From Pseudorhodobacter sp. PARRP1 (GTDB taxonomy: Bacteria > Pseudomonadota > Alphaproteobacteria > Rhodobacterales > Rhodobacteraceae), in contig NKIU01000001.1 of the NCBI GenBank assembly GCA_002256245.1, positions 310,001 through 374,000 of the forward strand: a stretch of DNA of 64,000 nt, written 5' to 3'. The translations under genes and the position numbers were made by a program. This document shows, in pieces, positions 1 through 64,000 of this stretch. The stretch's first letter is position 1, and every line of letters begins with the position of its first letter. The notes beneath the pieces were generated by a model that saw only the letters and a program-made list of their open reading frames with translations, was not told the origin of the DNA and searched no databases.

Positions 1-2
1 AT

Positions 3-620
3 CTTGCCCGCAACATCGGGGTCAGTTCGTGGCGGGCGCTGACCGGGTTGGCCATCGGGGGCAGCATCGGCTTTGCCTTGGGACTTGCCAATGGCTTGTC
101 GCTATTTTCGCGCAACATCACTGACACCACGCTGCAAATGGTGCGCAATGTGCCGCATCTGGCGTTGATCCCGTTGGTGATCCTGTGGTTTGGCATTGAT
201 GAGGGCGCCAAGCTGTTTCTGGTGGCGCTCGGGGTGTTCTTTCCGATCTATGTCAACACGCTGCTGGGGATTCAGACGGTGGACCCACAGTTGATCGAGA
301 TGGGGCGCACCTATGGCATGGACCGCCGTGCGCTGTTTTTGCGGGTCATCCTGCCGGGCGCGCTACCGTCGATCTTTGTGGGTCTGCGCTATGCTTTGGG
401 CATCATGTGGCTGACGTTGATCGTGGCCGAGACGATCTCGGCCTCGTCAGGCTTGGGCTATATGGCGATGCAGGCGCGTGAGTTTCTGATGATTGATGTC
501 GTGGTGCTGTCGATCCTGATCTATGCGCTTTTGGGCAAGCTGGCTGACAGTTTTGTGCGGCTGCTGGAGCGGGTTTGTCTGCAATGGCATCCGGCGTTTC
601 AAAAAACGGTAAGGACGTAA
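3..620 (+). CDS. ssuC: Aliphatic sulfonate ABC transporter permease SsuC, 5'-truncated by the window edge
   Basis: Inner-membrane permease of the sulfonate importer. The frame is open from base 3, reading LARNIGVSSWRALTG, so the start lies outside the window. About 205 residues are visible with several hydrophobic segments. The EAA-type cytoplasmic loop that docks on the ATPase is seen around EMGRTYGMDRRALFLRVILPG, a typical BPD-transporter inner-membrane motif. The stop is followed after 3 bp by ssuB, so the two are co-transcribed. The SsuC name rests on similarity to the sulfonate/nitrate/taurine permease family and on the SsuB, SsuD and SfnG neighbours; taurine (TauC) is the main alternative. 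No ssuA is visible and it may lie to the left. Confidence 0.85.
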   Translation, partial: LARNIGVSSWRALTGLAIGGSIGFALGLANGLSLFSRNITDTTLQMVRNVPHLALIPLVILWFGIDEGAKLFLVALGVFFPIYVNTLLGIQTVDPQLIEMGRTYGMDRRALFLRVILPGALPSIFVGLRYALGIMWLTLIVAETISASSGLGYMAMQAREFLMIDVVVLSILIYALLGKLADSFVRLLERVCLQWHPAFQKTVRT

Positions 621-623
621 GCA

Positions 624-1400
624 ATGGCAAAGCCCCAGTTGCGCAGTATCGACACGGCCATAGCCCCTGCACCGCCTGCCTTCAGCTTTCAGGGTGTCAG
701 CCGGAATTTCGGTGCAAAATCGGTGCTGTCGAACATCGACCTGAGCGTGCCGCAGGGCCAGTTCGTGGCGATCATCGGCAAAAGTGGTTGCGGCAAAAGC
801 ACCCTGTTGCGGCTGCTGGCCGGGTTGGATCAGCCCGATGGTGGCACGATCAGCAGGGCCGAGGCCGAGCCGGGGCAATCAGGCATCCGCATCATGTTTC
901 AGGAACCACGCCTGCTGCCTTGGGCGCGGGTGGTGGACAACGTGGCGGTGGGGTTGACCGGGCTTGCGGGCAAAGCCGAGGCGAAGGCCCGCGCGCATGA
1001 TCTGCTGGCGAGGGTCGGTCTTGCAGGGCGCGATGGGGAATGGCCATCGGTGCTGTCGGGTGGGCAGCGGCAGCGGGTGGCGCTGGCGCGCGCGCTGATC
1101 GGGCAACCGAGCGTGCTGGCACTGGATGAGCCGCTTGGCGCGTTGGATGCGTTGACGCGGATCGAGATGCAGCATCTGCTTGGCCGGATCTGGCAGACCC
1201 AAGGCTTCACCGCAGTTCTGGTGACACATGATGTGGCGGAAGCGGTGATTTTGGCCGACCGGGTGATTGTGCTGGATGCGGGCAAAGTGGCGCTTGATCT
1301 GGCGATCCCGCTGCCTCGGCCCCGGCGACACGGCCACCCCGATCTGGCGGTATATGAGCAGAAAATTCTGGCGCAACTGTTCGGGGACGAGGCCGTTTAG
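624..1400 (+). CDS. ssuB: Aliphatic sulfonate ABC transporter ATP-binding protein SsuB
   Basis: Cytoplasmic ATPase that powers sulfonate import with SsuC. It is 258 aa. Walker [10 protein letters not shown] is at residues 52-60, the Q-loop lies in [10 protein letters not shown] (91-100), the signature LSGGQ is at 144-148, Walker B VLALDEP at 164-170, and the H-loop histidine is in [13 protein letters not shown] is typical of the nitrate/sulfonate/taurine ATPase subfamily. The start is supported by AAGGA ten bases upstream, overlapping the end of ssuC. No convincing terminator separates it from the convergent operon to its right. Confidence 0.9.
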
Positions 1401-1549
1401 GGCGATAGCCCGGGTTTGATCTGCGGGTTCGGCAAGGCCAAGAACCTTCCCTGCTGGGAGAGACTTGTGGTTTTGCAATGTTTGAAGGCCGAATTACACA
1501 ACATGTGGTGTGTGATGCCTTGTCAGGCTCTCGCCCCGGCGCGGCAAGG

Positions 1550-2962
1550 CTATTGCGCCGCAACCAAACCCCGGCGTGCGTTGATCTGTCCGGTTACTTC
1601 ACGGGCGATATGTTCGGCCCAGGTGATTACCTCGGGCACCCCCATCAACTCTCCCACCGCAGCACGGGCAAGCGGGCCTGCGACCAGCAGGCTGCCGTCA
1701 GGGGGGCCGGATAACGGCACGGCTTGGCCGTTTGCTGCCGTCAGCAATCCGAGGCCCAGCGGATCGGGCTGCAACAGCCCCAATGTGGCCAGATCGGCCA
1801 GTGCGGGGGTGGATTTGATCACGCTGCCATGCGCGGGGCCGGTGGCCAGGATCACCTGATCCACCGCGATGGTGAAGCGCGTGCCATTGTGGCGGGCCTG
1901 CAAGCCGAGTTTGATCGGGCTGCCCGGCGTCGCCGTGACAATCCGCGCGGCGAGGCTGACCAACCGCCCCAGCCGCTGCATCTGCTGGTTCGCCTCGTAG
2001 GTTTGCGGCGCGATGCGAAAGCGGTGCACATCCCACAGGGCGCGCAGATGGCGCAGAAACCGACGTCGCTCGGGTTCGGGCAGGGCGGCCCAGATCGCGG
2101 GGCCTTGCGCGCGCAAACGGTCAAATACGGCGTGCCATGTTAGGCCCACGGCTTGATCTTGGGCCACGGCGGCGCGCGTGCGGCGCAGAAGCGCCAAGGC
2201 CGTGCGCGGTGGGGTTTTGGCGAAATCGGCTTTGGTTTCCGGCTGAGGGGGGCCATGTGGCTGCGAGCGCAGCCCGTGGCGTGACAAAGCGGTGATCTGG
2301 CCGCGATGGCCGCGCCTGTGCAGCGAGGCGACGATATCCGCCGAGGTCAGGCCGTTGCCGACGATCAGCACCCGCGCATCCTCGGCCACGCCTGCCAGCG
2401 CGCCCGTGGCAAAGGGATCGGTGATCAGGGCGGGATCGCCGGCAAGGTTGCCCAACTCGCGCGGCAGGCCTGCGTTGGGATGGGTTGCCGCCAGCACCAC
2501 GATGTCGGCTGTGACTTGGCCGCCGTCGGAGAGGCCCAGGCGGTAGCGATCCGGGCGGCTGACCGAGATCACCCGCGCCTGCACATGGCGCAAGCGGCCC
2601 TGCTGTTGCAGGGGGTAAAGCTGTGCTGCGACGTAAGCGCCAAACACCGCGCGGGGGGCGTAGATTTCGCCCGACAGCCACGCTGAATTGGCGGGCAGGC
2701 TGGGTGCCGTGGCGCTGTGCAGCCACGCGCGGAAATCCTCGGGCCGGTCAGAGCGCAGGGTCATCTTGTGATCGGGCACGTTCAGGCGGTGGTCCGGGTC
2801 TTGCGTGGCATAGGCCATGCCCCGCCCCAGATCGGCGCGGGGCTCGATGACGGTGATGTCGGCATCGGTCAGGTTTGCCAGATGATAGGCCACCGCAGCG
2901 CCGGACAGACCGCCGCCGATGATGGCGACGGTCAGCGGTGCTTTGGCGTAAGGTTTGGTCAT
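1550..2962 (-). CDS. FAD/NAD(P)-binding protein (NAD_binding_9 type)
   Basis: Predicted flavin-dependent oxidoreductase of 470 aa. An N-terminal Rossmann dinucleotide motif GGGLSGA lies at residues 16-22, followed by [16 protein letters not shown], the pattern of the NAD_binding_9 family. A second nucleotide-binding stretch ([13 protein letters not shown]) lies near the middle. The ATG overlaps the ssuD stop (ATGA), making it the last gene of the organosulfur operon. The family is broad, with no defined reaction. The position suggests a role in redox handling of sulfonates or as an accessory monooxygenase, but that is inference. The N-hydroxylating monooxygenase families are an alternative. 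Confidence 0.75.
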
Positions 2963-4122
2963 TGTGCCGCCTGTAGCTTTGGTTTGTGATCTCCGGCGAT
3001 GGTTTCGCCGAACGGCCCGGTATTGACCACCAGATCGCGGCGCGGGATCGGATGCGCAAGCGGCAATTTCGGCAGCACCAACTCGCCAAAGCTATAGGCT
3101 TCTTCCAGATGCGGATAGCCCGAGAAGATAAAGCTATCCACCCCGATGCGACGGTATTCGTCGATGCGCTCCGCCACGGTATCGGCATCGCCCACCAAAG
3201 CCGTGCCCGCACCGCCGCGCACAAGACCGACCCCCGCCCACAGGTTCGGGCTGATCTCCAACTTATCCCGCCGCCCGCCATGCAGGGCGGTCATCCGGGC
3301 TTGGCCAACCGAATCCATCCGCGCGAACACCTCTTGCGCCTCGGCAATGGTGTGATCGTCCAGCTTGCTGATCAGCTTGTCCGCCGCCGCCCAAGCCTCG
3401 GCATTGGTATCGCGCACGATCACATGCAGGCGGATGCCGAACGACACCTCGCGTCCCTCGGCATCGGCATGGCGCCGCATCACCGCAATCTTTTCCGCCA
3501 CCTGTGCGGGGGGTTCGCCCCATGTCAGGTATTTGTCGATGTGTTTGGCACCAACCTTGAAGCCCTCATCCGACGAGCCGCCAAAATACAGCGGCGGATA
3601 AGGCTTTTGCACTGGCGGATAAATCAGGCGGCCATCCGAGATTTGGAAATGCTTGCCAGTATGCTCCACCGTTTCACCCCGCAGCAGGGCGCGGTAGATG
3701 CCGAGAAATTCATCCGTGATTTCGTAGCGTTCGCTGTGCGGCAGGTTGATGCCGTCACCCCGGTTTTCTGCCGGATCGCCGCCTGTGACGATGTTGATCA
3801 GCAACCGCCCATTGGAAATGCGGTCCAGCGTGGCGGTCATCCGTGCGGCCAAGGTCGGCGATTGCAGGCCGGGACGGACGGCGACAAGGAATTTCAGGCG
3901 CTCGGTCTGGGTGGCGAGGGCCGAGGCCACCACCCAGCTATCCTCGCAACTGCGGCCCGTGGGCAAGAGTGCGCCGTAAAAGCCGAGGCTGTCGGCGGCC
4001 TTAGCCACTTGCGTGAGGTAGGCCAGATCGACCGGACGCCCACCCTCGGATGTACCAAGATAGCGGCTTTCGCCGTGGGTGGGGATGAACCACAGGACGT
4101 TGATTTTATTTGGAATGGTCAT
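2959..4122 (-). CDS. ssuD: FMNH2-dependent alkanesulfonate monooxygenase SsuD
   Basis: Cytoplasmic luciferase-like monooxygenase that cleaves alkanesulfonates to aldehyde and sulfite using FMNH2 and O2. It is 387 aa from the chosen ATG, which is preceded by GGAG (GGAGCTGATATG). The longer ORF would run into sfnB. SsuD-like signatures include [14 protein letters not shown] at the N terminus, [15 protein letters not shown], and [16 protein letters not shown]. The C terminus has the [15 protein letters not shown] stretch of SsuD. Reduced flavin is presumably supplied by MsuE, encoded at the start of the same operon. Its start is 1 bp from the sfnB stop. Confidence 0.93.
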
Positions 4123-4123
4123 A

Positions 4124-5359
4124 TCAGCTCCACGCGTGGAAGGGCGGGTTGACGCCATTCAGATAGTAATTGCCAAGGATGGCGTATTTCCAGCGCACCG
4201 GGTCGTGCAGCGTATGGGTGCGGGCGTTGCGCCAATGGCGATCAAGGTTATGCTCGGCCAAGGTCGACCGCGTGCCTGCCAGTTCAAACAGCTTGTTGGT
4301 GGCAAGGATGGCGATTTCGGTGGACAGCACCTTGGCTTCGGCGGTGGCAATCTGGGCTTGGGCTACGGTTTCGACGGTGGGGTTTGCCACGGCCACGTCA
4401 ATTGCGGCGCTGGCAATATCCAGCAAGGCCGCCGCTGCATTGGCGCGCAGATTCAAGTCTCCAACCGCTTGAATGGTGTAGGGGTCTTGGGCAGCGTGAT
4501 CGAGGCCAGAATCGACCCAAGCTCGGCTGCGGTGCAGCACGAAATCCTTGGTGTCGGCGATGGCGGCCCGCGCGATGCCCAGATCAACCGCAACTTGGAT
4601 CACTTGGAAGATCGCACCATCCGCCGAGGGGGATTCGTAGCCTTTGTAGCCCGGCACCAGATGGGTTTTCGGCACCTTCACATTGTCGAGGATCACCGTG
4701 CCAGAAAGCGTGGTGCGCTGGCCAAAGCTGGACCAATCGTCGATCACGCTCAGCCCCTCAGCCCCTCGATCCGCAATCGCGTACCACGCGCGACCTTCAT
4801 CATCCAAAGCCACAATCGGCACCAGATGTGCCAGCAAAGCGCCGGAGGAGTAGAACTTGCGGCCCGTGACGCGCACATGATCGCCGTCGTCTGTGAACTT
4901 GGTTTCAAAATCGACGGCGCGTTTGCTGCCAAATTCCGAGAACGCATTGCCAAAGCGGGTGCCGCGCAAAACCTCGGCAAACAGCAGCGCCTTTTGTGCG
5001 GGGTCAGACACCGTGTTGATCGCGGCGACCACACCCAGATGGTTCTGCGGCACTTGGCCCAAGGACGGGTCAGCTTCCGAAATAATCGCAATCACCCGGT
5101 TCAGCGTGACATAAGACAGCCCCGGCCCGCCGTATTCTTTCGGCACGTTGATCGACCACAGGCCCGATTGCGAGAAGGCGTCCAGTTCGGCTTGCGGCCA
5201 GATCCGGTTGCGGTCGCGTTCGGATGCACCTTTGGCGAACTCGGCGGCCAGCTTGTGCGCCACGGCAATCGCCTCGGCATCGGATTGGATGATGTGGGCG
5301 GCGCCGGTCGGACGGGCGACGGGGGGAACCGGGGTTTTCAGAGTTTCATGCTTGGTCAT
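4124..5359 (-). CDS. sfnB: SfnB-family acyl-CoA dehydrogenase-like sulfur acquisition oxidoreductase
   Basis: 411-aa flavoprotein with the acyl-CoA dehydrogenase fold: an N-terminal helical domain, a middle beta domain around [16 protein letters not shown], and a C-terminal helical domain with [22 protein letters not shown]. The latter stretch is typical of the SfnB/DszC/SoxC-like monooxygenase branch rather than beta-oxidation enzymes. Family members are induced in sulfate starvation and associated with dimethylsulfone use. It lies 3 bp downstream of the LivF-type gene and 1 bp upstream of ssuD, so it is part of the same operon. The precise substrate is not established. Confidence 0.87.
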
Positions 5360-5362
5360 GGG

Positions 5363-6139
5363 TCAAATCCTTGCAGGTTCAGGGGTGCCGCCGAGGTAAA
5401 GCGCACGAATGTCGACGCGGGCGGCGAGGTCGGATGCGGGGCCATGCAGCACCGAGCGGCCATTTTCGATGACCGTGGCGTGATGGGCGTATTTCAGCGC
5501 GATGGCCGAGTTCTGTTCGGCCACGAGGATTGTCAGCCCGGTTTCGCGGTTCAATCGGGACAGGGTTTCAAAGATTTCGGCGACGACCAGCGGGGCGAGA
5601 CCCATCGACGGTTCGTCCAGCAGGAACACTTCGGGGCGGGCCATCAGGCCGCGCCCGATGGCGGCCATTTGCTGCTCGCCGCCCGAGGTCAGGCCTGCGA
5701 GGGAGTTGCGCCGCAGTTTCAGCTTGGGGAACAGATCATAGACCTGCTCCAGCACCTGCGCGATTTGCGCCCGGTCCAAGCCGCGGCCAATCGCCCCTGT
5801 GGTCAGGTTTTCCTCGATGCTTAGGGTCTTGAAACAGCGCCGACCTTCCAGCACCGGCACAAGGCCATTGCGGATATGGGCGTGTGGAGTGTCGGCGGTA
5901 ACATCGCGGCCTTTGTAGCGGATGCGTCCGCCGGTGATCTGGCCGCGTTCGGCGGGCAGCAGGTTGGAGGCGGCTTTCAGCAATGTGGTTTTGCCCGCGC
6001 CGTTTGCGCCCAGAAGGGCCGTAATCTCACCCTTCGGCACCGTTAGGCTGACGCCGTGCAGGGCGGCGATGGCCCCGTTGTAGGCAGCGTAGACGTGGTC
6101 AAATTCAAGAACAGGTTGCGACTTGGCAGATATGGGCAT
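5363..6139 (-). CDS. LivF-type ABC transporter ATP-binding protein (organosulfur operon)
   Basis: 258-aa ATPase of the branched-chain amino acid/amide (HAAT) importer family. Walker A GANGAGKTT is at residues 44-52, VLEGRRCF at about 97-103 is a LivF hallmark, the signature TSGGEQQ is at 151-157, and Walker B VFLLDEP at 171-177. It works with the LivG-type ATPase, two permeases and the binding protein upstream. Its enclosure between sfnG and sfnB argues for a sulfur compound as substrate rather than leucine; that is inference. A hairpin at 6160-6184 lies between it and the binding-protein gene. Confidence 0.88.
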   Translation of the reverse strand: MPISAKSQPVLEFDHVYAAYNGAIAALHGVSLTVPKGEITALLGANGAGKTTLLKAASNLLPAERGQITGGRIRYKGRDVTADTPHAHIRNGLVPVLEGRRCFKTLSIEENLTTGAIGRGLDRAQIAQVLEQVYDLFPKLKLRRNSLAGLTSGGEQQMAAIGRGLMARPEVFLLDEPSMGLAPLVVAEIFETLSRLNRETGLTILVAEQNSAIALKYAHHATVIENGRSVLHGPASDLAARVDIRALYLGGTPEPARI

Positions 6140-6159
6140 GGCACCCTCCGGTCTGGATA

Positions 6160-6184
6160 GGGTGGCCCCGGTGCAGGGCCACCC
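6160..6184 (-). promoter_or_regulatory. Intercistronic hairpin after the binding-protein gene
   Basis: Perfect 9-bp stem (GGGTGGCCC / GGGCCACCC) with a 7-base loop in the 53-bp gap between the binding-protein stop and the LivF-type start. There is no T-run. Such hairpins after binding-protein genes commonly protect the upstream mRNA from 3' decay, so this probably raises binding-protein output over the rest of the operon. Confidence 0.55.
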
Positions 6185-6191
6185 GTTTGGC

Positions 6192-7520
6192 TTATTGCGT
6201 CACCTTGTCGGCATCTTCCGAGGTGCGGATCGGCAGACCCTTTTCGGCGGCGTAAGCCTCAGACGATTTGGTGATGATCGGGCGCAGCAGGGCCCAATCG
6301 GGGGCGATCCAGTCGGACACCACATTCCACTTCTTGCCATCCCACTGCTGGAAGGTGACGTAGCCTTCGCCCTCGTGGTTATCAAAAGTGACGTTGATCG
6401 AGTGGAACAGGTTCTCAGCGCCCAGCTCTTTCACCCGTGCGGGTGTGAGTTGCAGATGCTCGAACCCCCAGCGCACCTCGTCGCCCGTCAGGGTGCGGTT
6501 GCCGAATTTAGCTTGCGCGATGCGGATGGCTTCGACATTCAGGATGCCATTCACAATGCCAAGGTTATGATACACCGACCCAATCCGCGATTTGTCGGAA
6601 AGGTTGCCCTGCCCTGCGTCGTAGACGGTCTTGATGATCTCTTGCAGCACCGGATACTGGTTGCCCGAGGCTTGGGTGGTGATCGCGGTATAGCCAATCG
6701 CCGCATCTCCTGCGGGCAGCGCGTCTTCTTCCGAGTTGGACCAGACGTTGCCGATGATGTGATCGACCGGGAAGCCGTTGCGCTGCGCGGTGGTCAAAGC
6801 CACCGGATTCATCACGCCCCAGCCGCGAAGCACGACATAATCGGGGGCCTCGCGGCGGATTTGCAGCCATTGCGCGCCCTGCTCGTTGCCCGGATGCGGC
6901 ACCTCGATCTGCACCACGGTGAAGCCGTATTTCTCGGCCAGCAGGTCATAGATCGGGATGGTTTCCTTGCCGTAGGGCGAGCCGTGATAGAGCACGACGA
7001 TCTTCTTGCCCTTCAGCGATTCCAGCCCGCCTTCTTTGCTGGCGATGTAGTTCACGATGCCGGAGGTTTCGGAATAGGGGTTCAGCAGCAGCGGGAAAAC
7101 GTAAGGGAACACCCGGCCGTCGGTGGTGTCGGTGCGGCCATGGTTTACGGTGATCAGCGGGGCTTTGTCGGCGGTGACGCCATCAATCATCGCATAGGCG
7201 ATGCCCACGGAAAGCGGATTCCATGCGGCAATGTCAGCGTGGCTTTTCTGGCGCTGATAGCATTCAACGCCCTTTTCCACCGCGTATTCGGTTTCACATT
7301 CGTCCCAGACCAGCTTGACGCCGTTCACGCCACCGTCGCGGGTGTTGATCAGGGTCATGTAGTCGATGAAGCCCCCGAAGAACCCGGTGCCGCCAGCCGC
7401 ATACGGGCCGACACGGTAGGATTGCAGCGGGAAATACTGCTCATCCGCTTGGGCGGCATGGCCTGCGGCGAGGGTCGCCACGGTCAAGGCCGCTGTGGTG
7501 ATACGTTTCAGGAAAGACAT
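6192..7520 (-). CDS. LivK-type periplasmic substrate-binding protein (organosulfur operon)
   Basis: 442-aa periplasmic solute receptor of the Leu/Ile/Val-binding family. A Sec signal peptide at residues 1-25 has a basic start (MSFLKR), a hydrophobic core and a likely cleavage after GHAAQA. The mature part begins DEQYFPL and contains the pseudo-dimeric type I periplasmic fold, visible in GKKIVVLYHGSPYGKE and YVVLRGWGVMNPVALTTA. The start is preceded by GGAG. It is longer than typical LivK (about 370 aa), as is usual for the urea/amide/short-chain sub-branch. The ligand is unknown; a sulfone or sulfonate is inferred from context. Confidence 0.87.
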   Translation of the reverse strand: MSFLKRITTAALTVATLAAGHAAQADEQYFPLQSYRVGPYAAGGTGFFGGFIDYMTLINTRDGGVNGVKLVWDECETEYAVEKGVECYQRQKSHADIAAWNPLSVGIAYAMIDGVTADKAPLITVNHGRTDTTDGRVFPYVFPLLLNPYSETSGIVNYIASKEGGLESLKGKKIVVLYHGSPYGKETIPIYDLLAEKYGFTVVQIEVPHPGNEQGAQWLQIRREAPDYVVLRGWGVMNPVALTTAQRNGFPVDHIIGNVWSNSEEDALPAGDAAIGYTAITTQASGNQYPVLQEIIKTVYDAGQGNLSDKSRIGSVYHNLGIVNGILNVEAIRIAQAKFGNRTLTGDEVRWGFEHLQLTPARVKELGAENLFHSINVTFDNHEGEGYVTFQQWDGKKWNVVSDWIAPDWALLRPIITKSSEAYAAEKGLPIRTSEDADKVTQ

Positions 7521-7541
7521 GGAAGCTCCGTAGGTTGAAGA

Positions 7542-8573
7542 TCAGATGCTGCGCGCAAAGCGGCGCTTTGCACGGTCAAGGATGGCCGCCAGTCCGTTCG
7601 GTTCGGCGACTAGAAATGCAATGATGAGGGTGCCCAGGATGATGCGCTGCACCAGCTCCAGCACGCCTGAGTCGATCATGCCGCCAAAGGCCAAGGCAGA
7701 CAGGCGCGACAGCAGCAGCGGGAACACAACGATCAGCCCCGCGCCAAGGAAGGCCCCGCGCAGGGTGGCCAATCCGCCGATGATGATGATGAACAGCACG
7801 TCGAAGGAACGGTCGTGGTCGAACCCTGCGGGTTCCACGGTGCGCAGGTAGGTGAAGGCCCAAAGGAAGCCTGCGACGCCGATGATGGCCGAGGAGATGG
7901 CGAAGGCCACCAGCTTGGTTTTCAGCACGGGGACGCCGATGATCTGCGCCGCCGTTTCATTGTCACGGATGGCGATCAGGTCATTGCCCAAGGGGCCGTT
8001 GGTGAAGGCCCAGACGCCGAGGGTGATCAAGGTGACGAGGGAAAGCGCCAGCAGGTAGCGGGCGGTGGTGCCGTCAAGGTTGTAGCCGAGCAGGGTCAGG
8101 CTTGGGGACGATATCACGCCAGAGGGGCTGTAGTTGGAAAACCAGCCGAACTTGGTCAGCGCCCATTGCACGAAGAACTGCGCAGCAAGGGTGGAGACCG
8201 CCAGATAGAAGCCGCGCAGGCGCAGGCTGGGAAGGCCGAAGATCAGCCCGACCGCCGCCGCGGTCAGCGCTGACAGCAGGATGGTGACGGGCAGCGGCAG
8301 CGCCAGCCGCAATTGGATGTTATAGGCGGCAAATGCCCCCACTGCCATGAAGGCTGCCGACCCCAACGACACCTGTCCGCCGTATCCGGTCAGCAGGTTC
8401 AGGCCCACGCCTGCCAAAGCAAGGGCGAGGAACGGCAGCAGGATCGCTTCCATCACATAAACCGGGGCAAAGGCAGGCACGGCGATGAAAGCTGCCAGCA
8501 GCAGGGCAATCAGGGGCCAATGGCGCAGGATGTTCGGGCTTTGTAGCGGGGTATCGGTGAGCGCAGTGGACAT
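7542..8573 (-). CDS. LivM-type ABC transporter permease (organosulfur operon)
   Basis: Inner-membrane permease of 343 aa from the chosen ATG, whose A is shared with the stop of the LivH-type gene (TGATG). The longer frame reads into that gene and is rejected. Multiple hydrophobic helices are present. Signature stretches are NLLTGYGGQVSLGSAAFMAVGA and the cytoplasmic loop with DLIAIRDNETAAQIIGVPV, the LivM EAA-like motif that contacts the ATPases. It pairs with the LivH-type permease. Confidence 0.88.
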   Translation of the reverse strand: MSTALTDTPLQSPNILRHWPLIALLLAAFIAVPAFAPVYVMEAILLPFLALALAGVGLNLLTGYGGQVSLGSAAFMAVGAFAAYNIQLRLALPLPVTILLSALTAAAVGLIFGLPSLRLRGFYLAVSTLAAQFFVQWALTKFGWFSNYSPSGVISSPSLTLLGYNLDGTTARYLLALSLVTLITLGVWAFTNGPLGNDLIAIRDNETAAQIIGVPVLKTKLVAFAISSAIIGVAGFLWAFTYLRTVEPAGFDHDRSFDVLFIIIIGGLATLRGAFLGAGLIVVFPLLLSRLSALAFGGMIDSGVLELVQRIILGTLIIAFLVAEPNGLAAILDRAKRRFARSI

Positions 8574-9472
8574 CAGAACCGCTCCACCAGTTTTTGGCCA
8601 AACAGGCCTGAGGGACGGATCAGCAGCACCAACAGCGCCACGACATAGGCGAACCAACCCTCGATCCCGCCGCCCACAAACGGCCCGAGATAGACCTCGG
8701 CCAGCTTTTCGGAAGCGCCAATCGCCAAGCCCGCGACGATAGCCCCCAGCACGGAATCAAATCCGCCTAGAACCAGAACCGGCAGGGCTTTCAGCACGAT
8801 CAGCGACAGCGAAAACTGCACCCCCAGCCGCGCACCCCACAACAATCCCGCCACCAGTGCCACGATGCCCGCGGCAGCCCAGACGGTGGCCCAGGTGCGG
8901 TCAAGGCGCAGGCCCACCGCCAAGGCGGCGAACTGATCATCAGCCACGGCGCGGAAGGCGAGGCCGGTGCGGGTCCAGCGGAAGAAAGCGGTCAGGGTTG
9001 CAACCAGCACAGCCGCAATCGCCGCAGCTACTAGATCGAAGGTGGAAATGAACACGCCAGCCACCTGAAACGGTGCGTTCGAAATGCCCAAATCAAGGCG
9101 GTGAACTTCGGTGCCCCAGATGATCTGCGCCGCACCTTCGATGATATAGGACAGGCCTAGGGTCGCCATGAACAGCGTCATCGGGGACCGGTTGGCCAGC
9201 GGCCGCAGCACGGTGCGCTCGATGGCAAAGCCAAGCGCGACCATGATCGCAGCCGAGATGATCAAGGCGACAAAGAAGGGCACGCCCGCCTCGACAAGCG
9301 AGACAAAGGTGAGGGCGGCGAACAAAACCATTGCGCCTTGGGCGAAATTCAACACGCCCGAGGTTTTGTAGATCAGCACAAAGCCAATTGCCACAAGGGC
9401 ATACATCACGCCAGACAGCAGGCCGCCGATGGTGACTTCGATCAGGAACAGAAAGCCGAACCAATCCATCAT
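8573..9472 (-). CDS. LivH-type ABC transporter permease (organosulfur operon)
   Basis: 299-aa inner-membrane permease. LivH features are the N-terminal GLLSGVMYALVAIGFVLIYK segment followed by NFAQGAMVLF, and the loop FRAVADDQFAALAVGL that docks on the ATPase. Two adjacent ATGs (9472 and 9469) could start translation; the second shares TGATG with the LivG-type stop, giving tight translational coupling. It lies directly upstream of the LivM-type gene. Confidence 0.88.
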   Translation of the reverse strand: MMDWFGFLFLIEVTIGGLLSGVMYALVAIGFVLIYKTSGVLNFAQGAMVLFAALTFVSLVEAGVPFFVALIISAAIMVALGFAIERTVLRPLANRSPMTLFMATLGLSYIIEGAAQIIWGTEVHRLDLGISNAPFQVAGVFISTFDLVAAAIAAVLVATLTAFFRWTRTGLAFRAVADDQFAALAVGLRLDRTWATVWAAAGIVALVAGLLWGARLGVQFSLSLIVLKALPVLVLGGFDSVLGAIVAGLAIGASEKLAEVYLGPFVGGGIEGWFAYVVALLVLLIRPSGLFGQKLVERF

Positions 9473-10314
9473 GCGGCCTCTTGGCCCAGATAGGCGCGGA
9501 TCACGCCGGGGTCGCGCTGAACTTCGGCAGGCGTGCCGTCGGCAATCTTGGCACCGTAATCCAGCACGGCGACGCGATCAGACAGGCCCATCACGACGCC
9601 GATGTCATGTTCAATCAGGATCACCGACAGGCCCGTCGCATCGCGGGCGGCGCGGATATAGCCTGCCATTTCGGCCTTCTCAGTAGCGGTCATCCCGGCC
9701 ATCGGCTCGTCCAGCAGCAGCAGCTTTGGGCCGGCGACCAAGGCGCGAGCCAGTTCGACCCGCTTTTGCAGACCATAAGACAGCGTGGACACGGTGCGTT
9801 TCAGATGCGTGGTCAGATCCAGACGCGCCGCGATTTCCGCGACCTGATCGGCAATCGCGTGGTTTTCGGCGCGGGCACCCGGCAGGCGGAGCACCTGCGC
9901 CAGCCTAGAGGCCTTGCGCTGAAAGGTCAGACCAGCGGCGATGTTGGCCGCCACCGACAGGCTGGGGAAAAGGGCGAGATTCTGGAAGGTGCGCGCCACG
10001 CCAAGGCCCGCAAGAGCCTGTGGCGGCACGTGTTCAAACACCTGCGCACCCAGCACCAGACCGCCGCTGTCGGCCTGATAAAGCCCCGAGATGACGTTCA
10101 GCACCGAGGATTTCCCCGCACCGTTCGGCCCGATCACCGCGCGGATTTCGCCCTCGGCCACCTGAAACGACACGTCGCGCAAGGCTTTGATGCCGCCGAA
10201 CGACAGGTTGATGCGGCTGAGCGCTAGGGCATAAGCCGGGTGCAGGGTGCTGCGGTGCAGGGCGTTAGGGACTGCGCGTGCAGGCGCAATCCGGCGCAGA
10301 ACGGCGCTGGTCAT
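9469..10314 (-). CDS. LivG-type ABC transporter ATP-binding protein (organosulfur operon)
   Basis: ATPase of the HAAT importer, 281 aa from the ATG at 10314. That start is preferred because GGAG stands six bases upstream; an ATG four codons earlier is possible. Numbered from that earlier ATG, Walker A GPNGAGKSS lies at about 66-74, the family-typical variant signature LSYGLQK at about 182-188, and Walker B LLLLDEP at about 202-208. The C-terminal VIRAYLG is a LivG hallmark. The N-terminal extension before the nucleotide-binding domain is longer than usual. Confidence 0.88.
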   Translation of the reverse strand: MTSAVLRRIAPARAVPNALHRSTLHPAYALALSRINLSFGGIKALRDVSFQVAEGEIRAVIGPNGAGKSSVLNVISGLYQADSGGLVLGAQVFEHVPPQALAGLGVARTFQNLALFPSLSVAANIAAGLTFQRKASRLAQVLRLPGARAENHAIADQVAEIAARLDLTTHLKRTVSTLSYGLQKRVELARALVAGPKLLLLDEPMAGMTATEKAEMAGYIRAARDATGLSVILIEHDIGVVMGLSDRVAVLDYGAKIADGTPAEVQRDPGVIRAYLGQEAA

Positions 10315-10349
10315 GGCAGTCTCCATCAGGGATCAGGGGGCGGTGGGGC

Positions 10350-11441
10350 CTATTCGGCCGCCACCTTTTGCGCGCGGTCTGCTTCCAGTTGGCGCACCAA
10401 CGGGATCACACGCTTGCCAAAGAACTCGACCTCTTCCTGAAAGTGCAGGAAGCCCAGCAGGATCAGATCGGCCCCAGCATCTTTCAGGGCGATGATACGC
10501 TCGGCAATCTGTTCCGGCGTTCCGATCAGGTTCGAGCGGAAGCCGTCGTTGTATTGCACAAGGTCTTCCAGCGTCGATTTCGCCCAGTTGCCCTCGCCTT
10601 CCGGGCTGGCCTTGCCAGCGTTCTTCACCTCATGCGCAAAACCCTTGACGGCCTCGGGGTTGGCTTTGGAGACGATCTCATCCAGCACCGCGCGGGCCTC
10701 GGCCTCGGTTTCGCGGGCGATGGCAAAGGCGTTGACGCCGACCTTGACGCGGCGGCCTTCGGCATCGGCCTTGCCGCGAATGTCATCGACCTGTGCGGCC
10801 AGACCTACGGGCGTGTTGCCGTTGGTGAAATACCAATCCGACACGCGCGCCGCCATATCGCGGGCGGCACGGCTGGAGCCGCCCTGGAAAATCTCGGGCT
10901 GCGGATCGGCTGGCTTGGGCTTCATCGTGTAGTTGTTGAAGCGGTAGAAATCGCCCTTGAAGGTGAAATCATCCTGCCCCCAGATGCCACGCAGCGCGCG
11001 GATGAATTCTTCCGAGCGGCGGTAGCGTTCATCGTGATCCAGCCACGGCTCGCCAATCGCGTGGAACTCGCCACGGAACCAGCCCGACACCACGTTGATG
11101 GCGATGCGGCCTTGGGTCAGTTGGCTGATGGTGGCGATCTGCTTGGCGGCCACGGCGGGATTCCACGGGCCGGGCAACAGCGCTGCGATGACTTTCAGCT
11201 TTTCGGTGGCGGCCAGCAAGGCATGGCTGAAGGCGACGGGTTCGTGTTGATTGTCAGCGCCATAGCCTGCGGTAAACCGGATCTGGCTGAGCGCGTAATC
11301 AAAGCCTGCGGCCTCGGCGATCTGCGCCAGTTTGCGGTTATAGTCGATATCCCAGCTGGTGCGCTGTTCGATGTTGGAAATCACCAGGCCACCCGAAACA
11401 TTGGGCACCCAATAGGCGAATTTGACGGGATCAGTGGTCAT
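10350..11441 (-). CDS. sfnG: FMNH2-dependent dimethylsulfone monooxygenase SfnG
   Basis: 363-aa luciferase-like monooxygenase that converts dimethylsulfone to methanesulfinate in the dimethyl sulfide to sulfite pathway. The start at 11441 has AAAAGGA upstream; the longer ORF overlaps msuE. SfnG-specific stretches include FAYWVPNVSGGLVISNIEQR at the N terminus and INVVSGWFRGEFHAIGEPW. It needs FMNH2 from MsuE, encoded 19 bp upstream. Together with SsuD and SfnB it suggests use of both sulfones and sulfonates. In pseudomonads sfnG is sigma-54/SfnR controlled, but no clear -24/-12 element was found here. Confidence 0.93.
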   Translation of the reverse strand: MTTDPVKFAYWVPNVSGGLVISNIEQRTSWDIDYNRKLAQIAEAAGFDYALSQIRFTAGYGADNQHEPVAFSHALLAATEKLKVIAALLPGPWNPAVAAKQIATISQLTQGRIAINVVSGWFRGEFHAIGEPWLDHDERYRRSEEFIRALRGIWGQDDFTFKGDFYRFNNYTMKPKPADPQPEIFQGGSSRAARDMAARVSDWYFTNGNTPVGLAAQVDDIRGKADAEGRRVKVGVNAFAIARETEAEARAVLDEIVSKANPEAVKGFAHEVKNAGKASPEGEGNWAKSTLEDLVQYNDGFRSNLIGTPEQIAERIIALKDAGADLILLGFLHFQEEVEFFGKRVIPLVRQLEADRAQKVAAE

Positions 11442-11460
11442 GTCGGCGTCCTTTTCGGGG

Positions 11461-12021
11461 TTACTCGGCAGCTTGCGCGGGGCGCAACGCTTGCGGGAAA
11501 TGCAGGTCAAACTGAGCCACAGCACGTTCCAGCCGGGTCAGCGCGGCGGGGGCGGTCAGCACGCCATCGGTGAAATCCTTGTCCGAGACGTGGACGGCGG
11601 TGGGCAGAGCATGGGCCTCGAAGAACGCAAACAGCGGGCGCAACTGATGCTCGACCGCCAGCGCGTGTTTCTCGCCACCGCCTGTGGCGGCAATCAGGAC
11701 CGGTTTGCCAATCAGCGACAGCGGGTCCAAAAGGTCGATCAGATGTTTGAACAGGCCGGGGTAGCTGGCCTTGTAGATCGGCGTCGCCACCACCAGTGCA
11801 TCCGCCGCGATGATCCGCCCAACCAAAGCCTGCCCTGTCGCATCAAGATCCGTCAGCCGACGCGCGCGGCCTAGTTGATCTCCGAAATCATTGATTTCAA
11901 TAACTTCTGTGGTTGCACCAAGCCGATCGGCAGCCAGAGCAGCAGCGGTTTGGACCAAAGCCCGGGTTTTCGAGGGGGCGGTGATGTTGCCGGACAATCC
12001 GACCAGATTCAGCGTGGACAT
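11461..12021 (-). CDS. msuE: NAD(P)H-dependent FMN reductase MsuE
   Basis: Flavodoxin-like FMN reductase of 186 aa that supplies FMNH2 to the SfnG and SsuD monooxygenases. The frame continues 50 codons further upstream, but MSTLNLVGLSGN is the natural N terminus and has GGAA at a suitable distance. Family motifs are GLSGNITAPSKTRAL at the phosphate-binding loop, VVATPIYKASYPGLFKHLIDLL, and the ATGGGEKHALAVEHQLRPLF stretch typical of MsuE/SsuE. It is the first gene of the ten-gene operon, so its upstream region should hold the promoter; an IS5 element begins about 140 bp upstream of it. Confidence 0.92.
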   Translation of the reverse strand: MSTLNLVGLSGNITAPSKTRALVQTAAALAADRLGATTEVIEINDFGDQLGRARRLTDLDATGQALVGRIIAADALVVATPIYKASYPGLFKHLIDLLDPLSLIGKPVLIAATGGGEKHALAVEHQLRPLFAFFEAHALPTAVHVSDKDFTDGVLTAPAALTRLERAVAQFDLHFPQALRPAQAAE

Positions 12022-12040
12022 CTGCAGCTTCCTAAACACG

Positions 12041-12060
12041 ATAAAGTTGCTAGACTTTAT
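12041..12060. promoter_or_regulatory. Palindrome upstream of msuE, candidate operator
   Basis: Perfect inverted repeat ATAAAGT-N6-ACTTTAT, centred about 30 bp upstream of the msuE start in an otherwise GC-rich region. The location fits an operator for a dimeric regulator controlling the sulfur operon. No regulator for it is encoded nearby. Confidence 0.4.
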
Positions 12061-12157
12061 GCGCAGGATCGCTGCTGGTGCAATTCCAAAGAAAACCACA
12101 TCTTTGGAAGGAGAATCCCCGGCAGCCCTGACGATTAGATCGAAAGGCCTGTTTGGG

Positions 12158-13206
12158 GCTCTGTTGCACAAATCGGCTGAGGGCCAGAGTTTCCCTTTCC
12201 CCAGACAGACTTATCCCGTGACCTCTGTGACGGATGTGCCGAGCGCGGTGAAGCCGTTCAAGACGGCCACGCGCACCTGGAACTCTGCGACCTTACGGTC
12301 GAAGTCCCGCGCGGACAGTCGCTGTCCGAGCAGTTTGACGCAGTGCATCTTGGTCTCTGCGTGGCTTCGGCGGTGGTAACCGCTCCATCGTCGCCAGATG
12401 GTCCGGCCGAAGCGTTTTGAGGCGCGCAGCGCCTCGTTGCCGGCGACGGCCCTGGCAGTGTCGGGTTTCCACGGTTTGGCGTTCTTGCGGGGCGGGATGA
12501 TTGCGGCGGCACCGCGGGCGGCGATGGCATCGTGGCACTTGCGCGTGTCGAAAGCGCCATCAGCGGTGACCGTGGCGATCTCCTGTTCGGGCGGGATCTG
12601 GTCGAGAAGTTCGGGCAGCATCGGCGCGTCACCGATGTCGCTGGCGGTGAACTCGGCGGCCCGGATTTCCAGTGATTTCTCGTCGATCCCGATGTGGATT
12701 TTGTGCCAGACCCGGCGCTTGGAACCGCCATGCTTACGGGCGTTCCATTCGCCTTCACCCTCGACCTTGATCCCGGTGCTGTCGACCAAAAGGTGTAGCG
12801 GACCATCTGATCCGCGGTAGGGGATGTTGACCTTCAAGGTATTCTGACGGCGGCTGAGCGTGCTGAAATCGGGCACGGCCCAGTCCAAGCCGATCAGGCG
12901 CAGCAGGCTCTCGACAAACCCAGTCGTCTGACGGAGTGCCATGCCAAACAACACTTTCATGGTCAGACAGGTCTGGATCGCGGCATCACTGTAGTCGGGC
13001 TGGCGGCCAAGCTTGCCGGTGGGCACGGCCTCCCAGGTCATCTCAGGATCGAACCAGATCATCAGTGAGCCACGGCGCTTGAGCGCCTTGTTGTAGGCTG
13101 GCCAGTTCCGGGTCTTGTAGGTCGGGGGTGTCGGTCTGCTCATGCCCTCCAGCTATCACGCTGGTTTCACAAGATGACTCCCCTCAGCCGATTTGTGCAA
13201 CAGAGC
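12158..13206. mobile_element. IS5-family (IS903-like) insertion sequence
   Basis: About 1,049-bp element with terminal inverted repeats that read inward from both ends as GCTCTGTTGCACAAATCGG and continue CTGAGGG on both sides, near perfect over 26 bp. It holds one transposase gene on the minus strand. The length fits IS5-family elements of the IS903 group, which usually make a 9-bp target duplication. The 9-mers flanking the ends (12149-12157 and 13207-13215) do not match, so a later rearrangement or adjacent deletion is likely. Confidence 0.88.
12211..13143 (-). CDS. IS5-family transposase
   Basis: 310-aa DDE transposase. The N-terminal DUF772-like region (YSDAAIQTCLTMKVLFGMALRQTTGF) is followed by the catalytic core: the first Asp in LLVDSTGIK, the second in VTADGAFDT, and the C-terminal glutamate helix near RRSHAETKMHC. 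The ORF is intact with no frameshift, so the element may be active. It fills nearly the whole IS. Confidence 0.92.
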   Translation of the reverse strand: MSRPTPPTYKTRNWPAYNKALKRRGSLMIWFDPEMTWEAVPTGKLGRQPDYSDAAIQTCLTMKVLFGMALRQTTGFVESLLRLIGLDWAVPDFSTLSRRQNTLKVNIPYRGSDGPLHLLVDSTGIKVEGEGEWNARKHGGSKRRVWHKIHIGIDEKSLEIRAAEFTASDIGDAPMLPELLDQIPPEQEIATVTADGAFDTRKCHDAIAARGAAAIIPPRKNAKPWKPDTARAVAGNEALRASKRFGRTIWRRWSGYHRRSHAETKMHCVKLLGQRLSARDFDRKVAEFQVRVAVLNGFTALGTSVTEVTG

Positions 13207-14289
13207 TAGGTCAGCCTGAAAATCGCGCAGTCAAGCGGTTTTCAGTTTAGCTCGATTTTTTTTGCTTGAGTAGAAGTCCGAGTCGCTATCGGACCCACGG
13301 TTTTCGAGCAGCAATTTCAAAACCCCTTCTTATAAGTATTAGTTATATTGAAGAAGGGGATTCCAGGAAGGCTAAAAATTTTCGCGCGAAGCGATATATT
13401 CAGGCCGTTGCGAAAAAGCCGCAGCGGTCAGAGACCGAGTTTCGACACCGAAACGAAGTGGGAAACACCAAGATTTATCCTCTATGCTGACGACATGATG
13501 ATGAACATGATGATCCATATCCCTCACTCCATAGAGTGCATAATACGCTGATCCAGACGGGTCGAGCGTTGGGTTCTGTTCAGCTTAGGTTCCATTCTTC
13601 CCCACCAAGACGTCGAATCGCCCGTGAGATACAGGGCAGTTTTGATGCTTCTGATCGGGGCGAAATGGCCAGATCAAAGCAACATCCGCAAAGAAAAATG
13701 CAACTCTCCTTTTGGCTGTAATTTTTTCGCATATCCCACCGAACGAACCGACTGGCAAAACCGCCAGCTCTTCATCGTGGCTATCGCGGTACGATGATCA
13801 AAATCCACAACCTCTATGTGCAAGACCCCAGCGGAAAAATGCGAAAATGCAAAGCAAAGTCAGACTGTTTGTAACTACATGAAAGTTAACGATTTCTTTC
13901 AAATATCGCTCTGAACATTTAGGTTCGTGCAAGTTCGCTCAACGCTCAACAGGATCAAAAAGATGCAAGCTCAGATCAAAGCAGCGCTCACCTCAAAGAT
14001 AGTGTGGCTTCCCGACAGCACTCGCTGAAGGAAAGCAATGCCCATCACTGTGGCTGTCCAGCGTAGCTGACATTTGTCCACAAGTGAGCCGATCTCGGCC
14101 ACGTGCCATCGCAATTGGTGCCCCCCACAAAGGCAGTTCTGAAAACGCCAGCCTGCGCGATTTCTTCGCGCCGGGGATCGTCCATTCATGCCCGCCGTCG
14201 AGGAAATTCAACCGCGCCGTCACGCGGTCAAAGACGCAAAATGGTTCGCCCAACAGGGCGATACTGCTGATTTTTCTAGGAATCCGGCA
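13207..14289. other. About 1.1 kb without an assignable gene between IS5 and the IS66 transposase
   Basis: Only short, unconvincing frames are present. The base composition is visibly richer in A and T than the chromosomal arms, indicating foreign DNA. It contains a perfect 9-bp inverted repeat (CCCCTTCTT 13323-13331 / AAGAAGGGG 13351-13359) around an AT-rich loop. No tnpA or tnpB of IS66 type could be recognised, and the left end of the IS66 element was not located. Confidence 0.5.
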
Positions 14290-16011
14290 ATGGAAGCCGA
14301 ACATCAACCTCTTGGCTTCGATTCCTATGAACTCAGCGATGAGGTCTATCAGGATGCGGAGCAGTTAGTTGGCTTCGATGAGGTTTCTGGTGACCGGATC
14401 ACCGTCAAACTCGCCTGCGATACGATCTTAGATTGCCTTCGAAATCATCCGTCTGGACCGCAGGCAATCACCGCAACGGTCGCGGGTGCAATTGATGACA
14501 TCTTACAAGCCTGCGCCGCGCAAGAGGCCGATTTTTTGAGTTCACAGCTTGTGATCCGCACCTTGAAGCTGGATCTAGCAAACGCAAAAAGCAGCATTCG
14601 AACCCTGCAAAAACAGGTCTTTGGTGAAAGTTCAGAGCGCTCTCTGGACGCTGACAGTGACCATTTGTTCAACCTGTCGCTGGATGAAGAAGCAGATGAG
14701 GAGCAAACACCACAGCAAAAGGGTCGGCGCAAAAGCAAAAAGCCTGCCGATCTCCCTGTGCGGGATGTAGATCATTTCCCGCCTAATCGCACTTGCTGCG
14801 GCTGTGGATGCGAAATGCCTTCGATTGGCTGCGACACGTCTGAACGCATCGTCATCATCCCCGAACAGGTGGTCATTGTCAGAGACAATTACCATCGCTG
14901 CGCCTGCAACAAGGCACATTGCAAAGAAAACAGGCCAGTTTCGGCTAAGTCCCCCCATTTCATTATGAAGGGAAGGTCGGTGGGACTAAGCCTTGTCCTT
15001 GAGGCCGCAATTCAGAAATTCTTTGAGCATTCGCCCAACTATCGTTTTGTGCGTCGCTTACAGCAATCATCGCTGAACATCAGCCGCCAAACGGTGAGCC
15101 GCAATGCGGAATGGTTGGCTGGATTCTTTAAGCCGATTGCAGACGTCATCCTGGCCGAAGTCTTGAAGTCAGAAGTCGTTCAGATGGACGAGACGCCCGT
15201 GCAAATTCAAAATCCGAAGAATGGCAAAAAGGGCAAGACAGACCGCGGCTATTTTTGGGTAATGTGCAAGGATGAGAGCAACTGGAATCCAGATGCCAGA
15301 CCGGCTGTACATTTTGCATACGCCCCAAGCCGCAACGGGGAAGTGGCGCAAAACCTGACCGCAGGAAGCAGTATTCGTTTTCTGCAGACGGACGGTTACG
15401 CGGGCTACAACGCACTATTTGAAAGTGATGGGATCAAAGAGCCAATGACTTCCGTGCGCTGCCTTGCCCATGCGCGACGAAAATTTGTAGACCTCCCAGA
15501 CACTGGCCAGAAGGGGCTAAGATCTTACGTCATTCGAAAGCTCAAAGATGTCTATGCGGTTGAGCCAGAAATCAAAGGCCTAAGCGCCGCAGAGAGAGCG
15601 ACAAAACGACAGGAAAAATCGCTTCCAATCCTGCAAGAGTTGCAAGCAACTCTTGAGCGCACCGCCCCTCAAGCTGAAGGGAAAATGGCCAAAGCGATCC
15701 AGTATATGCTCAAGGCATTCCCGGCGCTGACGCGCTATGTCTACGATGGGCGCCTCGAAATCGACAGCAACGGCATCGAACGCCGCATTCGGGCGGTTGC
15801 GCTCACGAAGAAGAACTCGCTGTTCGCAGGCTCACATGACGCGGCCGCGAGTTGGGCGATCTATTATAGTCTGATCGAGACGGCCCGGCTAAACCGCGTA
15901 AATCCCCGCGCCTATCTCACTTGGGTTGCTGGCGAAATTGAGGCTAAACGCGGTGATGTTGATTACACCCAGTTGATGCCTTGGCACTGCCCGAATGGGC
16001 ATATCACCTAG
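14290..16011 (+). CDS. tnpC: IS66-family transposase (TnpC)
   Basis: 573 aa from the ATG at 14290; the frame extends 34 codons further upstream. Layout: an N-terminal helical region with the leucine-rich stretch LKLDLANAKSSIRTLQKQVFGESSERS, an acidic linker, a zinc-binding domain (TCCGCGCEMPSIGC), then the IS66 DDE core. Core motifs are VVQMDETPVQIQ, TDGYAGYNAL and the C-terminal IEIDSNGIERRIR-like segment (LEIDSNGIERRIR) with the catalytic Glu. No tnpA/tnpB partner is seen, so it may be of the single-gene ISBst12 type or a decayed copy. Terminal repeats were not found. Confidence 0.88.
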   Translation: MEAEHQPLGFDSYELSDEVYQDAEQLVGFDEVSGDRITVKLACDTILDCLRNHPSGPQAITATVAGAIDDILQACAAQEADFLSSQLVIRTLKLDLANAKSSIRTLQKQVFGESSERSLDADSDHLFNLSLDEEADEEQTPQQKGRRKSKKPADLPVRDVDHFPPNRTCCGCGCEMPSIGCDTSERIVIIPEQVVIVRDNYHRCACNKAHCKENRPVSAKSPHFIMKGRSVGLSLVLEAAIQKFFEHSPNYRFVRRLQQSSLNISRQTVSRNAEWLAGFFKPIADVILAEVLKSEVVQMDETPVQIQNPKNGKKGKTDRGYFWVMCKDESNWNPDARPAVHFAYAPSRNGEVAQNLTAGSSIRFLQTDGYAGYNALFESDGIKEPMTSVRCLAHARRKFVDLPDTGQKGLRSYVIRKLKDVYAVEPEIKGLSAAERATKRQEKSLPILQELQATLERTAPQAEGKMAKAIQYMLKAFPALTRYVYDGRLEIDSNGIERRIRAVALTKKNSLFAGSHDAAASWAIYYSLIETARLNRVNPRAYLTWVAGEIEAKRGDVDYTQLMPWHCPNGHIT

Positions 16012-16419
16012 CCGCGCCCTGCAAATGGCGTTCCCTAAATCCTTGTGGAAAAGCAGCCGGAGCCCGTTGTGGACTCACGGCAAGAACACGATGCCCTACG
16101 TTGCGCAAAGTAGCCGACGATCCCTTGTCGACTGACCACGGGGCGCCCGCCACAGCTATATTGCCGCGCTTTGCCCGTCTGGACGGTCGATCTGAGAGAT
16201 TCCCAAGCATAACTCGGTGGTGCTGATGAAGCGCCTCGAGTGCTTCCCATCACCAAAGCACTTTCTGCATCTCGCCAAACGCGGAAAGAAATCACAATGC
16301 TCCGCCTCTTAAGTGGCAAGTCATCAGTCGAATCTGACCAAATCACAGGGAGTCGAAATGAATTTTTTGGCCCGTGGCCGAAAACAATTTTACGCGGCCG
16401 ACCGAAAAACAGGTCCTAT
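16012..16419. other. Non-coding junction between IS66 tnpC and the truncated chromosomal gene
   Basis: About 400 bp with no convincing ORF. It should contain the right end of the IS66 element and the junction with chromosomal DNA, but no matching inverted terminal repeat could be picked out by eye. Confidence 0.4.
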
Positions 16420-16764
16420 GCACCGCTTACGGAATATTTGCGGGCGTGGAGCTATTTCGGCGCGGGTGCTGTGGCGGATTACCCGAGCTTTCGCGAAGGC
16501 TATCAGGATACTGCGGTGATTGACGTGGCCTACGGCGCGGCGCAGTCCGAAGGTGCGGCGGGCACGATTTACAGCACCGTGCCGCTGGCGCTTGCGGCGC
16601 ATCAAACCGATGGAAGCGTGGCGTTCTATGCAGGCTGCTACACGCTGGCCCAAGTGCAACCCGCAGTGCAGGAATTACCGCCGTTTCGCCCCATCGAAAT
16701 CCGTGAAGGCCACCTGCGCCCCGCCAAATCGCTGGACGTGCCAAGCGACGCTTGCAAAGACTGA
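16420..16764 (+). pseudogene. C-terminal remnant of a chromosomal hypothetical gene truncated by the IS66 insertion
   Basis: The last ~110 codons of an open frame (from about YAPLTEYLRAW to SLDVPSDACKD) have chromosome-like codon use. The upstream in-frame part (KTILRGRPKNRSY and before) looks like random translation of AT-richer DNA. The remnant reads AVIDVAYGAAQSEGAAGTIY, then FYAGCYTLAQVQPAVQ, then a proline-rich end, compatible with a secreted hypothetical protein. No start is available, so it is probably dead. Its stop TGA overlaps the first base of the att repeat at 16764, so before the insertions this gene abutted the convergent tRNA-Arg gene. Confidence 0.55.
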
Positions 16765-16779
16765 TGGCGACTCCGGAAG
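16764..16779. repeat. attL-side copy of the 16-bp att core
   Basis: ATGGCGACTCCGGAAG, identical to 26428-26443 inside the tRNA-Arg 3' end. The flanking bases differ on both sides (G/T before, T/G after), so the repeat is exactly 16 bp. Its ATG serves as the likely start codon of the first island gene. Confidence 0.9.
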
Positions 16780-17237
16780 TTATCCGCGATTGGCGTGATA
16801 ACAACGGGTTTGACGGAAAAGTTCCAAGGCCGCAGGTCAAGACAAATCAAGACCTTAGCAACAGCGGTTCCAACTCAAAAACCACCCTCGCGAATGCAAA
16901 CAGCGGCGCCCTCGCACTAACCGGGGCTGTTCCAAGCGAACAGGCATTCGCCGGAAAAGCTCGCATCAGGAACCGCGAAACCGCGTCTGCTTTGTGCCAT
17001 GCAATCCTCGCCTGCGAGCCTATCGACGCCCGCGAAATCATGGTTGTGGCCTATGCTGATCTGTCCATCGGGATGCCGATTGCCCCACTGGTTAGCTTGA
17101 TGGATGAGGCCGATTTCTGGGCTGACATGGCGACGGTCGCCGAGTTGAAGGCCTATTGCCTCGCCTGCTTCAGTCACCTGCCTGCAAGCGAACAATCTGC
17201 TTTCCTCACCTACGTCCAGCAGTCGAGGGCAGCATGA
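16764..17237 (+). CDS. Hypothetical protein, first gene of the island
   Basis: 157 aa if started at the ATG that forms the first three bases of the att core; no closer plausible start precedes the conserved-looking part. The C-terminal half (SALCHAILACEPIDAREIMVVAYADLSIGMPIAP onward) is compact, helical and well formed. The N-terminal third is rich in Asn, Ser and Thr and probably disordered. The stop overlaps the next start (ATGA), so it is coupled to the ATPase gene. No function is recognised; a replication accessory role is possible from context only. Confidence 0.65.
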   Translation: MATPEVIRDWRDNNGFDGKVPRPQVKTNQDLSNSGSNSKTTLANANSGALALTGAVPSEQAFAGKARIRNRETASALCHAILACEPIDAREIMVVAYADLSIGMPIAPLVSLMDEADFWADMATVAELKAYCLACFSHLPASEQSAFLTYVQQSRAA

Positions 17238-18421
17238 GCGTGGAAGACGTGAGGGCGGCTCTCAGCCAAGCCCAGGACGTGAAGTTGCCCGATGATCTGG
17301 ACCGGCAGCGCACCAATCCCCAGTCAACATCTGCCAGTGTTACGCCCTTGCGCGCTGGTGGCGACCAGCTGAGGCCGCGCGCCAAGGCGTTGCTGGCAGC
17401 TGCGGTTTGGTCTGGCGACTTTGAGGCTTCGGTTGACCGCGACTATCTGGTGAAAGGCTGGCTCGACCGTGGCGCCGTGTCGGTGATCTACGGGCCGTCA
17501 AACGTGGGCAAGAGCTTCCTTGCCCTCGACCTCGCACACCACATTGCCAAGGGGCTGCAATGGGGCGGCCGACGCGTGAACGCGGGCCGAGTCCTGTATC
17601 TTGCGGCCGAAGGTGGCACGACCTTTGCCAACCGGGTGGCGGCGCTGCAAAATCCTGCGTTCTGGGTTTTGCAGGTGCCTTTGACCCTTACCGGGAAAGA
17701 CAGCGCGGCTGTGGCGCTTTCGGAAATGATGCAGCACCTGGCCGCGACGGGCGGCGGGAAATTTGATCTGATCATCCTCGACACGCTGAGCCGCGTCATG
17801 GGTGGCAATGATGAAAACGCCGCGCCCGATATTGCCGATCTGGTTCACAACCTCGACCATATCCGGCGCGGCACTGGCGCGCATGTCCTGATCGTGCATC
17901 ACACGGGCAAGGATGCCGGACGCGGCGCGCGGGGCCATTCCTCTCTGCGCGCTGCTATCGACACTGAGATTGAACTTTCGCGGGATGACGAAACAGGCGT
18001 CATCACGGCGGAAGTGACAAAGCAACGTGATGGGCCGACCGGCTACAGGTTCGCCTATTGCTTGCGCCAAGTTGAACTTGGCCGGGATAGCGATGGCGAC
18101 CCGGTGACGACCTGTCTTGTTGAGCCAACGGATTCCGCACAGGCGGGCCGGGTGGTATTGTCGGATGCAGCGCAGAAAGCGGTTGGCATCCTCGACAAGA
18201 TGGTTGCTGAGGGTGGCGAGGTTATCCGCCACCCCAGCTATCCCGGAACGCCTTGTGTGCCTCTGGCCGCGTGGCGTGAAGCCTGTCTCGCTGAGGGGGC
18301 CATTTCTACCGCAAAAGACCGGGAAGGCAGGAGCAGGGTATTCCTGCGCGCCCGCACCGATCTTGAGGCGAAGCGGCTTGTTTTAGTGAGGGATGATAAC
18401 GCTTGGGTGGTGCAGAAATGA
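17234..18421 (+). CDS. RecA-fold AAA ATPase, RepA/DnaB-like (AAA_25 type)
   Basis: 395-aa predicted ATPase resembling hexameric replicative helicases of the RSF1010-RepA type and ATPases of prophage satellites. Walker A GPSNVGKS is at residues 87-94, preceded by the KGWLDRGAVSVIYG strand typical of this group. Walker B is FDLIILDTLSR, with VLIVHHTGKDAGRGARGHSSLRAA as the sensor/DNA-contact region. The C-terminal ~120 aa look like a small winged-helix-type domain. It overlaps the preceding gene by 4 bp and is followed directly by phased iterons, so it is probably the replication protein of the excised element. This role is inferred. Confidence 0.8.
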   Translation: MSVEDVRAALSQAQDVKLPDDLDRQRTNPQSTSASVTPLRAGGDQLRPRAKALLAAAVWSGDFEASVDRDYLVKGWLDRGAVSVIYGPSNVGKSFLALDLAHHIAKGLQWGGRRVNAGRVLYLAAEGGTTFANRVAALQNPAFWVLQVPLTLTGKDSAAVALSEMMQHLAATGGGKFDLIILDTLSRVMGGNDENAAPDIADLVHNLDHIRRGTGAHVLIVHHTGKDAGRGARGHSSLRAAIDTEIELSRDDETGVITAEVTKQRDGPTGYRFAYCLRQVELGRDSDGDPVTTCLVEPTDSAQAGRVVLSDAAQKAVGILDKMVAEGGEVIRHPSYPGTPCVPLAAWREACLAEGAISTAKDREGRSRVFLRARTDLEAKRLVLVRDDNAWVVQK

Positions 18422-18422
18422 A

Positions 18423-18608
18423 CCGGACAGCCCTCACATGTCCGGTGCTGTCCGGTCTGTCCGATGCATCGGACAGCAAGCGTCTGTCCGGTCCTGTCCG
18501 GTCTGTCCGGTTTGCGCATAACCTTCTGACATTTAACGACAATGTCAGGGAGCGCGGGTTGTCCGATTATGTCCGGACAGCACGGCAAGGCGTTATGTGT
18601 TCCGGACA
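18423..18608. repeat. Phased TGTCCGG iterons with a 20-bp palindrome, candidate replication origin
   Basis: About ten copies of TGTCCG(G/A) or its complement. Starts at 18439, 18449 and 18458, and again at 18485, 18495 and 18504, give near 10-bp (one helical turn) spacing. The perfect palindrome CTGTCCGATGCATCGGACAG occupies 18457-18476. A further symmetric pair (TGTCCGGACA) lies at 18570-18579, and single copies occur at 18423, 18560 and 18601. A small hairpin (CTGACATT / AATGTCAG, 18526-18548) lies inside. The block directly follows the ATPase gene. Confidence 0.7.
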
Positions 18609-18620
18609 CTTGGGGGGAAA

Positions 18621-18648
18621 GGGGAAACCCCCCTTAGGGGGGTTCCCC
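18621..18648. terminator. GC hairpin downstream of the iteron block
   Basis: GGGGAAACCCCCC-TTA-GGGGGGTTCCCC forms a 12-bp stem with one bulged A and a 3-base loop. There is no T-run, so it may be a factor-dependent terminator of the ATPase operon or part of the origin structure. Confidence 0.4.
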
Positions 18649-18709
18649 TTCCCACCTCCGGGATACGCCCGAAATCGTTTGGTCTGTCTGGTGCTGGGGA
18701 GTTCTGGCG

Positions 18710-19153
18710 ATGAATAGAAGTGCTCGAAGGAAACTCGCAGCGAATGCCGAAGCTCTATCGGTGCTGATGGCTGCATCGTGCCTCGGCTACAGCAAGGCCG
18801 GGGCATTGGGGCGGATCAAGGATGCGGGTGCCACCAAGGCGCTCGAGGGTGCATTTGCTTCGATGCTGCGCCAAGGGGGCGAGCCGGTGGTGATCCAGAT
18901 TGGCAACGAGGTGGCGAATGCTTTCCCCTTCCAGTCGGTGCCTGATGTGATCTTTGCATCCTTGGCAAAAGCATGGCTTGCGGTCGGCATCGACAGCGAA
19001 GGCAGAGGAACCTATGCCATGCGGCGGCTGGTGATCGCAGGCCGCACAGAGGCGCAGGAGCGTGACATTGCTGAAGTCGCGATGCTGAGTGAGTTGGCGC
19101 GCGAACTGAATGTTCCGGGCTTTCCAGTCAGTGCGAGCATGGGGCGGGCATGA
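18710..19153 (+). CDS. Hypothetical island protein
   Basis: 147 aa, MNRSARRKLAANAEALSVLM at the N terminus, largely alpha-helical by composition. No family was recognised. Codon use matches a real GC-rich gene. It is followed after 2 bp by a GGGGGGCA/TGCCCCCC hairpin (19156-19179). It lies between the iteron block and the tandem-repeat array, so it could act on either; nothing in the sequence proves this. Confidence 0.6.
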   Translation: MNRSARRKLAANAEALSVLMAASCLGYSKAGALGRIKDAGATKALEGAFASMLRQGGEPVVIQIGNEVANAFPFQSVPDVIFASLAKAWLAVGIDSEGRGTYAMRRLVIAGRTEAQERDIAEVAMLSELARELNVPGFPVSASMGRA

Positions 19154-19284
19154 TCGGGGGGCAGCGGCATTTGCCCCCCCTAATACCCCACCCCCATTAG
19201 GTTCTTCCTACAAATCTACTGCCTACGGGCGCGCTAGGGGCAGATGATTTGAGCCGCTAAACAAGCGGGAAAGCCTAAACCATC

Positions 19285-19310
19285 TTGTTTAACTTAATGA
19301 AACTAAACAA
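19285..19310. promoter_or_regulatory. AT-rich segment with an inverted repeat preceding the tandem array
   Basis: TTGTTTA-N12-TAAACAA lies in an AT-rich stretch (about 19255-19335) that contrasts sharply with the very GC-rich repeats beginning at 19342. It could be a promoter, operator or DNA-unwinding element; no specific motif decides. Confidence 0.3.
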
Positions 19311-19341
19311 TTATTTGCAAAAATGCACATTGGTGCGTGGA

Positions 19342-20133
19342 GATCGGGCGGGGTTTAGCGCGGCGGCGCTGGCCCCCGGCACCACGAGGCGCTGGCGGGC
19401 CGTCCTGGCGATCAGGCGGGGTTTTGCGCGGCGGCGCTGGCCCCCGGCACTAGCTCGAGGCTCTGGCGGGCCGTCCTGGCGATCGGGCGGGGTTTTGCGC
19501 GGCGGCGGTGGCCACCGGCACCAGCTCGAGGCTCTGGCGGTCCGTCCTGGCGATCGGGCGGGGTTTGCGCGGCGGTGCTGGACCCCGGCACGAGCTCGAG
19601 TCTCTGGCGGGCCGTTCTTGCGATCGGGCGGGGTTTAGCGCGGCGGCGCCGGCACCACGAGGCGCTGGCGGGCAGTCGCAGCGATCGGGCGAGATTCTGC
19701 GCGGCGGCGGCGGCGGCCCCCGGCACCAGCTCGAGGCGCTGGCGGGCCGTCCTGGCGATCGGGCGGGGTTTAGCGCGGCGGCGGCGGCACCACGAGGCGC
19801 TGGCGGACAGTCGCGGCGATCGGGCGACCTTCTGCTCGGCGGCACCTAGCACCTGCTCGAGTCTCTGGCGGGCCGTTCTGGCGATCGGGCGGGGTTTAGC
19901 GCGGCGGCGGTGGCACCATGAGGCGCTGGCGGGCCGTCCTGGCGATCAGGCGGCATTCTGCGCGGGGGTGGTGGCTAATGGCACCAGCTCGAGGATCTGG
20001 CGGGCCGTTCTGGCGATCGGTCGGGGTTTTCCGCGGCGGCGCTGGCCCCCGGCACCAGCTCCAGGCTCTGGCGGGCAGTCTTGCCGATCGGGCGGGGTTT
20101 AGCGCGGAGGCGGCGGCACCAGGTCGAGGCTAT
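19342..20133. repeat. GC-rich tandem array, 12 units of 61-74 bp with higher-order A/B alternation
   Basis: Units begin with GATCGGGCGGGG (or a close variant) at 19342, 19410, 19481, 19552, 19622, 19683, 19757, 19818, 19883, 19944, 20015 and 20086; the last unit is partial. In units 5-10 a 61-bp form with GGGGTTTAGCGCGG alternates with a longer 65-74-bp form containing TTCTGC, giving a ~130-bp higher-order repeat. Long frames on both strands are by-products of GC content and periodicity. There are no constant repeats with unique spacers, so it is not CRISPR. Confidence 0.85.
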
Positions 20134-20538
20134 TCATGCCAAAAGACCGGAAAGTGCAACAACCCCTTTTACAAACAAAGCCAGTGCAGCCAAGGCGCAC
20201 AGAAGGCCAAGCCCGCGCGACATTTCTAGAGCTATCTCATAGCCCCGCTGGCCCCTGTAGAAATCACACTGCAACTGGAATACCGTGCTGAGGTAAACAA
20301 ACAGCCAAGTCACAGTTCCAAAGAAGGCCCCAAGGCCCCAGCACATAACGACGGTTGCAACTGCCCCGGTGTCATTATTCAAAGAGACAAGTTTATCTGC
20401 CTGCGTCAGCAGCGCAAGCCACGACCCCGAATTGAGCAAGGTGACAGCTGCAACACCACCCTTTGCGGCCGCGATCTGGCGCTCGGTGTGTATATCCCAA
20501 CGTTGATCTAGTTCGGTTTGGTTTCGCAAATCATCCAT
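20134..20538 (-). CDS. Small predicted membrane protein of the island
   Basis: 134 aa with a hydrophilic N terminus (MDDLRNQTELDQRWDIHTER) and two or three hydrophobic segments, notably VVMCWGLGAFFGTVTWLFVY and GLGLLCALAALALFVKGVVA at the C terminus. No family was recognised. Its stop lies at the right edge of the tandem array. It overlaps the upstream 65-aa frame by about 30 bp. The position in a satellite suggests a holin-like, exclusion or accessory role, but there is no direct evidence. Confidence 0.6.
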   Translation of the reverse strand: MDDLRNQTELDQRWDIHTERQIAAAKGGVAAVTLLNSGSWLALLTQADKLVSLNNDTGAVATVVMCWGLGAFFGTVTWLFVYLSTVFQLQCDFYRGQRGYEIALEMSRGLGLLCALAALALFVKGVVALSGLLA

Positions 20539-20705
20539 ATTCCGCTCCAGCTACGCTCTTTTGCTTGGGTAGGATCGAAACCAACTCTATTGCCGCGCCC
20601 ATAAGACCCGTGGGCCCCATATAGTTCGCCCAGGATAAAAGCTGCCCAAGCTTGGCCGGTTTCTGCGTTTGAAACATATTGCACTTCGTGGTTTTCATCC
20701 GGCAT
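20508..20705 (-). CDS. Small hypothetical protein of the island
   Basis: 65 aa (MPDENHEVQYVSNAETGQAW to ICETKPN), acidic at the start and aromatic/glycine rich in the middle. Its 3' end overlaps the start of the membrane-protein gene in another frame. No family was recognised. The composition is gene-like but the length makes the call tentative. Confidence 0.4.
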   Translation of the reverse strand: MPDENHEVQYVSNAETGQAWAAFILGELYGAHGSYGRGNRVGFDPTQAKERSWSGIWMICETKPN

Positions 20706-20802
20706 TCCTAGGATCCTTTTTTAACCGCATGCCAGCGCCTTCGCCATTTTCTGAGTGGAAAAGCGCGCGCTGGCCCGTAAGTACAGCAAAACGCTCTTAG
20801 AA

Positions 20803-21090
20803 CTAAACGTGCCGCTCCGGATGATAGATGAAACGAGCCTCATTTCCGCGTGGCTGATATGGTTGTTGGTGATCAACTGTCACATATGCAATCTCTCCGT
20901 TCAGAATGCTCTTTCGGTATCGCCTCCCAAAGTGTTGCCGCTCTTTCCCACTCCCGATGCCTAGCCAATCCGCACCAAACAGCAGATCCAATCTAAACAC
21001 GCCTTGCACCTGATTCCGCAGGCGAGCGGGAATTGAGGCGTAAGCGGCACGATACAATTCCGATTCTTGATCGAGCGGACGAAATGCCAT
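20803..21090 (-). CDS. DUF1413-like small protein
   Basis: 95 aa. The pattern VQGVFRLDLLFGADWLGIGSG followed by FGRRYRKSILNGEI resembles the DUF1413 family, where a short domain with a conserved Leu-Phe...Trp...Gly arrangement is predicted to bind nucleic acid. The assignment is by pattern memory only. It starts 3 bp after the stop of a ribbon-helix-helix gene, a two-gene unit reminiscent of toxin-antitoxin or regulator pairs. Confidence 0.55.
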   Translation of the reverse strand: MAFRPLDQESELYRAAYASIPARLRNQVQGVFRLDLLFGADWLGIGSGKERQHFGRRYRKSILNGEIAYVTVDHQQPYQPRGNEARFIYHPERHV

Positions 21091-21093
21091 TTG

Positions 21094-21267
21094 TCAGCCT
21101 TTGGTTAACTCAATGAGTTTTCGAATGAACTCTGGCCGCGATGGTTCTGGATCGAGTTTCGCGCGCTCGGCATCGACCCAGGCCAAAAGATCAGGTTGGA
21201 GGCGCAGCGTTATGGGCGTTGCATTCACCGGCGGGCGACCCATACGCTTCTTTTCATTTTCCGACAT
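21094..21267 (-). CDS. Ribbon-helix-helix DNA-binding protein
   Basis: 57 aa from MSENEKKRMGRPPVN; the frame extends upstream but this start is the natural one. The sequence ATPITLRLQPDLLAWVDAERAK is a beta strand followed by helix, and RPEFIRKLIELT is the second helix: the MetJ/Arc-type fold of antitoxins and small repressors. It is transcribed leftward with the DUF1413-like gene, divergently from the rightward gene at 21380. The 110-bp divergent gap is therefore a candidate regulated promoter. Confidence 0.7.
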   Translation of the reverse strand: MSENEKKRMGRPPVNATPITLRLQPDLLAWVDAERAKLDPEPSRPEFIRKLIELTKG

Positions 21268-21379
21268 TGAAAAGTCCTTGACCTGTCCGACTAGATGATG
21301 GCAGAAAGTAAGCGGGCGAACAAGGTGGTGGAACACCTTGCCGCCCTAACCGAAACGCTGATCTTAGGAGGATCACCGA

Positions 21380-21568
21380 ATGGCTAATCATTGCCATATC
21401 ACTCCCGGCTTGCCTGTGGAAACCCTTCACGAAATTCACGATTGCCTCGCCCTGGCATTGGATGCGACCGAAAGCAGGTCAGGCTACAGCCAGCGCGACC
21501 GCGAAGCTCGCAGCTATGTCCGCAGCGCCCTGCGCCAAACCAAGCGCCTGATCGGCGGTGCCCAATGA
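21380..21568 (+). CDS. Small hypothetical protein of the island
   Basis: 62 aa (MANHCHITPGLPVETLHEIH to KRLIGGAQ), predicted helical, with an excellent ribosome-binding site (AGGAGG, 8 bases upstream). The stop overlaps the next start (ATGA), so it heads a coupled rightward cluster. No family was recognised. Confidence 0.6.
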   Translation: MANHCHITPGLPVETLHEIHDCLALALDATESRSGYSQRDREARSYVRSALRQTKRLIGGAQ

Positions 21569-21864
21569 CCGGCTCAGTCCTAACCCGCCGTGATCTTATG
21601 GCTGCAATGCCCGTGCTGGCCTTCCTCCCGGCATTTCCTGCCCAGTCGCTCGAAGTGCTACCCCACCTTGGGGCGGGGAACGATTTGGGGGAGTTTTTCC
21701 AAACGCTCCGACAGATGGACAATGTAGGCCGCGCGAATATGGTCGCATGGTTGCGCGGCCAAGATCACTCGATCTTCAACGCCCTTGCAGACCCTGTAGA
21801 ACGCTACTGCGCCCAGCTTAACGCCGCCGATCAGTTTCGGGGCAATGAAAAGAGGGTGCTGTGA
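21565..21864 (+). CDS. Small protein with a twin-arginine-like leader
   Basis: 99 aa from the ATG at 21565, overlapping the upstream stop. The N terminus LTRRDLMAAMPVLAFLPAFPAQS looks like a Tat or Sec leader: a twin arginine followed by a hydrophobic core and a small-residue cleavage region. The remainder (EFFQTLRQMDNVGRANMVAWLRGQ) is amphipathic. No family was recognised. The reading in the frame of 21391 upstream of this start is not used. Confidence 0.6.
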   Translation: MTGSVLTRRDLMAAMPVLAFLPAFPAQSLEVLPHLGAGNDLGEFFQTLRQMDNVGRANMVAWLRGQDHSIFNALADPVERYCAQLNAADQFRGNEKRVL

Positions 21865-22199
21865 TGGGCGCGAAAATCACACGCCGCGCGGTGTTGGCCG
21901 CAACACCCGCATTGGTGTCCTCAGTTTTTGTTGAGCCCTCCCAGGCGGCACCGAGCAGCCCGATCTTGGTGCTCTACAGGCAATGGCATGTCGTGCGCGA
22001 CCAGATCAACGGTGGCGGGAATGATGGGCCGACAGAGGATCTGCTTTACGCCCGAATGGGTGAAATTGAGGAACAGATTTGGCCTTTGCCTTGCACGACT
22101 GCAGCCGACCTGGCGGCAAAGTATGACGTTCAAACCGACTGCGGTGGTTTCTACGCCGATGATAAGTTTGGCGATGAGTGCAGGGTGTTACTTGGGTAA
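21864..22199 (+). CDS. Small protein with a twin-arginine-like leader, second copy of the type
   Basis: 111 aa from the ATG at 21864 (a GTG one codon earlier is possible). N terminus ITRRAVLAATPALVSSVFVE has the same twin-arginine, hydrophobic-core layout as the preceding protein. The mature part contains ILVLYRQWHVVRDQIN and a negatively charged helix. It partly resembles short prophage hypothetical proteins found in Rhodobacteraceae. Function is unknown. Confidence 0.6.
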   Translation: MGAKITRRAVLAATPALVSSVFVEPSQAAPSSPILVLYRQWHVVRDQINGGGNDGPTEDLLYARMGEIEEQIWPLPCTTAADLAAKYDVQTDCGGFYADDKFGDECRVLLG

Positions 22200-22245
22200 G
22201 CACCAGTTTCGACGTGCCATCGCTTCATTTCGGCGGTGGAGCCTC

Positions 22246-22320
22246 ATAAATGGCAACTTTGCAATCTTTTATCTTGCAACGTTGCCATTTATGAAAGATG
22301 GTAGCTTTGCAACTTATGAA
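22246..22320. promoter_or_regulatory. Operator-like inverted repeat upstream of the DNA-binding protein gene
   Basis: A 19-bp arm (22246-22264, ATAAATGGCAACTTTGCAA) is matched by its complement at 22274-22292 with one mismatch, 9-base spacer. A third partial copy, TTTGCAACTTATGAA, lies at 22306-22320. The gene just downstream encodes a putative helix-turn-helix protein, so autoregulation is likely. The core half-site is TTGCAA-N-GTTGCCAT. Confidence 0.55.
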
Positions 22321-22330
22321 GGATATCGCC

Positions 22331-22873
22331 ATGCGTCTGGCACCGTTTCTTGAAGTCACTGGCATTGGAAAACAGAAGAAGGAAAAGTTCAACGCTTTGC
22401 GGCGTCATGATAATTTGCCGTTCGCGACGCACGATGCTGACAAGGGCGAATGGCAGACTTTTACCCTCGATGATGCGTTTCGCATGCGGCTGATGCTCGA
22501 TCTTGTCGGCGCGGAAGGCGAGGGTGACGATACTTTGCACGGGCTTCCCCCGTCATATGCGGTCAAGCTGGTCAGCAACGCGATGGGTCGCTTTGACCGC
22601 CACCCGCTTTCGAGCCTTGACGGCGCTTTGTGGGCTGGTGTCGCGATCTTCGAGGATACTCCGGAGGGTGCCGAGCCTTATCGCTACTCTCGCTGGTTTG
22701 CTGGCGATCTAGCCGATTTGGCCGCGTGGATCTCCGAAATGAGCAAACGCGAAGATGGCACTCCGGTCCGGCTGTTTGCGGCCAACGCCTCGCGCGCCGC
22801 GAAATTCGTGCGGGACCGGGCAGCGGAGCGGGGTTTGCCCGAAGCTCGGGACTTTTCGCAGGGTGAGGCATGA
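22331..22873 (+). CDS. Putative MerR-like/phage DNA-binding regulator
   Basis: 180 aa from the ATG at 22331, chosen because GAAGGA lies about 8 bases upstream; two earlier in-frame ATGs exist. The N terminus (MRLAPFLEVTGIGKQKKEKF, then ALRRHDNLPFATHD and TLDDAFRMRLMLDLV) fits a winged or MerR-like DNA-binding domain seen in Rhodobacteraceae prophages. The C-terminal part (residues ~100-180) is unassigned. It lies directly after a strong inverted repeat and its 3' end overlaps the protease-capsid start by 4 bp. A regulator of the capsid gene is the simplest reading; a small terminase-like DNA-binding role is an alternative. Confidence 0.55.
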   Translation: MRLAPFLEVTGIGKQKKEKFNALRRHDNLPFATHDADKGEWQTFTLDDAFRMRLMLDLVGAEGEGDDTLHGLPPSYAVKLVSNAMGRFDRHPLSSLDGALWAGVAIFEDTPEGAEPYRYSRWFAGDLADLAAWISEMSKREDGTPVRLFAANASRAAKFVRDRAAERGLPEARDFSQGEA

Positions 22874-24849
22874 AAAACGAGCTTTTCCTCTACGGATCCG
22901 TTGGCGAGTCCTTCTGGGGCGAGGAAAGTTTCACGGCGCTTGAAGTTGCAACAGCATTGGCTGCCCTGAGGGGCCCACTAACCGTTCGCCTCAACAGCGG
23001 CGGCGGTATCGCGACCGAAGGGCAAGCGATCTACACCCTGCTTTCCGAATATTCGGGCAATGTCACGGTTATCATTGATGGCGTTGCAGCCTCGGCAGCT
23101 TCGCTGATTGCAATGGCTGGAAATGAAATCGTGATGCCGGAAGGTAGCCTTATGGTCATCCATGACCCGGCTACACCGATCACCGATGGCCGTGGCACGG
23201 CGGCGGATCACTCTGCAATCGCAAGTATGCTCGAGACGATCTCGGCAGAGTACGCGAAAGTTTACGCGCGGCGATCGGGAAAGAGCGTTGATGAGGCTCG
23301 CGAAATCATGCGGGCTGAAACGGTTTACGGCGGCGCGGACGCGGCCCTGCACGGCTTTGCCACACGCACAGACACCGCCAAGGCGGCAGCATTCGACTAT
23401 CGGATCTATGCAAATGCGCCCCGCGCTCTGCGCGAGGCATCTAATCGCTTCGGGATAGCTCGGAGCAAAGAGGCCGTCTTGGCCATGATCGCAGGGCGAT
23501 CCTGCAGAATGGAGCAGAATATGAACGTCAAAGTGGATGTCGTGGCTGATGATGATCAGTCGCAGCCAGCAGAAAAGTCGCTGGATAAAACCGGCAGGGC
23601 GATCCTGTCCGCAACTGCCAAGGCTGGCTTGCCTGCAAGTTTTGCCAACGACCTGATCAATCGCAATGTCCCGAAAGATGAGGCGCTCACCATGATCTCG
23701 GCAGAATGGAAAAAACAGGGCGACGTAGATGCGCCGATGTTTGGCCGTAAGGCAGAAGTCGGAATGTCGCACGACTCGCCGCAGGCGGTTGCTGCGCGCA
23801 TGGCGGACGGTCTCGCTGCGCGTGTTGGGTCGCGTATCGGCGTGAAGTATGAGCCGAAAGCAGGCGCGGAATTTGCCGAAATGTCAGTGCCGGATATGAT
23901 CGCTGCTTACGGGCGATTGACTGGTGGCGGATCTTCGATCGGCGGGGCACAAATGGCGGGTTATCACACCACCTCGGACTTCGCTTTGACGGCCGGCGCT
24001 GGTGCCATGACGAATGTTGTGAAGGCCGGGTTTGCTGCCCAGCCCCCGGCACTTCTGACTGTCGCCAACAAGAAAAGCGCATTGGACTATCGCAGCGGCT
24101 ACGGTGTCGGGTTGAGCGGATCTGGCGCAATGAAGGTATTGGGCGAATCCGCTGAAATTCAGGCTGTGACCGTCGATGAAACGGGCGAAAACAAGGCTGT
24201 ACCCGATGACCTGGCAGCAATGTTTTTCCTTTCGAATAAGTCGCTGGTGAATGATGGTACCGCGATGCAGATGTTGGCCGAAATCTCGCAAAAGATGCTG
24301 ATCGGCGCTCAACAGACTGCCCGCAACGTCTTGATTGCGCCGCTGCTTGCAAATAGCGGGGCAGGTCAGACCATGCGCGATACAAACCCGTTGTTCTTTG
24401 CTGCGCGCGGAAACCTTGCGGCCAGTGGCGCGGCACTGAGCGTTGCCTCGCTTTCGGTGGCTCGCACGGCGATGGCGCGGCAGGTTGACAGCCAAGGCAA
24501 CGCCTTGGCGCTGGCTCCCAAGTTTTTGGTTGTTCCGCCCGAGCTTCAGACAGTGGCTGAGCAGCTCGTTGCAACGCTACAGGCGAACATCGCCACCTCC
24601 GTTAACCCGTTCGCGGGCAAACTCGAGGTCATCACCGAAGCTGGCCTGACCAGCGCGACGGCGTGGTATTTGGTGGCCGATCCTCTTGCTGATGAGGGCC
24701 TTTGTTATGCCTACCTCGACGGACAGGAAGCGCCTTCCGTTGAATCCAAGGATGCTTGGAACCGCCTCGGCATGGACTTCCGCATCACTTGGGCGCTCGG
24801 GGCGGCTTTCCATGGCTGGCGCGGCTGGTATAAAAACGCCGGAGCGTAA
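22870..24849 (+). CDS. ClpP-like prohead protease fused to phage major capsid protein
   Basis: 659 aa. Residues 1 to ~180 form a ClpP/S14-type head-maturation protease: oxyanion-hole motif NSGGG (42-46), catalytic Ser in GVAASAAS (Ser75) and catalytic His in MVIHDP (His98). Residues ~218-659 are a phage major head protein: an N-terminal charged delta-like region (VVADDDQSQPAEKSLDKTGR) and then a capsid-type domain ending AFHGWRGWYKNAG. A good internal start (GGAG, 6 bases, ATG at 23521) could make capsid alone. Fusion of protease and capsid is known in some phages. No portal, terminase or tail genes accompany it. Confidence 0.8.
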   Translation: MKNELFLYGSVGESFWGEESFTALEVATALAALRGPLTVRLNSGGGIATEGQAIYTLLSEYSGNVTVIIDGVAASAASLIAMAGNEIVMPEGSLMVIHDPATPITDGRGTAADHSAIASMLETISAEYAKVYARRSGKSVDEAREIMRAETVYGGADAALHGFATRTDTAKAAAFDYRIYANAPRALREASNRFGIARSKEAVLAMIAGRSCRMEQNMNVKVDVVADDDQSQPAEKSLDKTGRAILSATAKAGLPASFANDLINRNVPKDEALTMISAEWKKQGDVDAPMFGRKAEVGMSHDSPQAVAARMADGLAARVGSRIGVKYEPKAGAEFAEMSVPDMIAAYGRLTGGGSSIGGAQMAGYHTTSDFALTAGAGAMTNVVKAGFAAQPPALLTVANKKSALDYRSGYGVGLSGSGAMKVLGESAEIQAVTVDETGENKAVPDDLAAMFFLSNKSLVNDGTAMQMLAEISQKMLIGAQQTARNVLIAPLLANSGAGQTMRDTNPLFFAARGNLAASGAALSVASLSVARTAMARQVDSQGNALALAPKFLVVPPELQTVAEQLVATLQANIATSVNPFAGKLEVITEAGLTSATAWYLVADPLADEGLCYAYLDGQEAPSVESKDAWNRLGMDFRITWALGAAFHGWRGWYKNAGA

Positions 24850-24857
24850 TGAAATCG

Positions 24858-24882
24858 GTGCAGGGTGTGCTGCGCCCTGCAC
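24858..24882 (+). terminator. Hairpin after the capsid gene
   Basis: GTGCAGGGTG-TGCTG-CGCCCTGCAC, a 10-bp stem with one G-U pair beginning 8 bp after the capsid stop. There is no T-run, so termination would be weak or factor dependent. The rest of the 228-bp gap to the AlpA-like gene shows no gene. Confidence 0.5.
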
Positions 24883-25076
24883 TGACAGCCGGGATGCCTT
24901 GGGGGCGTCCTGGCGGGACAAGCGGGGGGTGTCCTTAATAACTCCCGCAGCGCAGGCAGTGGACATTTCCGCCCCGCGGGCCTGCGCAATCCAAACAAGC
25001 CGCAACTAAGATAAGACCCCCTGTTTAGGTCCAGATCGCAGGTGCTATTTAGGGCCGCGATGAATGAGGTAAGCCT

Positions 25077-25322
25077 ATGACCGCCCGCCCCGCCCCATTC
25101 CCCTTTCCGACCGGGCTACGCCGTGCCGCTGCTGCGGTTCACTGCGGTGTTTCGGCAGGGCATTTTGACCGTATGGTGAAAGAGGGTGTCATGCCTGCGC
25201 CGCGTGATCTGTTGGGCGTTAAGACGTGGCTGCGGCAAGAATTGGACGAGGCGCTCTTTTCATTGCCGACAATCGGGGACGAAGGAGGCGGCAACACATG
25301 CGACGAGGCATTCGGACTGTGA
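25077..25322 (+). CDS. AlpA/excisionase-like small DNA-binding protein
   Basis: 81 aa. The segment AAVHCGVSAGHFDRMVKEGVMPAPRDLLGVKTW resembles a MerR/AlpA-type helix-turn-helix plus wing, followed by LRQELDEAL. It overlaps the integrase start by 25 bp, the usual place for a recombination directionality factor or integrase regulator. Length fits the family. Confidence 0.7.
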   Translation: MTARPAPFPFPTGLRRAAAAVHCGVSAGHFDRMVKEGVMPAPRDLLGVKTWLRQELDEALFSLPTIGDEGGGNTCDEAFGL

Positions 25323-26401
25323 AGCTAAAGCACCTCAATGCCGCAGGATCTTTCCCAAGCGGCAACGAGCGGCTTTACTATCGCCCCAAGGGTCAAAAAG
25401 GCATCGCCATGCCCGACCTGCCCCGCGATCACCCCAAGTTTCTTGCGGCTTATGCAGCGGCGGCTGGCCTGTCCGAATTGCCCATGCCCTCGGCGCGCTC
25501 TGGCAGCATTGGCGCAGGCGTGACGGCATTTCTGGTGTCGGCTGAGTATCTCGCGCAATCCCCTGGCGTAAGGGCGCACTGGCGGCGCGCGCTGGACCGC
25601 ATCCGGGTAAAGTATGGAAACGCGAAAATGAAGGATCTTCAACCACAGCATATTCAGAAGGATTTGCAGGGCTTGAACCCGCACCCGGCAAACAATCGTT
25701 TGCGGGTTTGGCGCGCGATCTGCAACTGGTGGCATGATCAGATTATGATTCCGGGCAACCCAGCCGCAGAGGTGAAGCGCCACAAGGTTCCGAAGTCGGA
25801 CGGTTTCACAGTTTGGCAGGAAGCCGACATTCAAGCTTTCCGCGATCATTGGCCGCTGGCGTCTGCAGAGCGTTTGGCGTTTGAAGTGCTGCACTGGACC
25901 GGGGCCAGAATGTCGGACGCCATCGCGTTGACCGAAGGCATGGTCGGCAAAGATGGCTGGCTGACCTACACCCAAGGCAAAACGCGCAATGAGGTTGTGC
26001 TTCCGTTCCGCGCATCAGCCCCCGAATTTGCGGAACCTGACGGGCAAGTGATGCTTTTGACGGCGCTTGATGCCAGACCGTCACGCCATGCCGTGCTGAT
26101 CGTCACCAGCTTCGGGAAGCCCCGCTCTGTCAAAGCGGCCTCGGCATGGTTCGCAGCGGCGGCGCGGGCGGCGGGCGTCAAAGGCAAATCAGCTCACGGG
26201 CTGCGCAAGTGGCGCGCAGGGTTGATGGCTGGCAACGGTGCCAGCACCAATCAGATCGCGGCGTGGCTGGGCCATGAATCGCTGAAAATGGTGGAGCATT
26301 ACACCAAGAAGGCAGACCGGAAACGGATGCTGACCGGAACGGGCGGGGAACGCCAAAGTTCCAACTTTTTGGCAGAAGTTCCAAAACAGGCAGTAAAGTG
26401 A
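25298..26401 (+). CDS. int: Tyrosine-type site-specific integrase of the island
   Basis: 367 aa from the ATG at 25298, which has GGAGG at good distance; the longer frame overlaps the AlpA-like gene. A SAM-like core-binding domain occupies ~70-160. The catalytic set is intact: Arg204 (WTGARMSD), Lys228 (TQGKTRNE), His300 and Arg303 (HGLRKW), His326 (WLGHES) and nucleophile Tyr335 (VEHYTKK). It ends 27 bp before the att core in tRNA-Arg. In the excised circle it would read towards the first island gene. Confidence 0.93.
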   Translation: MRRGIRTVKLKHLNAAGSFPSGNERLYYRPKGQKGIAMPDLPRDHPKFLAAYAAAAGLSELPMPSARSGSIGAGVTAFLVSAEYLAQSPGVRAHWRRALDRIRVKYGNAKMKDLQPQHIQKDLQGLNPHPANNRLRVWRAICNWWHDQIMIPGNPAAEVKRHKVPKSDGFTVWQEADIQAFRDHWPLASAERLAFEVLHWTGARMSDAIALTEGMVGKDGWLTYTQGKTRNEVVLPFRASAPEFAEPDGQVMLLTALDARPSRHAVLIVTSFGKPRSVKAASAWFAAAARAAGVKGKSAHGLRKWRAGLMAGNGASTNQIAAWLGHESLKMVEHYTKKADRKRMLTGTGGERQSSNFLAEVPKQAVK

Positions 26402-26427
26402 TGGAAAATCATATGTTTAGAAAAGCT

Positions 26428-26443
26428 ATGGCGACTCCGGAAG
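26428..26443. repeat. attR-side copy of the 16-bp att core within tRNA-Arg
   Basis: ATGGCGACTCCGGAAG covers the CCA end and part of the acceptor/T arm of tRNA-Arg(TCT), so the insertion leaves the tRNA gene intact. Confidence 0.9.
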
Positions 26444-26505
26444 GACTTGAACCCTCAACCCCAGACTTAGAAGGTCCGTGCTCTATCCAGTTGAGCTACG
26501 GAGCC
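26429..26505 (-). tRNA. tRNA-Arg(TCT)
   Basis: 77-nt cloverleaf on the minus strand. The acceptor stem GGCTCCG pairs with CGGAGTC (one G-U), the discriminator is G and CCA is encoded. The anticodon stem CGGAC/GTCTG holds loop CTTCTAA with anticodon TCT. The T loop reads GGTTCAAGTCC. Its 3' end is the attachment site of the adjacent island. Confidence 0.95.
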
Positions 26506-26536
26506 GCATTTAGCCTATTTGCGGCAGGATTGGCCG

Positions 26537-27001
26537 TTACGCAAGGCTGCGCGTCATGAAAACAGAGTTCGGGTCCTCGCTGTACCCCTCGAACGGCGGG
26601 CAGTCGGTGAAACCGGCTTTGTAATACAGCGCGCGGGCGGCGATGAAGGTGGGCTGCACCCCGGTTTCCAGCGACAGGCGTTGCAGGCCTGCCGCTTTTG
26701 CCGCCGCGACAAGATGATCCAGCATCACCCGCGACAGGCCGCGACCGCGCGCCTCGGCGAGCACGTGCATCGATTTGATCTCGGCATGGCGCGCGTCAAT
26801 GCGTTTGAAAGCGCCCATCGCCAAAGGTTGTCCGCCATCGCGCAGCACGAAGAAATCCACCGCAGGGATCGCCAGTTCGGACGCATCCATCATGTGGATA
26901 CTTTCGGGCGGCGTATCGGCGTGCATGTCTGCGGTATGGCGCTGCATCAGCAGCGCCAGATCTGCGCCCAACGGGCTTTCCTTGGCGATGGTAACGCTCA
27001 C
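26537..27001 (-). CDS. GNAT-family N-acetyltransferase
   Basis: 154 aa from a GTG that overlaps the preceding stop (GTGA). Acetyl-CoA binding motif A is seen in SMHVLAEARGRGLSRVMLDHLV (the RGRGLS pyrophosphate loop), followed by LSLETG and ALYYKAGFTDC, typical of GNAT enzymes. Substrate is unknown. The region upstream of the GTG belongs to the DUF945/DUF2125-like gene, so longer starts were rejected. Confidence 0.85.
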   Translation of the reverse strand: MSVTIAKESPLGADLALLMQRHTADMHADTPPESIHMMDASELAIPAVDFFVLRDGGQPLAMGAFKRIDARHAEIKSMHVLAEARGRGLSRVMLDHLVAAAKAAGLQRLSLETGVQPTFIAARALYYKAGFTDCPPFEGYSEDPNSVFMTRSLA

Positions 27002-28428
27002 TGTGCGCCCATCATATTGGTGCCGTTGACAAGGAAACCGCCGGTTGCGGTGGATTCCAATTCCCACACCAAAGCGCCGTTTTCACCTGGCTTGGCCATG
27101 CTTTCGGCCATTTTCAGCATCGGCGTGATCTGGCCTGTCATCTCGGCGGGGCCTGCGGCCAAAGCCTGTTCGACAGCCGTCATGCCAGTGAGCGTGACTG
27201 TGGCTTTGCCGACCGGCATCGGAGTGGCGGGGCCCGCGCTGAACATGCCGTCATAGGTCACGCTGTAAAGCGGCGAGGTGATGGTGCCCGGTGCCAGCGT
27301 GATATCGACAACACCGTCAGGCAGCAAAGCCGCCAGCAGCGCCTGATCTTGCTCGGGGGTGTTGGGCTTGGGGTTCACCATGTCCATCGTCTCAAGCATG
27401 ATCGCCGCCGGAGCCGCAAGATTGAAGCGCGATGCCTTGAAATCAAGCGTCAGAGATGTCGGCACCAGTTGCGCCGCCCATTCCGGCACAAGGCCTGCAG
27501 GCAGGCTTAGGCCATTGATGCTGAAAGCCTCGCGGAACATACCGTCATCGACAAGGCCGTTCGCCTCAACCTCAACCCCCATGTCGGTCATGGCGACGGC
27601 ACCCATCGGAGTGTCAACCTTGACGGCTTTGACCGCGCTGGTGCTGATGATGTGGTTAAACAGCGGCATGCCGTCCGTGATGATGCCTTTCAGCGTATCC
27701 TGCTGTGCGGCTGCGGCTGCTGCATCGGGGTTGGCCACTGCGAATGCGATCAGTTTGTAAAACGCATCCGGGCGCAGGCCCGAAATGTCAGCCGTGCCCG
27801 TCTGGGTTTCGGCGGTCAGCGTGAACGGCATGCCCATTTCCGGCACGGTCATCGTTTGGGACAGGCCCGTCGCCTCGTAAGTGCCCGTGCTGTCAACGCC
27901 ACCATCGGCACCTTCTTCGGCGGTGCCCTCAAACGTCATGCTGGCAACGCTATAGGCCACGTTGGTTTCGGATTTTGTGGTCGGATCGGTGATCTTCTCG
28001 CTCAGCGCCATGTCGGTGACAGTGGTGGTCGAGGCGGTGAAGCTTTGCAGCGCCTCATCAAAGGTGCCGCTGCTTTTGTAGCTGGCAACCTTCACCGAAA
28101 TATCCGCAGCACCGGGAACCGACAGGGTCAGATCAAGCGGCTGGTCCTGCTCCATCTCCCAGGTGCCGTCGCCGTTGTCGGTCAGGCTGAACTCGATCGG
28201 GGTGACAGTGGCCTTGACCTCTGCCGGGGCCTTGGCGATCAGCGGCGCGAAATCGAGGGTAACATCATACACATCGTCGCCCGCTTCCACGCTGACGACG
28301 CCTTCGGTCGCGCCCAGATAGGCTTGCAGCGTGGCCGTCAGCGCATCCGCGCCTTCTTGCGTCGCCTCTGCCGCGGCCATGCTGGCGCACAGGCTGAGGG
28401 GGATCGCGATCATGGATGTATAGCGCAT
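26998..28428 (-). CDS. Secreted DUF945/DUF2125-like protein
   Basis: 476 aa from MRYTSMIAIPLSLCASMAAAEA, a Sec signal peptide cleaved near residue 20; AGGA stands upstream. The mature protein is repetitive beta-rich: DVTLDFAPLIAKAP, then EFSLTDNGDGTWEMEQ and later KAVKVDTPMGAVAMTDMGVEVEAN. This layout matches alphaproteobacterial periplasmic proteins annotated DUF2125 or DUF945. Function is unknown. It is translationally coupled to the acetyltransferase gene. Confidence 0.65.
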   Translation of the reverse strand: MRYTSMIAIPLSLCASMAAAEATQEGADALTATLQAYLGATEGVVSVEAGDDVYDVTLDFAPLIAKAPAEVKATVTPIEFSLTDNGDGTWEMEQDQPLDLTLSVPGAADISVKVASYKSSGTFDEALQSFTASTTTVTDMALSEKITDPTTKSETNVAYSVASMTFEGTAEEGADGGVDSTGTYEATGLSQTMTVPEMGMPFTLTAETQTGTADISGLRPDAFYKLIAFAVANPDAAAAAAQQDTLKGIITDGMPLFNHIISTSAVKAVKVDTPMGAVAMTDMGVEVEANGLVDDGMFREAFSINGLSLPAGLVPEWAAQLVPTSLTLDFKASRFNLAAPAAIMLETMDMVNPKPNTPEQDQALLAALLPDGVVDITLAPGTITSPLYSVTYDGMFSAGPATPMPVGKATVTLTGMTAVEQALAAGPAEMTGQITPMLKMAESMAKPGENGALVWELESTATGGFLVNGTNMMGAQ

Positions 28429-28495
28429 GGTTAAATCCTTGTTTAAGTTGAAAAAGGGCCGCCTAAAAACTTGCCCTAATCGGGCTGCCGAGGCT

Positions 28496-28807
28496 TCAGT
28501 GTGTCCACACACCGCGGCGGTCGGTTGCGAAATTCTCACCATAGCCGCGCTGACGGATCAACGGCTTGCGCTTTTGCGGCTCGATCACATCAAATTCAAT
28601 GGCGTTTGCGGTGGCATAGGCCTCTGCCGCCTCACGCGTGTCAAAACGCAGCTTGACCTGCGCTTGCGTGTCCGAGGAACTTGTCCAGCCCATCAAAGGA
28701 TCAACCTCACGCGCCGAGGCGGGGGCAAATTCCAGCACCCAGCCGGTGGTTTTGGCGGTGCCAGATTGCATGGCGGTCTTGGCGGGCTGATAGATGCGGG
28801 CGCGCAT
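28496..28807 (-). CDS. ETC complex I subunit, NDUFS4-like
   Basis: 103 aa. Starts [20 protein letters not shown] and contains [28 protein letters not shown] and VIEPQKRKP, the pattern of the NDUFS4/AQDQ (18 kDa) accessory subunit of NADH dehydrogenase. It acts at the peripheral arm of complex I at the inner membrane. A full-length match for bacterial homologues, transcribed away from uvrB. Confidence 0.88.
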
Positions 28808-29166
28808 GAGGAAACTCCCTGAATGTTGCCACGTTTATTCCGAAATTGGCGGGGAAAGGCAAGGCAGAAGGCGCTGTCGATTGATCGCGAGGGGTGTGGG
28901 TGGGGTGTGTGGTGCGACCAACCGACAGCTGAGTTTGCTGCTTGCCCCACCAACTTGCCGCAACTTGCGCATCCAGACAACTATAAAGTGCGCCTTTGAT
29001 CTTCATTTTCGTTAAAATTGCATTTCATTCTTTCACCTTCGCACAACAAAGGTGAACAGAACCTTTCAAAATGCACCGCGCACAACGCTTTCTGGCCTCG
29101 CCCCCTTTCACGGGAACAAAAACGGAATAGATTAGTTTCCTCAGGGAATCGCATGAAGGATCGGTT
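28808..29166. other. Divergent intergenic region between the NDUFS4-like gene and uvrB
   Basis: About 360 bp without a gene. The right half, with AT-rich segments, should hold the uvrB promoter; a possible LexA half-site pair lies at 29114-29128. Confidence 0.5.
29114..29128 (+). promoter_or_regulatory. Possible LexA (SOS) box upstream of uvrB
   Basis: GAACAAAAACGGAAT is one base away from the complement of the alphaproteobacterial GTTC-N7-GTTC box. It sits about 40 bp before the uvrB start, and uvrB is commonly SOS-regulated. The mismatch makes it tentative. Confidence 0.3.
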
Positions 29167-31347
29167 GTGCCCCATAACAACGTCAACGCCGTGACCGAAC
29201 GCCCCGACGTGCTGACCCGCCCCAAGCTGGAGGGCGGACGCCGGTTTGTGCTGAAGACGCAGTTTGAGGCCGCAGGCGATCAGCCGACGGCCATTGCGGC
29301 GCTGTCGCAAGGCGTGCTGGAGGGTGAGCATGATCAGGTTTTGCTGGGGGCTACCGGCACCGGCAAGACTTTCACCATGGCGAAGGTGATCGAACAAACC
29401 CAACGCCCGGCGATCATTCTGGCGCCCAACAAGACGCTGGCTGCGCAATTATACGGTGAATTCAAGACCTTCTTCCCCGACAACGCGGTGGAATACTTCG
29501 TTTCCTACTACGACTACTACCAGCCCGAAGCCTACGTGGCCCGCACCGATACCTTCATCGAGAAGGAATCGCAGATCAACGAACAGATCGACCGGATGCG
29601 CCACTCGGCCACCCGTGCGCTGCTGGAGCGTGACGATGTGATCATCGTGGCCTCGGTGTCGTGCATCTATGGCATCGGCTCGGTCGAGACCTATTCCGCG
29701 ATGACGCAAGATTTGCTGGTAGGGCAAAGCTATGATCAGCGGCAGGTGGTGGGCGAGTTGGTGGCGCAGGCCTATAAGCGCAACGATCAGGCGTTCCAGC
29801 GCGGCACCTTCCGGGTGCGCGGCGACAGCCTTGAAGTATGGCCCGCCCACCTTGAAGACCGGGCATGGCGGTTCTCGTTCTTCGGGGAAGAACTTGAAGC
29901 GATCATCGAATTCGATCCTTTGACCGGGGCGAAAACCGACAATTTCAAGCAAATCCGCATCTATGCCAATTCGCACTACGTCACCCCGCGCCCGACGATG
30001 AACCAAGCCGTGATCGGCATCAAGAAAGAGCTGCGCCAGACGCTCGACCTGATGGTATCGCAGGGCAAACTGCTGGAAGCGCAACGGTTGGAGCAGCGCA
30101 CCTCGTTCGATCTGGAAATGCTGGAGGCGACCGGGGTTTGCAACGGCATCGAGAACTACTCGCGCTACCTGACGGGCCGTGCACCCGGAGAGCCGCCACC
30201 GACGCTGTTCGAATTCATCCCCGACAATGCGATTGTTTTTGCAGACGAATCCCACGTCTCGGTGCCGCAGATCGGCGGCATGTATAAAGGCGACTTCCGG
30301 CGCAAGATGACGCTGGCCGAACATGGCTTCCGCCTGCCCTCTTGCATGGACAACCGCCCGCTGAAGTTTGAGGAATGGGACGCGATGCGCACCCAGACCG
30401 TGTTCGTCTCGGCCACCCCGGCCGCATGGGAGATGGAGCAGACCGGCGGCGTGTTTGTCGAACAGGTGATCCGCCCCACCGGGCTGGTTGATCCGCAGAT
30501 CGAAATCCGCCCGGTCGATATGCAGGTCGATGATCTGCTCGACGAGATCCGCCGTGTGGCGGCTTTGGGCCTGCGGGTGCTGGTGACGACGCTGACCAAG
30601 CGGATGGCCGAAGACCTGACCGAGTATTTCCACGAACAGGGCATCCGCATCCGCTATATGCACAGTGACATCGACACCATCGAACGCATTGAAATCCTGC
30701 GCGATTTGCGGCTGGGCGCGTTTGATGTGCTGGTCGGCATCAACCTTTTGCGCGAAGGCCTGGATATTCCGGAATGTGGGCTGGTGGCCATTCTGGACGC
30801 GGATAAGGAAGGCTTCCTGCGCTCGGAAACCTCGCTGATCCAGACCATCGGGCGGGCGGCGCGCAACTCGGAAGGCCGGGTGATCATGTATGCCGACCGC
30901 ATCACCGGCAGCATGGAGCGCGCGATTGGCGAGACCAACCGGCGGCGCGACAAGCAGATTGCCTACAACACCTTGCACGGCATCACCCCCACCACGATCA
31001 AGAAAAACGTCGAGGATGTGCTGCTGGGCATTTACCAAGGCGACACCGATCAGGCGCGGGTCACGGCGAAGATCGACAAGCCGATGCTGGGCAACAACCT
31101 GGCCAGCCATCTGGATGCTTTGCGTCTGGCGATGCGCAAGGCCGCCGAAAACCTCGAATTCGAAGAGGCCGCACGCCTGCGCGATGAGGTCAAGCGGCTG
31201 GAAGCGGTAGAGTTGACCATCGCCGACGACCCGCTGGCGCGACAATCGGTGGTCGAGGAAGCGGTGGAAGAGGCGGTAAAAATGGCCGGCCGCTCCACCG
31301 CCGGGCGCGCCGGGATGCGCGGCGGCAAAGCGCGGCGGAGGAAATAG
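29167..31347 (+). CDS. uvrB: Excinuclease ABC subunit UvrB
   Basis: 726-aa nucleotide-excision repair helicase-like subunit that loads at damage with UvrA and recruits UvrC. GTG start with AAGGA about 8 bases upstream. Walker A GATGTGKT is at residues 61-68, the beta-hairpin region is seen around [11 protein letters not shown], motif DESHVSVPQ and helicase motifs [22 protein letters not shown] and [14 protein letters not shown] follow. The UVR motif for UvrC contact is at the C terminus ([17 protein letters not shown]), followed by a basic tail. Confidence 0.97.
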
Positions 31348-31665
31348 TCAGAACGCCGCGACCACCTCATACATCACCGGCTCGAACCCGCGGCACAGGG
31401 TGTTGATCTCGCGGTTGCGCGCGCGCATGTCCGGGCTGCGCAGCATCGCCTGATAATCCTCGCGCCGCTGCCATTGCGAATAGTTGCACACCCGCGTCAT
31501 CGCATCATTCATATGCAGGCCCGCGGCGATAAAGCCCGGTTGGTGCCGGATAAACTCATCGTAAGCCGCTTGCAGCTTTTCCATCAGATCATGCGCTGTG
31601 GCGGGGGTCATCTCGAACGTGGTGATCACGGTCTGGCCGTGGAAACTGGCGGAGATTTCGGTCAT
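31348..31665 (-). CDS. Antibiotic biosynthesis monooxygenase (ABM) domain protein
   Basis: 105-aa single ferredoxin-like ABM domain: TTFEMTPATAHDLMEKLQAA, then QPGFIAAGLHMNDAMTRVCN and YSQWQRREDYQAML. Such proteins act as small cofactor-free monooxygenases, haem-degrading enzymes or quinone-binding proteins. Substrate is unknown. It converges on uvrB, whose stop abuts its own. Confidence 0.8.
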   Translation of the reverse strand: MTEISASFHGQTVITTFEMTPATAHDLMEKLQAAYDEFIRHQPGFIAAGLHMNDAMTRVCNYSQWQRREDYQAMLRSPDMRARNREINTLCRGFEPVMYEVVAAF

Positions 31666-31773
31666 GGCGGGCCTCCTTTACGGTCAGGCTAGGCCTTGGG
31701 CGCGAGTCGGGCAAGGGCTTGGCAGCGCAGGCATTTCGCGGCATTGTGCCAGCCAGCAACGAAAAGGCCGCGC

Positions 31774-31962
31774 ATGAAAATCCTCGACCCGCATGATCCG
31801 TTCTTCAACAAGGCGTGGGTGCGCTGGGCCACCTCGGTTCTGCCGCTGCTGTGGGGTCTGGTCGAGTTCTACTACAACAGCCCCGGCTGGGGGATTTTGT
31901 TCGTGGTGGCAGGGGCTTACGCGTTCTACAAGTTGATCCTTACCCGCGTGGACAACGGATAG
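31774..31962 (+). CDS. Small two-helix membrane protein
   Basis: 62 aa from MKILDPHDPFFNKAW; the frame extends upstream without a better start. Two hydrophobic segments (WATSVLPLLWGLVEFYYN and GILFVVAGAYAFYKLIL) suggest a helical hairpin in the inner membrane. The MKILDPHDPFF opening recurs in small Rhodobacteraceae membrane proteins of unknown function. Its end overlaps the convergent lipoprotein gene by 23 bp. Confidence 0.7.
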   Translation: MKILDPHDPFFNKAWVRWATSVLPLLWGLVEFYYNSPGWGILFVVAGAYAFYKLILTRVDNG

Positions 31963-32236
31963 AGCCGCGCATTTCGCCGGAATCGCCCTGCAGGCTGGCC
32001 TCGTTCAGCTTGCACCCCGTCACCTCGGGGATCAGCGCGATCATCTGGGCGCGAATGTCGTCATGCGCGCCACGTTTGGCATAGCCGAGGCGGATCACCT
32101 CGACCCGCTTTTGCGTATAATAGACAGTGTATTGGTGGCCATCGCGGGTGACATCCGCGCGCTTGGCATTGAAAAACTCGGGCGCGGGCTGGGCACCACA
32201 GGCGGCGAGGAGGAGAAGGAGCGTCAGGGCTTTCAT
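31940..32236 (-). CDS. Small lipoprotein, hypothetical
   Basis: 98 aa. N-terminal MKALTLLLLLAACGAQ is a lipoprotein signal with lipobox LAAC (Cys13). The mature part, HQYTVYYTQKRVEVIRLGYAKRG and CKLNEASLQGDSGEMRGSIRC with two cysteines, resembles uncharacterised Rhodobacteraceae outer- or inner-membrane lipoproteins. Function is unknown. Confidence 0.7.
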   Translation of the reverse strand: MKALTLLLLLAACGAQPAPEFFNAKRADVTRDGHQYTVYYTQKRVEVIRLGYAKRGAHDDIRAQMIALIPEVTGCKLNEASLQGDSGEMRGSIRCPRG

Positions 32237-32363
32237 CCCAACACCTTGCCGGGGATTGGTTAAGCCTTGGTTAACGGCGGAATTGCGCCGAGGCGTTTCG
32301 GGCGGGGAACGAAGCCGGGGTTGGCGCGTTAGCGGGTATCAGCCAATTTTGCAGGAGGCTTCC

Positions 32364-32576
32364 ATGACCATCAAATCTTACATCCTCGTCGGTATCGCGG
32401 CGTTTGGCCTATCCGGCTGCCTTGCCAGCGACGCCGAACGCGGCCTCGCCGGTGCCGCCGGCGGCGCGGTGATTGCCGGGGCGACCGGCGGCAATGCGGT
32501 GACGGGCGCCGTGATCGGCGGCGCAGGCGGCTACTTCTGCCGCGATCTGAACGTGCCGGGGTGCCGGAATCGGTGA
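32364..32576 (+). CDS. Glycine-zipper lipoprotein
   Basis: 70 aa from the ATG at 32364, with GCAGGAGG at good distance. Lipobox LSGC follows a short hydrophobic leader, then GLAGAAGGAVIAGATGGNAVTG is a glycine-zipper that can form a membrane-spanning helical hairpin. The short C-terminal tail (RDLNVPGCRNR) is cysteine containing. Similar proteins are predicted outer-membrane lipoproteins of unknown role. Confidence 0.75.
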   Translation: MTIKSYILVGIAAFGLSGCLASDAERGLAGAAGGAVIAGATGGNAVTGAVIGGAGGYFCRDLNVPGCRNR

Positions 32577-32591
32577 GGGTTGGCGTGAGAG

Positions 32592-32616
32592 GGGCGGGCA
32601 ATAACATCACCCGCCC
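32592..32616 (+). terminator. GC hairpin after the glycine-zipper gene
   Basis: GGGCGGG-N11-CCCGCCC, 16 bp after the stop, followed by TGTTGCC. A likely weak terminator; it also marks the left edge of the AT-rich segment. Confidence 0.5.
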
Positions 32617-32692
32617 TGTTGCCTACTTCATTATCTGCCTAAATTTCATTTTCATCTACTTTCTTTAGAAAAAATTGGATTCTAGAATCTTA

Positions 32693-33580
32693 TTATTTTA
32701 TCTTTCCTGAGGCTGACACTTCCACAACAAACAGACTCTTTAGCCTATCATTTTTACTTTCGTTCCTAAATCCTCTAAGGGTAACATACTTTGCAAAGGT
32801 GTTCATCCTAGAAGTGTTTTCATACATACTTGCTACGATCATTGCTGCAGACCGCGCATTTCGCGCCAAGTCGCCTAGTTCAAATGGAATAGTCCTGTTC
32901 ATAGAATCTATGTAGATTCTACCCTTAAATGTGTTTACATTGTAGCTGGAAATAGCGCCCGTAAACTCGTCTAAATTTTTGTCGCGCACAGTGGCAGATA
33001 TATAATCGTATGTTTCCGCGTCAAAAAATCCGTCAAGCTTGCCTTGACCCCTCGCTGTGGACCAGTTGATCTGCGCATTGGTAGCCGTTTCAGAAAAAAC
33101 AATCGGCCTGTGGCAATCTTTAAGAGACGGTTCAACTTTTTCAATCAAACTATCAAAGCGGTCTTCGCTCAAATTATTTTCAATAATTTTGTCTTTTTTC
33201 GCTTCTTCAAGTTGCTCACCCAGCGTGCTGTCGAAATCGACATGAAACCCAAGTGCCTGCTGAATAACGTAATCCAATGCCGAAGCAGAAAGATAGCCAA
33301 GCGCACTATCCTTTGACGCCACGCCAACCGTTAAGGCAGTTCCAAATACAATTCCAGCGATTGCTTTCCAGCTACCTATTTCTGGAGGGCTTAGCAAAAG
33401 CTCAAAGCCCGACGCTGACGGAGATTGCGTAATCACCTCGCCATTAAGCAAAAGATGATTTGTTAGACTTATTGTGCGTTCAAACCCAACTAAGGCTTTT
33501 GCAATATCATAAAAATTTATGACACCTAAGCTAGAATCTGCACCCTTAAAGACAAGCTCTAAATTAAGATCTGCTTTCAT
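32693..33580 (-). CDS. AT-rich hypothetical protein, probably horizontally acquired
   Basis: 295 aa (MKADLNLELVFKGADSSLGV to VEVSASGKIK). A short hydrophobic segment around AIAGIVFGTALTVGVAS (residues ~72-90) may span or anchor to the membrane; flanking regions are charged. No family is recognised with certainty; it recalls uncharacterised proteins scattered among genomic islands. The codon use is far richer in A and T than lepA and uvrB, marking transfer. The SD (GGAGG, 33585-33589) partly overlaps a 12-bp hairpin. A defence or stress role is speculation. Confidence 0.65.
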   Translation of the reverse strand: MKADLNLELVFKGADSSLGVINFYDIAKALVGFERTISLTNHLLLNGEVITQSPSASGFELLLSPPEIGSWKAIAGIVFGTALTVGVASKDSALGYLSASALDYVIQQALGFHVDFDSTLGEQLEEAKKDKIIENNLSEDRFDSLIEKVEPSLKDCHRPIVFSETATNAQINWSTARGQGKLDGFFDAETYDYISATVRDKNLDEFTGAISSYNVNTFKGRIYIDSMNRTIPFELGDLARNARSAAMIVASMYENTSRMNTFAKYVTLRGFRNESKNDRLKSLFVVEVSASGKIK

Positions 33581-33587
33581 GGGACCT

Positions 33588-33620
33588 CCAGCTCTGTGTC
33601 ATAAGATAACACAGAGCTGG
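33588..33620 (-). promoter_or_regulatory. 12-bp hairpin between lepA and the AT-rich gene
   Basis: Perfect stem CCAGCTCTGTGT / ACACAGAGCTGG with a 9-base loop. It follows the lepA stop by 20 bp and ends in the SD of the next gene, with no T-run. It may terminate lepA transcripts or hide the SD of the acquired gene. Confidence 0.5.
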
Positions 33621-33639
33621 AAATCCTTGTCAACAGTGA

Positions 33640-35439
33640 TCAGCTATCCATCTTCAGCGCAGAAATAAACGCTTCCTGCGGAATCTCCACTTTCCCAAAC
33701 TGCCGCATCCGCTTTTTCCCGGCCTTCTGCTTCTCTAGCAGTTTCTTCTTCCGGCTGGCGTCCCCGCCGTAGCACTTCGCGGTCACGTCTTTGCGCATGG
33801 CGGACAGGGTTTCGCGGGCAATCACCCGCGCGCCAATCGCCGCCTGGATTGGGATTTTGAACATGTGGCGGGGGATCAGGTCTTTCAGTTTCTCGACCAT
33901 GGCGCGCCCGCGCGCCTCGGCCCGATCACGGTGGACCATCATCGACAGCGCATCGACGGGCTCTTCGTTCACAAGAATCGACATTTTGACAAGGAAATCT
34001 TCACGATATTCCGAGATGCTATAGTCAAAGGAGGCATAGCCCTGTGTGACCGATTTCAGGCGATCGTAGAAATCGAACACCACTTCGGCCAGCGGCAGAT
34101 CATACACCACCATGGCGCGCGACCCGGCATAGGACAGGTCCATCTGGATGCCGCGGCGGTCTTGGCACAGCTTTAGCACGTCGCCGAGGTAATCGTCGGG
34201 CACCATGATCGTGGCCTTGATCCGGGGTTCCTCGATATGGTCGATGTAGGTGAGGTCGGGCATGTCGGCGGGGTTGTGCAGATCCTGCACGGTGCCGTCT
34301 TTCATGTGGAGTTTGAAGACCACCGAAGGGGCGGTGGTGATCAGGTCGATGTCATATTCACGCTCTAGCCGGTCGCGGATGACTTCAAGGTGCAACAGGC
34401 CAAGGAAGCCGCAGCGGAAACCGAAGCCGAGTGCGGCGGAGGTTTCCATCTCGGTGCTGAACGACGCGTCGTTCAGCGACAGCTTCTCGATCGCGTCGCG
34501 CAGGTTTTCGAATTCGTTGGCATCGACCGGGAACAGGCCGCAGAACACCACGGGTTGCGCGGGTTTGAAGCCCGGCAGCGCCTCGGTGCAGCCTTTGCGT
34601 TCGTGGGTGATGGTGTCGCCGACGCGGGTGTCGCGGACTTGTTTGATCGAGGCGGTGAAGATGCCGATCTCGCCCGGGCCAAGTTCGGCGATATCGACCA
34701 TCTGGGGCTTGAGGACGGACAGCTTATCAATGCCGTAAACGGCGTTGGTCTGCATCATGCGGACGCGGTCGCCCTTTTTCATCACGCCGTCCATGATGCG
34801 GACCATGACGACCACGCCGAGGTAGGCGTCATACCAGCTGTCCACCAGCATGGCTTTCAGGGGGGCGTCGCGGTCGCCTTTTGGCGGCGGCAGGCGGGTG
34901 ACGATGGCTTCCAGCACGTCGGGGATGCCAAGGCCGGACTTGGCCGAGATCAGCACGGCATCGGAAGCGTCAAGGCCGATCACGTCTTCGATCTGCTGGC
35001 GGATGCGGTCGGGTTCGGCGGCGGGCAGGTCGATCTTGTTGAGGACGGGGACGATTTCGTGGCCCGCATCCAAGGCTTGATAGACGTTGGCCAGCGTTTG
35101 GGCCTCCACGCCCTGCGAGGCGTCCACCACGAGGAGGGAGCCTTCGACGGCGCGCATCGAGCGGCTGACTTCGTAGGCGAAATCGACGTGTCCGGGGGTG
35201 TCGATCAGGTTGAGGATATAGGTGCGGCCATCCTTGGCGGGATACTCGATCCGCACCGTGTTGGCCTTGATGGTGATGCCGCGCTCGCGCTCGATATCCA
35301 TGCTGTCCAGCATCTGCGCTTTCATGTCGCGCGCGGCGACCGTGCCCGTCATCTGGATCAGACGGTCGGCGAGGGTGGATTTACCGTGGTCGATATGGGC
35401 CACGATGGAGAAGTTGCGGATGAGATCAAGCTGGGTCAT
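33640..35439 (-). CDS. lepA: Elongation factor 4 (LepA)
   Basis: 599-aa translational GTPase that binds ribosomes and aids initiation/back-translocation. G1 motif AHIDHGKST is at residues 14-22, G2 [10 protein letters not shown]3 DTPGHVDF, G4 NKIDLPAA. The LepA-specific C terminus contains [22 protein letters not shown], which contacts tRNA and the ribosome. Full length. Upstream lies the palindrome GGTCCCGAAGCGGGACC. Confidence 0.97.
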
Positions 35440-35799
35440 GCGCGCGATATAGCTTGGTTTGGGTGGGCCGTGAAGGGGGTTGTGGGCGCGCGGGGTGGTC
35501 CCGAAGCGGGACCGAAAATATATACAACTTTTTCAAACGCTTAGCCTTAGTCGTTTATGTTTTGTTAAGACTTCAGCGGCACCAGATTGCCCCGTTCAGA
35601 AGGCAAGCGACGGCCTGAGCAGCCGGTGTTGCGGGCCTGGGTAAGATTGCCGCCACGCGAGGGGGCGATGCGCCGCGGTAGGCTGCTTTGCGCCTTGTGG
35701 CCCGGTTCTTGAAAAATCGCGCGTTTGACGCCATAGTGATTCCACATAATGATCCGCAGGTGAGGGAAACCCGGCTGCGGGCGGTAAAGGCAGAGCGAC
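35440..35799. other. 360-bp non-coding region upstream of lepA
   Basis: Contains the palindrome GGTCCC-GAAGC-GGGACC at 35497-35513 and an AT-rich stretch after it. No credible gene was found on either strand. Presumed promoters for lepA (leftward) and the small secreted protein (rightward). Confidence 0.5.
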
Positions 35800-36111
35800 A
35801 TGAAATCACTATTACTGGCGGCCAGCGTGGCCGTAATGCTTCCGGTTATGAGCAGTCTTGCCCATGCGGGGCCGATTGAGAATGCCTGCAACCGGTCGGA
35901 TCGCAAGGCGGCGAACCCGCAACTGTGTGGCTGCATTCAGCAGGTGGCCGACCAGACCCTGCGCGGGGCGGATCAACGCCGGGCTGCGTCTTTTTTCAAA
36001 GACCCGGAAAAGGCGCATAAGGTCTGGATGTCAAAATCGCGCGGCGATGACGAGTTCTGGGATCGCTACAAGGCGTTCAGCGCACAGGCACAGGTGTATT
36101 GCGGCGGCTGA
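35800..36111 (+). CDS. Small secreted hypothetical protein
   Basis: 103 aa with signal peptide MKSLLLAASVAVMLPVMSSLAHA. The mature part contains four cysteines (ACNRSDRK, LCGCIQQVADQTL, VYCGG) and FWDRYKAFSAQAQ. This is a common Rhodobacteraceae periplasmic protein often labelled arginine transporter without support. Its start has GGCAGAG upstream. Confidence 0.7.
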   Translation: MKSLLLAASVAVMLPVMSSLAHAGPIENACNRSDRKAANPQLCGCIQQVADQTLRGADQRRAASFFKDPEKAHKVWMSKSRGDDEFWDRYKAFSAQAQVYCGG

Positions 36112-36140
36112 TGCCTTGGCCTGCCCCCTGCCCCCCTGCC

Positions 36141-36797
36141 CTAGCCCCCGAAGCGGTAGTTTCTGACGTGATCCGGCAGCGCGATTTTGGCGTTTGACGC
36201 AGGGTCTGCAATGGGCGTGCCCATCGTGAAATGGATCGGCAGGATGCCGGCCCAGACCGGGGTTGCCAAATCCTCGGGCGGGTCGGTTGGCATTCCGGTG
36301 CCGATCTTGGCCGAGGCCTCGGTTAATGGCAGGGTCAGGATCGCGGTGGCTTTTAACTCTTGCGCGGTCATCGCGCGCAGCTGATCCCAGCGGCCGGGGA
36401 ACATCTGTTCCATCATTGCGCGCAGGGCCTCGGCCTTTTCGGCAGGATCAGTCAACGCGCGCGCGGTGCCGAATACCATGACCGAGCGGAAATTGACCGA
36501 ATGTTCCAGCCCCGAACGGGCCAGCACCATGGCATCGGTCAGCGTGACCGTGACGCAGACCTGCGCATCGCGGGCCCCGCGCTGGGTGCGGCTGGCAGAC
36601 GAGCCGTGCCAGTAGATATGATCGCCGACGCGCCATTGCAGGGTGGGGATCACCATGGGGGCACCGTTCAGCACATAGCCCACATGAGCGACCGGCATCG
36701 CATCAAGGATGGCGTCAATCGTGGCGCGGTCGTAGGCGGCTTTTTCGTGCATCCGGCGCAAACGGCTGCGGTCAGTGGGCGCGTTGGGTGCGGTCAT
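36141..36797 (-). CDS. Pyridoxamine 5'-phosphate oxidase-family FMN-binding protein
   Basis: 218 aa from MTAPNAP; the 9 codons upstream are possible but less likely. Split-barrel FMN-binding pattern: AHVGYVLNGAPMVIPTLQWRVGDHIYWHGS, VCVTVTLTDAMVLARSGL, and the C-terminal IPIHFTMGTP. This is the PPOX-like NimA-type family. Physiological substrate is unknown. Confidence 0.8.
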   Translation of the reverse strand: MTAPNAPTDRSRLRRMHEKAAYDRATIDAILDAMPVAHVGYVLNGAPMVIPTLQWRVGDHIYWHGSSASRTQRGARDAQVCVTVTLTDAMVLARSGLEHSVNFRSVMVFGTARALTDPAEKAEALRAMMEQMFPGRWDQLRAMTAQELKATAILTLPLTEASAKIGTGMPTDPPEDLATPVWAGILPIHFTMGTPIADPASNAKIALPDHVRNYRFGG

Positions 36798-36850
36798 CGG
36801 TTGGAACTGCCTTTCTGAATGCACGCCCGCAGCGCAGATGCAGGCTGCGG

Positions 36851-36888
36851 GAGCCTCCGGCGGGAGTATTTATCGCCAATGTGAATGG
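36851..36888. repeat. Dispersed GGGAGTATTT-type motif
   Basis: GAGCCTCCGGCGGGAGTATT followed by a GCCAATGTGAA-like end. It matches a family also present at 50047-50082, 57230-57290 and 59262-59298, each in a space between genes. It is likely a widespread Rhodobacteraceae intergenic motif with terminator-like location. Confidence 0.5.
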
Positions 36889-36916
36889 TTAGCCGAGCGA
36901 ATGCCCCGGCGAAAGG

Positions 36917-37468
36917 CTAACGAAACGCGGGCCCGTGTGACCACAGGGTAAGCGACCAGCGGGTGCCTGCGGTGACGGGCGTGACGCGGTGCAGCACAAA
37001 GCTGGGGAAGATGGTGGCGGTGCCACGGGCGCGCGGAGCTTCGGCCACGTTGCTGTCGGGGCGCAATTCCAGCGTGCCGCCTTCGTATGCAGCGGGGTCC
37101 GAGAGTTGCACCACGATGGTCAGCTTGCGCTTGGCGGCCCATTGGCCCGCGCCGATGTCGGAATGCCAGTCGAAATGGCCTTCGCGTTCGGCGGTATAGC
37201 GGGCGACCTGCGGGCTTTCGCCGAAATCGGTCAGATCGAACTGAAACGCCTCGCGGTTGGCTTGCGCAGTGAGCGTGATCATGCGGTCCAGCACCCATGC
37301 GGCTTCGGCGATGTCATCCAGCCAAGCAATGTCAGCGCGGCGGATGGTGTGAGAGGTGGTGCCGCGCACAAGCCCCGCATCTTTCAGGTGATGCGCTGCG
37401 ATCAAAGCGATCAGATCATCGCATTGCTGCGGCGACAGCGCATTGGGAAGGGAAAGATGCGGGGTCAT
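36917..37468 (-). CDS. 2-oxoglutarate/Fe(II)-dependent dioxygenase
   Basis: 183 aa with the jelly-roll oxygenase pattern: Fe ligands His102 and Asp104 (HFDWHSD), distal His160 (VLHRVTPV) and 2OG-binding Arg170 (GTRWSLTLW). It belongs to the prolyl 4-hydroxylase-like/PKHD branch with short length. Target is unknown; possible iron or protein modification role. Confidence 0.85.
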   Translation of the reverse strand: MTPHLSLPNALSPQQCDDLIALIAAHHLKDAGLVRGTTSHTIRRADIAWLDDIAEAAWVLDRMITLTAQANREAFQFDLTDFGESPQVARYTAEREGHFDWHSDIGAGQWAAKRKLTIVVQLSDPAAYEGGTLELRPDSNVAEAPRARGTATIFPSFVLHRVTPVTAGTRWSLTLWSHGPAFR

Positions 37469-37506
37469 GGCGGCCTTTGTAAGCGGAGATTTCCCCGCGA
37501 TCAGGT

Positions 37507-38031
37507 TCAGTTGGCGGGGGCTTCCATGGTGCTGTGATCCATCGTGCTGTGGTCCATTCCGGGCATGTCGGCCATCGGATCGGCAGCAGCATCCGGCTTG
37601 CGGGCGTTATCGACCGGCACGTCCACCATAACCTCGCCCGAGTGTTCGAAGGTCAGGGTCAGGTGGATGATGTCACCGTCTTTAAGATCCTGCCGCAGGC
37701 CCATCAGCATGATGTGATCGCCGCCGCGCTTCAGAAAACGGCTTTGCAGGGCGGGGATCTCGAAGCCTTCGGGCACGGCAGACATGCTCATCACGCCGTT
37801 TTCGCCGGCCTTGTGGGTGTGCATCTCGACCTTATCAGCGACGTCCGAGGCGACCCCGATCAGGCGATCATCGGTGTCGGCGTGGTTCATGATTTCAAGA
37901 AAGACAGCGCCGGTTTTGCCGATGCCGCCGTTGGTGCGGGCATAGGGGTTTTCGATATGCACGCCTTGATGCGCGAAGGCAGGGGCGGCGATAAGCAGGG
38001 CGAAAGCGGTGATAAGCGAATGAATACGCAT
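37507..38031 (-). CDS. Copper chaperone PCu(A)C
   Basis: 174-aa periplasmic Cu(I) chaperone for assembly of the cytochrome c oxidase CuA site. Signal peptide MRIHSLITAFALLIAAPAFA. PCuAC motifs: VEMHTH (ligand His/Met), MSAVPEGFEIPA and HIMLMGLRQDLKDGD. The C-terminal tail is Met/His rich (MADMPGMDHSTMDHSTM), an additional copper-binding stretch. The longer ORF upstream overlaps the DUF2946-like gene and is rejected. Confidence 0.9.
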   Translation of the reverse strand: MRIHSLITAFALLIAAPAFAHQGVHIENPYARTNGGIGKTGAVFLEIMNHADTDDRLIGVASDVADKVEMHTHKAGENGVMSMSAVPEGFEIPALQSRFLKRGGDHIMLMGLRQDLKDGDIIHLTLTFEHSGEVMVDVPVDNARKPDAAADPMADMPGMDHSTMDHSTMEAPAN

Positions 38032-38068
38032 GGGATTTCCTTTGCGGTTGATCAGAGGGAAGGCGAGA

Positions 38069-38419
38069 TCAGGCAAAGGCAGGCGGATCGCGGGCCGATT
38101 GCGGCGGTGGGCTGGAGCCTGCTGCGGGATGCAGCGGCGGCGCAAAGGCGGGGGTGGAAAGCGCGCTGGGGCTGGCCAAAGCGGTTTGCTCGGGCAGCAG
38201 GGCGGCGGTTGTGGTGGTGCAATCGGGGCAGCGGTGCGGATGGGCGATGGGCTTGCCGGTGGCGTCAAGGGTGACGGTGGCAACCCCGCTGCCGCTGGCG
38301 CTGTCGGAACAGATCACCATCTGCTCCGCGCCCTGCATTTCGGCGTGCATCACCGCCGTGCTGACCGAAGTGGCCGCAAGGGTAAGGGCAAAGACAAGGC
38401 TGCAAAGATAGCGGATCAT
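38069..38419 (-). CDS. DUF2946-like, copper-associated secreted protein
   Basis: 116 aa. N-terminal hydrophobic leader MIRYLCSLVFALTLAATSVS, then a CSDSASGSG stretch, HPHRCPDC (a CxxC metal-binding candidate) and a low-complexity Pro/Ala C terminus. Directly upstream of the PCuAC gene, 37 bp away, so probably co-transcribed and copper linked. DUF2946 members are annotated as such next to copper genes. Confidence 0.65.
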   Translation of the reverse strand: MIRYLCSLVFALTLAATSVSTAVMHAEMQGAEQMVICSDSASGSGVATVTLDATGKPIAHPHRCPDCTTTTAALLPEQTALASPSALSTPAFAPPLHPAAGSSPPPQSARDPPAFA

Positions 38420-38494
38420 GGCCTGCGTTTAGCGCAAAGTGCCGCTTGGTGGAAGGCGACAGTTTGTCAACGCCCGCGCGCCTGCCGCAGAAAT

Positions 38495-38527
38495 GCAAAA
38501 AGCCCCGCCAGTCTCAGGCGGGGCTTT
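38495..38527 (-). terminator. Rho-independent terminator of rpmB
   Basis: AAAGCCCCGCC / GGCGGGGCTTT, 11-bp stem with a 7-base loop, followed on the minus strand by TTTTTGC. It lies 21 bp after the rpmB stop. Confidence 0.85.
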
Positions 38528-38548
38528 CGGCAAAAAACGTCGCAAGTA

Positions 38549-38836
38549 TCAGGCGGTTGCCTGTGCCTTGGCGATCTCTTTCTTGATTTTCAGCGCGTCA
38601 ACCGACAGGTCTTCGTCCTTGGCTTTTGCCATGAACGCATCGAGGCCGCCACGGTGATCAACGGTGCGCAGGGCGGCAGCCGAGATTTTCAGCGAGAACG
38701 ACTTGCCCAGAACGTCAGAGATCAGGGTGACCTGATTGAGGTTCGGCAGGAAACGGCGACGGTTTTTGTTGTTGGCGTGGCTGACAGTGTTGCCAGACAT
38801 CGGGCCTTTGCCAGAGAGTTCGCAGACGCGAGACAT
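38549..38836 (-). CDS. rpmB: 50S ribosomal protein L28
   Basis: 95 aa from [16 protein letters not shown], the L28 N terminus, with AGGAAG upstream; an ATG two codons earlier is possible and the longer ORF is not. Basic [17 protein letters not shown] and [21 protein letters not shown] are L28 signatures. Monocistronic, closed by a strong terminator. Confidence 0.95.
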
Positions 38837-39229
38837 GGTCATCTTCCTTGTCAGTTTAAGACGAATGGGCAGCCACCGATGGGCAGCACCCGAATTTGAT
38901 TTCGGGCATTTACGGGTAATCCGGGGGCGCGTCAAGCGTGCAAGCCGATAAAAGCCCGGTGAAACACCCGAAGATACGCAGGTTCGGGCACAAATTTCGC
39001 CAAGACGCCACAGCGCCCCACCGCGTTTTGCCGCCCTGCCCCGCCCGATTCTGCCCCGCCCCGCCCAGCCTTTGGCGCAACGCCGGTCGCAGCCGTCGCG
39101 GATTTACCACAAGCCTCTGAGAAGTTAACGGAATCTTACTTTTTTGCGCCAAAGTTTCGACATATTTGGCATAATCGGCCTGCAAATAGACCCGGGCGTC
39201 AGATCCGGGCAAGCGAGCAGAGTAGTAAA
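38837..39229. other. Intergenic region upstream of the RTX-Hint gene
   Basis: 393 bp without a gene. A palindrome GCCAAA-N11-TTTGGC (39148-39170) and an AT-rich patch at about 39120-39165 are the likely promoter and operator area for the RTX gene. Confidence 0.4.
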
Positions 39230-42200
39230 TTGGCAACTATCAATGGAACGACAGGGAACGATTCCCTGATCGGCACGATTGGCGCGGATTCCATCTCCGG
39301 CGGGATCGGCAATGACTCGCTTTACGGCGGCGCGGGCAGCGACTCGATTTACGGCGGCGACGGCAATGATCTGCTGGTCGGCGGCACCGGATCGGATCGG
39401 CTGGAAGGCGGGCTGGGGGTGGATACGGCGGATTACACCGCCTCGACCACGGCGGTTTCTGCCAATCTGACGACGGGTCTGGGTGCGGGCGGTGACGCGG
39501 CAGGCGATACGCTGGTGGGCATCGAGAACCTGATCGGCAGTGGTTTCAACGATACGCTGACCGGCGATGGCGGTGACAACGCTCTGTATGGGGCGGCGGG
39601 CAACGATTCGCTGAGTGGCGGGGCGGGCAACGACAGCCTTTACGGTGGAAACGGCAGCGACACGCTTGCGGGCGGCGCGGGGGCCGACCTGCTGGACGGC
39701 GGCGCGGGCTATGACGATGTGAATTATTCGGCCTCAGCCACGGGGGTCAATGTTGATCTGACGGCAGGCACCGGCACGGGCGGCGATGCGCAGGGCGATG
39801 TGCTGGTGTCGATCGAGGATGTGATCGGTTCGGGATTTGCCGACACCATCACCGGGTCTGCCATCGACAACATCCTGTATGGCGCGGCGGGTGCCGATCT
39901 GCTGGATGGCGGCGCGGCCAATGACACGCTGTATGGCGGCAACGACAACGACACGCTGATTGGCGGCGCGGGCGCGGACAGTCTGTTTGGCGGCGCGGGC
40001 GTTGATACCGCCGATTACAGCACCGCAACGGCTGGCGTTGCGGCCAGCCTGACCACCAACACCGGCACCGCAGGCGATGCGACGGGCGATACGTTCAACA
40101 CCATCGAAAACCTTGCAGGTTCGGGCTTTAACGACACGCTGGTGGGCGATGGCAATGCCAACGCGCTGTATGGCGCGGCGGGGGCGGACAGCCTTTCGGG
40201 CTTGGCGGGCGTCGATAGCCTGTATGGCGGCGACGGCAACGACACGCTGATTGGCGGTGCCGGGTCTGACGTGCTGGACGGCGGCCTTGGCATTGATACG
40301 GCAGATTATTCTGCGGCGACTTCGGCGGTGACGATCAATCTTGCGACCAATGTCAACGCGGGCGGGGATGCGGCGGGTGACAGCCTGACCAGCATCGAGG
40401 TGGTGATCGGCTCTGCCTTCAACGATAGCCTGACCGGCGACGCAGGGGCCAACACGCTTTACGGCGGTGCGGGCAATGACACGCTGAGCGGCGGCAATGG
40501 CGGCGATCTGCTGGATGGCGGCGCAGGAACTGCCGATGTGGTGGATTACACGGGCTCTGGTGCGGGGGTTACGATAAACCTTGCGGGCGGCACGGCTGCG
40601 GGCGGCGATGCCAGCGGTGATACGCTGGTGGGTATCGAGAACATCGTAGGCTCGGGTCTGGCGGATGTGATCATCGGCGACGGCGCGGCCAACGTGTTTT
40701 ACGGCGCGGCGGGTGACGATGATCTGGAAGGCGGCGCAGGCAACGACACGCTTTATGGCGGCGCGGACAACGATACGCTGGCAGGCGGGGTGGGCAATGA
40801 CCTGCTGGATGGCGGCGCGGGCATTGATACGGCGGATTACTCGGGCGCGGCCGCGGCCGTGGCGGTCAGCCTGACCACCGGCACCGGCACGGCAGGCGAG
40901 GCTGCGGGCGATGTGCTGACCGGCATCGAGAACCTGCTTGGTTCGGCGTTCAATGACACGCTGACCGGCGACGGCAACGCAAACGCGCTGTATGGCGGGC
41001 TTGGCAATGACAGCCTGAATGGTGCCGCTGGCGTCGATAGCCTGTATGGCGGTGACGGCAACGACACGCTGATCGGCGGTGCGGGCGGCGACCTGATCGA
41101 GGGCGGCGCGGGCGTTGATACGGCGGATTATTCGGCATCGGCTGCCGGGGTGACCATCAACCTTGCAACCGGCGTTGAGACGGGCGGCGATGCCGCGGGC
41201 GATACGCTGGTGGGCGTCGAGAACATCATCGGTTCGGGTGCCGCAGATAGCCTGACGGGCGATGCCGGGGCCAATGTGCTGGACGGTGGCGCTGGCAACG
41301 ACACGATTTCGGGCGGGGCCGGAGCCGATACGCTGATCGGCGGCGCAGGCACCGATACGGCGGATTACGCAAGCTCGGGTGCGGGCGTGGCGATCTCGCT
41401 GGCAGCGGGCACGGCATCGGGCGGCGATGCCACGGGCGATGTGTTGAGCGGGTTCGAGAACCTGAGCGGTTCGGCCTTTAGCGACACGCTGACGGGCGAT
41501 GCGGCGGCCAATGCGCTGAGTGGTGCGGATGGCAACGATCTGCTTTACGGTGCAGCGGGCATCGACAGCCTTTATGGCGGCACCGGCAATGACACTTTGT
41601 CTGGCGGCGCAGGGGCTGACAGTCTGGACGGCGGCGCAGGCATCGACACCGCCGATTACAGCGCCTCGACAGCGGCGGTGAACGTCAACCTGAATGGTGG
41701 CGCGAATACCGGCGGCGATGCGGCGGGCGATACGCTGGTGGGCATCGAGAACCTGACCGGCTCGGCGTTTGCAGATGTGTTGACGGGCAATGCCGGCAGC
41801 AATCTGCTGTCGGGCGGGGCTGGCAACGACAGTCTTTATGCGGGGGACGGCGACGATACGCTGATCGGCGGCGCGGGTGCCGATATCCTGAACGGCGGCG
41901 CCGGGATGGATTTTGTCGATTACTCGAGCAGCAGCGCGGGGGTGTCGATCAACCTGACCACCTGGACCGCGCTTTACGGCGATGCGCAGGGCGATCAGTT
42001 GACCGGCGTCGATGGCGTCATCGGCTCGGCCTTCAACGATACGATCATTGGGTTTGACGAGGTCGGCCTGTCGGGCGACGTGTTCACCAACGTTCTGTAT
42101 GGCGCTGCGGGCGACGACTATCTGGACGGCCGGGCCAGCAACGACATTCTGTTTGGCGGGTCTGACAATGACACGCTTTATGGCGGCACGGGCGACGATA

Positions 42201-43687
42201 CCGGCTATGGCGGCACCGGCAATGACGCGATCTATGGCGGTGACGGCAACGATGCCTCGTTCGGCGAGGAGGGGAATGACCTCATTTACGGCGGCGCGGG
42301 CAATGACGCCGCCGACGGTGGCGACGGCAACGACAGCGTTTATGGCGTCGCGGGCAATGACACGGTGTTGGGCGGCGCAGGCAATGACGCGGCGTATGGC
42401 GGCGATGGCAACGACACCGTCGATGGCGGCGACGGCAACGACAGCGTTTATGGCGATGCGGGCAATGACTCCGTCTTGGGTGGCGCTGGCAACGACAGCG
42501 TCTATGGCGGTGACGGCAACGACAATGCCGATGGCGGCACCGGCGACGATCAGGTTTACGGTGGCGCGGGCAATGACATCGTATCGGGCGGCGATGGCAA
42601 TGATCTGGTCGATGGTGGCACCGGCAACGACAGCCTGTTTGGCGGGCTGGGCAACGACACGCTGCAAGGCGGCGACGGCAACGACAGTCTGGACGGCGGT
42701 GCGGGCAACGATCAGCTTTATGGCGGCACCGGCAACGACGCGATGGACGGCGGGCTGGGCAATGATCTGCTGGACGGTGGCACCGGCAACGACACGCTGT
42801 CGGGCGGCGATGGCAATGATGTGCTTTACGGCGGTGACGGCGGCGATGCGCTTTATGGCGGCGCGGGGGCTGATACGCTGGTGGGCGGCACCGGCGCGGA
42901 TACGATCTATGCGGGCGCAGGCGATGTGGTTGACGGCGGCACCAGCGGCACCGACTGGGACGTGCTGGATCTGACCGGGCAAGCGCCGTTCAAGATCATC
43001 CGCGATCCGCTTAATCATCTGAACGGCACCGTGAATTTCTTTGATGGCAGCGGGCATCTGATCGGCACGCTGACCTTCACCAACATCGAAAGCATCGTGT
43101 CGTGCTTCACGCCGGGAACCCGCATCGCCACTCCGGTGGGCGAAGTGGCGGTCGAAGACCTGCGGGTGGGCGATATGGTGGCCACGCGTGACAACGGCAT
43201 GCAGCAAATCCGCTGGATCGGCTCGCGGCGGATCACACGCGCAGAACTGCACGCCGATGAAAGCCTGCGGCCTATCCTGATCCGCGCGGGCGCCTTGGGG
43301 CATGGCTTGCCGGAAACCGATATGATGGTGTCGCGCCAGCACCGCATGCTGCTCAGCGGGCCGCGTGCCGAGTTGCTGTTTGGCAGCGATGAGGTGCTGG
43401 TGCGCGCGCAGCACTTGCTGTGCCTGCCGGGGGTTTCGGTGGCAGAGGTCGAGGCTGTGACCTACCTGCACATCCTGTTTGACCGCCACGAGGTGATTTT
43501 GGCCGATGGTGCCTGGAGCGAAAGCTTCCAGCCCGGCGATCGCACGATGGGCGGTATGGATGCAGACCAACGCGATGAAATCTACAAGATTTTCCCCGAT
43601 CTTGCACAGGAAGGCCAACTCGCCCGGTTCGAGGCGGCGCGACCAACGCTGAAATCCTTCGAGGCCAGGGTCTTGTTGGCCGCCTGA
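39230..43687 (+). CDS. Large RTX calcium-binding protein with C-terminal Hint domain
   Basis: 1,485 aa. TTG start; [15 protein letters not shown] is the usual opening of Rhodobacteraceae RTX proteins. Residues ~60-950 hold ten ~95-aa modules (motif DTADYSxS...G-D[14 protein letters not shown]...D-x-LTGD). Next is a dense run of GGxGNDxLxGG nonapeptides binding calcium (~955-1240). The C-terminal ~195 aa begin [20 protein letters not shown], a Hint domain for autoprocessing. Such proteins are exported by a type I system, not found in the window. Confidence 0.92.
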
Positions 43688-43706
43688 TCCGGTTTTGTCA
43701 TGCCTG

Positions 43707-43747
43707 CACAAACGCCGCAGCCGAACGGTCTGCGGCGTTTGTGTTTT
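43707..43747 (+). terminator. Strong terminator of the RTX-Hint gene
   Basis: Perfect 14-bp stem CACAAACGCCGCAG / CTGCGGCGTTTGTG with a 9-base loop, followed by TTTTGC. It lies 20 bp downstream of the stop and separates the two convergent RTX genes. Confidence 0.88.
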
Positions 43748-43785
43748 GCACTGACCCACTGATCGTATATGCCGATCAGAAATGC

Positions 43786-43821
43786 CCTTGGGGCCAGCCG
43801 AAACATCGACCAGCCCCAAGG
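43786..43821. terminator. Second hairpin between the convergent RTX genes
   Basis: CCTTGGGGC / GCCCCAAGG, 9-bp stem with an 18-base loop, followed on the plus strand by TTTTG and ending 20 bp before the stop of the leftward RTX gene. Possibly a terminator for the leftward gene, less certain as the T-run on that side is poor. Confidence 0.5.
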
Positions 43822-43840
43822 TTTTGAATAGACTTTCCGA

Positions 43841-46800
43841 TCAGGTGAACAGGAAGTCCCCGCCAGAAAGCTGCGTCGCATCGGTCAGGCCAGCCATCCG
43901 GATGGTCAGATCGGTCGAGCCGTTGCCGTCAAAGTCCAGTTGCAGCGCCCCCGCGATGAAGCGGGCTTCGGTGTTCGCCGTGCCAGAGAACGACGAGTCG
44001 CCGATATAGGCGAAGGTGCCGGTCAACAGCCCCACGAACTCGAGCAAATCGCCCTCGGCCACACCACCATCAAGGGCGTTGAAATCCGAAATCGTCGCCT
44101 GCGATGTCGAAGCCGATACGAACACGAAGTGATCCGCCCCGGAACCGCCAATCAACACATCCGCGCCGCTGCCACCTGCCAGGGTGTCATCCCCGGCCAT
44201 GCCGTTCAGAATGTTCTTGGCCGAGTTGCCGGTCAGCACGTTGTTCAACTCGTTGCCCGTGCCATTCACCCCGAAGCTGCCGGTCATGGTCAGGTTTTCG
44301 AAGTTTGCCCCAAGCACGTGGTTCACCGACGACCGCACCAGATCGACGCCCGCGTTCAGGCCCTCGCTGACGATATCTCCAGCATTGTCAATGTTGTAGG
44401 TATCGTCGCCAGCACCACCCGACATGCTGTCGGCACCGCCGCCGCCGTCCAGCGTGTCGTTCCCGGCAGCACCGTCCAGCGTGTCGTTGCCCGTGCCAGC
44501 AGTCAGCAGGTTGTTGCCTGCATTGCCGGTCAGGATGTTTGCCGACGAGTTACCCGTGGCATTGATGTTGTCGGTCCCGGTCAGGGTCAGGTTTTCCACA
44601 GCCCCCAAGATCGCATAGCTGACCGAGGCATAAACCGTGTCGGTGCCTTGGCCGGTCTGTTCGGACACCTGATCTGCCGCGCTGTCCACGATGAACGAGT
44701 CATCCCCAAGACCGCCCGTCATCGTGTCATTGCCAGTGCCGCCGTCGAGCGTATCGTTACCCGCGCCGCCGGTGATGGCATCATTGCCAGCCATGCCCGA
44801 CAGGTAGTTGTCCTGCCCGTTGCCGATCATGATGTTGGCGTTCAGGTTACCGGTGCCGTTCACTGAACTGGTGCCGTTCAGCGTCAGATTTTCCAGTGCG
44901 GCGGCAAGCGTGAAGTTGACCGACGAGAACACGGTGTCCGCGCCCTGTGCATCCAGTTCAACCACCACATCATCAAGCGAGTCGACATAGTAGGTGTCGT
45001 TGCCCAAACCACCGATCATCGAGTCGTTTCCGGTGCCGCCGTTCAGCGTGTCAGCGCCAGCGCCAGCGCCACCATCCAGCGTATCGTTGCCAGCCAGGCC
45101 GCTCAGGTTATTGGCCCCCAGATTGCCGGTCATCACGTTGCCGCTTGCGTTGCCAACACCGCTCAGGCCCGACGATCCGGTAAAGATCAGATTCTCGAGG
45201 TTTCCAGCCAATGTCCAGTTCACCAAGCTGCTGACGGTGTCAGTGCCGTTACCAGCCCCCTCGAGAATCGAGTCAGTCAGCGAGTTGACAAAGTAAAGAT
45301 CATCGCCCGCGCCACCATAAAGCACATCGTTGCCGCTGGCGCCGCTTGCACCAGAGTCGAGGGTGTCGTTTCCTGCGCCACCATAGACGGTGTCGTTGCC
45401 CGATTCACCCGACAAGATGTTGTTGCCGCTGTTGCCGATAACGATGTTGCCAAGGTTGTTGCCGTGGCCTTCAATATTTGCGGTGCCAAGCAGGTTCAGG
45501 TTCTCGGTGAAGGACGTCAGCGTCCAGTTGACGGTCGAGTCAACGGTATCGATACCGCCGGTATTCAACTCGAAGGTATTGTCCGCAACGCTGTCCACGA
45601 TGAAGCGATCATTGCCATCGCCCCCCGTCATCGAGTCGTTGCCGGTGCCGCCGTCGAGGGTGTCGTTCCCTGCTCCGCCAAACAGCGCGTCGTTGCCAGC
45701 CAAGCCCGACAGCAGGTTTGCCCCGGTGTTGCCGGTCAGAACGTTGGCCACGCTGTTACCGGTCGCCGTCAGGTCAGCGGTGCCCAGCAAGGTGGCGTTC
45801 TCGAAATTGGTCAACAGCGTGTAGTTGAAGGTGGTCTGCACCGTGTCGATACCTTCATCGAGGGCTTCGACCACCACATCGTTGGCATTGTCGAGGATGA
45901 AGATGTCGTTGCCTGCGCCGCCGATCAGGCTGTCATTGCCGGTGCCGCCATCCAGCGTGTCGCCGCCAGCACCGCCAGAGATCGTGTCATTACCGGCCAA
46001 GCCAAGCAGCATGTTCTGCCCGCCATTGCCGGTGATGGTGTTGGCGGTCGCGTTGCCGGTTGCGTTGATGCTTGCTGCGCCGTTCTGGATCAGGTTCTCG
46101 ATATTGTCGCTCATCGTCCAGGTTGCCCCGGTGATGACGGTATCGTTGCCTTGGCTCAACTGCTCGGTCACGATATCGGTGGTGGCGTTGATGGTGTAGG
46201 TATCATCGCCCACGCCGCCTGCCGCAACGTCGTTGCCGATGCCGCCGTCAAGGCTATCGTTGCCAGAGCCGCCATACAGCGTGTCGTTGCCAGTGCCGCC
46301 GGTCATGTTGTTGTTGCCGCTGTTGCCGGTCATGGTGTTGTCAGAGACGTTGCCGGTCGCGTTGATGTTGGCGGTGCCCGAGAGGATCAGGTTTTCAACA
46401 TAGCGGTCCATGGTGATGGTGGCCGAGCTTTCCACGGTGTCGATGCCGCCGCCGTCCAATTCGAAGATTTCGTCGCCCGAGCTGTCAACATAGTAATAGT
46501 CGTTGCCCGACCCGCCCGTCATGTCGTCAGACCCGGTGCCGCCGTCCAGCGTGTCGTTGCCGGCATTGCCGATCAGCGAGTCGTTGCCTGCAAGACCCGA
46601 CAGCAGGTTGTTGCCTGCGTTGCCGGTCATCAGGTTGCCGACCGCGTTGCCGATGCCGCTGATGTTTCCGGTATCGTCCAGCAACAGGTTTTCAAAGTTG
46701 TCGGCCAGCGTCCAGTTGACCGTGGTCTGCACGGTGTCGATGCCTTCGTTGGCCAGTTCGACCAGCACGTCATTCAGGCTGTCCACCTGATAGAGATCGC

Positions 46801-48505
46801 TGCCCTTGCCGCCGATCAGGCTATCGTTGCCGGTGCCGCCGTCCAGCACATCACCGCCGTCCATGCCGTAGATCGTGTCATTGCCAGCCAGACCGCGCAG
46901 AATGTTCTTGCCCATGGTGCCTGGGCTGCTGTTGCCGCTGTTGCCGATCAGGATGTTGTTCAGCTCGTTGCCGGTGCCGTTGAGATCCAACGAGCCGACC
47001 AAGGTCAGACGCTCCAGGTTGGCACCCAGGATGAAATCCACCGAAGAGACGACCAGATCGTTGCCTTCGCCAAGGTTTTCGGTGATCAGTTCGGCCGAGG
47101 ACCCCACGAAATAGGTGTCGTCGCCCGCGCCGCCAAGCATGGTGTCGTTCTCGCCACCACCGTCCAGCGTGTCGTTGCCAGCACCACCGGCCAGCACGTT
47201 GACAAAGGCATCCCCGGTCAACGAGTCGTTGAAGGCCGAACCGATCAGGTTCTGGATACCAAACAGACGGTCACCCTGCGCATCGCCGCCCGTCCCCGTC
47301 GAGCCGGACACGACAGAAACAATCACCGCTGCGGACGAGGCAGAATAATCCACCGTGTCAACGCCCGCGCCACCGTCCAGCGTGTCGGCACCTGCGCCAC
47401 CGATCAGGATGTTGTCGTTGTTGTTACCCGTCAGACTGTCGGCCCCAGCCGAGCCACGGATGTTTTCAAAGTTGACCAGAATGTCGCCTTCAGCATCGCC
47501 GCCGGTGTTCACGCCGCTTTGCAAGTTGACCGTGACAGCCGCAGCCGAGGTCGAATAGTCAGCCGTGTCGATGCCCGCGCCACCGTCGAGGCTGTCGTTC
47601 AGCGCGCCGCCTGCGATGACGTTGTTGTTCAGATCGCCCACGATGGTGTCGATGAAGTTCGAGCCGATGACGTTTTCAATCGCAACCAGCGTGTCGGCGC
47701 CATCGCCGCCCGTCGCCAGACCCGTGGTCAGGTTGACGCTGACCGCCGCAGTCGCTGCGGCATAGCTGACGGTATCGACATCTGCGCCGCCGTCGATGCG
47801 GTCATTGCCCGCGCCGCCCAGCAGCAGGTCGTTGCCTGCACCGCCATAAAGGCTGTCCGCGCCAGCCAAGCCCGACAGCGTGTCGTTGCCGGCAAGGCCG
47901 GTCAGGATGTTGGCATTGGCATCACCGGTCAGCGCGTCATCAAACGCCGAGCCGTTGACGTTTTCAAAGTTCACGATGGTGTCGCCCGTCGCATCGCCAC
48001 CCGTGGCGGTGTTCCCCGTCAGGCTGATGGTTACTGCTGCCACCGAGTTGGTGTAATCAACGGTGTCGGAAGTGCCTGCGCCGCCGTCCATCACGTCGTT
48101 GCCAACGCCGCCCGCGATCATGTCGTTGTCGGCACCGCCATAAAGGCTGTCGTTGCCCGCGCCGCCGAACAACTGATCGTTGCCCGCAGCGCCAGTGAGC
48201 ACGTTGTTGCCAGTATCGCCCGTCAACGTATCTGCCGATGCCGAGCCGGTCAGGTTTTCGATCGAGATATAGGTGTCGCCCTGCGCATCGCCACCGGTGC
48301 CAGTCAGGCTGGTCAGGTTGGCGTTCACCGCAGCGGTGCTGGAGGTGTAATCGGCAGTATCCGTGCCCGTGCCGCCATCCAGCAGGTCGGCGCCGCCAAG
48401 GCCGATCAGGGTGTCGTTGCCCGCAAGGCCCGTCAGGGTGTCGTTGATCGCACCTGCCGCTGCCGTAACGGTGTCATTTCCAGTTCCGCCGGTAAAAGTC
48501 GCCAT
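43841..48505 (-). CDS. Very large RTX calcium-binding protein
   Basis: 1,554 aa from [20 protein letters not shown], with GGAG upstream; the longer frame is a run-on. N-terminal part: five ~95-aa modules of the DTADY type shared with the RTX-Hint protein. Middle and C-terminal parts: about ten ~90-aa modules of the pattern [16 protein letters not shown]...[17 protein letters not shown]. The end ([24 protein letters not shown]... and GDFLFT) is typical of RTX proteins near the type I secretion signal. No Hint domain. Role likely in adhesion or biofilm, inferred from family. Confidence 0.9.
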
Positions 48506-48909
48506 TCTAAAACTCCAAGGTTCGGGCCGCCGGATTGCCGGGGACAATGCATCATTGCCTGAAGTGATAGGTGAGACTTCGGGCCAAAATTGGACAATGG
48601 CGCAGGCAAAATCTGCGAATTGCAGCAAAACCGCGGCAACTTGTGGCGAAAACCGTCCCCGGAAATTCAGGGCAATACAACGAAATCAAATGCTTAGCAT
48701 GAAAGCCTGCGTCAGCAACCAAGCCCGCTTGGCCGCATTCAAGGCCAATGGCGGTGGTTAATGCCCTCTGTCGCGAATCACCTTGACCCGGCCAGCGACC
48801 GCAGTCTGCAAGTCTTGCGGGCAATAGGGTGGTCGATCAATACCGCGCGCCTGCCCGCAAGGATCAAATCCGATGCCTGCATGGCAATATCAGCCGGGAA
48901 AAGCGCGCG
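48506..48909. other. 404-bp region between the RTX gene and meaB
   Basis: No credible gene. The first ~150 bp contain AT-richer patches suited to the RTX promoter; nothing else can be assigned. Confidence 0.4.
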
Positions 48910-49884
48910 TCAGGCCCGATGCAAAATCTCCAGCACCTGCCGTGCTGCGGCCTCGGGCGTGTTGCGGCCCTCGGCCACGGCCTGACCCTGTGCGGCCACA
49001 ATGCCGCGCGCAGGCTCGTGGTCGAGCACCGCAAGCAAGCCGCGCCGCAATTCCTCGGTGAACCAGTGCTGCGCCTGCTGACCGCGCCTTGTCGCCCAAT
49101 GCCCCTGCGCGCGCCGCCAGTCGGCCAAGGCCTGCATCTCGACCCAGGCGGTTTCAAGGCCCGCCTGCTCGAGCGCCGAGACGGTCGTCGCCTTGGGATA
49201 GCCGGGGGGGTCTTGTGGGCGTTTGCGCAAAAGCCGCAACGCGCCTGCGTAGTCGGCACAGGTGCGCATCGCGGCAGGCTTCAGATCGCCGTCGGCCTTG
49301 TTGACCAGAATAAGATCGGCCATTTCCATGATGCCGCGCTTGACGCCCTGCAATTCATCGCCGCCTGCGGGGGCCAGAAGCAGGACGAACAGATCGCAAA
49401 GCTCTGCCACCACGGTTTCGGATTGCCCGACGCCAACCGTTTCGATCAGGATGATGTCAAAGCCCGCCGCCTCGCACAAAGCCACGGCTTCACGGGTGCG
49501 GCGCGCCACCCCGCCCATTTGTGCCTGAGATGGCGAGGGGCGGATGAAGGCCAAGGGATCACGCGACAAGTGCTCCATCCGGGTCTTGTCGCCCAGGATC
49601 GAGCCGCCCGAGCGCGCCGAGGATGGATCGACCGCCAGCACCGCCACGCGCTTGCCCTGCCCCGTCAGCAACAGGCCAAAGCTTTCGATGAAGGTGGATT
49701 TGCCCACCCCCGGCGTGCCGGAAAGGCCGATACGCAGCGCCTGTTTGCCGTTGCCCACGGCCTGCAACAACTCTAGGGCCTGCGCGCGGTGATCGGCACG
49801 CGCGCTTTCCACCAGCGTGATGGCACGGGCAAGACTGCGGCGGTCGCCGGTTTGCAGGCTGTGGGCGAGAGAGGCGATATCCAT
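48910..49884 (-). CDS. meaB: Methylmalonyl-CoA mutase-associated GTPase MeaB
   Basis: 324-aa G3E-family P-loop GTPase that gates cofactor loading and protection of methylmalonyl-CoA mutase. Start at [10 protein letters not shown] (49884) with GGAG upstream. Walker [10 protein letters not shown] is at residues 56-64, then [13 protein letters not shown], and [10 protein letters not shown], a MeaB/ArgK signature, with NKADGD as the base-specificity motif. The mutase gene is not in the window. Confidence 0.93.
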
Positions 49885-50046
49885 GGCGACTCCTTTCGCA
49901 GGTTTTGCCCGATGCGGCGCGGTTTGGCCAGCCTGCGCTTGATAGAGCATGACCTTGAAACAGGAGCGGCCTCGGGTGGCATCGAGCCACCGCTCGGCCG
50001 CGCTGCCGGGGATGGCTTGGCAGCGGCGCACTTGGGGGGGGCGGTG

Positions 50047-50082
50047 GAGCCTCCGGCGGGGATATTTTTGAACGGATGAAAT
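50047..50082. repeat. Dispersed GGGGATATTTTT-type motif
   Basis: GAGCCTCCGGCGGGGATATT followed by TTTGAACGGATGAAAT, in the divergent gap between meaB and hrpB; a member of the family also at 36851 and 59262. Confidence 0.5.
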
Positions 50083-50126
50083 TCAGGTGCGCTGGCAAAT
50101 GGCTTGGGCATGGCGGATAAGTGGGC

Positions 50127-52553
50127 ATGATCAGATTGCCGATAGAAGATGTGTTGGGAGAGGTGCGCGCAGGCATTGCTGCGCGCGGCATGGTGGTGTT
50201 GCAGGCGCCGCCGGGGGCGGGCAAGACCACGATGGTGCCGCTGGATCTGCTGGCCTCGGGGCTGATCACCGGGCGGATCGTGATGCTGGAGCCGCGCAGG
50301 TTGGCGGCGCGGGCAGCGGCAGAACGGATGGCCGAGACCTTGGGCGAGGCGGTGGGTATGACCGTGGGCTACCGGATTCGCGGTGAGGCCAAGGTATCGC
50401 GCGCGACCCGGATCGAGGTGGTGACGGAAGGCATTCTGACCCGGATGATCCAGAGCGATCCGGGGTTGGAAGGTGTGGGCGCGCTGATCTTTGACGAATT
50501 TCACGAGCGCAGTCTGAACGCCGATCTGGGCTTGGCGCTGGCGTTGGAAATTCGCGGGGCTTTGCGTGACGATCTGGTGTTGGTGGTGATGTCGGCCACG
50601 CTGGATGCAGAACCGGTCGCGGCGCTGATGGGGGATGCGCCGGTGGTGACCTCGATGGGGCGGGCCTTTCCGGTTGAGACTCGCTGGCTGGGGCGGGTGC
50701 CGGATGCGTCGCTGCGGTTTGAGGCCGGGGTGGCGGGTTTGGTGCGGCAGGCGGTGGCGGAAACCGAGGGCGGGGTGTTGGTGTTTTTGCCCGGCGAAGG
50801 CGAAATCCGCCGGGTGGAGGCGATGCTGGCGGGGTTGCCGGGGTGTGAGATACGCCCGCTGTTTGGCGCGATGGAGTTTGCCGCGCAGCGGGCGGCACTG
50901 GCGCCTTCGGCTGCGCGCAATGTGGTGTTGGCGACCTCGATTGCCGAGACGTCGCTGACGATCCCTGACATCCGGGTGGTGGTGGATGGCGGGCGCGCAC
51001 GGCGGGCGCGGTTTGATCCGAACTCGGGCATGTCGCGGCTGGTGACCGAGCGGGTGACGAAGGCCGAGGCCGAGCAGCGGCGCGGGCGGGCGGGGCGTGT
51101 GGCTGCGGGTGTGTGCTATCGCTATTGGACGCGCGGCGACGAGGGCGGGTTGGCGGTCTATCCTCCGGCCGAGATTGAGGCGGCGGATTTGACCGGCCTT
51201 GCGTTGGAGTTGGCGCTTTGGGGCGGCGATGTGGGGTTTCTGACCGCGCCCAATCCGGGGGCGATGGCAGAGGCGCGCGCGCTGTTGGAGGGGTTGGGCG
51301 CGCTTGCAGAGGGGCGGATCACCCCGCATGGGCGGACATTGGCGGCGCTGCCGTTGCATCCACGGCTGGCGCATATGCTTGCGGTGGCGGGGCCCGCGGC
51401 TGCGGTGCTGGCGGCGGTGTTGGGCGAGCGGGATGTGCTGAAGGGGGCACCGCCTGACCTTGCCTTGCGGATGGCCGCGGTGGCGGATGCGCGGCGGTTT
51501 GAGGCGGCGCATCCCTGGCCGGTTTTGCGGCCGGTGGTGGAGCGGGTGAAGCAGGAAGCGCGGCGGTTGGCGCGGGCGGCTGCGGGGGCGGCTGCGGGGT
51601 TCAGTTTGGCGCAGATGGCGGCGCTGGCCTATCCGGATCGGGTCGGGCTGCGCAGGAAGGGCGAGGCCCCGCGTTGGGTTTTGTCGGGCGGCAAGGGCGC
51701 GGTGATGGCGGCGGGGGTGCCGCTGGCCGGGGCACGGTTGATCGTGGCGACGGACTTGGATGGCGATGCGCGCGAAGCCGGGGTGCGGCAGGCGGTCAGC
51801 ATCAATGAGGCCGAGTTGCGGGCGGTGTTTGGCGGGCAGATCGCGTGGCGCGAGGTGTGTTTCTGGTCAAAGCGTGAAGGCCGGGTGATGGCGCGGCGGC
51901 AGGAGTGTTTTGGGGCCTTGGTGTTGGCCGATCAGCATTGGGACGCGCCGCCCAAGGCGGTGGCGCGGGCGGCACTGGAGGGGATGCGGCTGAATGGCTT
52001 GCATTTCACGCCCGCCGCGCGGCGGTTGCGGGCGCGGGTGGAACTGGCGCGGGGGGGTGGCGATGCGTGGCCGGATTTCAGCGATCAGGGGTTGCTGGAG
52101 AGCGCCGAGGATTGGTTGCTGCCCTATCTTTCGGGGCTGCGGACTGAGGCGGATTTGCGCGGGTTTGATTTGACGGAAGCTCTCAAGGCGCGGCTTTCGT
52201 GGGAGCAGGTGGCGGCTTTGGACAAACTGGTGCCGGGGGCGTTTGAGACGCCGCTGGGGCGGCGCGTGCCGATTGATTATGACGGCGATGTGCCGGGCAT
52301 CGAAGTGCGCTTGCAAGAGATGTTCGGGGTTGTGGTGCATCCGGTGGTGGGGGTGAAACGGTTGCCGCTGCGGGTGGTTCTGACCTCGCCGGGGCAGAAG
52401 ACGATACAGGTGACGATGGATTTGCCGGGGTTCTGGAAATCATCCTATGCGGATGTGAGAAAAGACATGCGGGGGCAGTATCCGCGGCACCCCTGGCCAG
52501 AAGACCCGACGGTGGCGGAACCTACGCTGCGGGCCAAGCCGAGGGGGACGTAA
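50127..52553 (+). CDS. hrpB: ATP-dependent helicase HrpB
   Basis: 808-aa DEAH-type helicase (a GTG two codons earlier is possible). Numbered from that GTG, motif I APPGAGKTT is near 29-37, motif II DEFH (a DEAH variant seen in HrpB) near 125-128, motif III MSATLDAE, motif VI QRRGRAGRVAAGVCYR. A C-terminal HrpB-specific region (residues ~460-800) with GRRVPIDYDGDVPGIEVRLQE follows. Function in RNA metabolism is not firmly known. Terminated by a strong hairpin. Confidence 0.93.
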   Translation: MIRLPIEDVLGEVRAGIAARGMVVLQAPPGAGKTTMVPLDLLASGLITGRIVMLEPRRLAARAAAERMAETLGEAVGMTVGYRIRGEAKVSRATRIEVVTEGILTRMIQSDPGLEGVGALIFDEFHERSLNADLGLALALEIRGALRDDLVLVVMSATLDAEPVAALMGDAPVVTSMGRAFPVETRWLGRVPDASLRFEAGVAGLVRQAVAETEGGVLVFLPGEGEIRRVEAMLAGLPGCEIRPLFGAMEFAAQRAALAPSAARNVVLATSIAETSLTIPDIRVVVDGGRARRARFDPNSGMSRLVTERVTKAEAEQRRGRAGRVAAGVCYRYWTRGDEGGLAVYPPAEIEAADLTGLALELALWGGDVGFLTAPNPGAMAEARALLEGLGALAEGRITPHGRTLAALPLHPRLAHMLAVAGPAAAVLAAVLGERDVLKGAPPDLALRMAAVADARRFEAAHPWPVLRPVVERVKQEARRLARAAAGAAAGFSLAQMAALAYPDRVGLRRKGEAPRWVLSGGKGAVMAAGVPLAGARLIVATDLDGDAREAGVRQAVSINEAELRAVFGGQIAWREVCFWSKREGRVMARRQECFGALVLADQHWDAPPKAVARAALEGMRLNGLHFTPAARRLRARVELARGGGDAWPDFSDQGLLESAEDWLLPYLSGLRTEADLRGFDLTEALKARLSWEQVAALDKLVPGAFETPLGRRVPIDYDGDVPGIEVRLQEMFGVVVHPVVGVKRLPLRVVLTSPGQKTIQVTMDLPGFWKSSYADVRKDMRGQYPRHPWPEDPTVAEPTLRAKPRGT

Positions 52554-52559
52554 GGGGGT

Positions 52560-52582
52560 GGTCCCAACTCGGGACCTTTTTT
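52560..52582 (+). terminator. Rho-independent terminator of hrpB
   Basis: GGTCCC-AACTC-GGGACC followed by TTTTTT, seven bases after the stop. The same palindromic arms occur upstream of lepA (35497-35513). Confidence 0.88.
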
Positions 52583-53051
52583 ATGGATTATTTTTCAATG
52601 ACTTGCGCGAGCGAATTCAGGATTTGTTAACGTTTGGCCTGATTTCGACCTGCCAACCGGGGGCTTGGGGTGCGCTCCACCATTGGGCGCGCCAGCGCAG
52701 GCCTTGAGATTTGGCGGTAAAAAAGGTGCTGTCGGCTTGCCGGATCGGGGGGGGGACACAGCCATGGCTGGGGGCTGCACCTTGGCCGCGCGGGCTGGGC
52801 GCGCGGTGTCGGTTTGGGCGTTGGCGGGCAGAGGGGTGTGTTGCGGCGGCAGTCGAAGGGCCTGTCGTCTGTGCGAAGGTCTTGGCACGTCAGTGCTGCA
52901 AAACGCCTTGGTCTGAGCCTGCGCGGTTTGGCGCGGGCATGTGGCCGCCGTGGTTTGGGCGCGGCGTTCCGCTAAAGCTTCCAAGCGTTGTCGGGCAAAT
53001 CCGCCGCAACATCACAAAGCGACTCGGTTGCCCCATTTGCCAGCGCGGCCA
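52583..53051. other. 470-bp unassigned region, possible frameshifted small gene on the minus strand
   Basis: A minus-strand frame, 52595-52984 (TTG start), is a low-complexity Pro/Ala/Arg sequence. Around a run of nine G (52747-52755) the adjacent minus frame reads IRQADSTFFTAKSQGLRWRA then QWWSAPQAPGWQVEIRPNVN and stop near 52623, which looks more like a protein end. A single-base shift at the homopolymer would join them. This may be a decayed gene, a phase-variable tract or an assembly error. Confidence 0.3.
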
Positions 53052-53918
53052 TCAGGATGCGGCTTGTCCGGCGGCACGTGCGGCGGTCAGCACTCGGTTG
53101 CGGCCTTGGCCTTTGGCGGCATAGACGGCGGCATCGGCTTGCCGGATTGTTTCAGAGATATCGCCCGCCGGTGTCGGCGTGATTGCCACCCCAAACGAGC
53201 CTGTCACCGCCACGCCTTCAATGTGAACCTTCGACGCAAGGGCTGCGCGTGCGCGTTCGGCCACGGCTTTGGCGGCCGTCAGATCGCCCTCCGGCAGAAA
53301 GATCACGAACTCCTCCCCGCCAAAGCGCGACAGCACGTCACCCGTGCGCACCGCCCCGGCCAGAACCTGTGCCGCCTGACGCAGCACGGTGTCGCCCACA
53401 TCATGGCCGAAGCGGTCGTTCACAGATTTGAAGTGATCAAGATCGACATAGATGATCGCCCCAACGGCCGCCGGGCCGACGCTTTGATCAAAGCCACGCC
53501 GGTTCAGCAGACCTGTCAGCGGATCGGTGTTGGCGGCAGACTTTCTGCGGCGCAAATCCAGATCAACATCGCCGATCAAGCGATTGGTCATCGCCATGAT
53601 CTTGCCGATCTCATCGTTGAAATCTTCCGGCAAAGCCTGCCGTTCGCGGCGTGCTTCAAAGGCTTCCATCGCGTCACGCACAAGGAACAGCGGCTTGAGG
53701 ATCGCGCGCAATCCGAAAAGCGTTGCAGTTGTGCCAACGAGCGTGGCCACCAGCATGACGATGCAAATCTCAAGATTGGCCATGACGCCACCGCGTTCGG
53801 CCAGCAGAAAATACACGGTGGCAATCAGCGGAATATGGGTGCCGATGAAGGCGATCAGAAACACTTTGGCAGGAAAGCTGTTGGGAAACAGCCGGGCAAG
53901 ACCAGCGTAGGTTTTCAT
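53052..53918 (-). CDS. Diguanylate cyclase, membrane-bound GGDEF protein
   Basis: 288 aa. Two transmembrane segments (residues ~19-41 and ~48-72), a HAMP-like linker (KPLFLVRDAMEAFEARRERQ) and a C-terminal GGDEF domain with active-site GGEEF at 200-204 and an RxxD inhibitory site (RTGD 191-194), so c-di-GMP feedback is expected. DPLTGLLNRRGFD precedes the catalytic core. No sensor domain beyond the short membrane part. Confidence 0.92.
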   Translation of the reverse strand: MKTYAGLARLFPNSFPAKVFLIAFIGTHIPLIATVYFLLAERGGVMANLEICIVMLVATLVGTTATLFGLRAILKPLFLVRDAMEAFEARRERQALPEDFNDEIGKIMAMTNRLIGDVDLDLRRRKSAANTDPLTGLLNRRGFDQSVGPAAVGAIIYVDLDHFKSVNDRFGHDVGDTVLRQAAQVLAGAVRTGDVLSRFGGEEFVIFLPEGDLTAAKAVAERARAALASKVHIEGVAVTGSFGVAITPTPAGDISETIRQADAAVYAAKGQGRNRVLTAARAAGQAAS

Positions 53919-54116
53919 GCGACCTCTTTGTGCTGTCCCAACTGACAGTTGCGCGTCGCTGTTGATAGCATATCGCCCCGATGCGGCAATCGGTTTTGTC
54001 AGAGCGTGGGGTTAGGTGGGCTGCGCGGGTGCCGGTGCAACCGTTTGGGCGTTGGCGCGTTGTCTTGGGTAACGATGTCTGGCCGATGTGGCCGGACCAT
54101 TGAAAGGATGCGCGTC

Positions 54117-54905
54117 ATGCGGATGTTGACTTTGCCACTGGCGCTGGCGGCAGGCCTTGCCGCAAGCCCGGTTGTTCACGCCCAGACCGATCTGGGAGAC
54201 GTGGTGTCTGGCATTGCCCAGTCTTTGATTGCGCAAGAGGTGGACAAGAAGGCCTATCTGGAGGCGCAACGGCTGAACACCGTGCGCGGCTATCGCAGCT
54301 ATCTGGCCCAGTATCCCAAGGGTCTTTATCGGGTGAACGCCGAGCAGGCGCTGGTGCGGTTGGGTGCCACGGTTCAGCCTGCGCCGGGCGGGTCCGACCC
54401 TGTCGTGCCCTCCAACGGGGCGAGTGCGGCGCAGATAGAGGCGTCGCTGGGGCTAGGCCGATCGCAACGCGTGTTGATCCAGCAGCAACTGACGGCGGTG
54501 GGCTATGCAACCGGGGTCGCCGATGGCTTGTGGGGTGCCAAGACCCGCGATGCGATTGGCCGGTGGCAAAAGGCCAACAAGCTGGGCGTGACGGGCTATG
54601 TCACAGCGCGGCAGGTGACGCTGATCGCGCAGCAGGCGGGCGACAAGGTAAAGCCCGTGCCGGGGCAGCCTTCGGCGGGCGATGATGCGCTGCAAGAGAG
54701 TTTGCTAAGCCTGACATCTTACGAGCGCCGCGAGGTGCAGCGCCAACTCAGCCTGCTGGGCTATAACACCTACGGCGTGGATGGTGCTTTTGGAAGCAAC
54801 ACGCGGCGAGCATTGGCAAGTTGGCAGCGCGACGAAAACCTGCGCGCAAGCGGCTATCTGACCGCCGATCAGGTGCGGCTGTTGCGCAAGCAAACCGGCG
54901 GATGA
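54117..54905 (+). CDS. Secreted protein with two peptidoglycan-binding domains
   Basis: 262 aa from MRMLTLPLALAAGLAASPVV, a Sec signal peptide, chosen because AAAGGA lies ~8 bases upstream; several upstream ATGs exist. Two PG_binding_1 domains: residues ~100-165 (LIQQQLTAVGYATGVADGLWGAKTRDAIGRWQ) and ~195-260 (VQRQLSLLGYNTYGVDGAFGSNTRRALASWQ). No catalytic domain is fused, so a structural or anchoring role in the cell wall is likely. Confidence 0.85.
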   Translation: MRMLTLPLALAAGLAASPVVHAQTDLGDVVSGIAQSLIAQEVDKKAYLEAQRLNTVRGYRSYLAQYPKGLYRVNAEQALVRLGATVQPAPGGSDPVVPSNGASAAQIEASLGLGRSQRVLIQQQLTAVGYATGVADGLWGAKTRDAIGRWQKANKLGVTGYVTARQVTLIAQQAGDKVKPVPGQPSAGDDALQESLLSLTSYERREVQRQLSLLGYNTYGVDGAFGSNTRRALASWQRDENLRASGYLTADQVRLLRKQTGG

Positions 54906-54954
54906 CCTTGACCCCGAGGCCCCGGCGTGACGCCGGGGCGGCGTGGGATCGGCG

Positions 54955-56190
54955 TCAACTGGATTGCCCGCCCTGCCCCGCCGCCTGAAACCAGCGGCGG
55001 ATGGCGTCACGCTCGGGCGGCTCCATATAGCTGAGGTTGGCAGGCGGCATCGCATGGGTCAGGCCCGATTGCAGGTAGATGCGTTGAGCCTCGGATGCGA
55101 TCTGGGCCGGGGTTTCCAGCACAACGCCTTTGGGGGGCCAGTAGATGCCCTCGTAAACCGGCTCGGCCGCATGACACATCGAGCAGCGGCCTTGCACGAT
55201 GGAGACGACCTCGTCGAAGCCTTGGGCGCTGGCAAAGGTCAGGGCGGGGCCGTTCAGGGCGGCTTCTTCGGGACGGTGGCGCATGGTGGCCGTCGAGAGC
55301 CACGCGATGATCAGGAAGATCAGGACGGTGACCAACCATGTCCAATGCGGGTTGCCTTTGCGCGCGTGTTTGGTGTTGAACCAGTGCCGGATCGTGACAC
55401 CCATCAGGAACACAAGGGAAGCTATCAGCCAGTTGTATTGGGTGGCAAACACCAAGGGGTAGTGGTTGGATAGCATCAGGAACAATACCGGTAGCGTGAG
55501 GTAGTTGTTATGCGTGCTGCGCTGTTTGGCGATCTTGCCGTATTTCGGATCAGGCGTGCGGCCTGCTTTCAGATCGGCCACCACGATGCGCTGATTGGGC
55601 ATGATGATCATGAAGACGTTGGCCGACATGATGGTGGCGGTGAACGCGCCAAGGTGCAGCAGCGCGGCGCGGCCGGAAAACACCTGCGTGTAGCCCCAGG
55701 CCATGCCGACAAGGATGATATAAAGCCCGATCATCAGGCGGGTGTTGTCGTCGCCAAACCGACTTTTGCAGATCAGATCATAGGCGATCCAGCCAAAAGC
55801 CAGCGAGCCTAAGGATATGGCGATGGCTTGCCATTGCGTCAGATCGGCAACTTCAGGGTCGATCAGGTAGATGTTTGCGCCAAGATAATAGACCAGAAAC
55901 AACATGCCAAAGCCGGAAAGCCATGTCGTGTAGCTTTCCCATTTGAACCAAGTGAGGTGTTCGGGCAGCAGTTCGGGGGCCACAAGGTATTTCTGGATGT
56001 GGTAAAACCCGCCGCCGTGGACCTGCCACTCCTCGCCATGCGCAAGTGGCGGCAGGCTGGGGGTTTTGCGCAGGCCAAGGTCAAGTGCTATGAAGTAGAA
56101 CGACGACCCGATCCACGCCATGGCCGTCGTCACATGCAGCCAGCGCACCGCAAGTTCGACCCATTCCCACAGCACGATCCAGTCATACAT
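54955..56190 (-). CDS. puuD: Urate hydroxylase PuuD with C-terminal cytochrome c
   Basis: 411-aa inner-membrane protein of the PuuD family, first enzyme of urate breakdown via electron transfer to a cytochrome. About seven to eight hydrophobic helices (e.g. LYIILVGMAWGYTQVF, FTATIMSANVFMIIM) are followed by a soluble haem c module with CSMCH near residue 340 and a distal Met region (GLTHAMPPANLS). Matches the fusion form known in alphaproteobacteria. Divergent from the LysR gene. Confidence 0.88.
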   Translation of the reverse strand: MYDWIVLWEWVELAVRWLHVTTAMAWIGSSFYFIALDLGLRKTPSLPPLAHGEEWQVHGGGFYHIQKYLVAPELLPEHLTWFKWESYTTWLSGFGMLFLVYYLGANIYLIDPEVADLTQWQAIAISLGSLAFGWIAYDLICKSRFGDDNTRLMIGLYIILVGMAWGYTQVFSGRAALLHLGAFTATIMSANVFMIIMPNQRIVVADLKAGRTPDPKYGKIAKQRSTHNNYLTLPVLFLMLSNHYPLVFATQYNWLIASLVFLMGVTIRHWFNTKHARKGNPHWTWLVTVLIFLIIAWLSTATMRHRPEEAALNGPALTFASAQGFDEVVSIVQGRCSMCHAAEPVYEGIYWPPKGVVLETPAQIASEAQRIYLQSGLTHAMPPANLSYMEPPERDAIRRWFQAAGQGGQSS

Positions 56191-56284
56191 TGGCGCTCTC
56201 CTTTGGCTGTGGACAGGCTATACCGGGCGGCATTGATCTGTTAATCCTGAAAACGCCGGGAATACTTTCAAGATTGGCGCGAAA
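56191..56284. promoter_or_regulatory. Divergent promoter region between puuD and a LysR regulator
   Basis: 94 bp that must contain the promoters of both genes, an arrangement typical for LysR control of the divergent gene. No conclusive T-N11-A box was picked. Confidence 0.4.
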
Positions 56285-57211
56285 ATGTCCTATGTCAACA
56301 CGATCAAGATGTTTGTGCGGGTCTATGAACTGGGCAGCATGTCTGCGGCGGCGCGCGATCAGCGCACCTCGCCGGCGGTCGCCTCGGCGCGGATATCCGA
56401 GTTAGAGAAACATCTGGGGGTGCGGCTGTTTTCGCGCACCACGCGCAGCTTGCAGCCGACCGAGAATGGCCGGATCTTCTTTGAAGGGGCCAAGCGGGTG
56501 CTGGAGGCCATCGACGATGCCGAAGCGGCGGTGATGGATGTCACGCAAAACCCGCGCGGCACGATCTTTGTCTCGGCCCCTTTGGGGGTGGGGCGCAGGT
56601 TCATCGCACCGCATGTGCCTGTTTTCAAAGACATGTATCCGCAGATCGACGTGCGGTTGCGGCTGTCGGATCGCATCATTGATGTGACCGCCGAAGGGCT
56701 GGATGTGGCGTTTCATCTGGGGATACTGGAAGATTCCACGCTGAAAGTCCGCCTGATCGCCGATTGCCCAAGGGTGCTCTGCGCCGCGCCCGCCTATATC
56801 GCGCGGCGGGGGATGCCGCTGGATGGCGCGGCTTTGGTGGGCGAAAAACACGAATGTCTGAACCTGCGCTTTCCGGGTGCCAAGGAATTTCAATGGGCGC
56901 TGCAAACCCCCGACGGCGTGCGGCGCTATGAAATTTCGGGACCATTTGAGAGCGATGACGGCGATGTGCTGACAGGTTGGGCACTCGACGGACGCGGCAT
57001 TGTGATGAAGCCGGTGTTTGAGGTGGCGGATCATTTGCGCTCGGGCGCGCTGGTGCCCGTGGCGACTGCCACGCCGCCGTTGCCGACGCAGCTTTCCAGC
57101 CTGTCGCAGCATCGGCGCTTGAAAGACCCGAAGGTGAAACTGTTCACCGATTTCATGGCAGCCCATGTGCGCGATGCGGTGCGCGGGGCCACAAGCGGGA
57201 ACGCCGGTTGA
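56285..57211 (+). CDS. LysR-family transcriptional regulator
   Basis: 308 aa. N-terminal winged helix-turn-helix (MFVRVYELGSMSAAARDQRT, then SARISELEKHLGVRLFSRTT) and a C-terminal effector-binding domain (residues ~90-300) beginning GTIFVSAPLGVGRRFIAPHV. Belongs to the broad CrgA-like branch. Divergent from puuD, so it may regulate urate catabolism, but this subgroup often acts on unlinked genes. Confidence 0.88.
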   Translation: MSYVNTIKMFVRVYELGSMSAAARDQRTSPAVASARISELEKHLGVRLFSRTTRSLQPTENGRIFFEGAKRVLEAIDDAEAAVMDVTQNPRGTIFVSAPLGVGRRFIAPHVPVFKDMYPQIDVRLRLSDRIIDVTAEGLDVAFHLGILEDSTLKVRLIADCPRVLCAAPAYIARRGMPLDGAALVGEKHECLNLRFPGAKEFQWALQTPDGVRRYEISGPFESDDGDVLTGWALDGRGIVMKPVFEVADHLRSGALVPVATATPPLPTQLSSLSQHRRLKDPKVKLFTDFMAAHVRDAVRGATSGNAG

Positions 57212-57229
57212 CAGGTGCGCGCGCCGCGC

Positions 57230-57290
57230 GGGAGTATTTACGCCAAGATGAAAACCCGGCGGCAGGCTTCATCTTGGCGCAAATACTCCC
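57230..57290. terminator. 23-bp hairpin between the convergent LysR and SDR genes
   Basis: GGGAGTATTTACGCCAAGATGAA pairs with TTCATCTTGGCGCAAATACTCCC with one wobble and a 15-base loop. It can end transcription from both sides. Each arm belongs to the dispersed intergenic motif family seen at 36851 and 50047. Confidence 0.75.
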
Positions 57291-57326
57291 CCCGGAGGGT
57301 TCGACGCTAAAGCCGGGCGCGCGGGC

Positions 57327-58091
57327 TTAGGTCTCATACGGCCAGTTGGCCTGAGAGAACGCGCCGCCATCGACCCAGAGGGTTTGGCCGGTGACAAAGC
57401 TTGCTGCATCCGAGATCAGGAACAGCAAGGGGCCGGTCAGGTCTTGCGGCGTGCCGACGCGGCGCAGGGGGGTGACGCGCGCCCAGGTGGCGTCGTAATC
57501 CGGGGCCTCGGCTGCTGTGCGGGCGGTGGCGATGGCACCGGGGGCGATGCAGTTGACGCGGATGTTGTGCGGGCCAAGCTCAACCGCGGCGATTTTGGTG
57601 AATTGCTCGATGCCGCCTTTTGAGGTGGTGTAATCGACCAGTTTCGGGAAGGCGAGTTTGTTGCAGCCAGAACCTAATGTGATGATCGCCCCCGGTTGGT
57701 TGGCTGCGATCATGGCTTTTGCGGCAGCTTGGGTGTTCAGGAAGGTGCCGCGCAGGTTGGTGGCGATGGTGCGGTCCCAGTCCTCTGGCTTCAGGTCAAG
57801 CAGCGAGGACCAGGTTTGGATGCCGGCGTTGTTGACCATGACACTGGGGGCAGCGTTGGCCCATTGGGCGGCCTCGGAATGGAAGCGGGCGGTTTCGGCT
57901 TCATCCCCCGCATCGCATTCCCATGCTTGGGCGCGCTGGCCGAGGGATGCGACCTGCGTGATGAGGGCTTGCGCGGCTTCTTCTTGGCCAAGGTGGGTGA
58001 AGCCCACATCATAGCCCGCCCCCGCAAGCGCGGTGACAAGGGCGTGGCCGATGGCAGAAGGGCCTGCGGTGACGAGGGCGAGTTTGGACAT
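57327..58091 (-). CDS. Short-chain dehydrogenase/reductase with altered glycine motif
   Basis: 254-aa classical SDR. N-terminal cofactor motif reads TAGPSAIGHAL in place of TGGxxGIG. NNAG, catalytic Ser in GSGCNK and YTTSK (Tyr-x-x-x-Lys) are present, then PGAIATART and C-terminal DGGA. Substrate is unknown. It is the last gene of the leftward peptide/dipeptidase cluster, after a nested palindrome. Confidence 0.85.
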   Translation of the reverse strand: MSKLALVTAGPSAIGHALVTALAGAGYDVGFTHLGQEEAAQALITQVASLGQRAQAWECDAGDEAETARFHSEAAQWANAAPSVMVNNAGIQTWSSLLDLKPEDWDRTIATNLRGTFLNTQAAAKAMIAANQPGAIITLGSGCNKLAFPKLVDYTTSKGGIEQFTKIAAVELGPHNIRVNCIAPGAIATARTAAEAPDYDATWARVTPLRRVGTPQDLTGPLLFLISDAASFVTGQTLWVDGGAFSQANWPYET

Positions 58092-58106
58092 GGTGCGCCT
58101 TTGTAG

Positions 58107-58158
58107 GGTGGGGTTTCACCCCACCTTATGCTGGGGTTTGGTGGGGTGAAACCCCACC
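58107..58158. repeat. Nested 19-bp inverted repeat
   Basis: GGTGGGGTTTCACCCCACC and, 14 bp later, GGTGGGGTGAAACCCCACC are perfect reverse complements, and each is itself nearly palindromic (GGTGGGG...CCCCACC). It lies between the SDR start and the dipeptidase stop. A likely REP-like intergenic element or terminator. Confidence 0.75.
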
Positions 58159-58162
58159 TACC

Positions 58163-59221
58163 TCAAGCGCCCCAAGTGCGATCCAGCACGGCCAGCCAGT
58201 TGTCGTAGCACAGCTTTTGCATCAGCGCCGGGCCATATCCGTGATCCAGCATCGCCTGTTGCAGCGCGGGCAGGCCTGTGACGTCGCCGATGCCGTTGGG
58301 CAGGGTTGCGCCGTCGAAATCCGAGCCGAGACCGAGGTGGTCTTCGCCCAGGTGTTCCAGCAGGTGATCGAGATGGGCGAGCACGTCTTCCCAGCCCATA
58401 TCTCCGCTCTGTTTTCCATCGCGGCGCAGGAAAGAGGTGGCGAAGTTCAGGCCGACCATGCCTTTGGACTCAGCGATCATCTGGAGTTGGCGGTCGGTGA
58501 GGTTGCGGCTGGAAGGGGTGATGGCGTGGGCGTTGGAATGGGTGGCGACGAGGGGGGCGTTGGTGAGTTTGGCTACGTCGTTGAAGCCTGCTTCGTTGAT
58601 GTGGCTCAGGTCGATCATGATGTTCAGATCGTTGCAGGCGCGGATCAGCCGTTTTCCGGCATCTGTCAGGCCTTCGCCGGTATCTGGGGAGCTTGGGAAG
58701 GCGAAGGGGACGCCGTGGCCGAAGATGGTGGGGCGCGACCAGACCGGGCCAAGGCTGCGCAGGCCCATGGCGTGGAAGGCGTAGAGGTTGTCGAGGTTTG
58801 CGTCGATGGCCTCGGCGCCCTCCATATGCAGGATGCCTGCGATGGTGTTGGTGTTCAGGCAGTCGCGGATCTGTGCGGTGGTGGTGCAGAGTTTGAACTG
58901 GCCTTTGGAGCTACGCTCCATCCACAGGAATTGGCGCGCCATCGACATGGCGATGGGGAGGGCTTGCGCTTCGGTGATCAGATCGCCGAGCGGGATGGAG
59001 AACGGCGGGTTTTCCATCTGCGCCATGTAGTCGGGCGCGTCGTGGGCGGTTGGCGAGGGGATGTAGATGGCGAAGAAGCCGGCCTTGAAGCCGCCCTTTT
59101 GCATGCGGGGCAAATCGAGATGGCCTTTGCCTTCGCCAGTCAGCCAGATCGCCTCGCGGTTTTCGGGGTGGCTGTGCAGGCGCAGCAGCAGGTCGTTGTG
59201 GCCGTCGAAGGTGGGGAACAT
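58163..59221 (-). CDS. Membrane-type dipeptidase (peptidase M19)
   Basis: 352-aa zinc dipeptidase of the amidohydrolase fold. Metal ligands HND (His8, Asp10 in FDGHNDLLLRL), Glu in ILHMEGAEAI, His in ATHSNAHA, and Asp in GLGSDFDGA. It hydrolyses dipeptides, presumably imported by the ABC transporter encoded just upstream. No signal peptide is seen, so it is likely cytoplasmic. Confidence 0.9.
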   Translation of the reverse strand: MFPTFDGHNDLLLRLHSHPENREAIWLTGEGKGHLDLPRMQKGGFKAGFFAIYIPSPTAHDAPDYMAQMENPPFSIPLGDLITEAQALPIAMSMARQFLWMERSSKGQFKLCTTTAQIRDCLNTNTIAGILHMEGAEAIDANLDNLYAFHAMGLRSLGPVWSRPTIFGHGVPFAFPSSPDTGEGLTDAGKRLIRACNDLNIMIDLSHINEAGFNDVAKLTNAPLVATHSNAHAITPSSRNLTDRQLQMIAESKGMVGLNFATSFLRRDGKQSGDMGWEDVLAHLDHLLEHLGEDHLGLGSDFDGATLPNGIGDVTGLPALQQAMLDHGYGPALMQKLCYDNWLAVLDRTWGA

Positions 59222-59261
59222 TTGGTAAGCCTTTGGGTTTTGGGCAGGCGGCTGGGGCGTT

Positions 59262-59298
59262 GCCCCAGACCCCAGGATATTTAGAAACGGATGAAATC
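59262..59298. repeat. Dispersed GGATATTT-type motif
   Basis: CCCCAGACCCCAGGATATTT followed by AGAAACGGATGAAATC; related to the copies at 36851 and 50047, here between the dipeptidase and ATPase genes. Confidence 0.45.
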
Positions 59299-60046
59299 AG
59301 CCTTCCAGCATCCGATCAGCCGAAGCGGCAAACAGGCTGCGGGCGTATTCGGTCTTCATCTGCGCGGTGGCGAGGGCGTCGCGGGTTAGTTCCTCGACCG
59401 CGCGGCCGTGCTGCATCACGAGGATGCGGTCGCACATGTGGTCGATCACGGCGAGGTCGTGGCTGACCATCAGGAAGGTGAGGCCGCGTTCCGCGCGCAG
59501 GCGTGACAGCAGGTTGAGGGTTTCGGCTTGGACGCTGGCGTCCAGCGCCGAGGTCGGCTCGTCGAGCAGCAGAATCTCGGGTTGCAGCATCAGCGCGCGG
59601 GCGATCGCGACGCGTTGGCGCTGGCCGCCCGAAAGTTGGTGCGGGTAGCGGAAGCGGAAGTTGGGCGGCAGGCCCACGTCGGTGAGGGCTTTTGTGATGG
59701 CGGCGTCGGTCAGCGGCAGGCCGTGGATGGCGAGCGGTTCTGACAGGGTGCGGTCCAGGGTGTGGCGCGGGTGGAGGCTCGCGTAGGGGTCTTGGAACAC
59801 CATTTGCACTTGGCGCGAGAAGGCGCGGTTGTGGGTGATGGGCTTGCCGTTGATGCGGATGCTGCCGCCGCTGATCGGGGCGAGGCCGCAGATGGCGCGC
59901 AGGATGGTGGATTTGCCGGAGCCGCTCTCACCCACCAGGCCGAAGGATTCTTGCGCTTTGACGTTCAGTGAAACGTTCTCCACCGCGCGGACCTGGCGGC
60001 CGTGGGCGGTGAAGGTGACGGAGAGGTTTTCGATTTCTATCAGCAT
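59297..60046 (-). CDS. Peptide ABC transporter ATP-binding protein, DppF/OppF type
   Basis: 249 aa from the ATG overlapping the preceding stop (TGATG). Walker A GESGSGKST, Q-loop VFQDPYASLHPRHT, signature LSGGQRQR, Walker B LLLDEPTSALD, H-loop VSHD. The QDPYASLxPR segment is typical of the second (DppF) ATPase of peptide importers. The C-terminal iron-sulfur/dimer cluster region is short. Confidence 0.9.
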   Translation of the reverse strand: MLIEIENLSVTFTAHGRQVRAVENVSLNVKAQESFGLVGESGSGKSTILRAICGLAPISGGSIRINGKPITHNRAFSRQVQMVFQDPYASLHPRHTLDRTLSEPLAIHGLPLTDAAITKALTDVGLPPNFRFRYPHQLSGGQRQRVAIARALMLQPEILLLDEPTSALDASVQAETLNLLSRLRAERGLTFLMVSHDLAVIDHMCDRILVMQHGRAVEELTRDALATAQMKTEYARSLFAASADRMLEG

Positions 60047-60876
60047 CAGAGCGCCCAACTTGCGTCACGGTCGAGGCTTGGCAGCGGTTGCCGCGTGCCG
60101 CCGATGCGAGGCAGGCAATTCAGCAGGCCTTGGGTGTAGGGGTGTTTGGCGTGCATCAGGTCTTTCGCGGCCAGTTCTTCGACGACTTTGCCCTTATACA
60201 TCACCAGAACGCGGTCGCAGAAGCGGGCCACCAGACGCAGATCGTGGGAGATGAAGATCAGGCCCATGCCGCGGGTTTTCACGAGGTTGTCGAGGATCGA
60301 CAGGACTTCGGCTTGCACGGTGACATCGAGAGCGGAGGTCGGCTCATCCGCGATCAGCAGATCGGGGTTGGGGATCAGCATCATCGCGATCATCACGCGT
60401 TGGCCCATGCCGCCGGAAAGCTCGTGCGGGTAAGCCTCCATCACGCGGGCGGGGTCGCGGATTTGCACGGCGTTCAGCGCGTCGATGGCTTTGGCGTAGG
60501 CGGCGGGTTTCGAGAGTTTGTCGCGTTGGCGCAGGCCTTCGGTCAGTTGCGCCCCGACCTTCATCACCGGGTTCAGCGAGTATTTCGGATCTTGCATCAC
60601 CATGGCGATGCGGGGGCCACGCAAACTGCGCATCTCGGTTTCCGAGGCGCGCATCAGATCAATGCCGTCGAAGGTCATCTCATCGGCTTCGATCTTGCCC
60701 GGCGGGCGGATCAGGCGGAGGACCGAGCGGCCTGTCATGGTTTTGCCAGAACCGGACTCGCCCACGATGCCAAGGCGCTCGCGGCCAAGGTCGAAGGACA
60801 CGCCGCGCACGGCCTCGACACGGCCCGCTTCGGTGTCAAAGGTGACGCGGAGGTTTTTGACGGAGAGGAGGCTCAT
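60046..60876 (-). CDS. Peptide ABC transporter ATP-binding protein, DppD/OppD type
   Basis: 276 aa. Walker A GESGSGKTM, Q-loop MVMQDPKYSLNPVMKVGAQL, signature LSGGMGQRVMIAMM, Walker B LLIADEPTSALD, H-loop ISHDL, and the DppD C-terminal motif YTQGLLNCLPRI. It pairs with the DppF-type ATPase. It overlaps the permease gene by 4 bp. Confidence 0.92.
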   Translation of the reverse strand: MSLLSVKNLRVTFDTEAGRVEAVRGVSFDLGRERLGIVGESGSGKTMTGRSVLRLIRPPGKIEADEMTFDGIDLMRASETEMRSLRGPRIAMVMQDPKYSLNPVMKVGAQLTEGLRQRDKLSKPAAYAKAIDALNAVQIRDPARVMEAYPHELSGGMGQRVMIAMMLIPNPDLLIADEPTSALDVTVQAEVLSILDNLVKTRGMGLIFISHDLRLVARFCDRVLVMYKGKVVEELAAKDLMHAKHPYTQGLLNCLPRIGGTRQPLPSLDRDASWAL

Positions 60877-61778
60877 TTGCTGGCACTCTTGGGGTCTAGC
60901 ACGTCGCGCAGGCCGTCACCCAGCAGGTTGAAGCCAAGCGAGACGATGAAGATCGCAAGGCCGGGCATGGTGGCGACCCACCATTGCTCGAACAGGAACT
61001 TGCGGCCAGCGGAGATCATCAAGCCCCATTCGGGCAGGGGGGGCTGGACGCCAAGGCCAAGGAAGCCGAGGCCAGCGGCGGTGAGGATCACGCCGGCCAT
61101 ATCAAGCGTGACGCGGATGATCACCGAAGGCAGGCACATCGGGATGACATGGCCCCAGATGATGCGGATCGGGCCTGCGCCTTGCAGTTTGACCGCTGCG
61201 ATATAGTCGGAGTTGCGCACGGTGAGGGTTTCGGCGCGGGCAACGCGGGCGTAGGGCGGCCAGCTTGTCAGCGCGATGGCCAGCACGGCGTTGACCATGC
61301 CGGGGCCGAGGACGGCGACGAGGGCAAGCGCGAGGATCAGCTTGGGGAAGGCGAGGAAAATGTCGGTAATGCGCATCAGCACGGTATCGACCCAGCCGCC
61401 GAAATAGCCCGCGACGGTGCCGATGATCAGGCCGACGACGGGGGCGGTCAGGATCACCAACATCACGATGTAAAGCGTGATGCGGCTGCCGTAGAGGATA
61501 CGCGACAGGATATCGCGGCCGAAATCATCGGTGCCAAGCACGTTGCCGGGGGTGCCGGGGGGCAGCAGGCGGCGGCTTAGTTCCTGCGTGATCGGGTCAT
61601 GCGGGGCGAGGATCGGCGCGAAGATGGCGATGAAGATCAGCGCCAGCGAGATTGTCAGGCCGATCATCGCCAAAGCATTGCGGCGCAGGCGCAACCACGA
61701 CAGATAGCTTTGCCCAAGCCGCGATTGCATCCGCGAGGCGGGGTTGGGGTCGCGCAGCCATGTGATAAGGGTGCTCAT
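60873..61778 (-). CDS. Peptide ABC transporter permease, DppC type
   Basis: 301-aa inner-membrane permease with an N-terminal OppC_N region (LSWLRLRRNALAMIGLTISL), several hydrophobic helices and an EAA-like loop (YARVARAETLTVRNSDYIAAVKLQGA). Contains GTDDFGRDILSRILYGSR, a DppC hallmark. It overlaps dppB-type and dppD-type genes by 4 bp each. Confidence 0.92.
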   Translation of the reverse strand: MSTLITWLRDPNPASRMQSRLGQSYLSWLRLRRNALAMIGLTISLALIFIAIFAPILAPHDPITQELSRRLLPPGTPGNVLGTDDFGRDILSRILYGSRITLYIVMLVILTAPVVGLIIGTVAGYFGGWVDTVLMRITDIFLAFPKLILALALVAVLGPGMVNAVLAIALTSWPPYARVARAETLTVRNSDYIAAVKLQGAGPIRIIWGHVIPMCLPSVIIRVTLDMAGVILTAAGLGFLGLGVQPPLPEWGLMISAGRKFLFEQWWVATMPGLAIFIVSLGFNLLGDGLRDVLDPKSASK

Positions 61779-62833
61779 ACCCGTGCCCTCGGATCGACGA
61801 GGCGGTAAAGCAGGTCTGAGAGCATGTTGAGGCCAATATAGGCGATGCCGACGACGACGGTGCCACCGAGGACGGCGGGCATGTCAGCGACCATCAGCGC
61901 ATCGGTGATATAGCTGCCAAGCCCCGGCCAAGCGAAGATGGTTTCGGTCAGCACAGCGCCTTCCAGCAGGTAGGCGTAAGACAAAGCAATCACGGTGATC
62001 AGCGGCACCATGACGTTTTTCAGCGCATGGACCCAGATCACCCGACGCTCTGGCATACCTTTGACGCGGGCGGTGGTGATGTATTCTTGCCCCAGTTCGT
62101 TCATCATGAAGCTGCGGGTCATGCGGGAGATATAAGCCATTGAGATATAGGCCAGAATCCCTGCAGGCAGGATGATGTGGGAAAACGCGTTGGCGAACAT
62201 ATCCCAGCGGTTGTTGAGCGCGGTATCCAGCAGGATCATCCCGGTATATTGATTGATTTCAAAGTCATAGGACATCTGATACAGCGCATCCAACCGCCCC
62301 GGCCCGCCGACCCATTCCAACTGGCCGTAGAACAGCAAAAGCCCCATCAGGCCCAGCCAGAACACCGGCATCGAATAGCCCATCAGGCCGATCAGGCGGG
62401 TGGATTGGTCGAAAAAGCTGCCGGGTTTGGTGGCGGCAATCACCCCGGCGGGCACACCGAGCAGCACGCCCAGAATGGTGGCGAGGGTGGCAAGCTCCAG
62501 TGTCGCGGGGAAACGTTGGGCGACTTCTTCCAGCACAGGCTCTCGCGTGCGCACGGATGTGCCAAGATCGCCGTGCAGGGTGTTGTTGACGTAGATGCCG
62601 AATTGCTTCCACAGCGGTTCATTCAGACCCAGACGTTCGCGGGCCTCGTCCATTTGTGCCTCGGTCGCGCGTTCGCCCAAAATCGACAGGACGGGATCAA
62701 CCGGGATCACGTTCGAAATGAAGAACGTCACCATCAACAGGCCAAGGAAGGTGACAAACAGCGTCACAACCGTGCCGCCGATCTGGCGAAGCAACGGCAA
62801 GACGCGCGAAGACGGGCTGGGGATGCTGGTCAT
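61775..62833 (-). CDS. Peptide ABC transporter permease, DppB type
   Basis: 352-aa inner-membrane permease with the characteristic N-terminal helix and RLGLNEPLWKQFGIYVNNTL (DppB hallmark), FPATLELATLATILGVLLGV and the EAA loop MTRSFMMNELGQEYITTARVKG. It forms the translocation path with the DppC-type permease. A strong hairpin precedes it. Confidence 0.92.
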   Translation of the reverse strand: MTSIPSPSSRVLPLLRQIGGTVVTLFVTFLGLLMVTFFISNVIPVDPVLSILGERATEAQMDEARERLGLNEPLWKQFGIYVNNTLHGDLGTSVRTREPVLEEVAQRFPATLELATLATILGVLLGVPAGVIAATKPGSFFDQSTRLIGLMGYSMPVFWLGLMGLLLFYGQLEWVGGPGRLDALYQMSYDFEINQYTGMILLDTALNNRWDMFANAFSHIILPAGILAYISMAYISRMTRSFMMNELGQEYITTARVKGMPERRVIWVHALKNVMVPLITVIALSYAYLLEGAVLTETIFAWPGLGSYITDALMVADMPAVLGGTVVVGIAYIGLNMLSDLLYRLVDPRARV

Positions 62834-62841
62834 GGGAAATG

Positions 62842-62870
62842 GGGCGCGCCCCCAAGTCGGGGGCGCGCCC
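62842..62870 (-). promoter_or_regulatory. Strong hairpin after the peptide-binding-protein gene
   Basis: Perfect 12-bp stem GGGCGCGCCCCC / GGGGGCGCGCCC with a 5-base loop in the gap before the dppB-type start, no T-run. Same position as the hairpin at 6160, directly after a solute-binding-protein gene; expected to stabilise its mRNA and lower downstream expression. Confidence 0.65.
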
Positions 62871-62876
62871 AGTGCC

Positions 62877-64000
62877 TTACTTGGTCACAAGCCAGTAGGC
62901 GGTCGCATCAACGGCGCCACCCGTGTAGAAACCCTTGACGTTGGCGCGCACGCCGGTCTGGCGGGCTTGCTGGAACATCACGATGAACGGCGCTGTTTCG
63001 CGGAATTTCTTCTGCAAAGCGGCATACATTTCAACGCGCTTGGCCGGGTCTTGCTCGAGCACGGCGGCTTTCGATTCCGCGGTCATCTCACCCGGATCAT
63101 AGGCGTTGCGCCAAGCCAGATAGCCGGTGTTGTTGGCAGCATCCGAGTTGTCGGGGTTTTCGGCGAAGGTCGAGGAGTTGGTGTTCGGATCAGGATAATC
63201 CGGGCCCCAGGTTTGCAGCGTGCCGTCATGCAGGCGGGCGCGGTATTCTTTCAGCTGCTCGGCACCTTCACCGACCGAAAGATCAACCTTGATGCCAACC
63301 TGGCCAAAGGTGTTCTGGATCGACTGCGCCACATCCATCCGGTCAGCGGCATTGCGCACCGAAAGCTTGATCACCGGGTCTTTGATGCCGGATTCTGCCA
63401 GCAGCGCCTTGGCTTTCTCGACATCGAGCGAATAGGGGTTGTCGTCCAACGCGCCCAGATAGCCCGACGGCAGGAAGTTCTGGTGCACAACGGCGGCACC
63501 CTTCATAAAGCTGTCGGCCATACCCTGATAATCGACCGCCCAGCGCATCGCCTCAAGGTATTTGGCGTTCTTGTAGTTTTCATTCTTCTGGTTGAAAGAC
63601 AGATAATAGATCTGCCCGCCCACGTCTTCCTGCACCACCACATCGGCATTGCCAGCCATACCGGCCACATCCACCGGGGTCAGGGTGCGGGCAACGTCAA
63701 TGTCGCCTTTTTCAAGCTGCAACCGCTCGGTCGCGGCTTCGGGCACATGGGTCATGAACACCTTGGCCATCTTGGCATCGCCGCGCCAATAGCCGGGGCG
63801 CATCTCCAGCACGTAACCTTCGTTAGCCTTGAAGCTTTTCAGCGTGTAAGCGCCGGTGCCTGCCGAATGGGTTTTAAGGTATTCGTTGCCCATGTCAGAG
63901 GCGCCATCGACCATGACCTCATTCGCCTTCACCACGTCCATATCGACGATTGAGGCCACACCTGCGGTCAGGCAGTTATACAGGAAGGTCGGCGCATAGG
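62877..64000 (-). CDS. Peptide ABC transporter substrate-binding protein, 5'-truncated by the window edge
   Basis: The frame is open to the window end (reading YAPTFLYNCLTAGVAS before the first internal GTG), so the gene starts outside. About 374 residues of an SBP_bac_5 (DppA/OppA family) periplasmic receptor are visible: TGAYTLKSFKANEGYVLEMRPGYW, the ERLQLEKGDIDVA region, and LRMAVDYQ-like AMRWAVDYQGMADSF. It is first in the leftward dipeptide uptake operon. Ligand is unknown; peptides are inferred from the family and the dipeptidase. Confidence 0.9.
   Translation of the reverse strand, partial: YAPTFLYNCLTAGVASIVDMDVVKANEVMVDGASDMGNEYLKTHSAGTGAYTLKSFKANEGYVLEMRPGYWRGDAKMAKVFMTHVPEAATERLQLEKGDIDVARTLTPVDVAGMAGNADVVVQEDVGGQIYYLSFNQKNENYKNAKYLEAMRWAVDYQGMADSFMKGAAVVHQNFLPSGYLGALDDNPYSLDVEKAKALLAESGIKDPVIKLSVRNAADRMDVAQSIQNTFGQVGIKVDLSVGEGAEQLKEYRARLHDGTLQTWGPDYPDPNTNSSTFAENPDNSDAANNTGYLAWRNAYDPGEMTAESKAAVLEQDPAKRVEMYAALQKKFRETAPFIVMFQQARQTGVRANVKGFYTGGAVDATAYWLVTK

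Follow-up and report, generated by a model that had tools for sequence, protein, structure and literature searches.

The window analysed in this study is a 64,000-nucleotide stretch of contig NKIU01000001.1 of Pseudorhodobacter sp. PARRP1, and it contains an integrated element of 9,664 bp flanked by 16-bp direct repeats starting at 16764 and 26428. When both strands of the whole window were searched, exact copies of the repeat, ATGGCGACTCCGGAAG, were found at these two positions only. The left copy (attL, 16764-16779) is identical to the right copy (attR, 26428-26443), and the latter overlaps the 3' end of the integration target, a tRNA-Arg(TCT) gene on the minus strand (26429-26505; ARAGORN, with Rfam concordant). 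As a control for chance, random 117-bp pieces of the window were each compared with the 16 kb preceding them. An exact word of at least 16 bp was common to 27 of 299 such pieces, and to 2 of 300 when pieces from 39-49 kb and from the array within the element, both rich in repeats, were excluded. The assignment as attachment sites is further supported by the repeat adjoining the integrase gene and by repeats of 18-52 bp at the equivalent place in sister elements. The right flank of the element is present in 14 of the 15 genomes of the genus, the window's own genome included. An empty site was not found in the genus, the element's left flank in the window being unmatched at the loci of 13 relatives; relatives L101 and L103 have a left flank in common, and those of the remaining relatives are dissimilar, apart from L098 and L104, which share a single 134-bp match.

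The integration module lies at the right end on the plus strand. It consists of a complete tyrosine integrase (25298-26401; Pfam Phage_integrase 1.3e-15; phrog_1) preceded by an AlpA/excisionase-like protein (25077-25322; phrog_25900, E 8e-11). The match of the latter to TIGR01764 (E 0.015) falls short of the family cut-off, and a relative with 49% identity adjoins the integrase in locus L054. At the left end, the frame of the conserved first gene, o161 (16764-17237, plus strand), begins within attL. Homologues of o161 were found in L049 (46%), L050 (28%), L051 (40%) and L074 (84% over residues 69-161), and a part of this gene in an excision switch is a weak possibility. The next gene (17234-18421, plus strand) encodes a RepA-type hexameric replicative helicase (Pfam AAA_25, 2.5e-41) that matches the RSF1010 RepA structure 1g8y with an E value of 1.5e-7. 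The helicase of sister element G306 is 94% identical. Directly 3' of this gene, a cluster of iterons (18423-18608) holds nine of the 16 TGTCCGG copies of the whole 64 kb, and the corresponding place in the 20-kb locus of G306 holds 13 of its 14 copies; the cluster is probably the replication origin.

Downstream lies orf147 (18710-19153, plus strand; 93% identical in G306), followed by a 71-bp tandem array of 11.4 copies and 75% GC (19338-20112) that is distinct from the iterons. Four small accessory ORFs of 134, 65, 95 and 57 aa on the minus strand (20134-21267) were without an NCBIfam or PADLOC match. The 57-aa product looks, by eye, like a ribbon-helix-helix regulator; the 65-aa product has a relative in L074 (29 residues) and the 95-aa product one in L216 (59%). 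On the plus strand, ORFs of 62, 99 and 111 aa (21380-22199) have relatives in L073, L074, L215 and L216. These three gave no match in Pfam or PHROGs, nor did the two longer ones in PADLOC, and the latter two begin with what appear by eye to be twin-arginine-like signals. The search for defence cargo returned no PADLOC match among seven window proteins, a set standing apart from orf191, o161 and the 62-aa ORF.

The product of orf191 (22298-22873, plus strand) can serve as a marker protein of the satellite family, having homologues in seven other fetched loci, both terminase-bearing and terminase-less; a comparison with 50,697 phage records found none at E 0.01. Its profile gave nothing useful against solved structures, with a single weak match (E 0.019). 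Our guess is a DNA-binding regulator or a packaging factor. A role as small terminase was considered and is less likely, because the terminase-bearing locus L051 encodes a phrog_57 small-terminase match as well as orf191, and because orf191 adjoins the integrase in L195 and L200, in both of which a capsid of this type was undetected.

The largest gene (22870-24849, plus strand) encodes a ClpP-like prohead protease (approximately residues 1-215) fused to an HK97-type major capsid protein (approximately residues 300-659). It matches PHROG 133 over residues 4-658 (E 3e-89), and also Pfam Phage_capsid_4 and NCBIfam NF045540; a profile of 13 capsids matches the solved major capsid protein 9jod (E 2e-9). 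Serine and histidine of the ClpP-like site are conserved in all nine aligned proteins and are visible in L216. The two domains group differently. The protease domain is 56-60% identical to five proteins like that of Paracoccus phage vB_PsuS_Psul1 and groups with them (95/98). For the capsid domain, grouping with the Psul1-like proteins is rejected (AU p 0.0001, for a group picked post hoc from the tree). The gene is a chimera, in which a capsid domain of a satellite clade is joined to a protease domain of Psul1-like Paracoccus phages.

Ten element proteins were scanned with Pfam and PHROGs, and six of these together with the four minus-strand ORFs with NCBIfam. HMMs were built for terminase, portal, connector and tape measure, those for tape measure and connector being weak as each was made from one sequence, and Pfam GpA-ATPase and Phage_portal_2 were searched over the whole genome. 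None of these searches found a terminase, portal, connector or tape measure inside the element. Tail and lysis genes were likewise not found, as judged from the lack of family matches and the one weak tape-measure HMM, and no HNH nuclease was matched among the element proteins scanned. The uncharacterised ORFs may include a small terminase of some unfamiliar family. The preliminary description of this DNA had listed a 16-bp repeat at both ends with one copy in tRNA-Arg(TCT), a complete tyrosine integrase, an AlpA-like gene, a RecA-fold ATPase beside iterons, one large protease-capsid gene, and no terminase, portal, tail or lysis genes; all of this was borne out, the last point less stringently for tail and lysis genes.

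As is typical of phage satellites, the element has an integrase and att repeats at a tRNA gene, carries its own replication functions (RepA-type helicase and iterons) and is without a complete set of virion genes. Like capsid-forming PICIs (cfPICIs), it encodes its own major capsid protein and head protease; the portal and head-tail connectors (the connector HMM being made from one sequence) and the large and small terminase and HNH nuclease of cfPICIs were not found. Neither terminase, portal, tail and lysis genes nor larger versions in relatives, any of which would indicate a prophage or its remnant, were seen.

Related elements are present in other Rhodobacteraceae genomes, as the preliminary description had proposed to look for at tRNA-Arg; they occupy tRNA-Phe, -Pro, -Arg, -Glu and -Cys genes and tmRNA. 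Among 40 fetched loci, nine combine this backbone with all four of terminase, portal, capsid and integrase. Twelve loci, including the window, keep the capsid with no terminase or portal by HMM (12/12), two of them (L072 and L085) being short contig ends for which the absence comes from whole-genome searches. A protease frame lies beside the capsid in 11 of these 12 loci, and the twelfth (L085) is cut by the contig end. The capsids of the 12 loci form one side of a branch with support 92/97, in trees from which L061, L067 and L068 (broken or partial frames) were excluded. Two loci, G696 and G736, were predicted beforehand to be capsid-only by their score (537-539 bits, against at most 421 for other listed non-members) and were then confirmed. 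For the capsid pair L056 and L085, from different genera and different tRNA genes, dN/dS was 0.069 over 460 codons; this was the one measurable pair, two further pairs being saturated, and the value indicates strong purifying selection on the capsid in this pair.

Both ends were found for four capsid-only sisters, namely G306 (9,512 bp; 50-bp repeat, one mismatch), G297 (9,667 bp; 52-bp repeat, one mismatch), G073 (9,682 bp; 18-bp repeat) and G037 (9,956 bp; 18-bp repeat, two mismatches). The capsid-only G696 measures 9,030 bp with a 13-bp repeat. Neither G736 nor 12 additional tRNA-linked loci yielded a convincing repeat. Five capsid-only elements span 9,512-9,956 bp (sd 161) and six terminase-bearing ones 9,851-12,118 bp (sd 969; Levene p 0.004); with G696 added the capsid-only sd is 308 (p 0.007). 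Weak repeats enter this test from G037 (two mismatches), G696 (13 bp), G153 (one mismatch) and G042 (15 bp). The integrase frame of G073 is split, and this member at least may have lost the ability to move by itself.

The element is not a lone remnant and belongs to a lineage within one bacterial family. The preliminary description had named two grounds for giving up its reading, namely terminase, portal or tail genes inside the element and a larger prophage in related strains. Neither turned up: the searches described above detected no terminase, portal or tape-measure gene, and the closed relatives are islands that measure 9.0-12.1 kb and sit at a tRNA or tmRNA gene. It had also been unable to match the gene set with its long tandem array and single capsid protein. 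That set can now in part be placed, as the terminase-less, portal-less branch of a capsid-forming satellite family, and the array drops out of it as no part of the conserved system, since none comparable was found in 19 other element stretches and it is restricted to the window's copy. Among the best 80 of 132 capsid matches in IMG/VR, no capsid-only element was seen in the 84 capsid-bearing loci scanned; a portal accompanies the capsid in 78 of these, and the remaining six start inside the capsid frame.

The element resembles cfPICIs as an integrated satellite with an integrase, an AlpA-like gene, its own replication gene and its own HK97-type capsid and head protease, and in having no tail genes that could be found. 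Terminase, portal and capsid genes are present in relatives that share its backbone; an HK97-type head module was seen in two islands, in one of which it is accompanied by an HNH endonuclease. According to PMC10690885, cfPICIs encode capsid, protease, portal, connectors, both terminase subunits and HNH, whereas the window element and its clade show capsid and protease only. Classical PICIs, P4 and PLE are similar in their dependence on a helper for virion parts and in having their own integrase and replication, but they use or reshape the helper's capsid, as described in PMC11389934 and PMC10690885, while the window element encodes its own. The Streptomyces phage satellites MulchRoom and MiniFlayer are likewise small and bring their own capsid; according to PMC10690885 they possess both terminase subunits and a portal, none of which was found in the window element, and lack a primase. 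Paracoccus phages vB_PsuS_Psul1 and vB_PbeS_Pben1 share the fused protease/capsid architecture, with protease domains 56-57% identical, but are complete phage records of 38-40 kb with annotated terminase, portal, tail and lysozyme genes. The satellites described in PMC11389934 and PMC10690885 take their head from a helper, or build their own with their own portal and motor; a lineage bringing shell and protease only would be an intermediate between the two. No report of capsid-only satellites, or of these Rhodobacteraceae islands, appeared in the titles and abstract openings of the literature matches listed.

We favour, with a probability of roughly 0.6, the reading that the element is a phage satellite whose small head is of its own making, assembled on the portal of a helper and filled by the helper's terminase. 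Its identity as a satellite is well supported; the head mechanism is what we infer. A helper phage would trigger excision from tRNA-Arg through the integrase and the AlpA-like protein, and the RepA-type helicase, judging from its family, would replicate the circle from the TGTCCGG iterons. Perhaps orf191 then turns on or guides late functions. The fusion protein would yield the element's own HK97-type shell, with the protease expected from its family to cut away the scaffold part and itself. Since the element is without portal, terminase, connectors and tail genes, the shell would have to form on a portal supplied by the helper, which would also have to provide the terminase that fills it and the tail. 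The lineage size of approximately 9.7 kb fits a small shell of fixed capacity. Several results count against this reading: no capsid-only element was seen among the IMG/VR loci scanned, five of the ten capsid-only host genomes gave no lambda-type terminase or portal, cos-like DNA shared with the resident prophages did not exceed the control, the genus showed no empty site, and the integrase frame of G073 is split.

The capsid and protease could instead be tools against the helper, co-assembling with or cleaving its head proteins and so shrinking or poisoning its heads, with the satellite DNA travelling in remodelled helper capsids. Satellites that remodel helper capsids exist (PMC10945586), the protease frame accompanies the capsid in nearly all capsid-only loci, and the window protease domain is of phage type and could therefore act on phage substrates. 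We nevertheless regard this use as rather unlikely, for the capsid domain is full length and groups with satellites rather than with Psul1-like phages, and related islands encode complete head modules, which makes a shell-building role the simpler descent.

Decay of a capsid-forming satellite, with terminase, portal and connector lost and transfer no longer possible, is supported by the occurrence of decayed forms, namely a 3.07-kb derivative in G051 that retains the capsid C-terminus only, the broken capsid in G252 and the truncated one in G737, and, among capsid-only loci, the split integrase frame of G073 and the shortened RepA match of G736. It appears quite improbable for the lineage, because repeated independent losses are not expected to yield the single clade observed; intact capsid frames with a conserved active site, the low dN/dS (0.07) of the one pair and five closed elements of similar size also speak against it. 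A non-phage source of portal, motor and tail, be it a gene transfer agent or some other resident element, is highly improbable. Gene transfer agents are known in Rhodobacteraceae, and whole-genome searches with Pfam GpA-ATPase and Phage_portal_2 found no lambda-type terminase or portal in five of the ten capsid-only host genomes; gene transfer agents, however, package random short pieces, for which no capsid of the element's own would be needed.

For the lineage as a whole, we put at about even odds the wider proposal that it has been reduced to the shell alone and draws on helpers for the rest. If so, each particle would have a head from two genomes, unrelated helpers giving portal, motor and tail; exchange of the head protease with the helper, as the window chimera may illustrate, would adapt the shell to the portal it is built on, and shell capacity would fix the genome size at approximately 9.7 kb. 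The Psul1-like phages are a concrete guess for the helper. The portal-capsid interface of two unrelated genomes would become directly testable, and some lone-capsid tRNA islands, easily taken for phage remnants, might be working satellites.

The window's host genome holds two loci with lambda-type terminase and portal, which speaks for the favoured reading. Packaging DNA (cos/pac) shared between the element and two resident prophages was considered and rejected, the 13 shared 15-mers not exceeding the 17 of a control stretch. Lastly, a hairpin-rich spacer lies 3' of the capsid gene (24850-25076, plus strand); its RNA fold has an energy of -105.7 kcal/mol (z -3.47), equalled by none of 200 shuffles, and it is possibly a terminator or a packaging site.

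The element is 9,664 bp long. As claimed in the preliminary description, identical 16-bp repeats bound it, at positions 16764 and 26428 of the window, and the right-hand one lies at the 3' end of tRNA-Arg(TCT). Its conserved first gene, o161, is followed by an AAA_25 ATPase gene matching the RepA helicase structure 1g8y, nine TGTCCGG iterons within 186 bp, orf147, a 71-bp tandem array, small ORFs (four on the minus strand, then three on the plus strand), orf191, a fusion of a ClpP-like protease and a major capsid protein (659 residues), an AlpA/excise-like gene and, last, a tyrosine integrase. The complete integrase, AlpA-like gene, ATPase next to iterons and protease-capsid gene described before were thus all present. 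Compared with PHROG 133, the capsid protein is complete (residues 4-658 of 659 covered); it also matched NF045540 along its length (E 2.4e-83, below the model's strict cut-off), and a profile of 13 such capsids found solved major capsid proteins. Terminase, portal, connector and tape-measure genes were not found in the element by family scans, HMMs and whole-genome Pfam searches, and none of its other unassigned ORFs is long enough to encode a large terminase or a portal; the absence of terminase and portal claimed earlier therefore stands. The spacer after the capsid gene (window 24850-25076) contains several strong hairpins (z -3.47) and is a candidate terminator, attenuator or packaging site.

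Forty loci were fetched after searching 295 genomes of the family and 15 genomes of the same genus, and were annotated with the proteins of Paracoccus phage Psul1 as well as their own. Nine of them (L050, L051, L081, L083, L086, L087, L089, L090 and L091; class A) combine a large terminase with portal, capsid and integrase, and seven of these had a tRNA beside the integrase end. Pfam and PHROGs assigned the terminase of L050 and L051 to GpA, the portal to Phage_portal_2 and the small terminase to phrog_57. The class-A backbone resembles that of the window: it has small accessory genes, a small protein (orf191 or a different one) ahead of the head genes, integrase and tRNA. Some loci also have o161 in front and a replication gene, some an AlpA-like gene, and L086 displays this series with terminase and portal included. 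A look for this kind of element in other Rhodobacteraceae, as the preliminary description had suggested, thus met the backbone in further loci, with and without terminase and portal.

Neither terminase nor portal was detected in ten capsid-bearing loci (class B), namely the window's, three from its genus (G306, G297 and G302) and six from other parts of the family (G073, G189, G213, G037, G001 and G215). Five class-B elements closed by repeats measured 9,512, 9,664, 9,667, 9,682 and 9,956 bp; the 18-bp repeat that gives the largest size is imperfect. Contig ends cut other class-B loci: L053, L054 and L057 miss one end or both, and of L072 and L085 just the capsid end is present. For these loci, whole-genome searches of the ten hosts are further evidence of absence, as no GpA terminase or Phage_portal_2 match fell on a contig with a class-B element, save for prophage matches on the G297 contig at a distance of about 100 kb; other terminase families were ruled out by frame size only, with family scans added for the window. 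Mean size was 9.70 kb in class B (sd 0.16, n=5) versus 11.1 kb in class A (sd 0.97, n=6; Levene p 0.004), in samples that are small and partly related; with a sixth class-B size of 9,030 bp (13-bp repeat) the sd was 0.31 and p 0.007.

Individual loci showed further features. The G073 element carries a GmrSD-type restriction gene as cargo (L056 5782-7476) and 13 copies of a 9-bp repeat with 99% matches (L056 7508-7627), and in the G297 element the capsid C-terminus recurs as an incomplete second copy near a Fic-family gene (L073 7154-7408). A 3.07-kb mini-element in G051 (L061 9009-12123; 48-bp repeats, tRNA-Cys) has only o161 kin, a capsid C-terminus and an integrase. Too short to class were L033, a Cypionkella MAG contig (JAGPBG010000013.1) whose contig-end capsid C-terminus shares 66% identity with that of the window across 44 residues, and L062, which has an integrase and tRNA-Glu in addition.

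A profile of ten class-B capsids was searched against 394 family genomes. The seven known members among them scored 609-706 bits and two previously unseen loci, in G696 and G736, 539 and 537 bits; all other matches listed reached at most 421 bits. Both new loci have capsid, protease and integrase and no terminase or portal. Six lower-scoring loci were fetched alongside, of which four had terminase and portal, L221 a portal without terminase on a 7.5-kb contig, and G737 a truncated capsid among host genes. When 385 Alphaproteobacteria were searched, all 12 places fetched, from 16 listed, had terminase and portal. In a maximum-likelihood capsid-domain tree (45 rows), a branch supported at 92/97 sets the 12 class-B rows apart from all others, following 80/97 in the first tree (40 rows, 10 of class B), both below the tool's starred level (95/80); the tree is unrooted and does not separate loss of packaging genes in class B from their original absence.

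The window's fusion is a chimera, its protease and capsid parts having different affinities. The protease domain (residues 1-215) shares 56-60% identity with five proteins of phages or prophages like Paracoccus phage vB_PsuS_Psul1 (L055, L058, L059, L048 and L041) and groups with them (support 95/98), versus 33-46% identity for the protease domains of eight other class-B elements. The capsid domain shares 35-46% identity with the five class-B relatives in its own subclade versus 26-33% with the five Psul1-like proteins, and forcing it among the latter was rejected (AU p 0.0001, the group having been chosen after the tree was seen). Since the protease groups with Psul1-like proteins and the capsid refuses this grouping, a protease part must have been exchanged between the satellite lineage and such a phage, which points to contact with a Psul1-like phage and is not proof of help. 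Most of the o161-RepA-orf147 block of G306 shares 91.5-91.8% DNA identity with the window, whereas its capsid, elsewhere in the element, is merely 35% identical; the G306 element lies at tRNA-Phe. L114 (Pseudorhodobacter turbinis, 11644-21565) and L200 (901-11002, also with orf191) contain islands that likewise have an integrase and a RepA of this family but an HK97-type terminase, portal, S78 protease and capsid. Head modules seem to have been swapped wholesale among these islands. The same kind of protease/capsid fusion lies at 3793-5640 of a Klebsiella aerogenes plasmid (NZ_CP142848.1, 10,541 bp), possibly an extrachromosomal capsid-forming satellite.

The gene before the fusion, orf191, had no match among 50,697 phage records at E 0.01 and occurred in six of 295 family genomes in a single-sequence search (the window's own included, one match weak), and so looks like a satellite-specific factor; from its N-terminus, we would guess at DNA binding. 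In the integrated state, attL contains or is straddled by the opening of the o161 frame. With the ends joined into the circle that excision would give, 8 of 11 elements have in-frame start codons contributed by the integrase end, three of them (L081, L087 and L090) with a very short frame. Where the frame is real (five elements: window, L049, L050, L074 and L083), in-frame start codons exist in the integrated state too, so a start codon alone proves nothing about a switch. The two states differ in an AGGAG ribosome-site-like sequence, seen by eye ahead of the start in the circles of L049 and L083. Excision might conceivably turn on o161 together with the helicase gene that follows.

The element is very probably a phage satellite. 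PMC10690885 lists capsid, protease, portal, connectors, terminases and HNH in capsid-forming PICIs (cfPICIs); in the window element, by contrast, portal and terminase were tested and not found, and we file it as a variant of capsid-forming satellites distinct from cfPICIs. Literature searches, judged by titles and abstract openings, turned up neither capsid-only satellites nor the islands described here. We put at roughly 0.6 the probability that the element builds a head of its own on the portal of a helper, with the helper's motor. Lambda-type terminase and portal genes occur in the host genome at two prophage-like loci, whose head genes look by eye unlike the window's, and there is a third, partial terminase match; packaging-site-like DNA common to the element and these loci did not exceed the control. 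Five of the ten class-B hosts were without lambda-type terminase or portal, which is not decisive, since a cfPICI is reported in a review (PMC11389934) as mobilised by phages foreign to its strain and by none of its 17 prophages.

Several results count against the reading as a satellite that builds its own head. No class-B element was seen among 84 capsid-bearing IMG/VR loci (the best 80 of 132 capsid relatives and four from an orf191 search), so class-B particles left no trace there; a portal lay beside the capsid in 78, and the other six start inside the capsid frame. IMG/VR favours contigs with known viral genes. No empty integration site was found among the relatives' loci compared. Among class-B members, the integrase frame is split in one and the RepA match is shortened in one. 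That the element is a dead remnant is improbable in our estimate. The capsids of G073 and G213, in elements of different genera and at different tRNA genes, are 90% identical in protein (dS 0.85, dN 0.058, ratio 0.069); two further pairs were saturated at silent sites, and the nearest relatives of the window's capsid are too distant, so the ratio rests on this other class-B pair. The ClpP-like site serine and histidine, residues that we take from ClpP, are kept in all nine aligned class-B proteases.

Directly left of the element, a 607-aa ORF (window 14188-16011) looks by eye like an IS66-type transposase. Farther right, long tracts of 27-bp repeats at window 39298-42879 and 44712-48452, in opposite orientations, appear by eye to be of the RTX-type calcium-binding repeat protein kind.
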